Positions 1 to 64,000 of a DNA stretch of 64,000 bases are shown here, piece after piece; the first letter of the stretch is position 1; every line of letters starts with the position of its first letter. The position numbers were made by a program, and so were the translations under genes. This DNA is from Salminus brasiliensis (lineage: Eukaryota > Chordata > Actinopteri > Characiformes > Bryconidae): assembly GCF_030463535.1 (NCBI RefSeq), contig NC_132900.1:24731456-24795455 (forward strand), given 5' to 3'. A model generated the notes under the pieces. It was not told where the DNA came from. It did not search any database and saw only the letters and a list, made by a program, of their open reading frames with translations.

Positions 1-684
1 TCCATCATAAAGAGACTGCTAGTTAGATTTTCATCAGGGATGTGCAAGGAGGAAACCCTTGAAGAAAAAAAATACATTTTTCATTGATAAATTTTAAGAA
101 AAATGGACCAAATTAGTTCTTACTTTTACCTTCATTGAAAGTTACAAATGATTTTCCCATGCTGTTTTGGCATGGCTGCCAACTTATGTTGTTTTTTCTT
201 GGAGTGAGAATGTGGTTATTGCCGTCCCAAATGGGTTAAGTAGGCAGAAGTGGAGTGCTCCTTCAGTTGTGAGTGGGGCTGGTTCATTGGTAGGGGTGTG
301 GGGAGGGACACACGGGGCTGGTTCATTGGTAGAGGTGTGGGGAGGGACACACGGGGCTGGTGAGCCTGAAGCTGCACCATTTTTTTTGTTTTCCCCATAT
401 ATTGATGTATATATTCTTTATTCTGTAGGAAACTCTATTTAAATTAAAATAGCAACCTTCTCTGTAGTCTGTATGTCATGGCTACTGAAAAGTCTGCACC
501 AGACACAGAACACACACACATATTTAACAACATTGAAGTCATTAAGACATAATCTTTATGTGCTCTTTTCCGAGTCACAATAAGCTGAACTGTTCTTTGT
601 GTTTTGGCCATTTGAAGAGAAAAAAAAATCTAAAAAAATGGAAGTAGAAATTTTGTGCATGATGTTTGTGTTTTTCCTCCACAG

Positions 685-1029
685 ATGAGACTGACCTCTC
701 CTTCAGCTATCATCGAATGATTTATAATTTGACCTGGTATGAAGCTCAGACTTACTGCAGGAAGAACTACACTGATCTGGTCAGCATCAGAGATCAGGAC
801 CAGAATGAAGCAGTGAAGATAAAAGGGATGACCAGCAGCATGTCCTTCTGGATCGGCCTGCTGCGTGATGACTGGGAGTGGGCTGATGGAGGACGCTCTG
901 CTTACAGAAACTGGGGGGCTGGTCAACCTCGATTATTATTAACATCGTCAAACTGTACACAGCTGAGAAATGGGAAATGGGAAACAGTGCCATGCAGTAA
1001 TAATGTGTCTGCTGCTCTGTGCTACAACA
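685..1029 (+). CDS. Gene A1 exon: CTLD2a
   Basis: The acceptor is cctccacag and the donor a|gtaagtcc. The 345-nt phase 1-1 exon encodes a full C-type lectin-like domain: TWYEAQTYC near the start, the FWIGLLRDD core (the family WIGL motif), NWGAGQPR in the long-loop area, and the closing cysteines in TVPC and ALCY. It is three codons longer than the other CTLD2 exons because of extra residues around the LLLTSS stretch. The QPR and WET residues replace the calcium-ligand motifs EPN/QPD and WND. Confidence 0.9.
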
Positions 1030-4000
1030 GTAAGTCCTGACTTCACACACACTCTCTTAGCAGTGTCCAGTACCATCAATATAATCAGTGTATCTGATCT
1101 CACTGTAAAACATTGTCTTTTCTGTCTCTATCAGTGTCTGTAAATGTCAGTGCTGACTGTATGAGAGGGGAGAGCGCTCTGGCCTACTGTAAGAAAGGTA
1201 ACAGGACTGTTATTATTGAATATTATGACAGAAGTTATTATTGAATATTAAAGAACATCAAGATAAGTTATTTCTAACTAAAAGGTTAATCACATGATCA
1301 GATAACTTCTTATTAAACACTCTCACATTTACACACATCACACCTACACCTATCATTTGTCAAGTCAAGACAAATTTATTTGTATAGCGCTTTTTACAAC
1401 TGTTGTCGTCACAAGCTTTACATAATTATTAATTAGTAAAAGACAGAAAAAATGAAATAACGTAAAGAGACATGAAGGATCCAAGACCCCCAGTGAGCAA
1501 GCCAATGGTGACATTGGCAAGGAAAAACTCCCTCTGAGCTGGAGGAAGAAACCTTGGGAGGAACCAAGACTCACAAAGGGGACCCATCCTCCTCTGGTCA
1601 GAACTATTTAAAATAAAATTATTGATAAAAGTTACCAAACCATCTAAACTGTTGAACTGTTTAGATCATAATCATAATATATTAATCATGGTGTAGATAG
1701 TTAATAGAGTTGATATTAATAGTGGCAGATAGTTAAGAGTCCTTTTATGTTTTAACATGGTCATTAAACAGGTAGCAGTGGTAGGAGGGTGTGCCGCTGG
1801 TCTGGCATGGGTGTGGGTGGGGGCAGGGCCTTCAGGTTGTACTGGTAGGTGGCAGCTGGTCAGACACAGGTAAAGGGGACCTCAGCGGGCAATCTTTCAG
1901 CAGGTCGGGCTGGGTGACCATTTACTCGGAGAAGGTAAAGAGACAGAGTTAGTTCTGAGAGGATTTTATGGAGAGCAGAGTCAGAGTGTGTCTGATGACT
2001 CCAGCAGGTCTGACTGTAACAGCCTCATTAAAAGGAGAGAGCCAGAACGACAGACATGGGAGCTCCCTGAAACGCTATCGTCCATCTGCTCCACCGTATA
2101 CAGTACAGTATACCACAATTCCCTGTGTCCGCAAACCCATGGACCTACAACCTTTATCTAAGGGGAAACATTAATTACCAAATGCTAAACTAAACAGAGT
2201 TTTCAGCTTAGATTTAAAGATTGAGACTGTGTCTGAGTCCCAAACGTTATCTGGAAGGTTATTCCAGAGTTGGGGGGCTTTATAAGAAAAGGCTCTTCCC
2301 CCTGCTGAGGTTTTCTGAATTTTGAGAACTACAATGAAGCCAGCACCCTGAGATCTAAGTATTATTGATGGTTCATAATATGTAATAAGATCCCACAGGT
2401 ACTCAGGAGCGAGGCCATGTAGGGCTTTGTATGTTAATAGAAGAATTTTGTATTCAATAAGGAATTTAACTGGGAGCCAATGAAGTGCTGATAGAACTGG
2501 ACTGATATGGTCAAATTTTCTAGTTTTAGTAAGGACCCTGGTTGCAGTATTTTGAACTAGCTGAAGTTTATTGAGGTTCCTGCTGGAACAACCTGACAAA
2601 AGTGTATTACAGTAATCTAGCCTTGAGGTAATAAAAGTCTATACAAGCTTTTCTGCAACCTGTGGAGATAAGGAATTTCTTAGTTTGGTGATGTTCCTAA
2701 GCTGCAAAAAGGCTATCCTTGTTACTCAATGATAAATCTGAATCGAATATGACGCCAAGATTTTTAGCTGCTAAACCAGGAATAATGGAAGCATCAGCCA
2801 AGTCTAACATTAAGTCTGATTGTTTATTTCTAGTGTCTTTTGTACCTAAAAGGAGAACCTCAGTTTTGTCACTGTTGAGGAGAAGAAAGTTATGTGACAT
2901 CCAGAGTTTTATATCATTTACACAGTCCTCCATTTTCTGTAATCTAAATGTATTGTCAGGTTTGGCTGATATATAGTAGCTGTGTGTCATCTGCATAGAA
3001 ATGGCAATAAACATCATGTCTGCTCATAACTGAGCCCAGTGGTAACATGTATAATGTAAATAATAGCGGTCCTAAACTCTGTGTTCTGCTCCATTAACTA
3101 GAGAACATTTCTCCAGTCTTTTCTCCTGCAGAACAAAGTCGTCTCAGAACTTTCCATCTCATTGGGACGAACATGACTCAGACTGAAGCTCGAGCAGCTT
3201 GCAGAGCCAACTACACTGACCTGGTCACTGTGTACGATGTGGAAGACATCACTGCACTGATTAATCTGACCGGTATCGGTTCTGCCTGGACTGGTCTGTA
3301 CCGAAATCAGTCCAGTACTAAATGGTCTAATGGTGATAAAGTTACCTTCAGTGCTCTGTCAGGAGACTGTGGGTCAGGGCCGTGCTGTGCTGCTATGAAG
3401 GTTGATGGTTCATGGGAAAGTCTTCAGTGCTCAGAGAAAAGGAATTTCATGTGTTATAAACAAGGTAAATTCTGACTATTAACTATAGAGATTTAAACTG
3501 TATGAACTCTGGACTGTTTACACCTCTCAGCTTCTGCTGCATTTATTTACACTCTGTAATTTTTATATTTATGTTTTTATGTTTTTACCACCAGTCAAAT
3601 GTTTTAGAACATCCACATTTTTTACAACAAAGCAATGACTTCACGTCAGCTCTGCAGCTTCACGTCTTCTCTTCAGTTATAACAGACTCTTGGTCCAGTA
3701 TTAAACTGTGCTGCAAGGTGCTGTCATGTGAGCTGCCTATCACTAACAAGATGTTGACTCGTTAAAACGTATCTTCTGATGCTGGTCTACCAGACCTCTT
3801 CAGTTTTCTCCAGTTTCCAAGAGCCTTTTTTTATGGTGTGGGAAACTGTATTTATGACACACTGGCTTATTTGTAGTTCGGTCTATGTGGTCAGCTAAAG
3901 AAACAGACAGAGTCTAAACATGTACATGAACAAGACAAAGAAATACTGGAACAAAGGGGCTACTTATACAAGGACCAACAAGCAACACCGGAGACTAACA

Positions 4001-5142
4001 AGAACAGTAATGGCAAGGTGGGCCTAGGGCATAGACAAGAAACAAACATAAACAGAGCCAGGACCAAACAGAGACAGACCAGGAAGGGAGAACACAAGGG
4101 CAAGACAAAGGCACTTTTTACAGTTGTATTATTTTTATATTATCCTTTAGTTTTTAATCCTTTCTCCTCCAGAAAGCCCAGACAGCTGACTTATCCAATT
4201 ATCTTAGATGCTGATGCCGATTGTCCGAATCTGATACAACTTGTATCAAAGCTGCTTGTGTGTAACAATTTTAGTAGTGTAATAGTTCTTTAGTGTAAGT
4301 GAAAACACTATAATGTCATGTTTCTCTGATGTGTGATTTAGCATCAGCCAGTTCATCTCTCATTTTCACTGGAGGAAACTGCGACTTTCTCAAACGTGGT
4401 CGAAACACTAACACTGCAAATATAACAGGTGTTGATCTTGCCCTGTAGAACTGTTCCACACTGCAGCTCCTTACTGCTGCTGGGGCTGAAATACAGCAGC
4501 ACAGGCGCAAAACCAAAGGATCTGTACTAGATTGGTCCTAAGTCTATAACCTGATCCATTAATATTGGGGTATAGAACACATTCACACACATTCACACAC
4601 ATTCAACACCACATTCAGATCATAAACACCTTCATTATATTCAAAACTCATGCCATGACATGTTTTAATGATGGCCACAGTGATTTTGTGTCCTCTTTCC
4701 CCTCCACAGATGTGACTGACCTCACCTTCAGCTATCATTTAATCCCTCAGTCTCTGACCTGGTATGAAGCTCAGACTTACTGCAGGAAGAACTACACTGA
4801 TCTGGTCACCATCAAAGATCAGGTCCAGAATGAAGCAGTGAAGATAAAAGGGATGACCAGCAGCACGTCCTTCTGGATCGGCCTGCTGCGTGATGACTGG
4901 GAGTGGACTGATGGAGGACACTCTGCTTACAGAAACTGGTGGGATGGTCAGCCTGGGCCTTTCCCATCAGACTGTGTAAAACTAGTATCAGGAAAGTTGT
5001 ATTCAGTGCCGTGCAGTAGTACTGGACCTGCTCTGTGCTACAGCAGTAAGGCCTGACTTTACACACACACTCTAACTCTCTCAGTTCAGTATCATCAATA
5101 TAACCCATCTAAAGTAAATCAGAGTCTCTTATTTCAGTCTAA
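685..5142 (+). CDS. Gene A copy 1: multi-CTLD C-type lectin-like protein, 5' part outside window
   Basis: This is the 3' part of a gene whose complete counterpart is at 48,802-55,837. The visible coding exons are CTLD2a (685-1,029), a 63-nt linker (1,135-1,197), CTLD1b (3,132-3,464) and CTLD2b (4,710-5,045). All internal borders are phase 1 with AG acceptors and GT donors. After CTLD2b, the acceptor ending at 5,137 adds one codon and then a stop at 5,140-5,142, because a deletion removed the start of the CTLD3 exon. The leader and first CTLD1 exon lie left of position 1. The product is probably a secreted or surface lectin-like immune protein; this role is inferred from family resemblance. 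Its CTLD2 exons differ from copy 2 at D/G in the D-Q-x-Q-N loop and at T-I-K against S-I-R. Confidence 0.85.
1135..1197 (+). CDS. Gene A1 linker mini-exon (CTLD3 N-terminal remnant)
   Basis: This 63-nt phase 1-1 exon lies between a good acceptor (tctctatcag) and the donor g|gtaacagg. It encodes 21 residues beginning MSVNVS and ending AYCKK, which align with the first residues of the full CTLD3 exon of gene B (SIHVSDD...LDYCKK). The intron sequence just after it reads NRTVIIEYY and then stops, so the rest of the domain has decayed. It links CTLD2a to CTLD1b in frame. Confidence 0.75.
1361..3075 (-). mobile_element. L2/CR1-type LINE, 5'-truncated, in gene A1 intron
   Basis: Read on the minus strand, 3,017-2,697 resembles a reverse transcriptase palm (a shifted YADDTQ-like stretch, then [12 protein letters not shown]). 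Positions 2,599-2,171 resemble the family C-terminal tail ([20 protein letters not shown], then [10 protein letters not shown] and [15 protein letters not shown]). The 3' untranslated part reaches 1,361, where the motif tttatttgtatagcgc, very common in fish repeats, occurs. Frameshifts make it inactive. The counterpart is 52,058-53,772. Confidence 0.85.
3132..3464 (+). CDS. Gene A1 exon: CTLD1b
   Basis: The acceptor is tctcctgcag and the donor caag|gtaaat; 333 nt, phase 1-1. The domain opens [14 protein letters not shown] and continues with [34 protein letters not shown], a [11 protein letters not shown] cysteine cluster and closing FMCYKQ. Several N-glycosylation sequons are visible (NMT, NYT, NLT, NQS). 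The first cysteine seen in sister copies (QSC) is Arg here. Confidence 0.9.
3880..4110. mobile_element. Fragment of an interspersed repeat
   Basis: The stretch with acttatacaaggaccaac, acaagaaacaaacataaac and agagccagg resembles parts of 23,100-23,420 and 39,850-40,320 (each has 'acttata...', 'acaag...aacaaacagagcca' in the same order). I take it as one dispersed family but cannot classify it. It lies in the CTLD1b-CTLD2b intron. Confidence 0.45.
4710..5045 (+). CDS. Gene A1 exon: CTLD2b
   Basis: The acceptor is cccctccacag and the donor a|gtaagg; 336 nt, phase 1-1. It encodes [45 protein letters not shown] and closing VPC and ALCYSS. This copy alone in the window reads [11 protein letters not shown] where copy 2 (55,405-55,740) reads [11 protein letters not shown]. 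Confidence 0.9.
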
Positions 5143-5148
5143 AACCTG

Positions 5149-5264
5149 GTGGAGAGCGTCCACCGTCCTCCAGCTGCGGTGCCACAGACACTGTGGAGAA
5201 ATCATTCAGGGTGAAGACGGACGTTTCTGAACTCAGAACCGTCTGTGAACTTAAAAAACAGTAA
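5149..5264 (+). pseudogene. Gene A1 truncated CTLD3 remnant
   Basis: The sequence from gcgtccaccgtcctcc to the stop taa at 5,262-5,264 matches the last third of gene B's CTLD3 exon (16,577-16,693), ending ELKKQ. The first two thirds of the exon, its acceptor and part of the preceding intron are missing: intron sequence taaaacctg runs directly into exon sequence. With no acceptor of its own, it is probably now 3' untranslated sequence. Confidence 0.8.
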
Positions 5265-5473
5265 GAGTTTAGTGTTCCTCTGACTCTCCTGCTCCTTTCA
5301 GTAAGAGCTCCATCATTCGCTGCTGAGCTGAATCAGGTGATCAGATAAACACTAAAGTTATATTATACACACTTTCCAAAATGCTCTGAGCTTTTTTGTG
5401 CTGATAAGGTTTCTGATATAAATGGTGATTTTTATAAAGTAACATTTCAACAGATATTCACATCTATATTCTA

Positions 5474-5503
5474 TATTATTATTATTATTATTATTATTAT
5501 TAT
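5474..5503. repeat. (ATT)n microsatellite in gene A1 3' UTR
   Basis: A run of about ten att triplets. The counterpart at about 56,170-56,205 is two triplets longer. Confidence 0.9.
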
Positions 5504-5551
5504 GTTGAAATTATGTTGAAATGTCATTTCTGAAAATGAACGTTTACTATC

Positions 5552-5557
5552 AATAAA
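5552..5557 (+). promoter_or_regulatory. Poly(A) signal of gene A1
   Basis: AATAAA lies about 290 nt after the old CTLD3 stop. The surrounding sequence (tgaaaatgaacgtttactat) is conserved at gene B's candidate signal at 18,896, which supports it as the shared 3' end of the family. Confidence 0.65.
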
Positions 5558-5599
5558 AAGAAATACAATGTTATGTTTTATTTATGTGTGGTGTAAAAT

Positions 5600-7760
5600 G
5601 TACAACATTGCTTTCTCTTAAGATTTTAATTAAGATCTGATTTAATTATCTTAGTCATTTTAAAGCTCAGCCTCTTGTTTATTGGTAGCTGATTAACCAC
5701 TGATGTGTTCAGAAAGAAACAAATAACTGATTTCATGGTAGAAGCAGATGAGTTCATCACTATGGTACAGGCAGGCAGTCTCCCTGGTAGTGGAAAAAAA
5801 GAGTGATGTGTGTTCAGTGAAATGTAGATAATTTGCAACTGTGCCATTGAAAACCCACCTGACTTTATTAATTTCTCTGGTCAAATTAAGCACATTTTAT
5901 CAAATAATACCATTTAAAGGAGTAAATCTTTGTTCTCTTGTGATCTTCTACCTAAATATGATGACGTCTTCTTATTTTGATGATGTAACCATGCACCAGC
6001 GGGCGGGGGAAAGTAATATTAACCAAAAACCCACCACTTTTACCAATCATTGTTCACCCAGTGTAATGCTGCCATAAAATCATGTCTGAATATTGTATTT
6101 ATGAGATTTATGAGATGAGAACATAAAAAATGAGAAAAAAAAGGGGGGGGGGGGGTGTCAATAAAACTGACTAATACTGGCCACTGATAACTGCATTGTA
6201 AACTGGCTGTATTTTAGTTATTCATCTGTCACACATGAACACTGCAGATCACCAAACCAAAATCTTGGACTTGGACTGAGCAGCTGAGTTAGCTCAGACA
6301 CCCTCTCTGATTCTGAGTTTAACAACAGTTTCACCACACAGAAAAAAAATGCTTTCTGATTTGGGAGACAATTTCAAAGAAAGATAAAGTGCTCATGTCC
6401 ATCTGGAGCTGAGAAACAACAGCACTGTTTGTTCGTTTGTGGGAGAAATGTCATTTTCGCTGTGAACTGCTCTCCTTCACGCTGTAAGGCCCTAAACCAG
6501 TGACCGGTCGATCAGCCTCTTATAGCTGATTCTGCTCCAGTCACATTTACACCAGTGCACCACACGAGGGCGCCAGCGGTACAAACCCAGCCAAACCCGT
6601 AACTGCCCTGACCTAAATGTCTCCCTATAGAGATCCCTGGAGAGCCGTTACCTCTTACCTCTTCTTATGAGACTAAAGTTGACTTCTTTGGTAGTTAACT
6701 ACACTTAACTACCAAAAGACAAGACAAAGTTAAACTTGGCAGTTACTAAACTCAAACTCTGGAGGCATGGCTTAGTAGTATTATAACTGGTAAATGCTGC
6801 CCGTCCCTGCATACCTGTCAGAGTTTTAGATTTTGAAAGTTGACCTCCATCAGCAGCTCCATCAACAATCCCACCACAGCTATTCCAGTTGTTAGAAAGA
6901 ATGCCTGGAGAAACTCTACATTCAACAAAGGGCAGTACTTTGGGTGTCTAAAATACTGGGCAGTTTGACCAAAATTAATAAAATGTGATAAAATGTTCAT
7001 TTCATTTCATAAAAACAACCAGTCCCATTACGTCATCAGCTTAGCATGAATGACTATCGACTCTTCCACAAAGCCAGAATGCATTAGTTATCAGCAGATC
7101 CTCAAAAATAAAACTGAAATGCTGCCTGCAGACGTATTCAGCTCCTCAGACCAGTATGTGGTAGAACTGCCCAGTTTAGATTTTTCCAAAGTGTAAAGCC
7201 TTTTTATCTTCCTATTTTTCCTAGAATGTAACAGTCTGGTTGGCAGTACTTGAATTAAGGGCGTTTTTTTTTTATTGAGAAAAGGTTTAATAGGTTCACT
7301 ATTCGAGGCTACAACCCCAATAAACCCCAACAGTACTGTTAACCCATAAACTTTATTGGTGTAGTAATCAAAACCTGTTATTTAGTTAACCCAGCATTAA
7401 TATATTAACTTATTGGTACATTTTAATATAACCTGAGTATATATTTATGAGAAATAATTGATAAAGATAATTATCATTTTTGAGTATACAAACGCCATCA
7501 GCGTGCCTTGCGTTACTTTTTCTAAACCGGCAGGCTCCCCACATAACAGTCCTTTAAATGAATTTGATATGCTCACATTTAACAACGCGGGACAACATTG
7601 ATATATGTCATTTACATAAAGGACAGACCCCAGTTTGAGCTGGTAAAGAGAGAAACGGAGGTCATTGTATTGTCAGTGTGAGGCTATTGCGCAACGTTTG
7701 CATTGTGAACTTAGTGTAGTTTATTTTGTAGAGCCTGATAAACACTGGAGCTATCGCGTG
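5600..7760. other. Intergenic spacer, no gene seen
   Basis: Up to about 6,000 the spacer still aligns with the flank downstream of gene B (19,020-19,170 and 19,940-20,110). Beyond that I see a 13-base G run near 6,145 (two bases shorter in the other copy) and AT-rich unique-looking sequence. No open frame resembles a known domain. Confidence 0.6.
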
Positions 7761-7779
7761 AAAGAATGAACCCGCGGTG

Positions 7780-8215
7780 ACATCGCGACATGCGGCTTCA
7801 CCGTCAGTCCTTGTATACGTACTCAATTTCCCAGACTCCTCTGCTAGCTCACGTCACCACTCCGGCCAATCAGGACAAAGCCGATCACCAGAGTTTTAGA
7901 ACGCGCCCCTGAAGCTCACCAGCCCCGCTGTATCAGCTCTCCCCACACAGTGACTCTCTGCACCCTCCCCTGTTTATCTCCCGAGTGTTTGTTTGCCCCG
8001 TTTTGTGTACCGACCTTTTTATGACTCCTTTGCCCCGTTTTGTTTTGTACCGGACTCTGCCTGCTTCTCGTTTTCTGATTTAGCCTCAGTCCTTCTGTTA
8101 TGGTCACCAACAGCTCCGGTTTTGACTGTCGCCTGTTTACTGGTTTGATTTTGATCTCCACCATTTCAGTAAACTTTCATAATCTAATAAAAGTGACTGT
8201 GTGAATCTGTCTCGT
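7780..8215. mobile_element. Unclassified GC-richer interspersed repeat
   Basis: The base composition shifts sharply (cgcggtgacatcgcgacatgc, ccaatcaggacaaagccg). A pyrimidine-rich stretch follows (gttttgtgtaccgacc repeated with variations near 8,000 and 8,040), ending at aataaaagtgactgtgtg. This layout is seen in fish LTR-like or non-autonomous retroposons. I see no protein in it and the class is a guess. Counterpart 58,480-58,915. Confidence 0.4.
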
Positions 8216-8325
8216 CACAAACAACGTGAGTAAGTTTCGTCCTCGTTGCTCGCTAAGAAAAACATGTTCACCTTGTGTGGATTAGAGAGGACCTGCCCAA
8301 CCGCCCCAAACTCTCTCTGATGGTG

Positions 8326-8619
8326 CTCTGAGTGATCTGCTCTGAGTGATCTGCTCTGAATGATCTGCTCTGAGTGATCTGCTCTGAGTGATCTGCTCTG
8401 AATGATCTGCTCTGAATGATGTGCTCTGAATGATCTGCTCTGAATGATGTGCTCTGAATGATCTGCTCTGAGTGATCTGCTCTGAATGATCTGCTCTGAG
8501 TGATCTGCTCTGAATGATCTGCTCTGAATGATGTGCTCTGAGTGATCTGCTCTGAATGATCTGCTCTGAGTGATCTGCTCTGAATGATCTGCTCTGGGTG
8601 ATCTGCTGTGAGTGATCTG
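8326..8619. repeat. 14-bp minisatellite, 21 units
   Basis: Tandem copies of ctctga(g/a)tgatctg; 294 nt is exactly 21 units, with A/G variation at one position and occasional gatgtg variants. Because 14 is not a multiple of 3 and the unit has no stop on the minus strand, long minus-strand frames arise by chance. The copy at 59,026-59,543 has 37 units. Confidence 0.97.
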
Positions 8620-8689
8620 CAGACACTACTAAACACAAGTCAATAAGGTGACCACTCTGCTATTCGCCCAAGTACTCTCAAAAGAGGAG

Positions 8690-9080
8690 GGTCTTCAGTC
8701 TGGGTTTGAAGACAGCGAGCGACTCTGCTTTTCGGACACCCAGGGGAAGCTTGTTCCACAACTTCGGACATACGCCTTCGGTGCAGGACAGAAAAAAACC
8801 TGGACACTTGTCTTCCATGGACACTTTTCTTCCATGGATTTTGAGGGATGGCGGGTCGAGCCGCGCCGTATTTGAAGCTCCAAGGGCTCCAAGGGTGCAG
8901 ATCGGCTTTTAACCATTGTCATCAAGTACGGAGGGGCTGGTCCTTTCTGGGCTTTGTAGGCCAGCGTCAGGGTTTTGAATCTGATGCGGGCAGCAGCTAC
9001 AGGAAGCCAGTAAAGAGAAAACGCAGCAGTGGGGTGACATGGCTGAGACATGACTCCTCTATAGCTGACGTCCAACGTGC
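8690..9080 (-). mobile_element. CR1/L2-like LINE reverse-transcriptase tail fragment
   Basis: On the minus strand, 9,075-8,695 reads LYWLPVAAARIRFKTLTLAY then KGPAPPYL, the C-terminal signature of fish CR1/L2 reverse transcriptases. It is a short 5'-truncated fragment with no open catalytic region. Counterpart 59,614-60,004. Confidence 0.75.
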
Positions 9081-9149
9081 AGGATTCGTCCTACAAATTT
9101 TGCATAGTGTCTCGTCTAAACGGAAGAAGCTGTGTTTGTTTTTGTGACC

Positions 9150-10884
9150 AGAGCACCTGCTGTTGCACCTGCCATCTTACACAACTGAGAAAACATGAAC
9201 AGCGCAGTGTGGCGGTTGCTTATTAAGGCTGCGGGTCCTGACAGCCCTAATAAACACCATTAGTCACAAATACCCAGTGATTCCAAACTGAAAATAATAA
9301 TAAAAAAATAATTTAGAAGTTTATATATTAAATAGCTTCTTTAAGGAAATGGTTTGTAGCGTCGGAGCAGCAAGCACTCAGGGTGCATGCCAGCAGAGCT
9401 TCTCTGCATTAAAATGTGTGAATAATAGGCTGTGAAGCTCACTGCCTCAGGCCTTTATGTTAATGTACACAGAGAAGGTAATTCTCATGTCTGTAGACAA
9501 TCACAGCATTATTGCAGAAGTTGCAGAAACCAGTGCACTGCTTAGGAGGCTTTTGATGCTGTAGGTAATCTACTAAATATGCGTGTAGAGAAGCTACTTA
9601 AGAGTTTAGTGTCAACCTAACAACAGAACACTTCTCTGTTCGGAAGATATTTTAATTATCAACTTATTTTAATTTCAACTTATTGCTCCTGTACAAAGGA
9701 AAATACGTTTTCATCTTCATCACAATCTTTACCTGATTTAACTTTGAATTAAACGTTTAAGCGAAGGATTTTCTGTTAACTTTTCAACATATACCTGAAT
9801 TACACCCAATAATAAGGCATTGTAAGAGCTGGCTGCTGTTTTATTTATTCAAATTCCTGCTCCATGGAAAAAGTGGGTTTGGCCATGAAACTTCCAGGCT
9901 GAAAGAGTGTCCCACTCCGGCTCTGGACTCTGAGTCTCACAGCCCACCAGTGAGAGTTGGCAGACCTGGTTTTGGATTTTTTTTTTTGACAGTGAAAAGT
10001 TATATATACATATATGGATACATTTCTCAATATGAACTTTCTATGTTTTTAGTTTTCCTATATTTTGATGTCTGTCTTCTATAGTAAACTCTTCAGTGTG
10101 TTGTTCTGTTGTCTTTCACTATGACATGATTGATGTTGCTGTTATATAAAAAGTGGTAGAAGTCGTAAATATACTTTTATGTAGAACCTTTTCCTTGTCT
10201 ATTGCAAACCACAAATACAAGATATGTAATTCACCTGATCTTCCACCAAAAACATCACTCTAATTGTGATCTAATTGATCACAATTAGAGTGATGACCTT
10301 TAGTGTTTTTCTAAGCACCTTTCATTCAGATGGCATTCAGCTCTGACTGCTCCAATCAGAACAGAGCTCATTTACAGGCTTAAAGGTGCAGTAACATAAA
10401 CAATTGATCTAATTCTAAGGCATTGAGAAAAACTGAAAAATAGTTGGGAATGAATGAATTATGATTTATGAATTATGAAATATTGTTTTCTTAAAATGAC
10501 AGATTTTCTTTAAGACCCAGCCTGCCAACACAAATCCTCCCTATAAGAAATATTGGTGCTCCTCTTAGAGCTGGGGTTAATATTAACACTACAATCCTCC
10601 CTCTCTCTGCTCTATATACAGTATATATATTAATCAATAACAGCAGGCATGACATGGCTTAGACCTCCTTTGTTCTGATCTGCGGATGGAAGGTTTTATG
10701 GGTAAATCAACAGGAAAAGCAGAATAACTTTTTATGGAAACATTTGCATATCGCATGCAGTGATGCAATATGCAAATAGAAAATACAAAGAACCACTATG
10801 TGACTATGTATAACAATGCACTGAATTTTCCTGTGACAACACCATTTACCATTTGACCTAACAAACAGCAGCTGATTCAGTCCT
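9150..10884. other. Intergenic spacer, no gene seen
   Basis: AT-rich sequence with no domain-bearing frame. The one clear structure is the perfect hairpin at 10,254-10,294, annotated separately. Confidence 0.6.
10254..10294. repeat. Perfect 18-bp inverted repeat (hairpin)
   Basis: The arm atcactctaattgtgatc is followed by the 5-base loop taatt and the exact reverse complement. The counterpart at 61,178-61,218 is identical. Confidence 0.95.
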
Positions 10885-11119
10885 TACTACTCCAACTCAC
10901 ACCAAAGGTACTGGATGGAGCTCCATCACTCCAGAGAACCCCAAAGCCCAGTTTTCTCCACACTGTATCTATATAAGCAAATGTGTCCGACAAAGACATC
11001 AGTGTGTTTCTGTGCCGTCAATACATTTGTTTATCAACTCCTGCCCACACTGGCTCTGACTTTACCCTGACATCAACGTGACAGGTGACATCTCTGTGGT
11101 TCAAACATCTCCACCTCAT
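10885..11119 (+). promoter_or_regulatory. Duplicated, probably inactive copy of the gene B promoter/exon 1
   Basis: About 235 nt, nearly identical to 11,935-12,170 about 1,050 bases downstream. It includes the TATA-like tctatataag at 10,968-10,977 and most of exon 1 (ggttcaaacatctccacctc), but stops before the splice donor. A transcript from here would need to read into the second promoter to be spliced. Counterpart 61,809-62,043. Confidence 0.75.
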
Positions 11120-11187
11120 CCTTAGGAGTAACTAACCAGTGATTATGAGATTTCACCAAAAACACAAGTAGCAAATCTTTTGCATTA

Positions 11188-11325
11188 GGGGGCAGCCATG
11201 GCCTGAGGGTTAGAGAAGTGGCCTTGTTCGCTCATCATTTTGATCCATTTAGCAACAGGATTTAACAGAAGCACCCTTGAGTGAGGCACAGAACCCCCAA
11301 CACATCCCTGTGAAGTATCCCACAG
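11188..11325 (+). mobile_element. tRNA-derived SINE remnant
   Basis: gggggcagccatggcctgag then ggttagagaag resemble the box-A start of fish tRNA-derived SINEs. The segment agcacccttgagtgaggcac then agaacccccaac matches their usual body. The box-B area is degraded. Counterpart about 62,112-62,248. Confidence 0.65.
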
Positions 11326-11744
11326 CTCCAGGTACATGTGCTGTATGTCCCCAGAGATGCTGTCAGGGATTTCAGGCCTCCTGAAAAGATCTTACACTGG
11401 ACCACACAACTCTTAACAGGTCAGCCAAAATGTTTTACTTAAAAACCTTTTACTTCAGTACAAACATTTAACCATGCTTCAGCTTTGTAGTTGTATGGGT
11501 ATGGGACTGTGTACTCCTTTTTTCAAAGGAATCTGGTCAGTACAATATTGTACCAACTAAAATGTAGCAAATCTCACTATATTTGCTGGACAGAGACACA
11601 ACACTCATTCTACAATAGAAAACATCAAAATACCTTCACAAATGAAAAACCTGACATCTCAGGTTATCTGCAAGACTTGTCACGTCTATACATGTGTCTC
11701 TTTATGTTGAACATGCTACAAAGTGCTGGACATTAAACCACACT

Positions 11745-11999
11745 GTCTCCAAAAGTATTGGGGACCTGCTCCATTTCTCTTGAAATCAGTATTAGCTGGA
11801 AGTTTAACCCCCTTTGCTGCAGGACCCACCTCTACTCTAAATATTGGAATATTGCTGAGAGGAGGATCTGATGGCATGCAGCCCCACAAGAGCGAGATCA
11901 GTGTGGTCAGGTACTGATGTTGGATGATTAGACTTACCACTCCAACTCACACCAAAGGTACTGGATGGAGCTCCATCACTCCAGAGAACCCCAAAGCCC
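11745..11999. mobile_element. MITE remnant abutting the gene B core promoter
   Basis: The segments ccaaaagtattggggacctg, gtactgatgttggatgatta and ggagctccatcactccagag follow the order of a common fish DNA-transposon MITE whose relative is at 20,491-20,848 (tatggacataagtattgaga ... ctccacagctcaatgctggg). It ends just upstream of the TATA box. Counterpart about 62,668-62,922. Confidence 0.6.
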
Positions 12000-12017
12000 A
12001 GTTTTCTCCACACTGTA

Positions 12018-12027
12018 TCTATATAAG
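12018..12027 (+). promoter_or_regulatory. TATA box of gene B
   Basis: tctatataag lies about 165 nt before the exon 1 donor. A start site roughly 25-35 nt downstream (about 12,050) is expected. The same element occurs in the upstream duplicate (10,968) and in copy 2 (62,941-62,950). Confidence 0.6.
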
Positions 12028-12049
12028 CAAATGTGTCAGACAAAGGCAT

Positions 12050-12192
12050 CAGTGTGTTTCTGTGCCGTCAATACATTTGTTTATCATCTCCTTCCCACAC
12101 TGCCACTTTTTTCTAACCTGACATCAACGTGGCAGGTGACATCTCTGTGGTTCAAACATCTCCACCTCATTCAGCCACAAGAACTTCATCAG
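12050..12192 (+). other. Gene B exon 1 (5' untranslated)
   Basis: The end is set by the donor atcag|gtaagatc. The start is estimated from the TATA box. The sequence tttgtttatca ... cctcattcagccacaagaac is conserved in gene A2 (48,430-48,535) and, more loosely, gene C (35,215-35,121). There is no ATG in frame with the leader exon: where gene A2 has gcatgacagg this exon has acgtggcagg. Confidence 0.65.
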
Positions 12193-12223
12193 GTAAGATC
12201 TTTCTGAACACATGAGTTCAACT

Positions 12224-12351
12224 GGGTCAGGTTTCCCAAAACATCTGAGCACAAAGACGATTCTTAGATGGTAGAACGAGCATCACACTGAACACTCTCT
12301 CTACCACTCAACATGATTCTGATACTGAGATGCTTTTGGGAAACTTGACCC
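12224..12351. mobile_element. Small inverted-repeat MITE in gene B intron 1
   Basis: gggtcaggtttcccaaaacatctgag at one end and its near reverse complement ctgagatgcttttgggaaac at the other enclose about 80 nt. The same element sits at the same place in gene A2 intron 1 (48,557-48,677), so it predates the A/B split. Copy 2 is 63,147-63,274. Confidence 0.7.
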
Positions 12352-12464
12352 TGATCAGTGTTTCACATCATTAGTTAGTAGTGAATTGAGTAGTTGTGTG
12401 TAAACTGAGTCACTATTTCTAGATTTGACAACATGTGTACAAATGTATATTTTAAAACCCACAG

Positions 12465-12543
12465 AGCGCTAACTCAGCACTGGTGGGAGTGTTTGGTGTT
12501 GTCATGGCAACTGTCCCTTTTTTCTTCCTCCTCCTCCTCTCAG
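12465..12543 (+). CDS. Gene B exon 2: leader
   Basis: The acceptor is aaacccacag and the donor tctcag|gtaaatg. ATG at 12,504 opens a 13-codon hydrophobic leader. The frame is also open upstream within the exon (SANSALVGVFGVV), but exon 1 joins it out of frame, so the ATG at 12,504 is the likely start. The split codon g|aa becomes Glu at the border with CTLD1. Confidence 0.85.
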
Positions 12544-15500
12544 GTAAATGTGTACTCATAATTATTCATTTTTAGAAACCAATTGGTTCTCATGTTTGCA
12601 TGAATTTTCTCTTAATAAGGTTTTTACGCATCACTCATACATCATACATATTTACTCAATAATCAGTAAGCTTATCAATAAACCTGTTTGTATCTAGATA
12701 TGTAATATAGATACAGATATCGCCCCACAAGGAGGAATTTGAGTATCATAAGCTCTAAATGTGTTAAAATGTTAATAGCAAAAAATATCACATCTCACCC
12801 TTTATTTTTCAAAATATACTTAAAGATTGTTTTGTTGCTTGTAGTTGTGCGAACAGATTTGATCAATCTTAATGTATGTAAAACTGCATGAATGCTGGAG
12901 AAACTAAGGTATTAAATTAACATTAAGCCCCTGCCTGCAGCGGTACACAAATGTAATCTTCAGGTACATCCATGCAGTTCATTTTCCCTCTAAAATATCC
13001 TTCTGCTCAACATAAAGGATCCAATAATAATAACTCATGATACTTATCCTAAACTTTTAATTGCTGTGCATTTTAGATATGCTTCCTTGGTCTGCACTAA
13101 GCTGTCTGTGTTGTAATGAAACTCAGCTTCAGAGATTAAAATTTAGTTGATCCGTTTATTAATTATTATTATGTTTAATATTTAGCTGCAATATCACGTG
13201 TTAGAGTTGATCTGTAACTGTGAAGCAGCTTCAATTTGAATATTGGTGTTGGTGATCTTCAGATAAAAGAGCTACACAGCATAATGTGAATCAGCGCCCC
13301 CCTGTGTATGAACAGATTCAACTCCAGATCAAAAGTCCTTCTGGGGTTCTGTACAAAGGTTCTAAACTTTAGAACTGAATATCTTTAGTATTAAATATGA
13401 TTAAATAAACCTTGTCACTATTGATTATATTAGCCATCAAGCAATTCAACATACCTGAAGCCCCTCCTCCCTAATCTAATGTCCTATAAACTCCATTTGT
13501 ACCTTGTCTATCACCCCGTCACCTCTCTTTTAACTTTTATTCCTGGCTCCACATATCAGGATTTCCTATAGTCTACTCCCAGATGACCATAGGCTGAAGG
13601 CACAGTCAGAACTTGCCAATTTAATACACATTTTTTTATTAATAGCTGGATTTAAGTGAACAATAAGAATTATTGAAACGTGTTTGTCTGAGATGTCTAT
13701 TCTGATGTTAAATCTTCATGAACTGCAAAATATTTGAATAGTAAACAGTTCATGGAGGTTTACACACATCTACACCAGTCATTTCTGTTCTACTCCATTA
13801 AGTAGAGAACATTTCTCCAGTCTTTTCTCCTGCAGAACAAAGCTGCCTCAGAACTTTCCATCTCATTGAGAAGAACATGACTCAGACTGAAGCTCGAGCA
13901 ACTTGCAGAGCCAACTACACTGACCTGGTCACTGTGTACGATGTGGAAGACATCACTGCACTGATTAATCTGACTGGTATCGGTTCTGCCTGGACTGGTC
14001 TGTTCCGGAATCAGTCCAGTACTAAATGGTCTAGTGGTGATGAAGTTACCTTCAGTGCTCTGTCAGGAGACTGTGGGTCAGGGCCGTGCTGTGCTGCTAT
14101 GAAGGTTGATGGTTCATGGGAAAGTCTTCTGTGCTCAGAGAAAAGGAATTTCATGTGTTATAAACAAGGTAAATACTGACTATTAACTATAGAGATTTAA
14201 ACTGTATGAATTCTGGACTGTTTACTCCTCTCAGCTTCTGCTGCATTTATTTACAATCTGTATCCCCCTGAAGCTTAATTTGTTTTTGTTTTTTTATGTG
14301 CTTAAAACCTGAACTGTGAGTAAGATGACCAAGTCCAGATTTATTTTTTTAAATCTCTTGATCCAGTCCAGGTACCTTCCATATTGAGTGTTGGCTGAAT
14401 CTGATACAACTTTTTTTTAAATAGTGCCGGGATGTCAGGATTCTCTAATGCACGCTTTAGCATTAGCCAGATCTTCTCTCACCTTCACTGGAGGAATAGC
14501 AGTGTCCTCCAAAATGGTCAAAACACTAAAAGTGCAGATCATGTAGGTGTAGATGTTCCACAGTAGAACTGTGCCACACTGCAGTCTGCAAAAACAAAGA
14601 ATTGGAACTGAACTGGACTTAAAGTGGCAATACCTGATCAACCCAAATATGCCTGGATTGGTTTGGGGCATCACTAATTGTCCAAATAGACTTGAATCAT
14701 GTTAAATCATGATTGTTCCACTTGCAGGTAGTTGCTAGGCTGTTGCCAGGTGATTGCAGTGGTATCAAAGTGGTTGCTATGACAATTTGATAATGTTGCA
14801 ATTATGTAAGGTTGTTGCTGTGGCTTTCAAGGTGGTTGCTATGACATTGCTATATGGTCGATATGGTATGTGGTGGATGCCATGGTGTTGCTAAGTGGTT
14901 GTTATCATATCCCAGGTGGTTGTTGTTGTGTTGCTAAGTGGTTGCAAGCTGGTTGCTATGGTGTTGCGAGGTAGTCTCTGTGGGATCCCATGTGGTTGCT
15001 AAGGTCTCCCAGGTGGTTGGTATGATGCTGCTAAATTGTTGCTGTGCTTGGTGGTGATTGCTATGGTGTTGCTATGGTTTCTATGGATGCTATGGTGTTG
15101 CTATGGTTTCCCAGGTGGTTGGCATGGTGTTGCTAATTGGTTTCGGTTGTATCCCCGATGGTTGGTAAACATTGCTAATTGGTTGCTATGGTGTTGCTAA
15201 TTGGTTGCTGTAATATTTCTATCTAGTTGCTATGATGTCCTTGGTGGTTACTAGGGTGTGGCTAAGTTGACACTATAGTAATTGTTATACAATTTCAGGC
15301 TTATGCCATGATGTTGCAAGGTGGTTGCTGTCTCAGGTACTGCTCAGATGTTGTCAAGTTGTTGCTAATCAAGTTGTTGCTATGGTACCGCAGATGGTTG
15401 CTACCATGGAACCATATCTTGATGGTTGTGTGTTACAAGTGTATTTGTATTGTTACATTTTCCAAAACATTTTCCATAAATTCCATTAAAATTCAGCAAA

Positions 15501-16693
15501 GATCTGCTGCTGTGAGGAAACTGTACATCTGCTCAAAAAGCAGCATCCAAGTCTACATCTCACAATAGGACTGAACAGTGGAACGGTGTCAATATCTTGA
15601 AAACGGAGGGTTGAGATTTGTGGCAAGAAAACTGCACAAAAAATAATAATATTTTTTGTTTTAAACTTTCTAAGGTGTTGCTCTTTTTAGATTGTTTGCT
15701 GCTGTTGTAGCTTTTAGATGCAGTCTGTTCCAGTAACAGAACACACACACATTCAACACCACATTCATCACATTCATCATAAACACCATCTTCATAATAT
15801 TAAATACTCATGACATGACATGTTTAAATGATGGCCACAATTGTTTTGATGTGTCCACTCTTTCTCCTTCACAGATGTGACTGACCTCTCCTTCAGCTAT
15901 CATCTGATCCCTCAGTCTCTGACCTGGTATGAAGCTCAGACTTACTGCAGGAAGAACTACACTGATCTGGTCAGCATCAGAGATCAGAACCAGAATGAAG
16001 CAGTGAAGATAAAAGGAGGGAACATCAGCATGTCCTTCTGGATCGGCCTGCTGCGTGATGACTGGGAGTGGACTGATGGAGGACACTCTGCTTACAGAAA
16101 CTGGTGGGATGGTCAGCCTGGGCCTTTCCCATCAGACTGTGTAAAACTAGTATCAGGAAAGTTGTATTCAGTGCCGTGCAGTAGTACTGGACCTGCTCTG
16201 TGCTACAGCAGTAAGGCCTGACACTCTTCACACTCTCTAACTCTCTCAGTTCAGTGTCATCAATATAACCCATCTAAAGTAAATCAGAGTCTCTTATTTC
16301 AGTCTAAAACCTGTTCTGTTTGTATTTCTGTTCCTATCAGCGTCCATTCATGTCAGTGATGACCGAATGAGCTGGGAGAGCGCTCTGGACTACTGTAAGA
16401 AAGAGAACAGGAATGGTCTTCTGCGCATCGAGTCTGATCAGGAGCAAAAACTGTTGGAGTCTGAGCTCAGGAGGAGGCGTGTCTCTGGACCGATGTGGGT
16501 GGGGCTGGGACAGAGGCGAATCTCTGAGCTGTTAAAGTTGTCCTGTAGGCTGGATTTGGGTCCCTGGACCAAGTGGACTGGAGTGCGTCCACCGTCCTCC
16601 GGCTGCGGTGCCACAGACACTGTGGTGAAATCATTCAGGGTGAAGACGGATGTTTCTGAACTCCGAGCCGTCTGTGAACTTAAAAAACAGTAA
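12504..16693 (+). CDS. Gene B: secreted-type three-CTLD C-type lectin-like protein (353 aa)
   Basis: Exons: leader 12,465-12,543 (ATG at 12,504), CTLD1 13,836-14,168, CTLD2 15,875-16,210, CTLD3 16,341-16,693. All coding junctions are phase 1 with canonical splice sites. Residues 1-13 are a hydrophobic leader (MATVPFFFLLLLS), then CTLD1 at 14-124, CTLD2 at 125-236 and CTLD3 at 237-353. No other membrane segment is visible, so secretion is likely. CTLD1 has sequons NMT, NYT, NLT and NQS. CTLD2 has QPG in place of EPN/QPD and no WND, so classical calcium-dependent sugar binding is doubtful. It is the shortest intact member: compared with A and C it lacks the first module (the CSEED-type CTLD1, a CTLD2 and the linker). 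A TATA promoter precedes it. 'Macrophage mannose receptor-like' describes resemblance, not proven function. Confidence 0.9.
13836..14168 (+). CDS. Gene B exon 3: CTLD1
   Basis: The acceptor is tctcctgcag and the donor caag|gtaaat; 333 nt. It opens [20 protein letters not shown] and keeps the first cysteine. The core [15 protein letters not shown], the [11 protein letters not shown] cluster and FMCYKQ follow. Confidence 0.92.
14715..15410 (+). repeat. Degenerate ggttgctatggtgttgcta minisatellite
   Basis: About 700 nt of imperfect tandem copies of ggttgctatggtgttgcta and variants (gctaagtggttg, cccaggtggttg), lying in the CTLD1-CTLD2 intron of gene B. Gene A's matching intron lacks the array, so it expanded after the two genes separated. 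Confidence 0.85.
15875..16210 (+). CDS. Gene B exon 4: CTLD2
   Basis: The acceptor is tccttcacag and the donor a|gtaagg; 336 nt. It encodes [23 protein letters not shown], a loop with DQNQN, then [26 protein letters not shown] and ALCYSS. The GNISMSF variant is shared with gene C's first CTLD2, whereas gene A has MTSSTSF. Confidence 0.92.
16341..16693 (+). CDS. Gene B exon 5: terminal CTLD3
   Basis: The acceptor is ttcctatcag; it ends in taa at 16,691-16,693. It encodes SIHVSDDRMSWESALDYCKK, GLLRIESD, MWVGLGQRR, GPWTKWTG, CGATD and a closing VCELKKQ. It is a more divergent domain than CTLD1/2 and has no calcium-site motif. It is the intact version of the domain that is decayed to a linker in genes A and C and truncated at the end of gene A. 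Confidence 0.9.
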
Positions 16694-16954
16694 GAGTTTA
16701 GTGTTCCTCTGACTCTCCTGCTCCTTTCAGTAAGAGCTTCATCATTCGCTGCTGAACTGAGTATGTGGGTTGTGTCCATGAAAAATTTGCCAAATCTTCT
16801 CTGCCAATGCCAAACAGCTTATTTAGCTGTTGCTATTGACACTTCTTTTGAGCTTCAGGTCCCCCTAGGTGCTGCCAATCAGGTGCCTTATTAGGGCATT
16901 ATTTGGACTGAGCCCTACTACCATCTCAGCCCTGGTACCAAATTGAAGGCCAAG

Positions 16955-17215
16955 TTCCATATAACGGGGATGTCAGAGACAGGCCACGAAGTGGGCGCCC
17001 CCAGAAGACTACACCCCAAGAAGATTGTTTCCTCACCCTCTCAACACTACTTACTTACTGTAAGCTAAGCTGTAAGATATGACCGACGGCGCTCTGCCCA
17101 GACAATCCGGGACAGACTGCACCCAGCCAATCTCCGGTCTCATCGGGCTGCCAGGAGGCCTGCCATGACTGCCTTTCACCGTCATATCCATTTGTGCTGG
17201 TGTCGGTAACACTTG
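16955..17215 (+). mobile_element. Tc1/mariner-like transposase fragment
   Basis: The segment from cgaagtgggcgcccccagaa reads GRPRKTTPQED in one frame, and tccgggacagactgcaccc reads IRDRLHPANLRSHRA then RRPAMTAFHRH, as in the DNA-binding and linker part of Tc1-like transposases. It is broken by frameshifts and lies in gene B's 3' UTR. Confidence 0.7.
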
Positions 17216-17239
17216 CATTGGAACCTGAACTTTTCTGGT

Positions 17240-18507
<1,268 letters not shown>

Positions 18508-18895
18508 TCGCAGAATTAATTTGACTTGTTCAGGGAGCATATTTTATATACTCTGCCTTGTGATTCAATGTAATATAATAATAATAATAATATAACTGAT
18601 TTAGATAAATATAACTACTTTGAGTTGGATTGGACAGATCTAGTTGTTTTTTTTTTCTCACACACAAGATTTGTGTAGTTCAAAAAAACTATTTTCATGT
18701 TTAATAATCATTTAGTTTGTGGAACCACTGTTAAATATTAAGTTCATCTAAAGATTTTTTATCTGATTGTATAAGGTTTTAGACATAAACTGTAATGTTT
18801 CTACAGATATTCTTATCTATATTCCATATTCTTATAATGTTGAAACTGATAGTCTTGTTGAATTGTGTACTTTCTGAAAATGAACATTTACTATC

Positions 18896-18901
18896 AATAA
18901 A
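18896..18901 (+). promoter_or_regulatory. Poly(A) signal of gene B
   Basis: AATAAA in the context tgaaaatgaacatttactat, homologous to gene A's signal at 5,552. It lies about 2.2 kb after the stop, against about 0.3 kb in gene A; the difference is the Tc1-type insertions. Confidence 0.65.
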
Positions 18902-19178
18902 CAGAAACATAATGTTATGTGTTTTATTAATGTGTGGTGTAAAATGTACAGCATTGTTTTGTCTTGAGATTTTACATCTGATTGAATGATTTTATAGTAA
19001 CTTCAAAGCTCAGCTTCTAGTTTATCAGTAGCTGATTAACCACTGAAGATGTTTTTAGAACAAAACCAATTATTTTAGGGTAGAAGGGTAAAAGTCCATT
19101 ACGATGATACAGGCACATGTCTCTGGGCGCCCTCCGGTGGTAGGAACAAGTAAAGAGTGTGCATTGAAAGGTAGCTCA

Positions 19179-19937
19179 CAGTGTTGGGGTAATTACTCTA
19201 AAAAAATAAAAAATTAAAACAAGTAATCCATTGCTTGATTGTAATGGGATTACTTTACTCATTACTTGCTGGTACATGTAATCTAATACCTCATTACTTT
19301 ACTTAGAGAGCCTGGCCAACATCTGTAAAGCTCACCTCTTCATCCCTGGGCTCCTCATCAGAATCTGAAACTGCATCTGGAGCAAATTTATGCATTCTAA
19401 AGGCTCTGATAAAATTAGATCTATTGTCAGTTACAGTAGTGACTTTATGTGATAGCCTGTATGTTAAATGAAACTGTTGACTTTCACTGGCAATTTCACC
19501 ATTTGTTACCTTGCTTTCTGGCGCTGGGAGCTATTGGGGCACTCTCCTTTTGATACAGGGGTCTTTAGCGACACGTTTTGTTTTACCGTGCATCCTGATT
19601 AAGGGGTTTGACAAATTGCTTGTTGAGTTTGCTGCAGTTAAAAGGTGCTTTCGGCTGGAACATTACTCGCACTTCACTGAAATATTTGTTTTATCTTTGC
19701 GTAAAACAAATAATGAGATGGATCAAAATAATGAGAATATCTCAGTTAGTGTAAACATCCCCTCTCCTCCTCTGCCATTGTTACCAAAGTGCACTGCAAG
19801 GCGTCAGTGCAGGAATTACTCAGAAAACTCTTCTTTTACATTTTGGCCATTTAAAATAATATTTCTATCTGCGTTACATTACTTCGTTACAGAAAATTAC
19901 TCATATTACTGTCATGCTAATGTTACCCCCAAGACTG
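19179..19937. mobile_element. Non-autonomous hAT transposon with target-site duplication
   Basis: The ends are cagtgttggggtaattac and (reverse complement) cagtcttgggggtaacatta, matching hAT terminal repeats. The flanks gtagctca and gtagctaa form the expected 8-bp target duplication with one mismatch. The orthologous stretch downstream of gene A (tgtagataatttgc near 5,825) is the empty site. Confidence 0.85.
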
Positions 19938-20179
19938 GTAGCTAATTTACAAATGTGCCATGGAAAGTCCATTTGAAATGAAGTATGACCTTACTGACCT
20001 TGTTAGCATGTGTCTCTTGTCATGTTAAGCACAATTCATCACATTATATCATTTAACAATTCCTGGTTCTCCTGTGATCTTCCACCTACATATAATGACT
20101 TCTGTCACCTCTAAAATGTCTTATTTGAGGTTGGAGAGGTACTTATGGTTTGGAGTCTGAGGAAGGAGCATCCATCTCA

Positions 20180-20400
20180 CAAACTTTTACCACTGCGCTA
20201 TTGAGAGCTCCCTAACCACTGACAGGAAGGTCCTGCATAAGGTAGTGAAGAATGCCCAGTGCATCCTCGGCACGCAGCTCCCTTACATGGAAAACATTCG
20301 CACCACAGCACAGCATCATTATAGACTTCTACACCCCAGCCATACACTATATAGCCCCCTACCATCCAGGAGGAGATACAGGAGCATTCGAGCATTCATG
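20180..20400 (+). mobile_element. LINE C-terminal fragment
   Basis: Shifting frames read SLTTDRKVLHKVV, KNAQCILGTQLPYMENI and HPSHTLYSPLPSRRRYRSIR, the tail typical of many fish LINE reverse-transcriptase proteins. It is short and frameshifted. Confidence 0.7.
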
Positions 20401-20490
20401 TGTATCTTACACATACTTATTACTTATCTATATGTATCTATTTGAATCAAATGACCATTTTAATCGAAGTCACTGTCATGAACGACAAGA

Positions 20491-20848
20491 TATACACTAT
20501 ATGGACATAAGTATTGAGACACTTGCTCATTCAATGTTTCTGTCTTTACTGTCCAGGGCATGTTTTGAGGGTTTAATTGCATTTAGTGGCACCATCATTA
20601 ATAAGGTCTGGTCACCCCACCTCATCCCGACTCATCCCAAAATGGATAAATACACAGATTCACTGCTCCACAGCTCAATGCTGGGGGGGGGGGGGGGCTT
20701 TATATCCCTCTAGTCCACACCTGACATTGGGCATGGTGCCAAAAGGTCTATTTGTATCTGCTCCAGAGAGTCCTATTCAAGCTGTGTTTGTGTTCAATAT
20801 GCAGATCTGTGACAGCAACAAAGAGTGGCCGAATACATTTGGACATAT
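20491..20848. mobile_element. MITE with tatatggaca...tattg ends
   Basis: It begins tatacactatatggacataa then gtattgagacac and ends gaatacatttggacatatg, imperfect inverted ends. The interior includes ctccacagctcaatgctggg and cacacctgacattgggcatg. Relatives adjoin the promoters of gene B (11,745) and gene A2 (47,925). Confidence 0.75.
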
Positions 20849-21227
20849 GCACACCTGATTCAACTCACCAGGGTTAGTAGGTCTGTTAAAGCAGGGACAT
20901 CAGCAAACTGGGCTAGACTACTAGTGGCCTATGTTGTCCACCCCGTCCATCCTGGCATTACATAACCTAGCAGTAAGATTAAAACAGCTTCATTAAAACA
21001 GTTCCGTATTAGTCTATTTATTATTTATTAATACACATATACAGTTTTGAGGACTGTATATTTCCTGAATTGTAAATTTGACTGTTACTGACTTCAAGCT
21101 GCAACAGATGTATTTACTCACAACAGCCAGAAGGTGGCAGTGTGTGATTTGCCAAAGCCAGTGAGGTGCCAGTGGGTGACACCAATCATTATATGCGCTA
21201 GTAGTTTACACTTTATTTATGATTAAA

Positions 21228-21232
<5 letters not shown>

Positions 21233-21270
<38 letters not shown>
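21233..21270. repeat. (TC)n microsatellite
   Basis: About 19 uninterrupted ct dinucleotides. Confidence 0.97.
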
Positions 21271-21272
<2 letters not shown>

Positions 21273-21489
21273 GTAAGGATGTGATAGCTTTCATCAACTT
21301 TTTAATTCATTCTTATTCATTAATCCATTCACACCACAAATATATATGTGAAATATTACAGCATAAATTACAGTGTTAAACCTGCCAGATAGACCTAATG
21401 ATAGACCTAATGATAGACCTAATTTTGGCCCGTTTGAATTTATATTGCCTATTCCTCAGCAAACATGCCTGAGAAACATTGCATCCAAT

Positions 21490-22290
21490 TGGCTGGTGTT
21501 ACTGTCAGTGAGTGCTGATTAGTTGGCATTACTGTTAGTGAGTGCTGATTGGTTGGCATTTCTGTTAGTGAGTGCTGATTAGTTGCCATTACTGTTAGTG
21601 AGTGCTGATTAGTTGGCATTGCTGTTAGTGAGTGCTGATTGGTTGGCATCGCTGTTAGTGAGTGCTGATCAGTTGGCATTACTGTTAGTGAGTGCTGATT
21701 GGTTGGCATTACTGTTAGTGAGTGCTGATTGGTTGGCAATACTGTTAGTGAGTGCTGATTGGCTGGCATTACTGTTAGTGAGTGCCGCTTGGTTGGCATT
21801 ACTGTTAGTGAGTGCCGATTGGCTGGCATTACTGTTAGTGAGTGCTGATTAGTTGGCATTACTGTTAGTGAGTGCTGATTAGTTGGCATCACTTTTAGTG
21901 AGTGCTGATTAGTTGGCATCACTGTTAGTGAGTGCTGATTAGTTGGCATTACTGTTAGTGAGTGCTGATTGGTTGGCATTACTGTTAGTGAGTGCTGATT
22001 GGTTGGCATTACTGTTAGTGAGTGCCGCTTGGTTGGCATTACTGTTAGTGAGTACCAAATAGTTGGCATTACTGTTAGTGAGTGCCGCTTGGTTGGCATT
22101 ACTGTTAGTGAGTACCGAATAGTTGGCATTACTGTTAGTGAGTGCCGATTGGCTGGCATTACTGTTAGTGAGGGCTGATTAGTTGGCATTACTGTTAGTG
22201 AGTGCTGATTAGTTGGCATTACTGTTAGTGAGTGCTGATTGGTTGGCTATACTGTTAGTGAGTGCTGATTGGTTGGCATTGCTGTTAGTG
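21490..22290. repeat. 30-bp minisatellite, about 27 units
   Basis: Tandem units of actgttagtgagtgctgatt + ggttggcatt with scattered substitutions. A 30-bp period keeps a frame open in several registers, giving a 256-residue minus-strand frame of MPTNQHSLTV repeats that I do not treat as a gene. Nearly every unit carries gatt(g/a)g, close to an inverted CCAAT box. Confidence 0.96.
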
Positions 22291-22294
22291 ATTA

Positions 22295-23060
22295 TACAGA
22301 TTATACAGTCACACACAGATTCCTGTTGACTTTGCGGCACAACAGACTGGCAGACAATGTTATGAGCTTAGATACTGAGGATATGGATAAAGCTATTTGC
22401 ATGCTTTTAAGTATAAAATCATTCACTAATAACATTTGGGAACTAGTCCATCCATCTATTCATCTTATCTGCTTCTTCCTGGTCAGGTTGGGATTACTGG
22501 GCACAAGGCTGGAATACCAGCTGGACAGGGCACCAGACCAACAATACACAACCATTCACTCACACCCATGGGCAATTCAGCACAGCCAATTCACAGATCA
22601 TATGTGTTATGTGTGGCAGGAGAAAACCAGAGTACCAAGGGGTAATTTGTGTGGACACAGGGAACACACACACCTGACTTCTCTCAGTGGCCAGAGTGAG
22701 GATAAAACGCACTGGAACTGTCCGACACATGCAGTGCCACCGTGCCACACTTTGTAAACTAGTGTTGTTCAGAATTTAGAATTTACACTTATAGATGATA
22801 CAGCTCTACAATGTCTAGCACTTGTGAGATCTGTTCTGCTGCAAAACTAGGAATTACATGAACACAATCTTGGTTGCGATTAATAGCTTAAAGGTTAAAA
22901 CTGGTTTAGCACCTTAGAAAGGTCCAATGGTAGCATTTTGAGAACACTAATGAATGGAACCGATAGAATTATGAAATACTGGGATACAGAATTTCACACA
23001 ACACAAGTTAAATATTAAACATTAGTTTTAGATTGAAATAGACAAGTTTGACAATTGTAG
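22295..23060. other. Gene C downstream flank, paralogous to 41,590-42,050
   Basis: tcctgttgactttgcggcac, gtctagcacttgtgagatct and atagaattatgaaatactgg recur in order at 41,607, 41,800 and 41,965. The second occurrence lies just 3' of the pseudogene on the same strand, so this is shared 3' flanking DNA of the minus-strand lectin genes. Confidence 0.7.
22440..22700. mobile_element. LINE-derived repeat fragment inside the flank
   Basis: tccatccatctattcatctt, ctgggcacaaggctggaata and tcactcacacccatgggcaa then attcagcacagccaattcac match the usual order of a widespread fish LINE tail. It is absent from the paralogous flank at 41.6 kb, so it inserted later. Confidence 0.65.
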
Positions 23061-23099
23061 ACCTTCAGAATAGATAACCTTAACTTGATAATATCGCAG

Positions 23100-23420
23100 T
23101 TTGTAGAGGTTGGGGACAGAGGCAGACATACACGCAGGATCTCTTAATAAAGGAAAATAAAACAAAGCAAACAGAAACCAAACTAGCACTCACCTTACCA
23201 AATAAACAATACCAGACAATCAGATAAACAGGCTGAGTCAACAAATCAACACAGACACACAGACATGCACAAGACCAAACTAGGGGTTACTTATACAGAG
23301 GATAATAAGGAACATCTGGGAGTAACAAGGGGGCGTGGTTACAAAGGCTAGGCCAGACAAGACACAAACAGAGCCATATGCTTGGGAGCACATCCAACAC
23401 AAAACAGGTATGACAGATAA
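23100..23420. mobile_element. Unclassified interspersed repeat
   Basis: aacatctgggagtaacaagg then gggcgtggttacaaaggcta and agagccatatgcttgggagc closely match 40,160-40,275. Same family as 39,180-40,330. Confidence 0.6.
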
Positions 23421-23429
23421 ACAAATCTT

Positions 23430-24515
23430 GGTAATGATTTAGCACAGTCATGGACAATATTTTCCAGGCCAGGTAGTCCTGGACTATTTTTTTTCTCATG
23501 GAAATTTATTCTGACAGAACATAGATGTGGTTTAAATTTTATGTAAATAATTTTAATCTATTTAAATAATGTTTGAACAGAAACTAAAAACAAAAACTAC
23601 AAGAAATTTAGTTATTTTATTAGAATGGAAATATGAGATCTAGTTAAGATATTATTACATTACAAGTTCTTTCATTCAGTTATTGATTCTTATCTTATTA
23701 AGACCGGGTTATTTGGAAATAATCTGTCTAGATTAACAAAGCATTGAAAAAGAGAGTCCTTAAGAGGGAAAAATCATATTGAACAAATAAAAGTTTAATT
23801 TAAATAATATATTACATTCCACTCATATGATCACAAACCTAATAAGAACATTTCCATTCATTAGGGCTGTGTTTCTGCTGCAGTAATCACTGTTTGTGCT
23901 GGTACTATTTTAGGGAAATTAAACATTATATTTTCTTATCTGTTATGTAACACAGCCTCTCATCAGCGGTTACATTGCACTAAAATGGTCTCTTTGTTAT
24001 GCTGTGTTTGTGATAGTTTTAATAATCAAATATTAAACAATACTTAAAAATAAAATTAAATGAAATTACACACAACAAGCAAACAAAACTCATATATTTC
24101 CTAAAACATCTTGTTATTTAGAGAAACATAAGTAGCCTGTACACAGCAATTGGTTTCTTAAATTTTTTGTTACTTGTGTGGGAAATTAGTTACTTAATTA
24201 ATGTGGATTGTTATTCTTAGTCTCCAATTAGGAATAAGTTTTATGTAGTTCATTGTTGGGCTGGAAAGGCACTCAGTCGAAAACTGAGCCCCTGATTTAC
24301 ATAGATTTTCTCAATATTATCCCGCAAATAATCATTATAAAAAAACAGTAAGTCAAAATGTTATTACTCAGGTTCTGATTATAAGGTGGGCCAGCCTCAC
24401 AGAGGTCAGATTCAGTCACAGATGAGAATTTAAAATATAGGTAAAGTTAAATTCAGAAACATACATTTCCTGAATTCAGGTGTGTGTGTCTAACACACTG
24501 GGTATTTGAAGAGGA
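23430..24515. other. Gene C 3' flank, no gene seen
   Basis: AT-rich sequence. I could not pick a single poly(A) signal for gene C with confidence, and no frame resembles a known domain. Confidence 0.5.
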
Positions 24516-24886
24516 TCAGTTAGACAGATTCACTTTACATAAAGCTCTAAATTTAGACCAACAGTTTTTATTGAGCCATTTGAAGTCTTGCTTTGTGTCA
24601 ATGCCACCGCAGTGGTGGGACAGTTGAGGTTCTGGTGGTCCCCCTCCCACCCAGTTGGTCCAGGATCCCAAACCACTCCCATCGGACCAAAACCAGAAGC
24701 CAAACAGTCGACTCTGTCCAAGCCCCATCCACAAAGTCCCAGAGACACCCCTCTTATTGAGCTCATTCGTCATGATAATCTGGTCACACTCACTCCGAAT
24801 GTGTAGAAGACCAGCCCTGTTACCTTCCTGACAGTAGTCCAGAGCGCTTTCCCAGTTCATATGTTCATCACTGACATGAATGGAAG
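24516..24886 (-). CDS. Gene C terminal exon: CTLD3
   Basis: The acceptor is ctccatcag; it ends in a stop at 24,516. It encodes SIHVSDEHMNWESALDYCQE, GLLHIRSE, LWMGLGQSR, FWSDGSGLGSWTNWVGGGPP, HHCGG, LNKNC and LCKVNLSN. It keeps the W-C core of the fold better than gene B's version. Confidence 0.9.
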
Positions 24887-27800
24887 CTGATGGAGACAGA
24901 AAAGACCATGTTTGGAGTGAGGTCAGAGACATTGAGGCCCTGTTTACACTTGGCGTTAACATGTGTTCTGGGTGATCAAATCACTGCCTGAATAAAACAC
25001 ATCCCTGACCTACTAAAAAAAGACTTAATAATCGTCCTCATTGTCCATTGTACAAGCAATTTAGTTGCTCAACCTAAAATAACAAATTAAATAATGGATA
25101 AAGGCGATACTCATGGCTTAAATAATAATTATTATTCTAATACTTGTATTTTAATATGGGCTATGCCCCTCCTCCAGTGAAAATTATGTGCCAAATTGAA
25201 TCACAAGCAGTCATTTAACCATTTAAAATCAGTTTTGTCAGCTGTGAATGGCTATGTGTGTTGGCAATTATTTGTGTTTGGATCACCCAGGATGCATGTA
25301 AATGCTAAGTGTAAACAGGGCCTAAGAGTTAGAGTGTCTGTGAATTCAGTACTTACTGCTGTAGCACAGAGCAGATCCAGTATTACTGCACGGCAATGAA
25401 TACAACTTTCCTGATACTAGTTTTACACAGTCTGATGGGAATAGCCCAGGCTGACCATCCCACCAGTTTCTACAAGCAGAGCGTCCTCCATCGGTCCAAT
25501 CCCAGTCATCACGCAGCAGGCCGATCCAGAAGGGCGTGCTGCTGGTCATCCCTTTTATCTTCACTGCTTTATTCTGTTCCTGATCTCTGATGCTGACCAG
25601 ATCAGTGTAGTTCTTCCTGCAGCAAGTCTGAGCTTCATACCAGGTCAGAGACTGAGTGATCAGATGATAGCTGAAGGTGAGATCAGTCTCATCTGTGGAG
25701 GAATGTAAAGTTGTTCTTATTGTTAAACTTTGCATTTAGTGTTGGATCTGAAAGGACGAGAAATTCAGAGTTCATACAGTTTAAATCTCTATAGTTAATA
25801 GTCAGAATTTACCTTGTTTATAACACATGAAATTCCTTTTCTCTGAGCACCGAAGACTTTCCCAAAAGCCATCAGCCTTCATAGCAGCACAGCACGGCCC
25901 TGACCCACAGTCTCCTGACAGAGCACTGAAGGTAACTTCATCACCATTAGACCATTTAGTACTGGACTGATTCCGGTACAGACCAGTCCAGGCAGAACTG
26001 ATACCAGTCAGATTAATCAGTGCAGTGATGTCTTCCACATCGTACACAGTGACCAGGTCAGTGTAGTTGGCTCTGCAAGCTGCTCGAGCTTCAGTCTGAG
26101 TCATGTTCGTACCAAAGAGATGGAAAGTTCTGAGACGACTTTGTTGTGCAGGAGAAAAGACTAAAGAAATGTTCTCTAGTTAATGGAGCAGAACAGAAAT
26201 GACAGGTGTAGGTGTGATGTGTGTGATTCTATTTGAAACTTTACTCTTGTTTTACACTACACTTTATAATTAGTCATGTAGATTTCCATGCATATGTTCA
26301 ACTTTGTTTTGCTAAATTATATTTAAAGGTGGTTCCACAAGGAAGCAATTTAACTTACTTGTACCTTTGTCTTAAATGCAGTCGATCAGCTAAGGCAAAT
26401 ATTCAGTTTCTAAAATACATTTTTATCTTTAGCTTTGGAGATAGAATGTAACTAATGAAACTAATCTAACTAGTAATAGAAGTTTATACCCCACCATTTT
26501 TGATTCTAAGTCTATGCTAAAATCATCATCAACTCTCTTCAAACCACGTGGGGTTGTTCAGTAATCGCTAATAGACTGATGTGCTTTCTGACAATGTATG
26601 ACTTAGTGTTATCTATAAACATGGACTGAAGTACAGATAAAATATACTCTTAGCTGTGCAGCTTTAGCCCATGCTTATTATTACAGTGAATTATACAGAG
26701 TCAGAGAATTTGAACAGTAAACAGTTTCCTAACTAGGTCATAACTATATGACCAACATGAGCCATATCTTTGACCAACAAAGCCACACCTTTCAAATATA
26801 CTCACTTTACAGTGTGTGGCCCAGATCTGGACTGTAGCTGTTATTTCACCATTTAGCATGATGCTAATTGCATGCCAAGATCATCATATACTCTCCCCAA
26901 ACTGTGAGGGGATGGTCAGTAATCTCTAACAGACTTGGTTTCATAAATAAGAGACACAGTCTGAAATAATGTCATTTAAAGCCTTGCCATGTGTCTCTTA
27001 ACACAACACTGGTGGGACATTCCGCCCCAACACACCCAGCTGAGACCCACACCAACAATATATGACCAAAATCAGAAGCATAACAGTAAAAGTAAGAAGA
27101 CCAGTCCTGTTACCTTTCTTTCTGCAGCCCAGAGGGCCCTGCCCGTTTCTATAGTCAATGCTGGAATTAATGGGTTCTGATAGAGACAAAAAATACAAAA
27201 GAGTGATATCAGGAAGAGTAATAAACTGTGATTTATTGATGATACTGAACACTGCTTAGAGAGTGAGAGTGTGTGTGTGAGGTCATGACTTACTGCTGTA
27301 GCACAGAGCAGGTCCAGTATTACTGCACAGCACTGAATACAACTTTCCTGATACTAGTTTTACACAGTCGGATGGGAATGGCCCAGGCTGACCATCCCAC
27401 CAGTTTCTGTAAGCAGAGCGTCCTCCATCAGCCCACTCCCAGTCATCACGCAGCAGGCCGATCCAGAAGGACATGCTGATGTTCACTCCTTTTATCTTCA
27501 CTGCTTCATTCTGGTCTGGATCTCTGATGCTGACCAGATCAGTGTAGTTCTTCCTGCAGTAAGTCCGAGCTTCATACCAGGTCAGAGACTGAGGGATCAG
27601 ATGATAGCTGAAGGTGAGATCAGTCTGATCTGTGGAGGAAAAAGAATGTAAAGTTGTTCTTAATGTTGAACTTTGCATTTAGAGTTGGATCTGAAAAAAT
27701 GAGAAGTTCAGAATTCATACAGTTTAAATGTCTATAGTTAAAAGTCAGAATTTACCTTGTTTATAACACCTGAAATTCCTTTTCTCTGAGCACTGAAGAT

Positions 27801-30800
27801 TTTCCCATGAACCATTAGCCTTCATAGCAGCACAGCACGGCCCTGACCCACATTCTCCTGACAGAGCACTGAAGGTAACTTCATCACCATTTGACCATTT
27901 AGTACTGGACTGATTCCGGTACAGACCAGTCCAGGCAGAACCGATACCAGTCAGATTAATCAGTGCAGTGATGTCTTCCACATCGTACACAGTGACCAGG
28001 TCAGTGTAGTTGGCTCTGCAAGCTGCTCGAGCTTCAGTCTGAGTCATGTTCTTCTCAATGAGATGGAAAGTTCTGAGACAACTTTGTTGTGCAGGAGAAA
28101 AGACTGGAGAAATGTTCTCTAGTTAATGGAGCAGAACAGAAATGACAGGTGTAGGTGTGATGTGTGTGATTCTATTTGAAACTTTACTCTTGTTTTACAC
28201 TACACTTTATAATTAGTCATGTAGATTTCCATGCATATGTTCAACTTTGTTTTGTAAAATTATATTTAAAGGTGGTTCCACAAGGAAGCAATTTAACTTA
28301 CTTTTACCTTTATCTTAAATGCAGTCGATCAGCTAAGGCAAATATTCAGTGTGTAAAATACTTTTTTATCTTTAGCTTTGGAGATAGAATGTAACTAATG
28401 AAACTAATCTAACTAGTAATAGAAGTTTATACCCCACCATTTATGATTCTAAGTCTATGCCAAAATCATCAGCAGCTCTCTTCAAACCATGTGGGGTTGT
28501 TCAGCAATCGCTAATAGACTGATGTGCTTTCTGATAATGTATGACTTAGTGTTATCTATAAACATGGACTGAAGTTCAGATAAAATATACTCTTAGCTGT
28601 GCAGCTTTAGCCCATGCTTATTATTACAGTGAATTATACAGAGTCAGAGAATTTGAACAGTTAACTGTTTTCTAACTAGGCCATAACTATGTGACCAACA
28701 TAAGCCATATCTTTCACCAACATAGCCATACCTTTCAAATATACTCACTTTACAGTGTGTGGCCCAGATCTGGACTGTAGCTTTTATCTCACCATTTATC
28801 ATGATGCTAACTGCATGCCAAAATCATCATACACTCTCCCCAAACTGTGAGGGGATGGTCAGTAATCTCTAACAGACTTGGTTTCATAAATAAGAGACAC
28901 AGTATGACTTACTGTTTTCTCTGAACGTGGACTGAAGTACACATAAAATTAAGTTCTTAGCTCTGCAGCTTTAGTCCATGTAACAGTGAGTTATACAGAG
29001 TTAGAAACCAAAGTCAAATCAGCATTTGATTCGTGGCTGAACTCTGACTTCAGGGTTTAAGATTTAATAGGGATGAGAAGGATTTAATGAGAGCTGGTAT
29101 GACTTACAACAGCAAGTTTGATTTGCTCTGGTCAGCTACTCCTGTGCACTGCCAGAATGAGACTGAAATCTATTATCTCACCACAAGAAGGCCTCAGTTT
29201 AATGTGTAAAGCTATTCTTAAGTAGGCAGGATTTGAGGAAGACAAACAGATTCTGGGCTCAAGTCTTACTGGTCCAAACAATCTCTTAATTATATTATTA
29301 TTTTTAGAATAATTCTACATGTCGTAACAATCTTCAGCCCTTATAATGTCATTTAAAGCCTTGTCATGTGTCTCTCACACAACACTGGTGGTAAAACCCC
29401 CCCAGACACCCAGCTGAGACCCACACCAGCAATATATGACCAAAGCCAGAAGCAGAACAGTAAAAGAAAGAAGACCAGTCCTGTTACCTTTCTTTCTGCA
29501 GCGCAGAGGGTCCTGCCCGTTTCTATACGCAATGCTGGCATTAATGGGTTCTGAAAGAGAAAAAAATGCAAAAGAGTGATATCAGGAAGAGTAATAAACT
29601 GTGATTTATTGATGATACTGAACACTGCTCAGAGAGTTAGAGTGTGTGTGTGAGGTCATGACTTACTGCTGTAGCACAGAGCAGGTCCAGTATTACTGCA
29701 CGGCACTGAATACAACTTTCCTGATACTAGTTTTACACAGTCTGATGGGAACGGCCCAGGCTGACCATCCCACCAATTTCTGTAAGCAGAGCGTTCTCCA
29801 TCAGTCCACTCCCAGTCATCACGCAGCAGGCCGATCCAGAAGGCCGTGCTGCTGGTCATCCCTTTTATCTTCACTGCTTCATTCTGGCCCTGATCTCTGA
29901 TGCTGACCAGATCAGTGTAGTTCTTCCTGCAGTAAGTCCGAGCTTCATACCAGGTCAGAGACTGAGGGATCAGATGATAGCTGAAGGTGAGATCAGCCTC
30001 ATCTGTGGAAGAAAAAGAATGTAAAGTTGTTCTTATTGTTAAACTTTGGATTTAGAGTTGGATCTGAAAGAACGAGAAGTTCAGAATTCATACAGTTTAA
30101 ATATCTATAGTTAATAGTTAGTATTTACCTTGTTTATAACACATGAAATTCCTTTCAGCTGAGCACAGAAGACTTTCCCATGAACCATCAGCCTTCATAG
30201 CAGCACAGCACGGCCCTGACCCACAGTCTCCTGACAGAGCACTGAAGGTAACTTCATCACCATTAGACCATTTAGTACTGGACTGATTCTGGTACAGACC
30301 AGTCCAGGCAGAACCGATACCAGTCAGATTAATCAGTGCAGTGATGTCTTCCACATCGTACACAGTGACCAGGTCAGTGTAGTTGGCTCTGCAAGCTGCT
30401 CGAGCTTCAGTCTGAGTCATGTTCGTCCCAATGAGATGAAAAGTTCTGAGCCAGCCTTGTTGTGCAGGAGAAAAGACTGGAGAAATGTTCTCTAGTTAAT
30501 GGAGCAGAACAGAAATGACAGGTGTAGGTGTGATGTGTGTGATTCTATTTGAAACTTTACTCTTGTTTTACACTACACTTTATAATTAGTCATGTAGATT
30601 TCCATGCATATGTTCAACTTTGTTTTGTAAAATTATATTTAAAGGTGGTTCCACAAGGAAGGAATTTAACTTACTTTTACCTTTATCTTAAATGCAGTCG
30701 ATCAGCTAAGGCAAATATTCAGTGTGTAAAATACTTTTTTATCTTTAGCTTTGGAGATAGAATGTAACTAATAAAACTAATCTAACTAGTAATAGAAGTT

Positions 30801-33800
30801 TATACCCCACCATTTATGATTCTAAGTCTATGCTAAAATCATCAGCAGCTCTCTTCAAACCACGTGGGGTTGTTTAGCAATCGCTAATAGACTGATGTGC
30901 TTTCTGATAATGTATGACTTAGTGTTATCTATAAACATGGACTGAAGTACAGATAAAATATACTCTTAGCTGTGCAGCTTTAGCCCATGCTTATTATTAC
31001 AGTGAATTATACAGAGTCAGAGAATTTGAACAGTAAACAGTTTTCTAACTAGGCCATAACTATGTGACCAACATGAGCCATATCTTTCACCAACATAGCC
31101 ATACCTTTTAAATATACTCACTTTACAGTGTGGCCCAAATCTGGACTGTAGCTGTTATCTCACCATTTATCATGATGCTAATTGCATGCCAAAATCATCA
31201 TACACTCTCCCCAAGACATGAGGGGATGGTCAGTAATCTCTAACAGACTTGGTTTCATAAATAAGAGACACAGTATGACTTACTGTTTTCTCTGAACGTG
31301 GACTGAAGTACACATAAAATTCAGTTCTTAGCTCTGCAGCTTTAGTCCATGTAACAGTGAGTTACACAGAGTTAGAAACCAAAGTCAAATCAGCATTTGA
31401 TTTGTGGCTGAACTCTGACTTCTGGGTTTAAGATTTTATAGAGATGAGATGGATTTAATGAGAGCTTTACTTTTCTTCAATCAGCTTAATCAGTGCAGTA
31501 AAAAATATAGTACTGAGTTGAGCCAGTTTTATGTCTGTTTTCACCACCAGAGGGCCACAGTTTAATAGGCTCTTGTGGTCTCCCTCCTTCACAGTTGGTC
31601 AAAGGACTCACACAAGTCTTTTAGACCAAACGCAGAAGTTAGAGAGTCAAGGTCAGACTTAATGTGTAGAAGATTAGTCCTGTTACCTTTCTTACAGTAG
31701 TCTAGAATGCACTCCAAGCTGACATTTACAGACACTGATAGAGACAGAAAAGACAATGTTTTACAGTGAGATCAGAGACACTGACTGATGTGAGGTGTTT
31801 TATATTGATGGTACTGGACATTGCTGAGAGAGGTAGAGTGTGTGTGAAGTCAGGACTTACTATTGTAGCACAGAGCAGCAGACACATTATTACTGCATGG
31901 CACTGTTTCCCATTTCCCATTTCTCAGCTGTGTACAGTTTGATGGTGATCGAGGTTGACCAGCCCCCCAGTTTCTGTAAGCAGAGCGTCCTCCATCAGCC
32001 CACTCCCAGTCATCACGCAGCAGGCCGATCCAGAAGGACATGCTGATGTTCCCTCCTTTTATCTTCACTGCTTCATTCTGGTCCTGATCTTTGATGCTGA
32101 CCAGATCAGTGTAGTTCTTCCTGCAGTAAGTCTGAGCTTCATACCAGGTCAGAGACTGAGTGATTAGATGAGAGCTAAAGGTGAGGTCACTCACATCTGT
32201 GGAGGGGAAAGAGTGGACACAATAACACTGAATTTTGATGCAAACAGAGAAAAGACATACAGAATTCATACAGTTTAAATCTCTATAGTTAATAGTTAGT
32301 TTTTACCTTGTTTATAACACATGAAATTCCTTTTCTCTGAGCACAGAAGACTTTCCCATGAACCATCAGCCTTCATAGCAGCACAGCAGGGCTTTAACCC
32401 ACAGCTCCCAGTCAGATTACTGAATGTAACTTCATCACCATTAGACCATTTAGTACTGTTCTGACCGCGCTGCAGACCAGTCCAGACTCCACTGTTAGTT
32501 TTAGTCAGATTAATCAGTGCAGTGATGTCTTCTTCACTGCACACAGTGACCAGGTCAGTGTAGTTGGCTCTGCAAGCTGCTCGAGCTTCAGTCTGATTCA
32601 TGTTCTTCTCAATGAGATGGAAAGTTCTGAGACAGCTTTGTCCTGCAGGAGAAAAGACTGGAGAAATGTTCTCTAGTTAATGGAGTAGAACAGAAATGAC
32701 AGGTGATTTTAAATAATTTCTCTCCCTATTTATATTTTATTGATTATTAATGTGGGGATTTGGGTGGAGACATTCAGGTTTGATTAGTTAAATAAGCAGA
32801 TTTAGGGGTTACACTGTTTAAAGAAATAAATAATTTATTTAATTTGTATTTTTTAAATATGTAATGAACAATTTCTAACACACTGCTAATGTAAAACATT
32901 TAAAAGACATGAATAAAGTCCAAGTTCAAAATAGCAGTAAATGACCAGACAAACATTCTAGCTTGTTGATTTCAGCTCTACAACTCCAGAGTGAGCAATG
33001 ATGATTACATTTCTCTTAAAAACAAATGTGTGACTATATTTGAATGCAGGTGCATTCTCCTTTCTCATCCACCAAGAGACGCTATTGTACTTTCATAAGG
33101 CCAGTGGTGGATACTGACCACTCAGGTCAGTTAATAAGCTCAGTTAATAAACTCAGGTAATTAATAAACTTAATAAACACAACTACAGAATGCATTATTC
33201 AATTTGTGCACATTTCTAGTACTACCTTTATTGTATGGCATATTTATAAGCATAAATTAGTGTCAACCTTAGTGTCAATCATACTTTAATTAATAACAGT
33301 CGTTCATGTAAATATTACAGTAGGTGTCAAAAGTATTCACATTAATCACGCTAAGTATAGACACTAGGGTTTAAAAAGACATAAATTGAATTATTAACTT
33401 AATTAATATAAGAAAAACAAAGGCCAAAAGGTTGCAACAGGGGTATATAGTGCACTACCCCACCTCCCCATAAAACATTTTTCTAAAAGCCATAATGACT
33501 ATAATAAAAATGTTAATGCTGAAAAATGTTGGGCTGCACTAGGCTGCCTATTTCAGCTACATACATGCCCATTGAAAATGATGCATGTTAGTAATATCAA
33601 ATATATTAAAGGAGCATCTATTTTCATTAACATGTGTTTCATGGAGCGGAAAATATGATGAGTAGTTGCCTCATATGTCTTATATACAATAACCTTTATT
33701 GGAATGTAAATGTGGGGCTTAGTTGGGACATGTCACTCAAGTTCTCTTGAGTCTCTGCCACGGTCATCTTCATACTAGGCTACATACGTCTGCTATGTCA

Positions 33801-34827
33801 CACTTTCTGGATGGCCCGATTGATCTGGATAGGGTTTTTTTTTTAAACGATGACAAACCGAAATTAAATAGGAGTAACGAGGCTATTTTGAATATGTAAG
33901 GTTTAGAAGATAACTGCATGAAAATGTATGAAGTACAAGTAAGATAAGATAAGATAATCCTTTATTAGTCCTACAGTGGGAAAATTCTTAAGTAAAAAGA
34001 ATTACTCCAGTAAAGTATAGATAACCAACATTTCTTAAGTAAGGTAACAAAGTATTTGTACTTCGTTACATGACATCTCTGCTTGTTTAGGTGTTTCTTA
34101 CAGCTTCACACAACATGTAGAGCATGCTGAATCACTGTAACTCTTTACATTCAGCTCTACAGCAGACACTTATTACATAGCAGAGAAAACCTACTGACTG
34201 ACATCTGATTCTGAGATAATAATCATAAGAACTAAAAATCATATTTATTAATGTAAGAAATGTTCTTTACTGATTTCTTACCGTGAATGAAAAAGACAAC
34301 TTTCGACCAGACTGGCACACTCAATTACCTCTACCACTACTAGAGGGAGGTAGTGTGCTTTTTTTCAAGCTGAATAAACTTCAGTAAAATCTAACCGGAC
34401 TGAATGTATGAATATTTCATACCAGTAAAATGATCTTCTTATGAAAGATTATTAATTATTCACACTAGTTTCACATTTAGCAGGATAAACCTAGACTACA
34501 TATCATAAGTACATTGAAATGCATTAATGCCAGAACTGCAGTGGTTTGCTGGTTTAGAAGGATCAGAGTTATCTATCATCTCTATGAGTAGAAGAACAGA
34601 ACCAGCAGATCAGACCAGTTCAGAAATCAGTTATTGTTCACTGTTCAGAACACATCCATCAGAAACCCTTCAAGACTATAAGAAGAACCAGATAGTGAAG
34701 AAAGCTTATTAATTATGAGTACAGGTGTGTGGTGTTTAGTGTCAATTAATGTATAAAGATAATGTATTAAAAGTAGAGATGCACCTGAGAAAAGGAGCAG
34801 AAGGAGGAAGACAGGGATGGTTGCCAT
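24516..34827 (-). CDS. Gene C: nine-CTLD C-type lectin-like protein (1,103 aa)
   Basis: Thirteen coding exons on the minus strand splice into one frame: leader 34,827-34,785; CTLD1-1 32,642-32,307; CTLD2-1 32,196-31,861; linker 31,734-31,687; CTLD1-2 30,476-30,129; CTLD2-2 30,002-29,667; linker 29,550-29,488; CTLD1-3 28,103-27,756; CTLD2-3 27,629-27,294; linker 27,176-27,114; CTLD1-4 26,160-25,813; CTLD2-4 25,692-25,357; CTLD3 24,886-24,516. All borders are phase 1 and the summed length is 3,312 nt with no internal stop. Order in the protein: leader 1-14, four CTLD1-CTLD2 pairs separated by 16-21-residue linkers, then CTLD3 at 981-1,103. No later membrane segment is seen. It could instead be read as several small genes, but only one leader exon exists on this strand and there is no internal terminal exon. 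CTLD2-4 has unusual extra cysteines (QTCC, SACRN). Confidence 0.8.
24935..25323. mobile_element. MITE with about 40-bp inverted repeats in last intron of gene C
   Basis: The left end aggccctgtttacacttggc and the right end (reverse complement) aggccctgtttacacttagc continue as matching arms through ctgggtgatc. The 389-nt element has no coding capacity. Terminal gggccctgtttacac-type ends are known from hAT-like MITEs. Confidence 0.8.
25357..25692 (-). CDS. Gene C exon: CTLD2-4
   Basis: The acceptor is attcctccacag and the donor a|gtaagt; 336 nt. It is like the other CTLD2 exons but reads QTCCRK for QTYCRK, QNKAV for QNEAV, WDW for WEW and SACRN for SAYRN, the most diverged CTLD2 of the gene. 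Confidence 0.9.
25813..26160 (-). CDS. Gene C exon: CTLD1-4
   Basis: The usual acceptor site reads tgcac rather than tgcag. The next AG upstream, ttctttag ending at 26,161, would start the exon 15 nt earlier and keep frame, adding VFSPA. The donor is caag|gtaaat. The first cysteine is Arg (QSRLRTF). The core and closing cysteines are intact. Confidence 0.8.
26161..27113 (-). other. Gene C intron, module 3/4
   Basis: The intron is paralogous to 28,104-29,487 and 30,477-31,686 (for example tttccatgcatatgttcaac and gccataactatgtgaccaac). It is about 0.43 kb shorter than the 28.1 kb intron, lacking the part with tgttttctctgaacgtggac. Confidence 0.8.
27114..27176 (-). CDS. Gene C linker mini-exon 3
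   Basis: 63 nt, phase 1-1, acceptor tctctatcag, donor aaag|gtaacagg. It encodes KPINSSIDYRNGQGPLGCRKK, already far from the CTLD3 original but with conserved length and C-x-K-K end. Confidence 0.7.
27294..27629 (-). CDS. Gene C exon: CTLD2-3
   Basis: 336 nt, phase 1-1, canonical splice sites. It encodes [20 protein letters not shown] in the variable loop, [26 protein letters not shown] and closing VLC and ALCYSS. Confidence 0.9.
27756..28103 (-). CDS. Gene C exon: CTLD1-3
   Basis: The ancestral acceptor is tgcac. The alternative ttctccag starts the exon at 28,103, adding VFSPA in frame. The domain keeps [39 protein letters not shown] and closing RCYKQ. Confidence 0.8.
28104..29487 (-). other. 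Gene C intron, module 2/3
   Basis: The longest of the three paralogous module introns. Long stretches match 30,477-31,686 almost base for base, showing recent tandem duplication of a unit of about 2.37 kb. Confidence 0.8.
29488..29550 (-). CDS. Gene C linker mini-exon 2
   Basis: 63 nt, phase 1-1, acceptor tctctttcag, donor aaag|gtaacagg. It encodes KPINASIAYRNGQDPLRCRKK, close to linker 3. Confidence 0.7.
29667..30002 (-). CDS. Gene C exon: CTLD2-2
   Basis: 336 nt, phase 1-1. It encodes [53 protein letters not shown] and ALCYSS. Confidence 0.9.
30129..30476 (-). CDS. Gene C exon: CTLD1-2
   Basis: The ancestral acceptor is tgcac, with ttctccag 15 nt upstream in frame. The opening reads [13 protein letters not shown], so the first cysteine is Trp. 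It also reads GLYQNQSSTKW and closes [14 protein letters not shown]. Confidence 0.8.
30477..31686 (-). other. Gene C intron with CTLD3 fossil
   Basis: Directly after linker 1 the intron still reads as the rest of CTLD3: NRTNLLHIKSDLDSL and, further on, a stretch aligning with the GSWTNWVGGGPP region of the terminal exon, ended by stops (about 31,686-31,560). The remainder is paralogous to the other module introns. Confidence 0.75.
31687..31734 (-). CDS. Gene C linker mini-exon 1
   Basis: 48 nt, phase 1-1, acceptor tctctatcag, donor aaag|gtaacagg. It encodes MSVNVSLECILDYCKK, very close to the start of CTLD3 and to the gene A linker, but 15 nt shorter. Confidence 0.75.
31861..32196 (-). CDS. 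Gene C exon: CTLD2-1
   Basis: 336 nt, phase 1-1. It encodes [50 protein letters not shown] and NGKWETVPC, so it belongs with gene A's CTLD2a rather than with the other CTLD2 exons of gene C. Confidence 0.9.
32307..32642 (-). CDS. Gene C exon: CTLD1-1
   Basis: The acceptor tctcctgcag is intact (unlike the other three CTLD1 exons of this gene); 336 nt. It encodes [38 protein letters not shown] and [15 protein letters not shown], the CSEED type shared with gene A2's first domain. Confidence 0.92.
32700..34784 (-). other. Gene C intron 2
   Basis: No exon is visible. Near 33,945-33,985 there is a short fish LINE-tail-like piece (gataagataagataatcctt then tattagtcctacagtggg). The end around 34,500-34,680 is paralogous to 42,900-43,020 near the pseudogene (gcattaatgccagaactgca). 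Confidence 0.6.
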
Positions 34828-34861
34828 AGTAACAACAAACACTTCCACCAGAGTTGGTTCC
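34785..34861 (-). CDS. Gene C leader exon
   Basis: The acceptor is aaaccctcag and the donor tctcag|gtgcat. ATG at 34,827 gives MATIPVFLLLLLFS, a hydrophobic leader, then the split Gly codon. The upstream frame EPTLVEVFVVT is open but does not join exon 1 in frame. Confidence 0.8.
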
Positions 34862-35120
34862 CTGAGGGTTTGAAATACAGCATCAGAACTGTTCTGGACA
34901 TCAGTCAGTCTGATTATCAAACACAATGTAAACACAGTTTGTAGGAAAGAATTTACATTATAAAACATGTTTCTACAAAGAACAGCTCAAAGGTCCTGCT
35001 AAATCTGTCATAAAAACTGAGACTGAATTTACTCATAACTAATCAATACTGTAAAAAAAAAAAAATGATCAGTTGATTAGAGAAGTCTAGAAGGATGCAG
35101 GAACACGACTGCAGTCATAC

Positions 35121-35215
35121 CTGATGAAGTGCTGGATGCCGAATGAGGAGAAAACACAACCAGAAAATTAAACCTGCTGACATCACAGTGTCAGGAGAAA
35201 TGTAGGCTGGAGTTG
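35121..35215 (-). other. Gene C exon 1 (5' untranslated)
   Basis: The donor cacttcatcag|gtatgac aligns with gene B's aacttcatcag|gtaag. Upstream, tatttgtttatcaactcc matches the start of gene A2 and B exon 1. An ATG inside it (MSAGLIFWLC) is not in frame with the leader. Confidence 0.6.
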
Positions 35216-35236
35216 ATAAACAAATAAGACTGACCA

Positions 35237-35357
35237 GGGCCACGTTTCCTAAAGCATCCTATTGTATTAACATCATCTAAACTGTTAGAGAGAGAGTGTG
35301 TAGCTCACTCTACTCTTTGACCTTTGTGCTAAGATGCTTTTGTGAAACCCAGCCCTG
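35237..35357. mobile_element. Inverted-repeat MITE next to gene C start
   Basis: cagggccacgtttcctaaag and the far end gatgcttttgtgaaacccag then ccctg form inverted ends like those of the gene A/B intron 1 element. Here it lies about 20 nt upstream of exon 1, so it is a separate insertion. Confidence 0.6.
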
Positions 35358-35359
35358 TT

Positions 35360-36376
35360 ACAGATGAAAGACCTAGCTAAGTTGAACTCAATTATACATT
35401 TTTTGGGGTATAAATTAACAAATAAATAAATAACATTTTAAAAGCAACCTGGTGTTGACTGAGCTACAACACTCTAATTCAACCCCCACGCCAGACCAGC
35501 TAGGACAATTTGTTTTGTTCCACACTGACTTTTCTGCTTTTCATACTTTCTGTGGTTGGACAGAGCATTGTTGGACAGAACTCTCTGTTACATTCAGAGT
35601 TCGGCAAAATATCTTTGCGAAGCACTGAATATCCCATTGATAGGCCGCAATGTATGATGAAGGATTGTGAGAATTAAACAACATTGATTCAACAGGAACA
35701 TTCATGTGAACGTTCAAGTTAAAGTTCAAGTTTTTTTTAAGGAAAACCTTAACAAAGTAATCATGAGATCTCTAATCAGCAGTGATGCAGTACAATGTGA
35801 TATTATATGACCTGTCAACAATAAGGTAAAAAGAGGGAAATGTGCTCATGAGGAAGCTACATGCAAATATGTGCCGAGAAAAAATAGTCTCTTTCATAGA
35901 AAGATACAATTATACAAGATACAGTATATTTAATGATATAATATATAATATATAATTATTCTTTGTGTTTTAATTATTTTTTAGTTTTGTAGGCCGTCAT
36001 GAGAGTGTACTGATAAGTCTTCTTTCCTGGGCTTCTGGATTATTAGGATAAAGGGCCACTGTGTTAGTCACATTAAGTCTTTTTCTAGACCAAAAGCTAG
36101 GACGATTCTAAGGGCCTGTGATTGACAAATAAGATCCCATAAAATTTGTGGAGGTACATATATTTTGCATATACATTCATACTTTATTTAGTACACATTG
36201 TACGAATACAGAAATGATCTAAACATATACTACTTACTACTACTAAACTTATAAACTGTCAACCTTCATAAAACATTTTACTCAAAATATTAAAACATTT
36301 CCTTTTATTTTTCTTGTTTGGTAAAAAATAAACATCCAGAGTCTGCATTGTCTGATTTGCCTCTATCCCTCTATTT
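35360..36376. other. Intergenic spacer, no gene seen
   Basis: AT-rich sequence with ata runs near 35,930. No recognisable domain. Confidence 0.6.
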
Positions 36377-36624
36377 CCTATAATAATATAAATATCAACC
36401 AGTCATCAACTGGGAGAAAGTTGTTCCCGCTTCCCCATGCAGAATTCTTTCAGCTGTGTAATATTTTAGCTTTAGTTTGTAGACAGATGGTCAGACAGGT
36501 GTGTAGGTCTGAATTTTACTTGATGGTCAGACAGCTGTTCAGGTGTGAATTTTACTTGTGAGCAGTGCACTGAGAAGAAAAGAAAAACCTCGTTACCAGA
36601 AAAGCAAAGAAAGAAAACATAGAC

Positions 36625-36669
<45 letters not shown>

Positions 36670-37103
36670 CTTTTTAGGAAGAAAGGTGTGTGCAGTTTAT
36701 GAGTGGTGGAAATTAACCTGTTAGCTGTTAGCAGACCACAAAATGTGTAAAGAAGTCTCCAACAATGCTAAAATGTAATCACGGGGGTAACTTTTCCCAC
36801 AGCTGAAGTACAGCATGTACCATTCGAAAAACGATATTTGGCTTAAACCAGACACAGCATTTGAGAACAAGAACCTGTATCCGGTGTGGAAATGTCATGG
36901 TTTGAGGCTGCTCCTCCGAGTAGGGCCTAGAGAGCTAGAATCCTTGAAATTCTTTATTGTATCAGAGGGTGCTTGAGTAAAATGTCTGACCATCTGTCTA
37001 CAAACTAAAGCTAAAATGTTACACAGCTGAAAGAATTCTGCATGGGGAAGCGGGAACAACTTTCTTCCAGTTGATGACTGGTTGATATTTATATTATTAT
37101 AGG
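36377..37103. repeat. Fold-back element with 121-bp inverted arms
   Basis: 36,377-36,497 and 36,983-37,103 are reverse complements with two mismatches by eye (for example tcaaccagtcatcaactggg against ccagttgatgactggttga). The 485-nt interior holds a (GA)n tract at about 36,625-36,662 and sequence related in inverted orientation to 40,610-40,800. Confidence 0.92.
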
Positions 37104-38739
37104 AAAAGTATAACTGAAGTTATTTCAGCCAAGGGGGGGTCGGGGTCCCAGCCATTAGGACATAGGGTGTCACAAGAAAATTGCATTTCTCTTAGTTACA
37201 TTTTACAAATGATTTTTAAAAGACATTTTTTCAGTTTCACTGGTATTAAATGTCCATATGTATTATATTAAAAAGACAAAGGTTATCATGCTGTGTCTTT
37301 TTCCAATGTCTGTATGCTTTTTTCCAGCATGGCAATTCGTTAAGACAAGACTAGACATTATCATTAAGAATACTTTTCTTTTCAAATTATATTTTAACGG
37401 TATAATATTGTCTTTAGCACTTCTTTTTATAGAGGTTTAGAGTTTATCAGTCTTGCATCAAATTGCACTATATCCCACTATAATACAGTTTCTGCTCTTC
37501 TAATTGAGTTAGATTGGTGATGTATTTGTGATATATTTTATGCAAAAACAAGGCAAAGCTTTTTGCCCTTTATTCTAGCCATAATTGTGTGGAAAATCTA
37601 ATTTCCGTTCAAATCTTTGGACATCTCTGAGACATAATGCAACGTTTCTATGTGGGATGTTTTTGGAGACACATTTGCAACTAATTTCCCTATCAAAACC
37701 TCCAGCTTTGTTAACATCCTCATTTCTCAGGTGACACATACCGCTGACATGTAAATGTAGAATGTTAAACATGAAGTGTGCCTTCATCTTTAGAGGTCTG
37801 CAGTTACACAGTTTTTATAGGATGTAGACTTTGTTAACTTAACATTACATAAGAAATCATAGCATATTTTAATGTGATGACTTCAAAGCATGGTTTCCCA
37901 GGCAGGGATTAAGTGTAGTCCTGACCCATAATTAATAACATATGCTATTTTAAACATTATCTACATGGGTATGGTTTTGAGTTCTTCAGAGTATCTAGTA
38001 ATTCATATTAGTATAATTTATGTCCAATCCCATTAACAATAACACTCATAGTAGTGTGATGTGATTTAGCTGTCTTTTTTCATTTTTCATTTTTCAATCA
38101 ATAGTTTTTACTAATCAAGAGAGTACATTAACAAGTAAAGCTCAACTAATTTTGTTTATATATTATTTGATTTCCCCTCACTTTTCTCAGCCTTGCTAAA
38201 TACTAATTACTATCTAGAACTTCCACATCACATGATGTTACCAGTGCTGCGAGGGTGAAGGCTGGCTCAGTTGTCCTTGTGAAGCTCCTCTTTTCAAACT
38301 GCTGCTAACACATCAATGCTAACATGCTTGGAGGAGAATGCTACCTGCTAATTTGGTTGCATCAGCTAACATACATTCATGCTGGCTAGCATCACCCATG
38401 TTAAGTGATGGGGAGAGGGATGGCCATCCTATCCAGGGGCACATAAGGGATTTTAGGCCCCATTAAAAGATTTTACACTGGCCCCAACTACCCCTTAAGT
38501 AACCCCTAAAATCACCCCTTAAGATAACGTGCTAAAATATAATATAATTTGTAATAACATAATGACGTACATTTTTATTACTATCATATTTACAAGTTAC
38601 ATTTACTACAGAGAAAACACATGCATTCTGACAGTAATCAGAAAGAAAATTATAGACAAGCATGCTAAAGGTAAAGGTTATATATCTTCAAGCAGCTTGA
38701 TGTTCCTGTGACTACTGTTGCACATATTATTCAGATATG
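37104..38739. other. Intergenic spacer, no gene seen
   Basis: AT-rich. A short stretch at 38,440-38,490 (gggattttaggccccattaa) resembles 11,370-11,400 and may be a SINE relic. Nothing else is recognised. Confidence 0.55.
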
Positions 38740-39178
38740 TTAAGATACATAGACCTGTAGCCAACCTCCCTGGACGTGGCCGCAGGAGGAAAATTGATGA
38801 CAAATCAAAGAGACAGATAATATGAATGGTAACAAAAGAGCCCAGAAAAAACTTCTAAAGAGATTAAAGGTGAACTTCAAGCTCAAGGAATCGTTTGATT
38901 GCAGTGATTGCCTCAAAAGGTGGTGCAACAAAATATTAAGTTAAGGGTACCATCATTTCTGTCCAGGCCTGTTTCATGAGTTTATTTTAATAATAATAAA
39001 TATAATTCTGTTGAAGGATGGTTGAAAAGCAATGTCTGGCCTTCATTGGTTAATTTTCATACCATTTTTATTTATTACTTTTGTCAGATTCAAGTTATTT
39101 ATATACCACTGTGGTTTTTTTTTACATTAACTGAGGGGTACCAACAATTTTGTCCATGTGTGTATACATAAAGTTCCC
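38740..39178 (+). mobile_element. Tc1-like transposon remnant
   Basis: Forward frames read ANLPGRGRRRKIDDKSKRQI then MVTKEP, the first helix-turn-helix region of a Tc1 transposase. The 3' end accaacaattttgtccatgt + gtgtata is a typical Tc1 terminus. The catalytic part is deleted. Confidence 0.8.
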
Positions 39179-39179
39179 A

Positions 39180-40330
39180 GGACTGGAAAAAGGCTGAGGT
39201 GCAGTCCGAGGGGCCAGCCTGGGCACAGTTCTGGGTATAGGCCATGGCGCATGGCCTGAAACAGATGAGACTATCGGTACAGACTCAGGGGCCAGAGTCA
39301 GGGGTGTACGGCCTAGGAGTCAGCACTGGAGCAGACACTGGCGGCCTGGGAGCCAGCACCAGAGCTGGAGAGGCAGGAGCTGCTGGCACTTGAGACAACC
39401 TGGGTGCGGCACTGGAGCTGGGACAGCGTGCGCTGCTGGCACTGGAGCAGATGCGGCGGGTGCCGCTGGCACAGGCACTGGAACAGATGCGGCGGGTGCC
39501 ACTGGCACAGGCGCTGGAACGGATGCGGGCGTGGCCGCCGAGACAGGAACGGAGCGCCCCATCATGCCAGGCGCCCCGGTTAGCTTTAACTATATTGCTC
39601 TCAGACTCAAGGCTAATCTCACCAAGCCCCATCTCTCCCTCAAAGTCCTCCCAGTTCCATAGGGAAAAGCCTTCAAATGAGGGAGAGACCCGGGAACACC
39701 GCCTTCGCCATCTCCTGCAGGTGGAGGAGGGCTCTTTCTCCTTCCATACATACCCAACGGGGGTCCCGGAAGGGAGGGTCCGTCTAAGGGCACATCTGGT
39801 CCAGGGATTATCCGCTACGTCCATTTGTAGGTCTGGCCTCTGTCACGGTTTGTCACTGGAGACAGAGGCGGATGTACTCGCTGGATACTTTTAAAGAAAA
39901 TAAAACACACCAAACAGAAAACAAACAAGCACAAAGCTTACCAAATTAAACAATACAAGACTCACACAGAAACAGGACAAACTAGAAAAGCAAACAACAC
40001 TCAAACTAACAAACAGGCCATGCCAACAAACCATAAACCGCCGTGTCCATGAACACAGGAACATGCACATTTGCATGCGTGCACAAGCACAAGACCAGAC
40101 AAAGGAAGTCTGAAATGAAAGTGTACTTATAAAAAGACTAACAAGGGACTCACAAGAAACACCTGGGAGTAACAAGGGGGCGTGGCTACAAAAGAGACAC
40201 TGGTGGAAACACTAATGGACAGGCATGGCTAGGGCAGACAAGTTACAAACAGAGCCATGTGCTTGGGAGTACATGGCGACACAAAACAAAGGCAGACATG
40301 ACAACGGGGGCAGGCATGACAGACACTCAC
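39180..40330. mobile_element. Large unclassified repeat with internal GC-rich VNTR
   Basis: 39,410-39,545 contains about 36-bp repeats of ggcactgga(a/g)cagatgcgg + cgggtgcc.... The part from tgtcacggtttgtcactgga (39,841) through gtaacaagggggcgtggcta (40,170) is shared with 23,100-23,420 and partly with 3,880-4,110. Frames here are open only because of GC content; I see no real domain. Confidence 0.6.
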
Positions 40331-40599
40331 ATTTTGATAAAAAATTAAAACAGCTGGTGCTGGGAAAAACAGCATAGACCCATATGACTGGTCACCATAG
40401 TCAAAGCTATAAATGCTAGATAAACCAGCACCAGATTACAAGCACTGGCATCCTGGGGATGACCAGCTAAAACAGAACCAGACCTGACTAGCAAAAACCA
40501 ACATAAACCAGCATAAAAGACATGATGGGATGTGCTTCTGTTTTGCAGCAGGGTATGGAAGAATAATTACAATGTTTAAAGGATAATAAGAATATTTAG

Positions 40600-40703
40600 T
40601 AAATATTTTACTTTGAAAGATTTTTTAAAGCTAACGGGTTAATTTTTTCCACCACTCTCTGACTCCATCCACCTTTCCTCCTGAAGACACACAGTCGCCC
40701 AAT

Positions 40704-40748
<45 letters not shown>

Positions 40749-40805
40749 TTGTTTTCGTTCTTTGTGTTTCTGGTAACCAGCTTTTTCTTTTAAATGCAAC
40801 ATGCT
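40600..40805. repeat. (TC)n-containing repeat
   Basis: A (ct) run at about 40,708-40,744 is flanked by ttaattttttccaccactct and ttctggtaaccagctttttc. Both flanks are found reverse-complemented around the (GA) run in the fold-back element. Confidence 0.75.
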
Positions 40806-40809
40806 ACTT

Positions 40810-41585
40810 CTCTCCCAACTCACTGCATGCAATTACAATTCAATTCTGTTTTAGATGCTGACTGAACCATTTCATATAAACAGAAGGGGGGTTAATAGTT
40901 TAACACTAAAGTAATAATACATAGTGCTAATAAAGGTTTGGGGCCCCTGTCAGTCACAGGCACTCAGAAAATTTCCAGTCCGCCCCTCATACAGCATGCC
41001 TGATCCTACCTACCCAGTGAGTGAGTCACTGGCAAAATGGCAGAACTAATCCCACAAACTGAACTGAACTGGGTTCTTTCTGGGACAGTTTGATCAGCCT
41101 TAAAGGTGAGGTCTGTCATCTCCCATCTCAATTAAAGGTGTTGAAGTCCAGGCTGATTGAGGGAGAGGTGCAAATAATAAATCAAGGTGTGATCAATTGT
41201 GTATCAATTCTGTTAGATGCTGTGTACTTATGATTAAGATCCACACAGGGCAAATTTTACCTTCACCAATGTTAGATTTTTCTGCTTCAGTAATTTGGTG
41301 CTCTGTGGCCATCGTGTGGTCAAATGTTTCCCAGACACTGCTAGAATAGACAGCCTAGCTACACTGCTTTGCATAGAGGGAAACAACTCTGAAGATGGCC
41401 TGAACTTCTGCAACATATGACTCACAATTGTAGAGGCCATAGGTCTACTTTCAAAGATTGTCAGTCCAAATTGGGAAGAAAATGGGGGAAAACAAACAAA
41501 CAAAAAAAAAACAACAACAAAAAAACAAAAAGTAATGATTTAGAGATAAAGACTGGAAGAGGTACTGTGGAACCAGCATTTCAGA
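40810..41585. other. Intergenic spacer, no gene seen
   Basis: No domain recognised. An A-rich stretch is at 41,495-41,530. Confidence 0.55.
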
Positions 41586-41589
41586 TAAC

Positions 41590-42050
41590 ATGGTCTCACA
41601 CAACTCCTGTTGACTTTGCAGCACAACAGACAAGAAAACTCTCAGTGCAAATAGTTATGTCATATGGATAAGGGTATTTGCATGTTTTCACTATAAATTC
41701 ATAACATTAGAAACAATAGAAATATTAATTCAATAACAGGTCAGACAGACTTTCACAAATCTATCCATTTGTATTCTTGTAGAGCCATACAGTGCACATG
41801 TCTAGCACTTTCTAAAGATCTTGTTTTGTTGCAGGACTACAAATTGCATGAACACTAGCTTGATTGTAGTTATTATCTTATAGGTCAGTGATTGGTTCCG
41901 AATTGCTTCAGCACTGCAGAGATTCCTAATGGTAGCATTGTGAGAACACTGAAACTGGTATAGAATTATGAAATGCTGTAATACAGAATATTATACACAA
42001 CACAACAAATAGAATATTTAACAATTTTCCTTTAGTGTAGACCAGGCCAA
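41590..42050. other. 3' flank of the minus-strand pseudogene
   Basis: It aligns with gene C's 3' flank at 22,295-23,060 without that copy's LINE insert. It lies only about 150 nt beyond the CTLD1 fossil, so everything from CTLD2 to the terminal exon appears deleted. Confidence 0.65.
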
Positions 42051-43039
42051 AAGTTAATCTTTTATTGTTGTATGCAGGCAAAATAAAAGAAATACAGGAA
42101 TGCTATTATACACTATCATTTATGCAGTTTCATAGACCAGAAATTACCATACCCGTGGACAATATTTCCTTTTCAATGTAAAGTTTTCAGTCAAAGTGCC
42201 CAGTAGGACTGCAGTGTTGTCTTCTTCACTGCACACAGTGACCAGGTCAGCTCTGCAAGCTGCTCAAGCTTCAGTCTGAGCCAGTTCGTCCAAATGAGAT
42301 GGAAAGTTCTGAGACAGCTTTGTTGTGCAGGAAAAAAGATTGGAGAAATGTTCTCTAGTTAATGGAGCAGAACAGGTGTGGACGTGATGTGTATATATGA
42401 GTGTTTTTAAATCATTTCTTTTTTAAATCATTTTCTTTTTTTCATTTGCTTTATTGATTATTAATGTGGGGATTTGGTTGGAGACTGTTTTGACTGTTTT
42501 TGTCTGTAAAATTAACAGATTTAGGGGTTACACTGTTACACTGTAGAAAAACGTCTGTTAAATTTAATTGAATTCTATCTAAAATCTTAAATGAGTGATT
42601 ACTAACACACTGCTAATGTAAAGTAATGTATGACAGATTAAATCACATTAATAAAGTCCAGTCTACTGAGAAAGTTCAAACTAGCAGTAAATGACAGGAC
42701 ATTAGTTCTAGCTGGTTGTGTTCAGCTCTACAGCTCCAAAGTGAGAAATGATGGTTAAATTCCTCTAAAAAAAGTTTGACTCTATTTGAATGCAGATGCA
42801 TTCTCCATTCTCATCCACGGGTAGGTGCTATTGTACTTTTATAAGGCTTTAATACTTTAATAGTCCACTTTTTTTTTTTTACATTGAGCAGGTAAAATTT
42901 TCCATACTATAAGTACACAGAAATGCATTAATGCCAGAACTGCAGTGGTTTTCTGGTTTAGTAGAATTAGAGCTAATCATTTCTTTGAGTAGAACTAAAA
43001 AGAGTACAGAACACATTCATCAAAAAAAAAAAAAAAAAG

Positions 43040-45720
43040 ATAACAAGGGGCCTCCAGTTGACCAATAGCATGGATGTCAGCCCACTCTTTTTTGCTTCTG
43101 ACTGGACCCTTTTTTTAAACTACCAAATTACAGAATTACAAATTATATCTAAATCTATGAAAGCGAGCAAGGAAGCCCAAACATCCAACACAAATCCTCC
43201 TGAAACGACAGACAATGACCTGAACATGGCAACATTACTTTGTGTTCTAGAGGACCACCGACAGTGCCTTACACTTTCCATTTCCAACCTTGAAGCAAAG
43301 TTCAACCATCTGCAAGTTTTGGCAACTGAACACAGACAGAAAATCACTTCTCTTGAATGCAGTGCTAATCTGGTGGATGGGTGTATACTAGCTCTCAAGG
43401 CTGTGCTTCCCTAAAGGACTCACCAGGCTACTAGTTAAAGTCACCGACCTCGAATCCCGCATTGGCCGCAAAAACATTACAGTCATTGGCCTACCAGAGT
43501 CAACTGAAGGTCCCTACTCTCTGGCCTTCTTTCAGAGCTCTTATTCAAGATCCTTGACCAATGTGTTCATGACTTTCACGAATAGCAGCCAGTGCTGCTA
43601 ATAACTAGATTCTGCCTCTGGCTGATTACAAACTTGACTTTTTTGGCTTATACTTTGTTTTTTTTTTAATACTTCATAAAACATAGCATTTTTGCACTTT
43701 AGCGTTTGGTTGAATATAGACTACAAAGGCTAGTTGCTACCTGACATGTACTAGGGTTGCCAGTTCAGGAGAAAACCTCTCAAGGTCTGGTGACTGACGT
43801 TATTTCTCTTTCATTCCTTTTTTATTCCATATTTTAAGGTAATGTGGGACTTCAGTTATACACATTATAGTTTGTCTGTTAGATGTAAAATGCTGTCTTG
43901 ACCTGTCAATTCAGATATGTTTAACCTATTTCAGTCCAGACATGTTCATTACTTCCAGGGTGCTCTAAGTTGTCTTGCTTACTAATTATAGGACCCTGGA
44001 AGACATGGAAGAAATAGAAACTAATTTTAAGTTTAGAGCCAAGGAGCTCAGACAGTTGACAACTGTAACATAACCCTGACATATCAGAGTTTGGTCCTGA
44101 TATTAGGGGGCCTATGAGGGGGCCTCAGAGGAGGTGCTTGGAGTGGATGGTGCTATGTGTGTGGGGGATTTTGGTTGTTTTTTACTGGAGGTATCACTGG
44201 TCCTTTACACCCTTTACATACTAACTGACTCCTGGAGACGTAAAAACCCTATTAGTAAGACTTTTTTCTCTCTCACTCACTACATTTTCGAGGATTGATT
44301 TTTTTGTCCCTATTAGACAACAGACTTGCTCATTTAGTTCTTACTTCATCAGATACAATCTCCCTTTCAGACCATGTGTCTGTGTCGATAGTTTTTACCA
44401 TTTTAATTTAGCTAGATTTGGCTCTGTGGTCACACACAATTTAAAGGCATTATATATTGTGGCCTAGAACATAAACTCTTTATATGCAGACAACCTTATC
44501 TTGAATCCTTTCATCTCTCAACCCCCTATTCTGGAGATTTTAAAACACTTTTCTTTTTTAACTCTCTTTTATCTGGAATAACAAACTGCCACTAAAGTCA
44601 ATTTTGCAACTGCCTGAATCAGATTCATGCCTTGCACTTTCTATTTTCGCCATTACAATCTCCTTACACATTTGTACTGGGTCGCTTCTGAACCCTTTAA
44701 GCATATTGAAGCAATAAAAACAATTTTATGTCATACTTTACTCCCACCTTCCTGTCTCAGCCTACGAAGTTTCACAAAACCCAGCTGTCACTGCCAGTAT
44801 TGAGATTTAGCTTCAATTTAGAAAACAGTTCAGTCTTCAGAGACCCTCAATATATATACCTATCCTAAATAACCAGCTGTTCTTGCCTTCACACATTTCG
44901 TAAATGGGCAGATATTGGATCTATTTCCAATAAAGATTGTATATGGGTAATATTTTTTAGATTTAGCTATTACACACAGTTTAAACCCCCATTTGTTTAT
45001 TCAAAAAAATGTTGAACTCTTTTCCCCCACTTTTCAAATCGCCCCCCCCCATCTTGTACCAATAATTGCTTATTTGAAACCCTTCTAAAAATGCCTCATA
45101 TCTGATGCCCATGAATTAATTAACTCTACTTAACTAACTTACTCTTGATAAACCCAACTTGTTTTTACACTTGTCACTCGTTACCTTTTAGAGCCAGGCA
45201 CAGCCTAATGCAATGTAGAGTACTTTATAAATCCCATTTTACCTGCAAGAGATGTATTAAGTCCCCCTCAAACCATCTTCACATGTTCTGGTCATGCTCC
45301 CTCTCACATTTTGGGACTTAGACATTTGACACTCTGTTTGACCTGTTAGAATACTTCCGCATCTTCAAATGCCTGTAAAGGGGCAACATGTTATTGCTTT
45401 CACCACTTTATTAGCGAGACGTGTCATTTTGTTTAAATGGAAGTCTGCTTCTCCTCCATCAAGCAACAGATAGATTCAGGAAATCTTTGCTTGTCAGAAA
45501 CTACATTACTTCCTTAAGGGAACCTTAAATCTTTTTCGTAACTCATAGGACCCTATTCTTGAGTACATTCATGCTAGTGTTTTACTGACTGAACTTGACA
45601 GTGATGCTTCATGAATCCTTTCTAGTAGTGTGATGTTTGTAGTTTTTATTGATTTATTATTATTTTTTTAAATAATAATTATTATTTTTTTTATGTGTGT
45701 TTTCCCCCTCATAGGCATTG
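43040..45720 (+). mobile_element. L1-type LINE, degraded and internally deleted
   Basis: An ORF1-like coiled-coil frame at 43,058-43,414 (SISNLEAKFNHLQVLATEH) is followed by VTDLESRIGRKNITVIGLPE (as in L1 ORF1 proteins). Near 44,285-44,390 an endonuclease end reads DNRLAHLVLTSSDTISLSDH. Near 45,210-45,310 a reverse-transcriptase tail reads RCIKSPSNHLHMFWSCS. Most of the reverse transcriptase is missing. It sits in the pseudogene's intron 2. Confidence 0.8.
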
Positions 45721-45912
45721 AGGTCTATATTGTGGATGGGTGAGTGGGCATTTAGGCAAGGAATGGGAGAATTGGAGGGTTAGAGGGGTTAGTCACACTT
45801 TATCTGCTGTAAACCATATGTTGGACACTCAATCCCAATCAAACCCAATCAAACTGATTTTGAATACCACCAATATGTTTAAAATAGTCATTAATTACAA
45901 GTTTATATTTAC

Positions 45913-45976
45913 CTGAGAAGAGGAGGAGGAGGAAGACAGGAACAGTTGCCATAGCTACACTTCCACCTTGTAAGCC
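45913..45976 (-). pseudogene. Pseudogene leader exon
   Basis: The acceptor is gtattttacag and the donor tctcag|gtaaat. The leader MATVPVFLLLLFS has no defect, so the promoter-proximal part may still be transcribed, but no intact domain exon follows. Confidence 0.75.
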
Positions 45977-46215
45977 CTGTAAAATACAGCACCAGGAGTG
46001 TTCTAGAGATTCAGTCTGATTATTAAACTACATCTTACAGAGCATTTTTTAACAGAATCATTTTGGTAAAGCAGTAATGAAAACTGTGCACAAATTTAAA
46101 TATATCTAATCAATCATGTCAAAAACTGATCAGCTAAATAGGGAGTTCTGAAAAGATGCAGGACATGACTTGTAGTCATATCTTATGCAGTGCTGGATGC
46201 TGAAGGAGGAGGTAA

Positions 46216-47150
46216 CGTTCAAACCACTTGCGTTTAGCAATAGCTTGCTCTTGCTCCAGCACCCTCTATCATTTTTTGCCTCGACCTCAACCTGGTAGGA
46301 GACTCTGTGATGAATTGGTGCGCAGGTAGACTAAGATGTTGTTGAGCTATGGCCAAGTCTCTTCTCCTTTTCCAGCTAAAAGAAAAACTGCTGACAACCT
46401 TCTTGCACAAAGCTACAGCACGGTCAATGCGTGGCTCTTTCATACTTCTTTCTGTTGGAGTAGAGGAAAAACAGGTAGAAAAGAAAGGTGTCCATCAATT
46501 TGGCCTCAGGAATACATATGCTTCCTATGCTTCCAATCTTCAATGAAATGTACTGTAAGGCTTATGTATGTTCACATGTTCTACTCGACCACAAATCTGT
46601 GGTGGTGTAGGTAAAGTACGTAGCTCGTGATGACTTTTGTGAGGCAGTGCCTACTTTGTGAAGTATTTACGTCCAGGAAGCTCATACTTGGGGTCAATAA
46701 TTTTAAGTAACCTATTGAATCCTCCTTTATCCGTTGTGCTTAAAGGCACCATGTCTCTAGCCAAAGAGTAGGCCACAGCAGACGTTATTTCTTGCCACCT
46801 TTTGCTTGTTTTCTCACATGGTAGCTATAACTCTCGAAAAAGAAGCTGCCAGTGCTACTTGCTTTCCTCCAACAGAGGAGGGGGTTTTATCTGACTTAGT
46901 CTGCTCTTTTTCGCGGTATTTCACCGCCTCAGCAAACGGCTGTGGATGGTGTAGTTTCAGATGATGAAATAAATTTGTTGTGCTGCTACCTTTTGTTGCA
47001 ATGTTTTACTGCACTATTTGCACTATTTGCATTATTTGATGATGCTCTGTTCAGCATCATCCCTGCGAAAGCCAAACCACTTCCACACAACTGACCCACG
47101 CTTTTTTGGAATTAAAGCTTCGCCACTGGTTTCATTTTTGTCCATATGTT
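46216..47150 (-). mobile_element. hAT transposon with BED-finger transposase remnants
   Basis: Reading the minus strand from the right: TTNLFHHLKLHHPQPF (BED-type zinc finger), then AYSLAKDMVPLSTTDKGGF and NRLLKIIDPKYELPGRKYF, then LTVHFIEDWKHRK, then FITESPTRLRSRQKMIE. The order matches ZBED/hAT transposases, with frameshifts and deletions. It interrupts the 5' end of the pseudogene. Confidence 0.85.
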
Positions 47151-47304
47151 GACTTACTCACAGTTATCAGAAAGGCACACCTGAGTGAGTGTGATAATTG
47201 TGCCAAATCGTGTACAAAATACTATTGAATATATCGATATTTGCGATATATCCCCCAGGCTCGCTGACTAACATGAGATGACAAAGAGACAAACTTGAGA
47301 CAGA

Positions 47305-47445
47305 GCTCTGGTGCACTGGCCTAACTTCATTAGTACCATTCAGTACTGGTCTGATTCCAGTGCACACCAATTCAGACTGTACTGCCAGCAGGCCGAGTTT
47401 TAGTCAGATTAGTGAGTGCAGCATTGTCTTCATTACTGCACTTCC
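47305..47445 (-). pseudogene. CTLD1 exon fossil
   Basis: The minus strand reads CSNEDNAALTNLTKT, then GSTV, a stop, IGVHWNQTSTEW and more stops, aligning with [15 protein letters not shown] ... [11 protein letters not shown] of gene C. It has no splice sites or upstream half. It is a second dead copy, separate from the pseudogene at 42-46 kb. Confidence 0.75.
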
Positions 47446-47449
47446 TTGT

Positions 47450-47920
47450 AGATTTTCCTTTTAGATCTGATTTCATTTAAGAATTGTATATTCAATTTTT
47501 AGTCCACATACAAGGAAGTGGAAAAGACAAACATAAATTTTGATCTGCACTATTCAAAATTCGAATCTCAGTTCCAATAATGTAGAGCTAAAGGGTTTCC
47601 TTTTGCAGTGTCTTGTTTTAAACACGTCAAACTAAAAGAGTCATGTAATCACAGTTTTTTGACATCCCAGTCTAAACTTAATACAGTGCATGTAAAGTGT
47701 TTTTCTCTTTCAGCCTACTGTTTCCAGCTCCATCCACTGTGGGCAGGTTTATTGACCTGAGCTTCGTTGTACTCCCCAATTATTCAAAATTGCTGTACTG
47801 CTCTACAGTTATTCAAAACAGAAATGAATGGGCCATCTATCTGATCCAGCATAGTCACAGCCATAAATGTACTATAATTCCAGCTAACTTATTTCCCTTC
47901 CTTCTCTTATTGCTGCAACC
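47450..47920. other. Spacer, no gene seen
   Basis: AT-rich sequence with no recognised domain. Confidence 0.5.
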
Positions 47921-47924
47921 AACA

Positions 47925-48433
47925 CACATGATATGTCCAAATGACACCCTTTCTAATGAATGCATCCAGCTACTTAAGTTGCACCTATTGTGGACACAGA
48001 TGTGGAACTGTGTTCTCTGGAATGATGGTGCTCGATCCAATACTTTTGGGAAGAATTGGGGAGTTGTTGAGGTGGGGTGGTGATCATCCAATGTCCTGAT
48101 CTCACTAATGCTTGAATGTTGTTGAATGTTGTTGAATGCTCACAGCAATGCTCCAAAATCTAGTATAAAGTACTTTGGACAGTAGAAACAGTCACTTTAA
48201 CAAAAGCAGGATAAACTCTTCTTAGTAGCCTGGATTGCAGAAGTAACAACGGATGAGCAGATGTCCCAAACACTCTTTAACTTTCAGTGTAAGTTAACAT
48301 AAATAAGTTATTTTAGCACATTTTGGACTATTTCTATTCAGTGCCTTTCTATGGAGGTTATACAAGCTGTGTGTATCAAGTGACTAAATTCACTCATTAG
48401 AGGATGAGTATGACTGAATACGTTTGGACATTT
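47925..48433. mobile_element. MITE abutting gene A2 exon 1
   Basis: acttaagttgcacctattgt + ggacacagatgtgg, ggaatgatggtgctcgatcc and aatacttttgggaagaattg follow the family seen at 20,491 and 11,745. The end gaatacgtttggaca touches the conserved exon 1 start tttgtttatcagctcc. Confidence 0.65.
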
Positions 48434-48535
48434 GTTTATCAGCTCCTGCCCACTCTGGGCCTGGCTTTACCCTGACATCAGCATGACAGGTGGTTCAAAC
48501 ATCTCTACCTCATTCAGCCACGAGAACTTCATCGG
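48430..48535 (+). other. Gene A2 exon 1, with possible upstream start
   Basis: The donor is atcgg|gtaag. Unlike gene B, an ATG at 48,483 is in frame across the splice to the leader exon: MTGGSNISTSFSHENFIG + SALVFGIV precede the usual MATVP. It adds 26 residues if used. No TATA box is evident in the MITE-derived sequence upstream. Confidence 0.55.
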
Positions 48536-48556
48536 GTAAGATCTTTCTGTTCAACT

Positions 48557-48677
48557 GGGTCGGGTTTCCCAAAACATCTGAGCACAAAGATTCTTACATG
48601 GTAGAACGAGCATCACACTGAACACTCTACCTCTCAACATGATTCTGATACTGAGATGCTTTGGGGAAACTTGCCAC
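48557..48677. mobile_element. Small inverted-repeat MITE in gene A2 intron 1
   Basis: gggtcgggtttcccaaaaca and tgctttggggaaacttgcca are the inverted ends; this is the same insertion as 12,224-12,351 in gene B. Confidence 0.65.
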
Positions 48678-48776
48678 GATCAGTGTTTCACATCATAAGT
48701 TAGTAGTGAATGGAGTAGCTATTTTTATTTCTAGATTTGACAACATGTCTACAAGGGTAAATTTTAAAATCCACAG

Positions 48777-48853
48777 CTCAGCACTGGTGTTTGGTATTGT
48801 CATGGCAACTGTCCCTTTCCTCTTCCTCCTCCTCCTCCTCCTCCTCCTCTCAG
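48777..48853 (+). CDS. Gene A2 leader exon
   Basis: The acceptor is atccacag and the donor tctcag|gtaaatg. [17 protein letters not shown] is encoded with a run of eight ctc codons; gene B has four leucines at this point. The run is a triplet repeat likely to vary in length between alleles. Confidence 0.85.
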
Positions 48854-51800
48854 GTAAATGTGTACTCATAATCACTCATTTTTGTAAACCTATTGGTTCT
48901 CATGTTTGCATTAATCTTTTTAAAATAAACTTAAGTTATTGCCCCCTCAAGGGGAAATGTGAGTATTATAAGCTGTAAATAGGGCATTTAAAACATTACT
49001 AGAGGACATGTATTAAATATGACCCTTATCCTTTATTTTTAAAGATTGTTTTGATGCTTTTTGTTGTGAGAACATGTATGTATGTATAAATGAATTCATG
49101 AATGAATGCTGGAGAAACCCATGTATTAAATGAGCCCCTGCTTGCAGCTGTACACATATGTAATCTTCAAGTACATCCATGCATTTAATTTTTCCTATAA
49201 AACATCCTTCCCTCATACAATTTGCTCAACATAAAGTATGCAATATTTTTAATACCTCATGATATTCATGATAGAGATCTTGTACTCTTAATTGCTGTGC
49301 ATTTTATTATTTATTTTATTATTTATTATTTATAATTATTTATTATAAATAATGTATAATTATTTATATTTACAGTTATAGATAGTAGATATATGTGTTG
49401 TGATTAAACTCAGCTACTTAGTTACTCTGTATATTATTAATTGTTATATGTTTAATTAGAGTTAGAGTTTATCTGTAACTGTGAAGCTGGATCAATTTGA
49501 ATATATATTTGAATATCTCTGTTATCCTGATCCCGAGCCCTAGCACGATCCAATGCCTACCCCGAACTCGGGACGGGTCGGTCAGAGAATCAAAACTCTA
49601 GTTTATACACCCTCAGGTTCACCAGGGGGCGCTGATCTATATTTTTTTGTTTAGTTCTTGTATTTGAAGATCACCAAGACCAATATTCAAATTTGAATTT
49701 AAGGGAACATTAGGAATTATTAAATGTAAATAATTATTTAAATGTGTCTTCATGATTTGTAAAATCTTTGAACAGTAAACAGTTCATGGAGGTTTACACA
49801 CATCTACACCTGTCATTTCTGTTCTGCTCCACTAACTAGAGAACATTTCTCCAGTCTTTTCTCCTGCAGAACAAAGCTGCCTCAGAACTTTCCATCTCAT
49901 TGAGAAGTACATGAATCAGACTGCAGCTCGAGCAGCTTGCAGAGCCAACTACACTGACCTGGTCACTGTGTGCAGTGAAGAAGACAACACTGCACTGATT
50001 AATCTGACTAAAACTAACAGTACAGTCTGGATTGGTCTGCAGCGCGGTCAGAACAGTACTAAATGGTCTAATGGTGATGAAGTTACATTCAGTAATCTGA
50101 CTGGGAGCTGTGGGCCAAAGCCCTGCTGTGCTGCTATGAAGGCTAATAGTTCAATGGAAAGTCTAAACTGCTCAGAGAAAAGGAATTTCATGTGTTATAA
50201 ACAAGGTAAATACTGACTATTAACTATAGAGATTTTAACTGTATGAACTGTGCTGTTTAACTCCTCTCAGCTTTTGCTCTTAAAGGGTTCTCACCCACAT
50301 CATTCCTGCTGTAGTTAATTTCTTTCTAAATTGATATTCAGATTTACTGAACTAATTTCTTTAATCTTTAAGGATGAACAGAAATGATTTGTCTTAAGAA
50401 AAATATTTAAAAGAGCTCAGTCCTGATTGGCTGCCCTGTATTAAAATGAATTATTAATGTACGGAGGAAACTAAACTGAACCAAAGACTTCTATGAGGTC
50501 TTCAGACAAACATGCCTTTCCACTGTCCGCATTTTTTACAAGTGAAACAAATGCCAACATGACCAGGTCAGCCCGTCCAATTAAGAAATTCAGCTCAAGA
50601 GCAAACCGCAAGATGTGGAAAGGAGTCTCCAGTAAATCCTAGAATGTCATCAAGGGACCTAAAGCTCATTCCACAGTTAATGTAAAAAACAGTATCTTCC
50701 ATCATAAAGAGACTGCTAGTTTGATTTTCATCAGGGATGTGCAAGGAGGAAACCCTTGAAGAAACAAAATACATTTTTCATTGATAAATTTTAAGAAAAA
50801 TGGACCAAATTAGTTCTTACTTTTACCTTCATTGAAAGTTACAAATGATTTTCCCATGCTGTTTTGGCATGGCTGCCAACTTATGTTGTTTTTTCTTGGA
50901 GTGAGAATGTGGTTATTGCCGTCCCAAATGGGTTAAGTAGGCAGAAGTGGAGTGCTCCTTCAGTTGTGAGTGGGGCTGGTTCATTGGTAGGGGTGTGGGG
51001 AGGGACACACAGGGCTGGTTCATTGGTAGAGGTGTGGGGAGGGACACACGGGGCTGGTGAGCCTGAAGCTGCACCATTTTTTTTGTTTTCCCCATATATT
51101 GATGTATATATTCTTTATTCTGTAGGAAACTCTATTTAAATTAAAATAGCAACCTTCTCTGTAGTCTGTATGTCATGGCTACTGAAAAGTCTGCACCAGA
51201 CACAGAACACACACACATATTTAACAACATTGAAGTCATTAAGACATAATCTTTATGTGCTCTTTTCCGAGTCACAATAAGCTGAACTGTTCTTTGTGTT
51301 TTGGCCATTTGAAGAGAAAAAAAAATCTAAAAAAATGGAAGTAGAAATTTTGTGCATGATGTTTGTGTTTTTCCTCCACAGATGAGACTGACCTCTCCTT
51401 CAGCTATCATCGAATGATTTATAATTTGACCTGGTATGAAGCTCAGACTTACTGCAGGAAGAACTACACTGATCTGGTCAGCATCAGAGATCAGGGACAG
51501 AATGAAGCAGTGAAGATAAAAGGGATGACCAGCAGCATGTCCTTCTGGATCGGCCTGCTGCGTGATGACTGGGAGTGGGCTGATGGAGGACGCTCTGCTT
51601 ACAGAAACTGGGGGGCTGGTCAACCTCGATTATTATTAACATCGTCAAACTGTACACAGCTGAGAAATGGGAAATGGGAAACAGTGCCATGCAGTAATAA
51701 TGTGTCTGCTGCTCTGTGCTACAACAGTAAGTCCTGACTTCACACACACTCTCTTAGCAGTGTCCAGTACCATCAATATAATCAGTGTCTCTGATCTCAC

Positions 51801-54800
51801 TGTAAAACATTGTCTTTTCTGTCTCTATCAGTGTCTGTAAATGTCAGTGCTGACTGTATGAGAGGGGAGAGCGCTCTGGCCTACTGTAAGAAAGGTAACA
51901 GGACTGTTATTATTGAATATTATGACAGAAGTTATTATTGAATATTAAAGAACATCAAGATAAGTTATTTCTAACTAAAAGGTTAATCACATGATCAGAT
52001 AACTTCTTATTAAACACTCTCACATTTACACACATCACACCTACACCTATCATTTGTCAAGTCAAGACAAATTTATTTGTATAGCGCTTTTTACAACTGT
52101 TGTCGTCACAAGCTTTACATAATTATTAATTAGTAAAAGACAGAAAAAATGAAATAACGTAAAGAGACATGAAGGATCCAAGACCCCCAGTGAGCAAGCC
52201 AATGGTGACATTGGCAAGGAAAAACTCCCTCTGAGCTGGAGGAAGAAACCTTGGGAGGAACCAAGACTCACAAAGGGGACCCATACTCCTCTGGTCAGAA
52301 CTATTTAAAATAAAATTATTGATAAAAGTTACCAAACCATCTAAACTGTTGAACTGTTTAGATCATAATCATAATATATTAATCATGGTGTAGATAGTTA
52401 ATAGAGTTGATATTAATAGTGGCAGATAGTTAAGAGTCCTTTTATGTTTTAACATGGTCATTAAACAGGTAGCAGTGGTAGGAGGGTGTGCCGCTGGTCT
52501 GGCATGGGTGTGGGTGGGGGCAGGGCCTTCTGGTTGTACTGGTAGGTGGCAGCTGGTCAGACACAGGTAAAGGGGACCTCAGCGGGCAATCTTTCAGCAG
52601 GTCGGGCTGGGTGACCATTTACTCGGAGAAGGTAAAGAGACAGAGTTAGTTCTGAGAGGATTTTATGGAGAGCAGAGTCAGAGTGTGTCTGATGACTCCA
52701 GCAGGTCTGACTGTAACAGCCTCATTAAAAGGAGAGAGCCAGAACGACAGACATGGGAGCTCCCTGAAACGCTATCGTCCATCTGCTCCACCGTATACAG
52801 TACAGTATACCACAATTCCCTGTGTCCGCAAACCCATGGACCTACAACCTTTATCTAAGGGGAAACATTAATTACCAAATGCTAAAATAAACAGAGTTGT
52901 CAGCTTAGATTTAAAGATTGAGACTGTGTCTGAGTCCCAAACATTATCTGGAAGGTTATTCCAGAGTTGGGGGGCTTTATAAGAAAAGGCTCTTCCCCCT
53001 GCTGAGGTTTTCTGAATTTTGAGAACTACAATGAAGCCAGCACCCTGAGATCTAAGTATTATTGATGGTTCATAATATGTAATAAGATCCCACAGGTACT
53101 CAGGAGCGAGGCCATGTAGGGCTTTGTATGTTAATAGAAGAATTTTGTATTCAATAAGGAATTTAACTGGGAGCCAATGAAGTGCTGATAGAACTGGACT
53201 GATATGGTCAAATTTTCTAGTTTTAGTAAGGACCCTGGTTGCAGTATTTTGAACTAGCTGAAGTTTATTGAGGTTCCTGCTGGAACAACCTGACAAAAGT
53301 GTATTACAGTAATCTAGCCTTGAGGTAATAAAAGTCTATACAAGCTTTTCTGCAACCTGTGGAGATAAGGAATTTCTTAGTTTGGTGATGTTCCTAAGCT
53401 GCAAAAAGGCTATCCTTGTTACTCAATGATAAATCTGAATCGAATATGACGCCAAGATTTTTAGCTGCTAAACCAGGAATAATGGAAGCATCAGCCAAGT
53501 CTAACATTAAGTCTGATTGTTTATTTCTAGTGTCTTTTGTACCTAAAAGGAGAACCTCAGTTTTGTCACTGTTGAGGAGAAGAAAGTTATGTGACATCCA
53601 GAGTTTTATATCATTTACACAGTCCTCCATTTTCTGTAATCTAAATGTATTGTCAGGTTTGGCTGATATATAGTAGCTGTGTGTCATCTGCATAGAAATG
53701 GCAATAAACATCATGTCTGCTCATAACTGAGCCCAGTGGTAACATGTATAATGTAAATAATAGCGGTCCTAAACTCTGTGTTCTGCTCCATTAACTAGAG
53801 AACATTTCTCCAGTCTTTTCTCCTGCAGAACAAAGTCGTCTCAGAACTTTCCATCTCATTGGGACGAACATGACTCAGACTGAAGCTCGAGCAGCTTGCA
53901 GAGCCAACTACACTGACCTGGTCACTGTGTACGATGTGGAAGACATCACTGCACTGATTAATCTGACCGGTATCGGTTCTGCCTGGACTGGTCTGTACCG
54001 AAATCAGTCCAGTACTAAATGGTCTAATGGTGATAAAGTTACCTTCAGTGCTCTGTCAGGAGACTGTGGGTCAGGGCCGTGCTGTGCTGCTATGAAGGTT
54101 GATGGTTCATGGGAAAGTCTTCAGTGCTCAGAGAAAAGGAATTTCATGTGTTATAAACAAGGTAAATTCTGACTATTAACTATAGAGATTTAAACTGTAT
54201 GAACTCTGGACTGTTTACTCCTCTCAGCTTCTGCTGCATTTATTTACACTCTGTAATTTTTATATTTATGTTTTTATGTTTTTACCACCAGTCAAATGTT
54301 TTAGAACATCCACATTTTTTACAACAAAGCAATGACTTCACGTCAGCTCTGCAGCTTCACGTCTTCTCTTCAGTTATAACAGACTCTTGGTCCAGTATTA
54401 AACTGTGCTGCAAGGTGCTGTCATGTGAGCTGCCTATCACTAACAAGATGTTGACTCGTTAAAACGTATCTTCTGATGCTGGTCTACCAGACCTCTTCAG
54501 TTTTCTCCAGTTTCCAAGAGCCTTTTGATGGTGTGGGAAACTGTATTTATGACACACTGGCTTATTTGTAGTTCGGTCTATGTGGTCAGCTAAAGAAACA
54601 GACAGAGTCTAAACATGTACATGAACAAGACAAAGAAATACTGGAACAAAGGGGCTACTTATACAAGGACCAACAAGCAACACCGGAGACTAACAAGAAC
54701 AGTAATGGCAAGGTGGGCCTAGGGCATAGACAAGAAACAAACATAAACAGAGCCAGGACCAAACAGAGACAGACCAGGAAGGGAGAACACAAGGGCAAGA

Positions 54801-55837
54801 CAAAGGCACTTTTTACAGTTGTATTATTTTTATATTATCCTTTAGTTTTTAATCCTTTCTCCTCCAGAAAGCCCAGACAGCTGACTTATCCAATTATCTT
54901 AGATGCTGATGCCGATTGTCCGAATCTGATACAACTTGTATCAAAGCTGCTTGTGTGTAACAATTTTAGTAGTGTAATAGTTCTTTAGTGTAAGTGAAAA
55001 CACTATAATGTCATGTTTCTCTGATGTGTGATTTAGCATCAGCCAGTTCATCTCTCATTTTCACTGGAGGAAACTGCGACTTTCTCAAACGTGGTCGAAA
55101 CACTAACACTGCAAATATAACAGGTGTTGATCTTGCCCTGTAGAACTGTTCCACACTGCAGCTCCTTACTGCTGCTGGGGCTGAAATACAGCAGCACAGG
55201 CGCAAAACCAAAGGATCTGTACTAGATTGGTCCTAAGTCTATAACCTGATCCATTAATATTGGGGTATAGAACACATTCACACACATTCACACACATTCA
55301 ACACCACATTCAGATCATAAACACCTTCATTATATTCAAAACTCATGCCATGACATGTTTTAATGATGGCCACAGTGATTTTGTGTCCTCTTTCCCCTCC
55401 ACAGATGTGACTGACCTCACCTTCAGCTATCATTTAATCCCTCAGTCTCTGACCTGGTATGAAGCTCAGACTTACTGCAGGAAGAACTACACTGATCTGG
55501 TCAGCATCAGAGATCAGGTCCAGAATGAAGCAGTGAAGATAAAAGGGATGACCAGCAGCACGTCCTTCTGGATCGGCCTGCTGCGTGATGACTGGGAGTG
55601 GACTGATGGAGGACACTCTGCTTACAGAAACTGGTGGGATGGTCAGCCTGGGCCTTTCCCATCAGACTGTGTAAAACTAGTATCAGGAAAGTTGTATTCA
55701 GTGCCGTGCAGTAGTACTGGACCTGCTCTGTGCTACAGCAGTAAGGCCTGACTTTACACACACACTCTAACTCTCTCAGTTCAGTATCATCAATATAACC
55801 CATCTAAAGTAAATCAGAGTCTCTTATTTCAGTCTAA
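48802..55837 (+). CDS. Gene A copy 2: four-CTLD C-type lectin-like protein (489 aa)
   Basis: Exons: leader 48,777-48,853 (ATG 48,802), CTLD1a 49,870-50,205, CTLD2a 51,382-51,726, linker 51,832-51,894, CTLD1b 53,829-54,161, CTLD2b 55,405-55,740, then one codon and a stop at 55,835-55,837 after the acceptor at about 55,832. All junctions are phase 1. Protein: leader 1-17, CTLD1a 18-129, CTLD2a 130-244, linker 245-265, CTLD1b 266-376, CTLD2b 377-488. An alternative ATG at 48,483 in exon 1 would give 515 aa. The terminal CTLD3 is deleted to a 3' stub. There is no transmembrane segment beyond the leader. CTLD1a is the CSEED type, as in gene C's first domain. The exons lack defects, so the gene looks functional. 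A secreted immune lectin role is inferred from the family only. Confidence 0.87.
49870..50205 (+). CDS. Gene A2 exon: CTLD1a
   Basis: The acceptor is ctcctgcag and the donor caag|gtaaat; 336 nt. It opens [20 protein letters not shown], then [43 protein letters not shown] and FMCYKQ. Its copy 1 counterpart lies outside the window. Confidence 0.92.
51382..51726 (+). CDS. Gene A2 exon: CTLD2a
   Basis: 345 nt, identical in structure to 685-1,029 but with RDQGQN where copy 1 reads RDQDQN. Confidence 0.9.
51832..51894 (+). CDS. Gene A2 linker mini-exon
   Basis: Same 63-nt phase 1-1 exon as 1,135-1,197. Confidence 0.75.
52058..53772 (-). mobile_element. L2/CR1-type LINE, copy 2
   Basis: Counterpart of 1,361-3,075 with a handful of substitutions, including L-T-T-L-F-I for L-K-T-L-F-S in the tail frame. 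Confidence 0.85.
53829..54161 (+). CDS. Gene A2 exon: CTLD1b
   Basis: 333 nt with the same translation as 3,132-3,464, including the Arg in place of the first cysteine. Confidence 0.9.
55405..55740 (+). CDS. Gene A2 exon: CTLD2b
   Basis: 336 nt. It differs from copy 1 in [11 protein letters not shown] against [11 protein letters not shown]; the copy 2 form matches the other paralogues. Confidence 0.9.
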
Positions 55838-55843
55838 AACCTG

Positions 55844-55959
55844 GTGGAGAGCGTCCACCGTCCTCCAGCTGCGGTGCCACAGACACTGTGGAGAAATCAT
55901 TCAGGGTGAAGACGGACGTTTCTGAACTCAGAACCGTCTGTGAACTTAAAAAACAGTAA
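55844..55959 (+). pseudogene. Gene A2 truncated CTLD3 remnant
   Basis: Same deletion breakpoint and ELKKQ end as 5,149-5,264, so the truncation predates the large duplication (or is shared by both haplotypes). Confidence 0.8.
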
Positions 55960-56169
55960 GAGTTTAGTGTTCCTCTGACTCTCCTGCTCCTTTCAGTAAG
56001 AGCTCCATCATTCGCTGCTGAGCTGAATCAGGTGATCAGATAAACACTAAAGTTATATTATACACACTTTCCAAAATGCTCTGAGCTTTTTTTGTGCTGA
56101 TAAGGTTTCTGATATAAATGGTGATTTTTATAAAGTAACATTTCAACAGATATTCACATCTATATTCTA

Positions 56170-56205
<36 letters not shown>

Positions 56206-56253
56206 GTTGAAATTATGTTGAAATGTCATTTCTGAAAATGAACGTTTACTATC

Positions 56254-56259
56254 AATAAA
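56254..56259 (+). promoter_or_regulatory. Poly(A) signal of gene A2
   Basis: AATAAA in the same context as 5,552-5,557. Confidence 0.65.
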
Positions 56260-56299
56260 AAGAAATACAATGTTATGTTTTATTTATGTGTGGTGTAAA

Positions 56300-59025
56300 A
56301 TGTACAACATTGCTTTCTCTTAAGATTTTAATTAAGATCTGATTTAATTATCTTAGTCATTTTAAAGCTCAGCCTCTTGTTTATTGGTAGCTGATTAACC
56401 ACTGATGTGTTCAGAAAGAAACAAATAACTGATTTCATGGTAGAAGCAGATGAGTTCATCACTATGGTACAGGCAGGCAGTCTCCCTGGTAGTGGAAAAA
56501 AAGAGTGATGTGTGTTCAGTGAAATGTAGATAATTTGCAACTGTGCCATTGAAAACCCACCTGACTTTATTAATTTCTCTGGTCAAATTAAGCACATTTT
56601 ATCAAATAATACCATTTAAAGGAGTAAATCTTTGTTCTCTTGTGATCTTCTACCTAAATATGATGACGTCTTCTTATTTTGATGATGTAACCATGCACCA
56701 GCGGGCGGGGGAAAGTAATATTAACCAAAAACCCACCACTTTTACCAATCATTGTTCACCCAGTGTAATGCTGCCATAAAATCATGTCTGAATATTGTAT
56801 TTATGAGATTTATGAGATGAGAACATAAAAAATGAGAAAAAAAAGGGGGGGGGGGTGTCAATAAAACTGACTAATACTGGCCACTGATAACTGCATTGTA
56901 AACTGGCTGTATTTTAGTTATTCATCTGTCACACATGAACACTGCAGATCACCAAACCAAAATCTTGGACTTGGACTGAGCAGCTGAGTTAGCTCAGACA
57001 CCCTCTCTGATTCTGAGTTTAACAACAGTTTCACCACACAGAAAAAAAATGCTTTCTGATTTGGGAGACAATTTCAAAGAAAGATAAAGTGCTCATGTCC
57101 ATCTGGAGCTGAGAAACAACAGCACTGTTTGTTCGTTTGTGGGAGAAATGTCATTTTCGCTGTGAACTGCTCTCCTTCACGCTGTAAGGCCCTAAACCAG
57201 TGACCGGCCGATCAGCCTCTTATAGCTGATTCTGCTCCGGTCACATTTACACCAGTGCACCACACGAGGACGCCAGCGGTACAAACCCAGCCAAACCCGT
57301 AACTGCCCTGACCTAAATGTCTCCCTATAGAGATCCCTGGAGAGCCGTTACCTCTTACCTCTTCTTATGAGACTAAAGTTGACTTCTTTGGTAGTTAACT
57401 ACACTTAACTACCAAAAGACAAGACAAAGTTAAACTTGGCAGTTACTAAACTCAAACTCTGGAGGCATGGCTTAGTAGTATTATAACTGGTAAATGCTGC
57501 CCGTCCCTGCATACCTGTCAGAGTTTTAGATTTTGAAAGTTGACCTCCATCAGCAGCTCCATCAACAATCCCACCACAGCTATTCCAGTTGTTAGAAAGA
57601 ATGCCTGGAGAAACTCTACATTCAACAAAGGGCAGTACTTTGGGTGTCTAAAATACTGGGCAGTTTGACCAAAATTAATAAAATGTGATAAAATGTTCAT
57701 TTCATTTCATAAAAACAAACAGTCCCATTACGTCATCAGCTTAGCATGAATGACTATCGACTCTTCCACAAAGCCAGAATGCATTAGTTATCAGCAGATC
57801 CTCAAAAATAAAACTGAAATGCTGCCTGCAGACGTATTCAGCTCCTCAGACCAGTATGTGGTAGAACTGCCCAGTTTAGATTTTTCCAAAGTGTAAAGCC
57901 TTTTTATCTTCCTATTTTTCCTAGAATGTAACAGTCTGGTTGGCAGTACTTGAATTAAGGGCGTTTTTTTTTTATTGAGAAAAGGTTTAATAGGTTCACT
58001 ATTCGAGGCTACAACCCCAATAAACCCCAGCAGTACTGTTAACCCATAAACTTTATTGGTGTAGTAATCAAAACCTGTTATTTAGTTAACCCAGCATTAA
58101 TATATTAACTTATTGGTACATTTTAATGTAACCTGAGTATATATTTATGAGAAATAATTGATAAAGATAATTATCATTTTTGAGTATACAAACGCCATCA
58201 GCGTGCCTTGCGTTACTTTTTCTAAACCGGCAGGCTCCCCACATAACAGTCCTTTAAATGAATTTGATATGCTCACATTTAACAACGCGGGACAACATTG
58301 ATATATGTCATTTACATAAAGGACAGACCCCAGTTTGAGCTGGTAAAGAGAGAAACGGAGGTCATTGTATTGTCAGTGTGAGGCTATTGCGCAACGTTTG
58401 CATTGTGAACTTAGTGTAGTTTATTTTGTAGAGCCTGATAAACACTGGAGCTATCGCGTGAAAGAATGAACCCGCGGTGACATCGCGACATGCGGCTTCA
58501 CCGTCAGTCCTTGTATACGTACTCAATTTCCCAGACTCCTCTGCTAGCTCACGTCACCACTCCGGCCAATCAGGACAAAGCCGATCACCAGAGTTTTAGA
58601 ACGCGCCCCTGAAGCTCACCAGCCCCGCTGTATCAGCTCTCCCCACACAGTGACTCTCTGCACCCTCCCCTGTTTATCTCCCGAGTGTTTGTTTGCCCCG
58701 TTTTGTGTACCGACCTTTTTATGACTCCTTTGCCCCGTTTTGTTTTGTACCGGACTCTGTCTGCTTCTCGTTTTCTGATTTAGCCTCAGTCCTTCTGTTA
58801 TGGTCACCAACAGCTCCGGTTTTGACTGTCGCCTGTTTACTGGTTTGATTTTGATCTCCACCATTTCAGTAAACTTTCATAATCTAATAAAAGTGACTGT
58901 GTGAATCTGTCTCGTCACAAACAACGTGAGTAAGTTTCGTCCTCGTTGCTCGCTAAGAAAAACATGTTCACCTTGTGTGGATTAGAGAGGACCTGCCCAA
59001 CCGCCCCAAACTCTCTCTGATGGTG
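56300..59025. other. Intergenic spacer, copy 2
   Basis: Counterpart of 5,600-8,325. No gene seen. The unclassified repeat recurs at about 58,480-58,915. Confidence 0.6.
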
Positions 59026-59543
59026 CTCTGAGTGATCTGCTCTGAATGATCTGCTCTGAATGATCTGCTCTGAGTGATCTGCTCTGAATGATCTGCTCTG
59101 AATGATCTGCTCTGAGTGATCTGCTCTGAGTGATCTGCTCTGAATGATCTGCTCTGAATGATCTGCTCTGAATGATGTGCTCTGAATGATCTGCTCTGAA
59201 TGATGTGCTCTGAATGATCTGCTCTGAGTGATCTGCTCTGAATGATCTGCTCTGAGTGATCTGCTCTGAATGATCTGCTCTGAATGATCTGCTCTGAATG
59301 ATCTGCTCTGAATGATCTGCTCTGAGTGATCTGCTCTGAGTGATCTGCTCTGAATGATCTGCTCTGAATGATGTGCTCTGAATGATCTGCTCTGAGTGAT
59401 CTGCTCTGAATGATCTGCTCTGAGTGATCTGCTCTGAATGATCTGCTCTGAATGATGTGCTCTGAGTGATCTGCTCTGAATGATCTGCTCTGAGTGATCT
59501 GCTCTGAATGATCTGCTCTGGGTGATCTGCTGTGAGTGATCTG
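59026..59543. repeat. 14-bp minisatellite, 37 units
   Basis: Same unit as at 8,326. 518 nt is exactly 37 units, a gain (or loss in the other copy) of 16 whole units. Confidence 0.97.
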
Positions 59544-59613
59544 CAGACACTACTAAACACAAGTCAATAAGGTGACCACTCTGCTATTCGCCCAAGTACT
59601 CTCAAAAGAGGAG

Positions 59614-60004
59614 GGTCTTCAGTCTGGGTTTGAAGACAGCGAGCGACTCTGCTTTTCGGACACCCAGGGGAAGCTTGTTCCACAACTTCGGACATACGCC
59701 TTCGGTGCAGGACAGAAAAAAACCTGGACACTTGTCTTCCATGGACACTTTTCTTCCATGGATTTTGAGGGATGGCGGGTCGAGCCGCGCCGTATTTGAA
59801 GCTCCAAGGGCTCCAAGGGTGCAGATCGGCTTTTAACCATTGTCATCAAGTACGGAGGGGCTGGTCCTTTCTGGGCTTTGTAGGCCAGCGTCAGGGTTTT
59901 GAATCTGATGCGGGCAGCAGCTACAGGAAGCCAGTAAAGAGAAAACGCAGCAGTGGGGTGACATGGCTGAGACATGACTCCTCTATAGCTGACGTCCAAC
60001 GTGC
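59614..60004 (-). mobile_element. CR1/L2-like LINE tail fragment, copy 2
   Basis: Counterpart of 8,690-9,080. Confidence 0.75.
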
Positions 60005-60074
60005 AGGATTCGTCCTACAAATTTTGCATAGTGTCTCGTCTAAACGGAAGAAGCTGTGTTTGTTTTTGTGACCA

Positions 60075-61808
60075 GAGCACCTGCTGTTGCACCTGCCATC
60101 TTACACAACTGAGAAAACATGAACAGCGCAGTGTGGCGGTTGCTTATTAAGGCTGCGGGTCCTGACAGCCCTAATAAACACCATTAGTCACAAATACCCA
60201 GTGATTCCAAACTGAAAATAATAATAAAAAAATAATTTAGAAGTTTATATATTAAATAGCTTCTTTAAGGAAATGGTTTGTAGCGTCGGAGCAGCAAGCA
60301 CTCATGGTGCATGCCACCAGAGCTTCTCTGCATTAAAATGTGTGAATAATAGGCTGTGAAGCTCACTGCCTCAGGCCTTTATGTTAATGTACACAGAGAA
60401 GGTAATTCTCATGTCTGTAGACAATCACAGCATTATTGCAGAAGTTGCAGAAACCAGTGCACTGCTTAGGAGGCTTTTGATGCTGTAGGTAATCTACTAA
60501 ATATGCGTGTAGAGAAGCTACTTAAGAGTTTAGTGTCAACCTAACAACAGAACACTTCTCTGTTCGGAAGATATTTTAATTATCAACTTATTTTAATTTC
60601 AACTTATTGCTCCTGTACAAAGGAAAATACGTTTTCATCTTCATCACAATCTTTACCTGATTTAACTTTGAATTAAACGTTTAAGCGAAGGATTTTCTGT
60701 TAACTTTTCAACATATACCTGAATTACACCCAATAATAAGGCATTGTAAGAGCTGGCTGCTGTTTTATTTATTCAAATTCCTGCTCCATGGAAAAAGTGG
60801 GTTTGGCCATGAAACTTCCAGGCTGAAAGAGTGTCCCACTCCGGCTCTGGACTCTGAGTCTCACAGCCCACCAGTGAGAGTTGGCAGACCTGGTTTTGGA
60901 TTTTTTTTTTTGACAGTGAAAAGTTATATATACATATATGGATACATTTCTCAATATGAACTTTCTATGTTTTTAGTTTTCCTATATTTTGATGTCTGTC
61001 TTCTATAGTAAACTCTTCAGTGTGTTGTTCTGTTGTCTTTCACTATGACATGATTGATGTTGCTGTTATATAAAAAGTGGTAGAAGTCGTAAATATACTT
61101 TTATGTAGAACCTTTTCCTTGTCTATTGCAAACCACAAATACAAGATATGTAATTCACCTGATCTTCCACCAAAAACATCACTCTAATTGTGATCTAATT
61201 GATCACAATTAGAGTGATGACCTTTAGTGTTTTTCTAAGCACCTTTCATTCAGATGGCATTCAGCTCTGACTGCTCCAATCAGAACAGAGCTCATTTACA
61301 GGCTTAAAGGTGCAGTAACATAAACAATTGATCTAATTCTAAGGCATTGAGAAAAACTGAAAAATAGTTGGGAATGAATGAATTATGATTTATGAATTAT
61401 GAAATATTGTTTTCTTAAAATGACAGATTTTCTTTAAGACCCAGCCTGCCAACACAAATCCTCCCTATAAGAAATATTGGTGCTCCTCTTAGAGCTGGGG
61501 TTAATATTAACACTACAATCCTCCCTCTCTCTGCTCTATATACAGTATATATATTAATCAATAACAGCAGGCATGACATGGCTTAGACCTCCTTTGTTCT
61601 GATCTGCGGATGGAAGGTTTTATGGGTAAATCAACAGGAAAAGCAGAATAACTTTTTATGGAAACATTTGCATATCGCATGCAGTGATGCAATATGCAAA
61701 TAGAAAATACAAAGAACCACTATGTGACTATGTATAACAATGCACTGAATTTTCCTGTGACAACACCATTTACCATTTGACCTAACAAACAGCAGCTGAT
61801 TCAGTCCT
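60075..61808. other. Intergenic spacer, copy 2
   Basis: Counterpart of 9,150-10,884. It contains the same perfect 18-bp hairpin at 61,178-61,218 and no gene. Confidence 0.6.
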
Positions 61809-62043
61809 TACTACTCCAACTCACACCAAAGGTACTGGATGGAGCTCCATCACTCCAGAGAACCCCAAAGCCCAGTTTTCTCCACACTGTATCTATATAA
61901 GCAAATGTGTCCGACAAAGACATCAGTGTGTTTCTGTGCCGTCAATACATTTGTTTATCAACTCCTGCCCACACTGGCTCTGACTTTACCCTGACATCAA
62001 CGTGACAGGTGACATCTCTGTGGTTCAAACATCTCCACCTCAT
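61809..62043 (+). promoter_or_regulatory. Duplicated promoter/exon 1 copy upstream of gene B2
   Basis: Counterpart of 10,885-11,119. Confidence 0.7.
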
Positions 62044-62940
62044 CCTTAGGAGTAACTAACCAGTGATTATGAGATTTCACCAAAAACACAAGTAGCAAAT
62101 CTTTTGCATTAGGGGGCAGCCATGGCCTGAGGGTTAGAGAAGTGGCCTTGTTCGCTCATCATTTTGATCCATTTAGCAACAGGATTTAACAGAAGCACCC
62201 TTGAGTGAGGCACAGAACCCCCAACACATCCCTGTGAAGTATCCCACAGCTCCAGATACATGTGCTGTATGTCCCCAGAGATGCTGTCAGGGATTTCAGG
62301 CCTCCTGAAAAGATCTTACACTGGACCACACAACTCTTAACAGGTCAGCCAAAATGTTTTACTTAAAAACCTTTTACTTCAGTACAAACATTTAACCATG
62401 CTTCAGCTTTGTAGTTGTATGGGTATGGGACTGTGTACTCCTTTTTTCAAGGCATCTGGTCAGTACAATATTGTACCAACTAAAATGTAGCAAATCTCAC
62501 TATATTTGCTGGACAGAGACACAACACTCATTCTACAATAGAAAACATCAAAATACCTTCACAAATGAAAAACCTGACATCTCAGGTTATCTGCAAGACT
62601 TGTCACGTCTATACATGTGTCTCTTTATGTTGAACATGGTACAAAGTGCTGGACATTAAACCACACTGTCTCCAAAAGTATTGGGGACCTGCTCCATTTC
62701 TCTTGAAATCAGTATTAGCTGGAAGTTTAACCCCCTTTGCTGCAGGACCCACCTCTACTCTAAATATTGGAATATTGCTGAGAGGAGGATCTGATGGCAT
62801 GCAGCCCCACAAGAGCGAGATCAGTGTGGTCAGGTACTGATGTTGGATGATTAGACTTACCACTCCAACTCACACCAAAGGTACTGGATGGAGCTCCATC
62901 ACTCCAGAGAACCCCAAAGCCCAGTTTTCTCCACACTGTA

Positions 62941-63115
62941 TCTATATAAGCAAATGTGTCAGACAAAGGCATCAGTGTGTTTCTGTGCCGTCAATACATT
63001 TGTTTATCATCTCCTTCCCACACTGCCACTTTTTTCTAACCTGACATCAACGTGGCAGGTGACATCTCTGTGGTTCAAACATCTCCACCTCATTCAGCCA
63101 CAAGAACTTCATCAG
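62941..63115 (+). promoter_or_regulatory. Gene B2 TATA box and exon 1
   Basis: tctatataag at about 62,941-62,950. Exon 1 runs to the donor atcag|gtaag at 63,115. No difference from gene B1 is seen in the splice site. Confidence 0.6.
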
Positions 63116-63387
63116 GTAAGATCTTTCTGAACACATGAGTTCAACTGGGTCAGGTTTCCCAAAACATCTGAGCACAAAGACGATTCTTAGATGGTAGAAC
63201 GAGCATCACACTGAACACTCTCTCTACCACTCAACATGATTCTGATACTGAGATGCTTTTGGGAAACTTGACCCTGATCAGTGTTTCACATCATTAGTTA
63301 GTAGTGAATTGAGTAGTTGTGTGTAAACTGAGTCACTATTTCTAGATTTGACAACATGTGTACAAATGTATATTTTAAAACCCACAG

Positions 63388-64000
63388 AGCGCTAACTCAG
63401 CACTGGTGGGAGTGTTTGGTGTTGTCATGGCAACTGTCCCTTTTTTCTTCCTCCTCCTCCTCTCAGGTAAATGTGTACTCATAATTATTCATTTTTAGAA
63501 ACCAATTGGTTCTCATGTTTGCATGAATTTTCTCTTAATAAGGTTTTTACGCATCACTCATACATCATACATATTTACTCAATAATCAGTAAGCTTATCA
63601 ATAAACCTGTTTGTATCTAGATATGTAATATAGATACAGATATCGCCCCACAAGGAGGAATTTGAGTATCATAAGCTCTAAATGTGTTAAAATGTTAATA
63701 GCAAAAAATATCACATCTCACCCTTTATTTTTCAAAATATACTTAAAGATTGTTTTGTTGCTTGTAGTTGTGCGAACAGATTTGATCAATCTTAATGTAT
63801 GTAAAACTGCATGAATGCTGGAGAAACTAAGGTATTAAATTAACATTAAGCCCCTGCCTGCAGCGGTACACAAATGTAATCTTCAGGTACATCCATGCAG
63901 TTCATTTTCCCTCTAAAATATCCTTCTGCTCAACATAAAGGATCCAATAATAATAACTCATGATACTTATCCTAAACTTTTAATTGCTGTGCATTTTAGA
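63388..64000 (+). CDS. Gene B copy 2, leader exon and start of intron 2 (cut by window end)
   Basis: The leader exon is 63,388-63,466 with ATG at 63,427, encoding MATVPFFFLLLLS as in gene B1. The window ends inside the following intron, so whether the CTLD exons follow is not visible; by analogy CTLD1 would be expected about 0.76 kb beyond the window end. Confidence 0.75.

Follow-up and report, generated by a model that had tools for sequence, protein, structure and literature searches.

A predicted nine-domain C-type lectin-like gene of Salminus brasiliensis, built from two-domain modules apparently joined by truncated CTLD3 exons

Results

The window, a stretch of 64,000 nucleotides from Salminus brasiliensis (24,731,456-24,795,455 of contig C27; assembly of 1.07 Gb in 103 contigs), carries on its minus strand, at 24516-34827, a gene whose exons we rebuilt from splice signals. 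The 13 exons give a single open frame of 1,103 amino acids with 0 internal stops (Table 1), identical in length to the frame that a preliminary description of this DNA had assembled from 13 phase-1 exons on the same strand. The coding sequence, 3,312 nt including the stop codon, consists of a 43-nt leader and 12 exons, each entered in phase 1, and every internal exon both starts and ends in phase 1. AG precedes all postleader exons and GT follows all exons except the last, which closes with its own TGA. Past this TGA, the first ATTAAA was found at 492 nt and the first AATAAA at 894 nt. In modules 2 to 4, the proximal CTLD1 acceptor has been lost (CTGCAG changed to CTGCAC), and an in-phase alternative acceptor was found in 3 of 3. 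Loss of the proximal acceptor was rejected as a general mark of internal modules, since it is missing from some plus-strand first modules and retained in some inner ones.

Table 1. Exons of the nine-domain gene (window positions) and its nine-domain sister (contig positions); a slash marks the splice site
Feature	Position	Strand	Basis or remark
Leader exon, signal-like peptide MATIPVFLLLLLFS, ends in phase 1	34785..34827	-	Homologous leaders in sister genes
CTLD1 of module 1, first-position type	32307..32642	-	Pfam Lectin_C, tree
CTLD2 of module 1	31861..32196	-	Gene model, Pfam
Linker 1, putative CTLD3 exon stump, 48 nt, ends AAAG/GTAACAGG	31687..31734	-	
CTLD1 of module 2, inner type, upstream acceptor ctccag/TCTTTT	30129..30476	-	
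CTLD2 of module 2	29667..30002	-	Gene model
Linker 2, putative CTLD3 exon stump, 63 nt; read-through would give a hydrophobic tail, stop ~29,375	29488..29550	-	
CTLD1 of module 3, inner type	27756..28103	-	Gene model
CTLD2 of module 3	27294..27629	-	Gene model
Linker 3, putative CTLD3 exon stump, 63 nt; read-through hydrophobic too, stop ~26,998	27114..27176	-	
CTLD1 of module 4, inner type	25813..26160	-	Gene model
CTLD2 of module 4	25357..25692	-	Gene model
Terminal CTLD3 exon, own TGA	24516..24886	-	Pfam, PDB relatives
Nine-domain sister, cluster unit D	C27:24645141-24656200	-	2-nt insertion in last CTLD2, frameshifted, first stop after residue 958

Pfam detected nine Lectin_C stretches in the spliced product (E value, 1.4e-123), and each of the three exon types (CTLD1, CTLD2, and CTLD3) was a clear CTLD when scored alone. 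Five unrelated families were also matched by the 1,103-residue protein, two of them over their cut-off and none with a passing stretch. The cysteines that we take to be the core cysteines did not vary among the aligned exons of CTLD1 (8 sequences) and CTLD2 (9 sequences), each set including four from the nine-domain gene, and were present in CTLD3. By profile and core cysteines, the predicted product belongs to the C-type lectin-like domain superfamily. Classical C-type lectins that bind sugar in a calcium-dependent manner have an EPN or QPD motif plus a WND motif. Since EPN, QPD, and WND are all absent from the 1,103 residues, classical calcium-dependent sugar binding by the product is unlikely.

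The arrangement originally proposed, a leader followed by four CTLD1-CTLD2 pairs with short linkers and a final CTLD3, was right as to the nine domains and needs correction as to the linkers, which are truncated CTLD3 exons (see below). The leader had been called the only one on this strand. This holds inside the gene; farther upstream, the minus strand carries a decayed leader-like sequence near 45,870-46,030 and also a CTLD1 fragment at 42,204-42,296, and a comparable decayed pair is present elsewhere in the cluster. An Rfam scan of 24000-36000 gave 0 matches.

Signal peptide and membrane segments were judged by 19-residue hydropathy with a threshold of 1.6. The leader was signal-like and alone exceeded this value; hydropathy revealed no transmembrane segment beyond it in the 1,103-residue spliced product. 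The product has 54 cysteines and 31 N-glycosylation sequons and may be glycosylated. FN2 had no match on contig C27 (34 matches in the genome, with 58 of 58 candidates scored), and Pfam found no ricin-type domain in the spliced product. The suggestion that FN2 and a membrane anchor are missing was thus borne out for the contig and the spliced product, respectively; linker read-through, which bears on the anchor, is considered below. The nine Lectin_C stretches and the lack of a postleader hydrophobic stretch support the proposed secreted all-CTLD chain as a prediction from sequence.

Six of the 19 listed open reading frames (ORFs) of intron 1 were scanned with Pfam and had no match. The same scan of 10 of the 116 listed flanking ORFs gave matches for one frame alone, located downstream (21452-22246). 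Chordopox_G3 scored above its cut-off and three families scored below theirs, and no stretch passed alone; a CCL2-like lectin family below its cut-off (19 bits; cut-off, 27) was found among other odd matches. We take these matches as chance in biased sequence.

The window was joined to 250 kb of surrounding sequence, and related exons were mapped across the resulting 314 kb; the leader queries came from the cluster's own units. A unit consists of a leader, a repeated module (CTLD1, CTLD2, and a short exon, here called the stump), and then CTLD1, CTLD2, and CTLD3. The stump-containing module is missing in three units (three-CTLD genes), occurs once in most, and is repeated three times in two, namely, the nine-domain gene and one sister. 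Two plus-strand units have no full CTLD3, and some units have broken exons. Several remnants were not counted as units or modules: CTLD1 fragments at cluster positions 262204, 151780, 74417, and 46934, pieces of CTLD2 that follow five plus-strand units, pieces of CTLD3 adjacent to stumps, and three leaders that are not followed by a full CTLD.

Five units with full CTLDs share the same strand and leader type, and a sixth leader of this type has a mere fragment behind it. The four same-strand sister genes contain 2, 2, 3, and 4 CTLD1 exons, corresponding to 5, 5, 6, and 9 CTLDs, and three of the four are fully open. Products of 608 and 613 amino acids are encoded by the five-CTLD sisters and one of 721 amino acids by the six-CTLD sister, in which one CTLD2 is missing. 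Within this local family, in which the number of two-domain modules varies from gene to gene, the nine-domain gene looks like the longest that is open.

On the plus strand, two similar blocks (window positions ~1-16684 and 48702-64000) lie ~51 kb apart, with the nine-domain gene between them, and overrun both window ends. Each has a leader and two CTLD1-CTLD2 modules, between which a stump is found; after these comes a three-CTLD gene that is separate and has a leader of its own. The first leaders of the two blocks are of different types.

In the 314 kb, 22 leader-like sequences were found, of which 19 precede a CTLD unit and 3 have no full CTLD behind them. A leader was present at the first module of 19 of the 20 CTLD units, the exception having a broken CTLD1, and directly before 0 of the 21 internal modules. 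Furthermore, blastn with 1.1 kb around the leader of the nine-domain gene detected no copy between its modules. Because of this contrast in leader counts, we regard a leader as the mark of a separate gene in this cluster, and internal modules do not have one. A series of small genes, each with a leader, was rejected, as no internal leaders were detectable. These counts, together with four sister genes of the same plan, make the single gene favored in the preliminary description the best reading.

Trees were built from full-length exons (35 CTLD1 and 37 CTLD2) and were midpoint rooted, with no support values shown. In the CTLD1 tree, first-position and inner-position exons formed two main groups spanning both strands. 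Because of this grouping across strands, the tree suggests that the two-module plan may be older than much of the cluster expansion. The CTLD1s of three-domain genes fell in both groups, that at cluster position 169175 with the first-position group and those at 233838 and 284761 with the inner group. Inner-type CTLD1 exons also occur outside the cluster. With 150 of 246 candidates scored in the genome search, at least 12 copies were detected on the minus strand of C7 (18.18-19.57 Mb; 79 to 88% identity; ~50 to 360 kb apart) and at least 3 on C12 (6.5, 21.05, and 21.11 Mb).

In alignments, the linker exons match the 5' portion of CTLD3 and stop at its sequence ...E G N R. Their donor, AAG/GTAACAGG (GTAAC), is coding sequence in an intact CTLD3, and downstream CTLD3 remains with the middle deleted are found beyond linkers 1 and 2. 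The linkers are 5' stumps of lost CTLD3 exons. Stumps were present at 20 of the 21 cluster junctions, 19 with the exact donor GTAACAGG and one with GTAAGAGG; the junction without a stump is a gap in the six-CTLD gene. The GTAAGAGG stump lies at C27:24594423 (unit 80886, plus strand), and its donor is GTAACAGG changed towards the usual donor consensus. G at +5 is absent from the stump donor and likewise from the CTLD1 donors of the nine-domain gene.

Each of the 20 stumps can be read as a symmetric exon, 48 or 63 nt long, that is open and ends at the donor; this openness is partly by construction, as the scan kept solely acceptors yielding open exons. Six representative stumps were compared pairwise over 120 nt on each side of the donor. 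In 12 of 15 pairs, similarity was higher by at least 10 points on the side preceding the donor. In the other three pairs, similarity fell by 6 points, was equal on both sides (98%), or was higher by 3 after the donor (45% before and 48% after). Because of the drop in 12 pairs, similarity tends to stop at the donor, as would be expected if the donor is used; deletion of the exon remains alone could produce the same pattern.

Divergence between the nine-domain gene and its nine-domain sister is 1.81% in exons (60/3,312) and 1.30% in the rest (90/6,928). The exons contain one indel, the 2-nt frameshift of the sister, and the rest contains 14 indels, 9 of them with lengths not divisible by three. 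Since this sister is frameshifted in its last CTLD2, the long nine-domain form has been lost once in the cluster. Compared with the older sister B, which is itself open, exons differ by 4.7 to 7.0% and the rest by 16 to 34%, and all exon indels are multiples of three. Eight partly overlapping comparisons gave four indels in exons (2, 6, 9, and 9 nt, the 2-nt indel being the sister's frameshift) versus 55 outside them.

The dN/dS ratios, calculated from pairs that are not independent and without the nine-domain sister's last (frameshifted) CTLD2 and its CTLD3, were 0.75 to 0.77 among inner modules and 0.62 to 0.86 between first and inner modules. Among first modules, CTLD2 gave 0.77 and CTLD1 gave 1.93, the latter based on few changes. 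Five CTLD1/CTLD2 groupings thus fell within 0.62 to 0.86, and constraint was clear in CTLD3 alone (0.35).

At 36 of 49 exon differences between the nine-domain gene and its nine-domain sister, both bases also occur in other copies, compared to ~8.8 expected under a crude null; the 49 differences come from 7 of the 8 CTLD1/CTLD2 exon pairs, module 4 CTLD2 being omitted because the sister's exon is frameshifted. This excess of shared bases points to ongoing sequence exchange between copies, to which shared ancestry could contribute. Positive selection as the cause of the higher divergence in exons than in introns was set aside, since synonymous and nonsynonymous rates are both raised and 36 of the 49 differences involve shared bases.

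Discussion

The best reading of the sequence is that the nine-domain locus is one gene, which probably encodes one secreted, heavily glycosylated all-CTLD chain and would be transcribed and spliced through all modules. Its ancestor was most likely a three-domain gene (leader, CTLD1, CTLD2, and CTLD3). Duplicated bodies of this gene may have fused, the internal copies being without a leader, and an internal splice donor may have cut each internal CTLD3 exon to a short stump, so that splicing could continue to the next module. With internal exons running from phase 1 to phase 1, the number of modules could change without a break in the frame, and the modules may keep diverging through exchange with neighboring copies. 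Most likely, the product is a multivalent binder that acts without calcium in mucus or body fluid, for example, as an innate-defense agglutinin or decoy; a secreted multivalent binder in defense is the role that we infer.

Read-through of a stump would terminate the protein early, which counts against the long chain. The weak constraint in CTLD1 and CTLD2, the higher divergence in exons than in introns from the nine-domain sister, the frameshift in that sister, the missing G at +5 of the stump donor, the three stump pairs in which similarity did not drop clearly, and the one broken unit in which no leader was detected also weigh against this reading. A short gene could be composed of the leader, CTLD1 and CTLD2 of module 1, and the read-through of linker 1, with modules 2 to 4 as mostly untranscribed relics and the CTLD3 derived from a lost gene. 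Indeed, this read-through is open for 32 residues, up to a stop at ~31,589, with ATTAAA 22 and 129 nt beyond it, and the CTLD1 exons of modules 2 to 4 are those without the proximal acceptor. However, all three have the in-phase alternative, modules 2 to 4 are still open, 0 frame-breaking indels were seen in module comparisons inside the gene, and the same architecture with a stump was found repeatedly across the cluster. We consider such a short gene unlikely. It is likewise improbable that the whole nine-domain copy is unexpressed or a decaying pseudogene that is open because it is young. The frameshift in a sister that differs by merely 1.8% in exons and 1.3% elsewhere would fit this view, as would the weak constraint in CTLD1 and CTLD2, but in this copy all 3.3 kb of exons remain open and no boundary is without its GT or AG, and the comparison with the open sister B showed exon indels in multiples of three alone despite 16 to 34% difference outside exons.

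The long form could also exist beside alternative 3' ends, with retention at linker 2 or 3 giving four- or six-CTLD proteins with a membrane anchor born from a frameshift. The read-through peptides of these linkers, GLLSFTVLLLALVIYCWCG and GLLTFTVMLLILVIYCWCG, have 19-residue hydropathies of 2.15 and 2.19, linker 2 of the nine-domain sister reaches 2.28, and an ATTAAA lies 171 nt past the linker 2 stop. Yet basic residues stand on the luminal side of the hydrophobic stretch, contrary to the positive-inside rule, and no AATAAA or ATTAAA was found at linker 3 in the stretch scanned. Moreover, the hydrophobic stretch aligns with a middle-deleted CTLD3 and may be a mere remnant. Alternative 3' ends of this kind seem very improbable. 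Read-through at linkers 2 and 3 was the one route that we found to a membrane form, and shorter membrane isoforms arising in this way are unlikely. By extension, each junction might act as a switch, at which continued splicing would give a longer secreted chain and stump read-through an early end, with a membrane anchor at two junctions; the chance of this appears slight. If it were true, one gene would give secreted and membrane-bound arrays of 2, 4, 6, or 9 domains.

If the single-gene reading is true, the locus illustrates in concrete terms how tandem genes can be fused to yield a longer protein. The ordinary coding stretch GAA GGT AAC of a last exon could act as a splice donor, and with the rest of the exon lost, a terminal domain would become a spacer and the following copy would become accessible to splicing. 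Since genes of 3, 5, 6, and 9 domains lie side by side in the cluster, this idea is testable in one animal. For annotation, such loci are a warning, as they readily split into "mannose receptor fragments."

The mannose receptor family (group VI: MRC1, MRC2, PLA2R, and LY75) has a CTLD count similar to that of the nine-domain gene, and the best solved-structure relatives by sequence belong to this family (LY75, PLA2R, MRC1, and the IgY receptor). In contrast to this family, the nine-domain gene has no FN2 match on its contig and no membrane segment in its spliced product, its terminal exon carries its own stop, and its domains are closely similar repeats of one module. A mannose receptor gene was rejected, since FN2 was without a match on the contig and no anchor was found.

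PMC514892 describes the fish group F1 as soluble dual- and triple-CTLD proteins (FDC-F1 to F7 and FTCP in Fugu) that consist of CTLDs alone, have no membrane anchor, were first taken for mannose receptor fragments, and evolve fast. As far as this account goes, the nine-domain product is like F1 in that it is predicted to be soluble and to consist of CTLDs alone with no anchor, and the three-CTLD genes of the cluster match the triple-CTLD protein in domain number. F1 proteins, however, have two or three CTLDs, whereas the nine-domain gene has nine (three neighboring genes have three). In the same account, each fish protein has one or more CTLDs with calcium/carbohydrate residues, unlike the nine-domain product with its lack of EPN, QPD, and WND. 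Another long row of CTLDs in a fish prediction is that of DEC-205-FUSE from Fugu, whose CTLDs form one group of 5 and another of 10 (7 in a later assembly), according to PMC514892. In contrast to the nine-domain product, for which Pfam gives neither domain, this gene-finder prediction includes LCCL and discoidin domains. A secreted fish protein with nine CTLDs was not found in the literature searched, the coverage of which was incomplete. By description, the nine-domain gene resembles a lengthened F1 protein in the way it would work; because its domain number and sugar-site residues differ from those in the F1 account and the comparison is by description, we do not assign it to F1. The gene represents an extension of an already known group of fish proteins, not a new kind of system.
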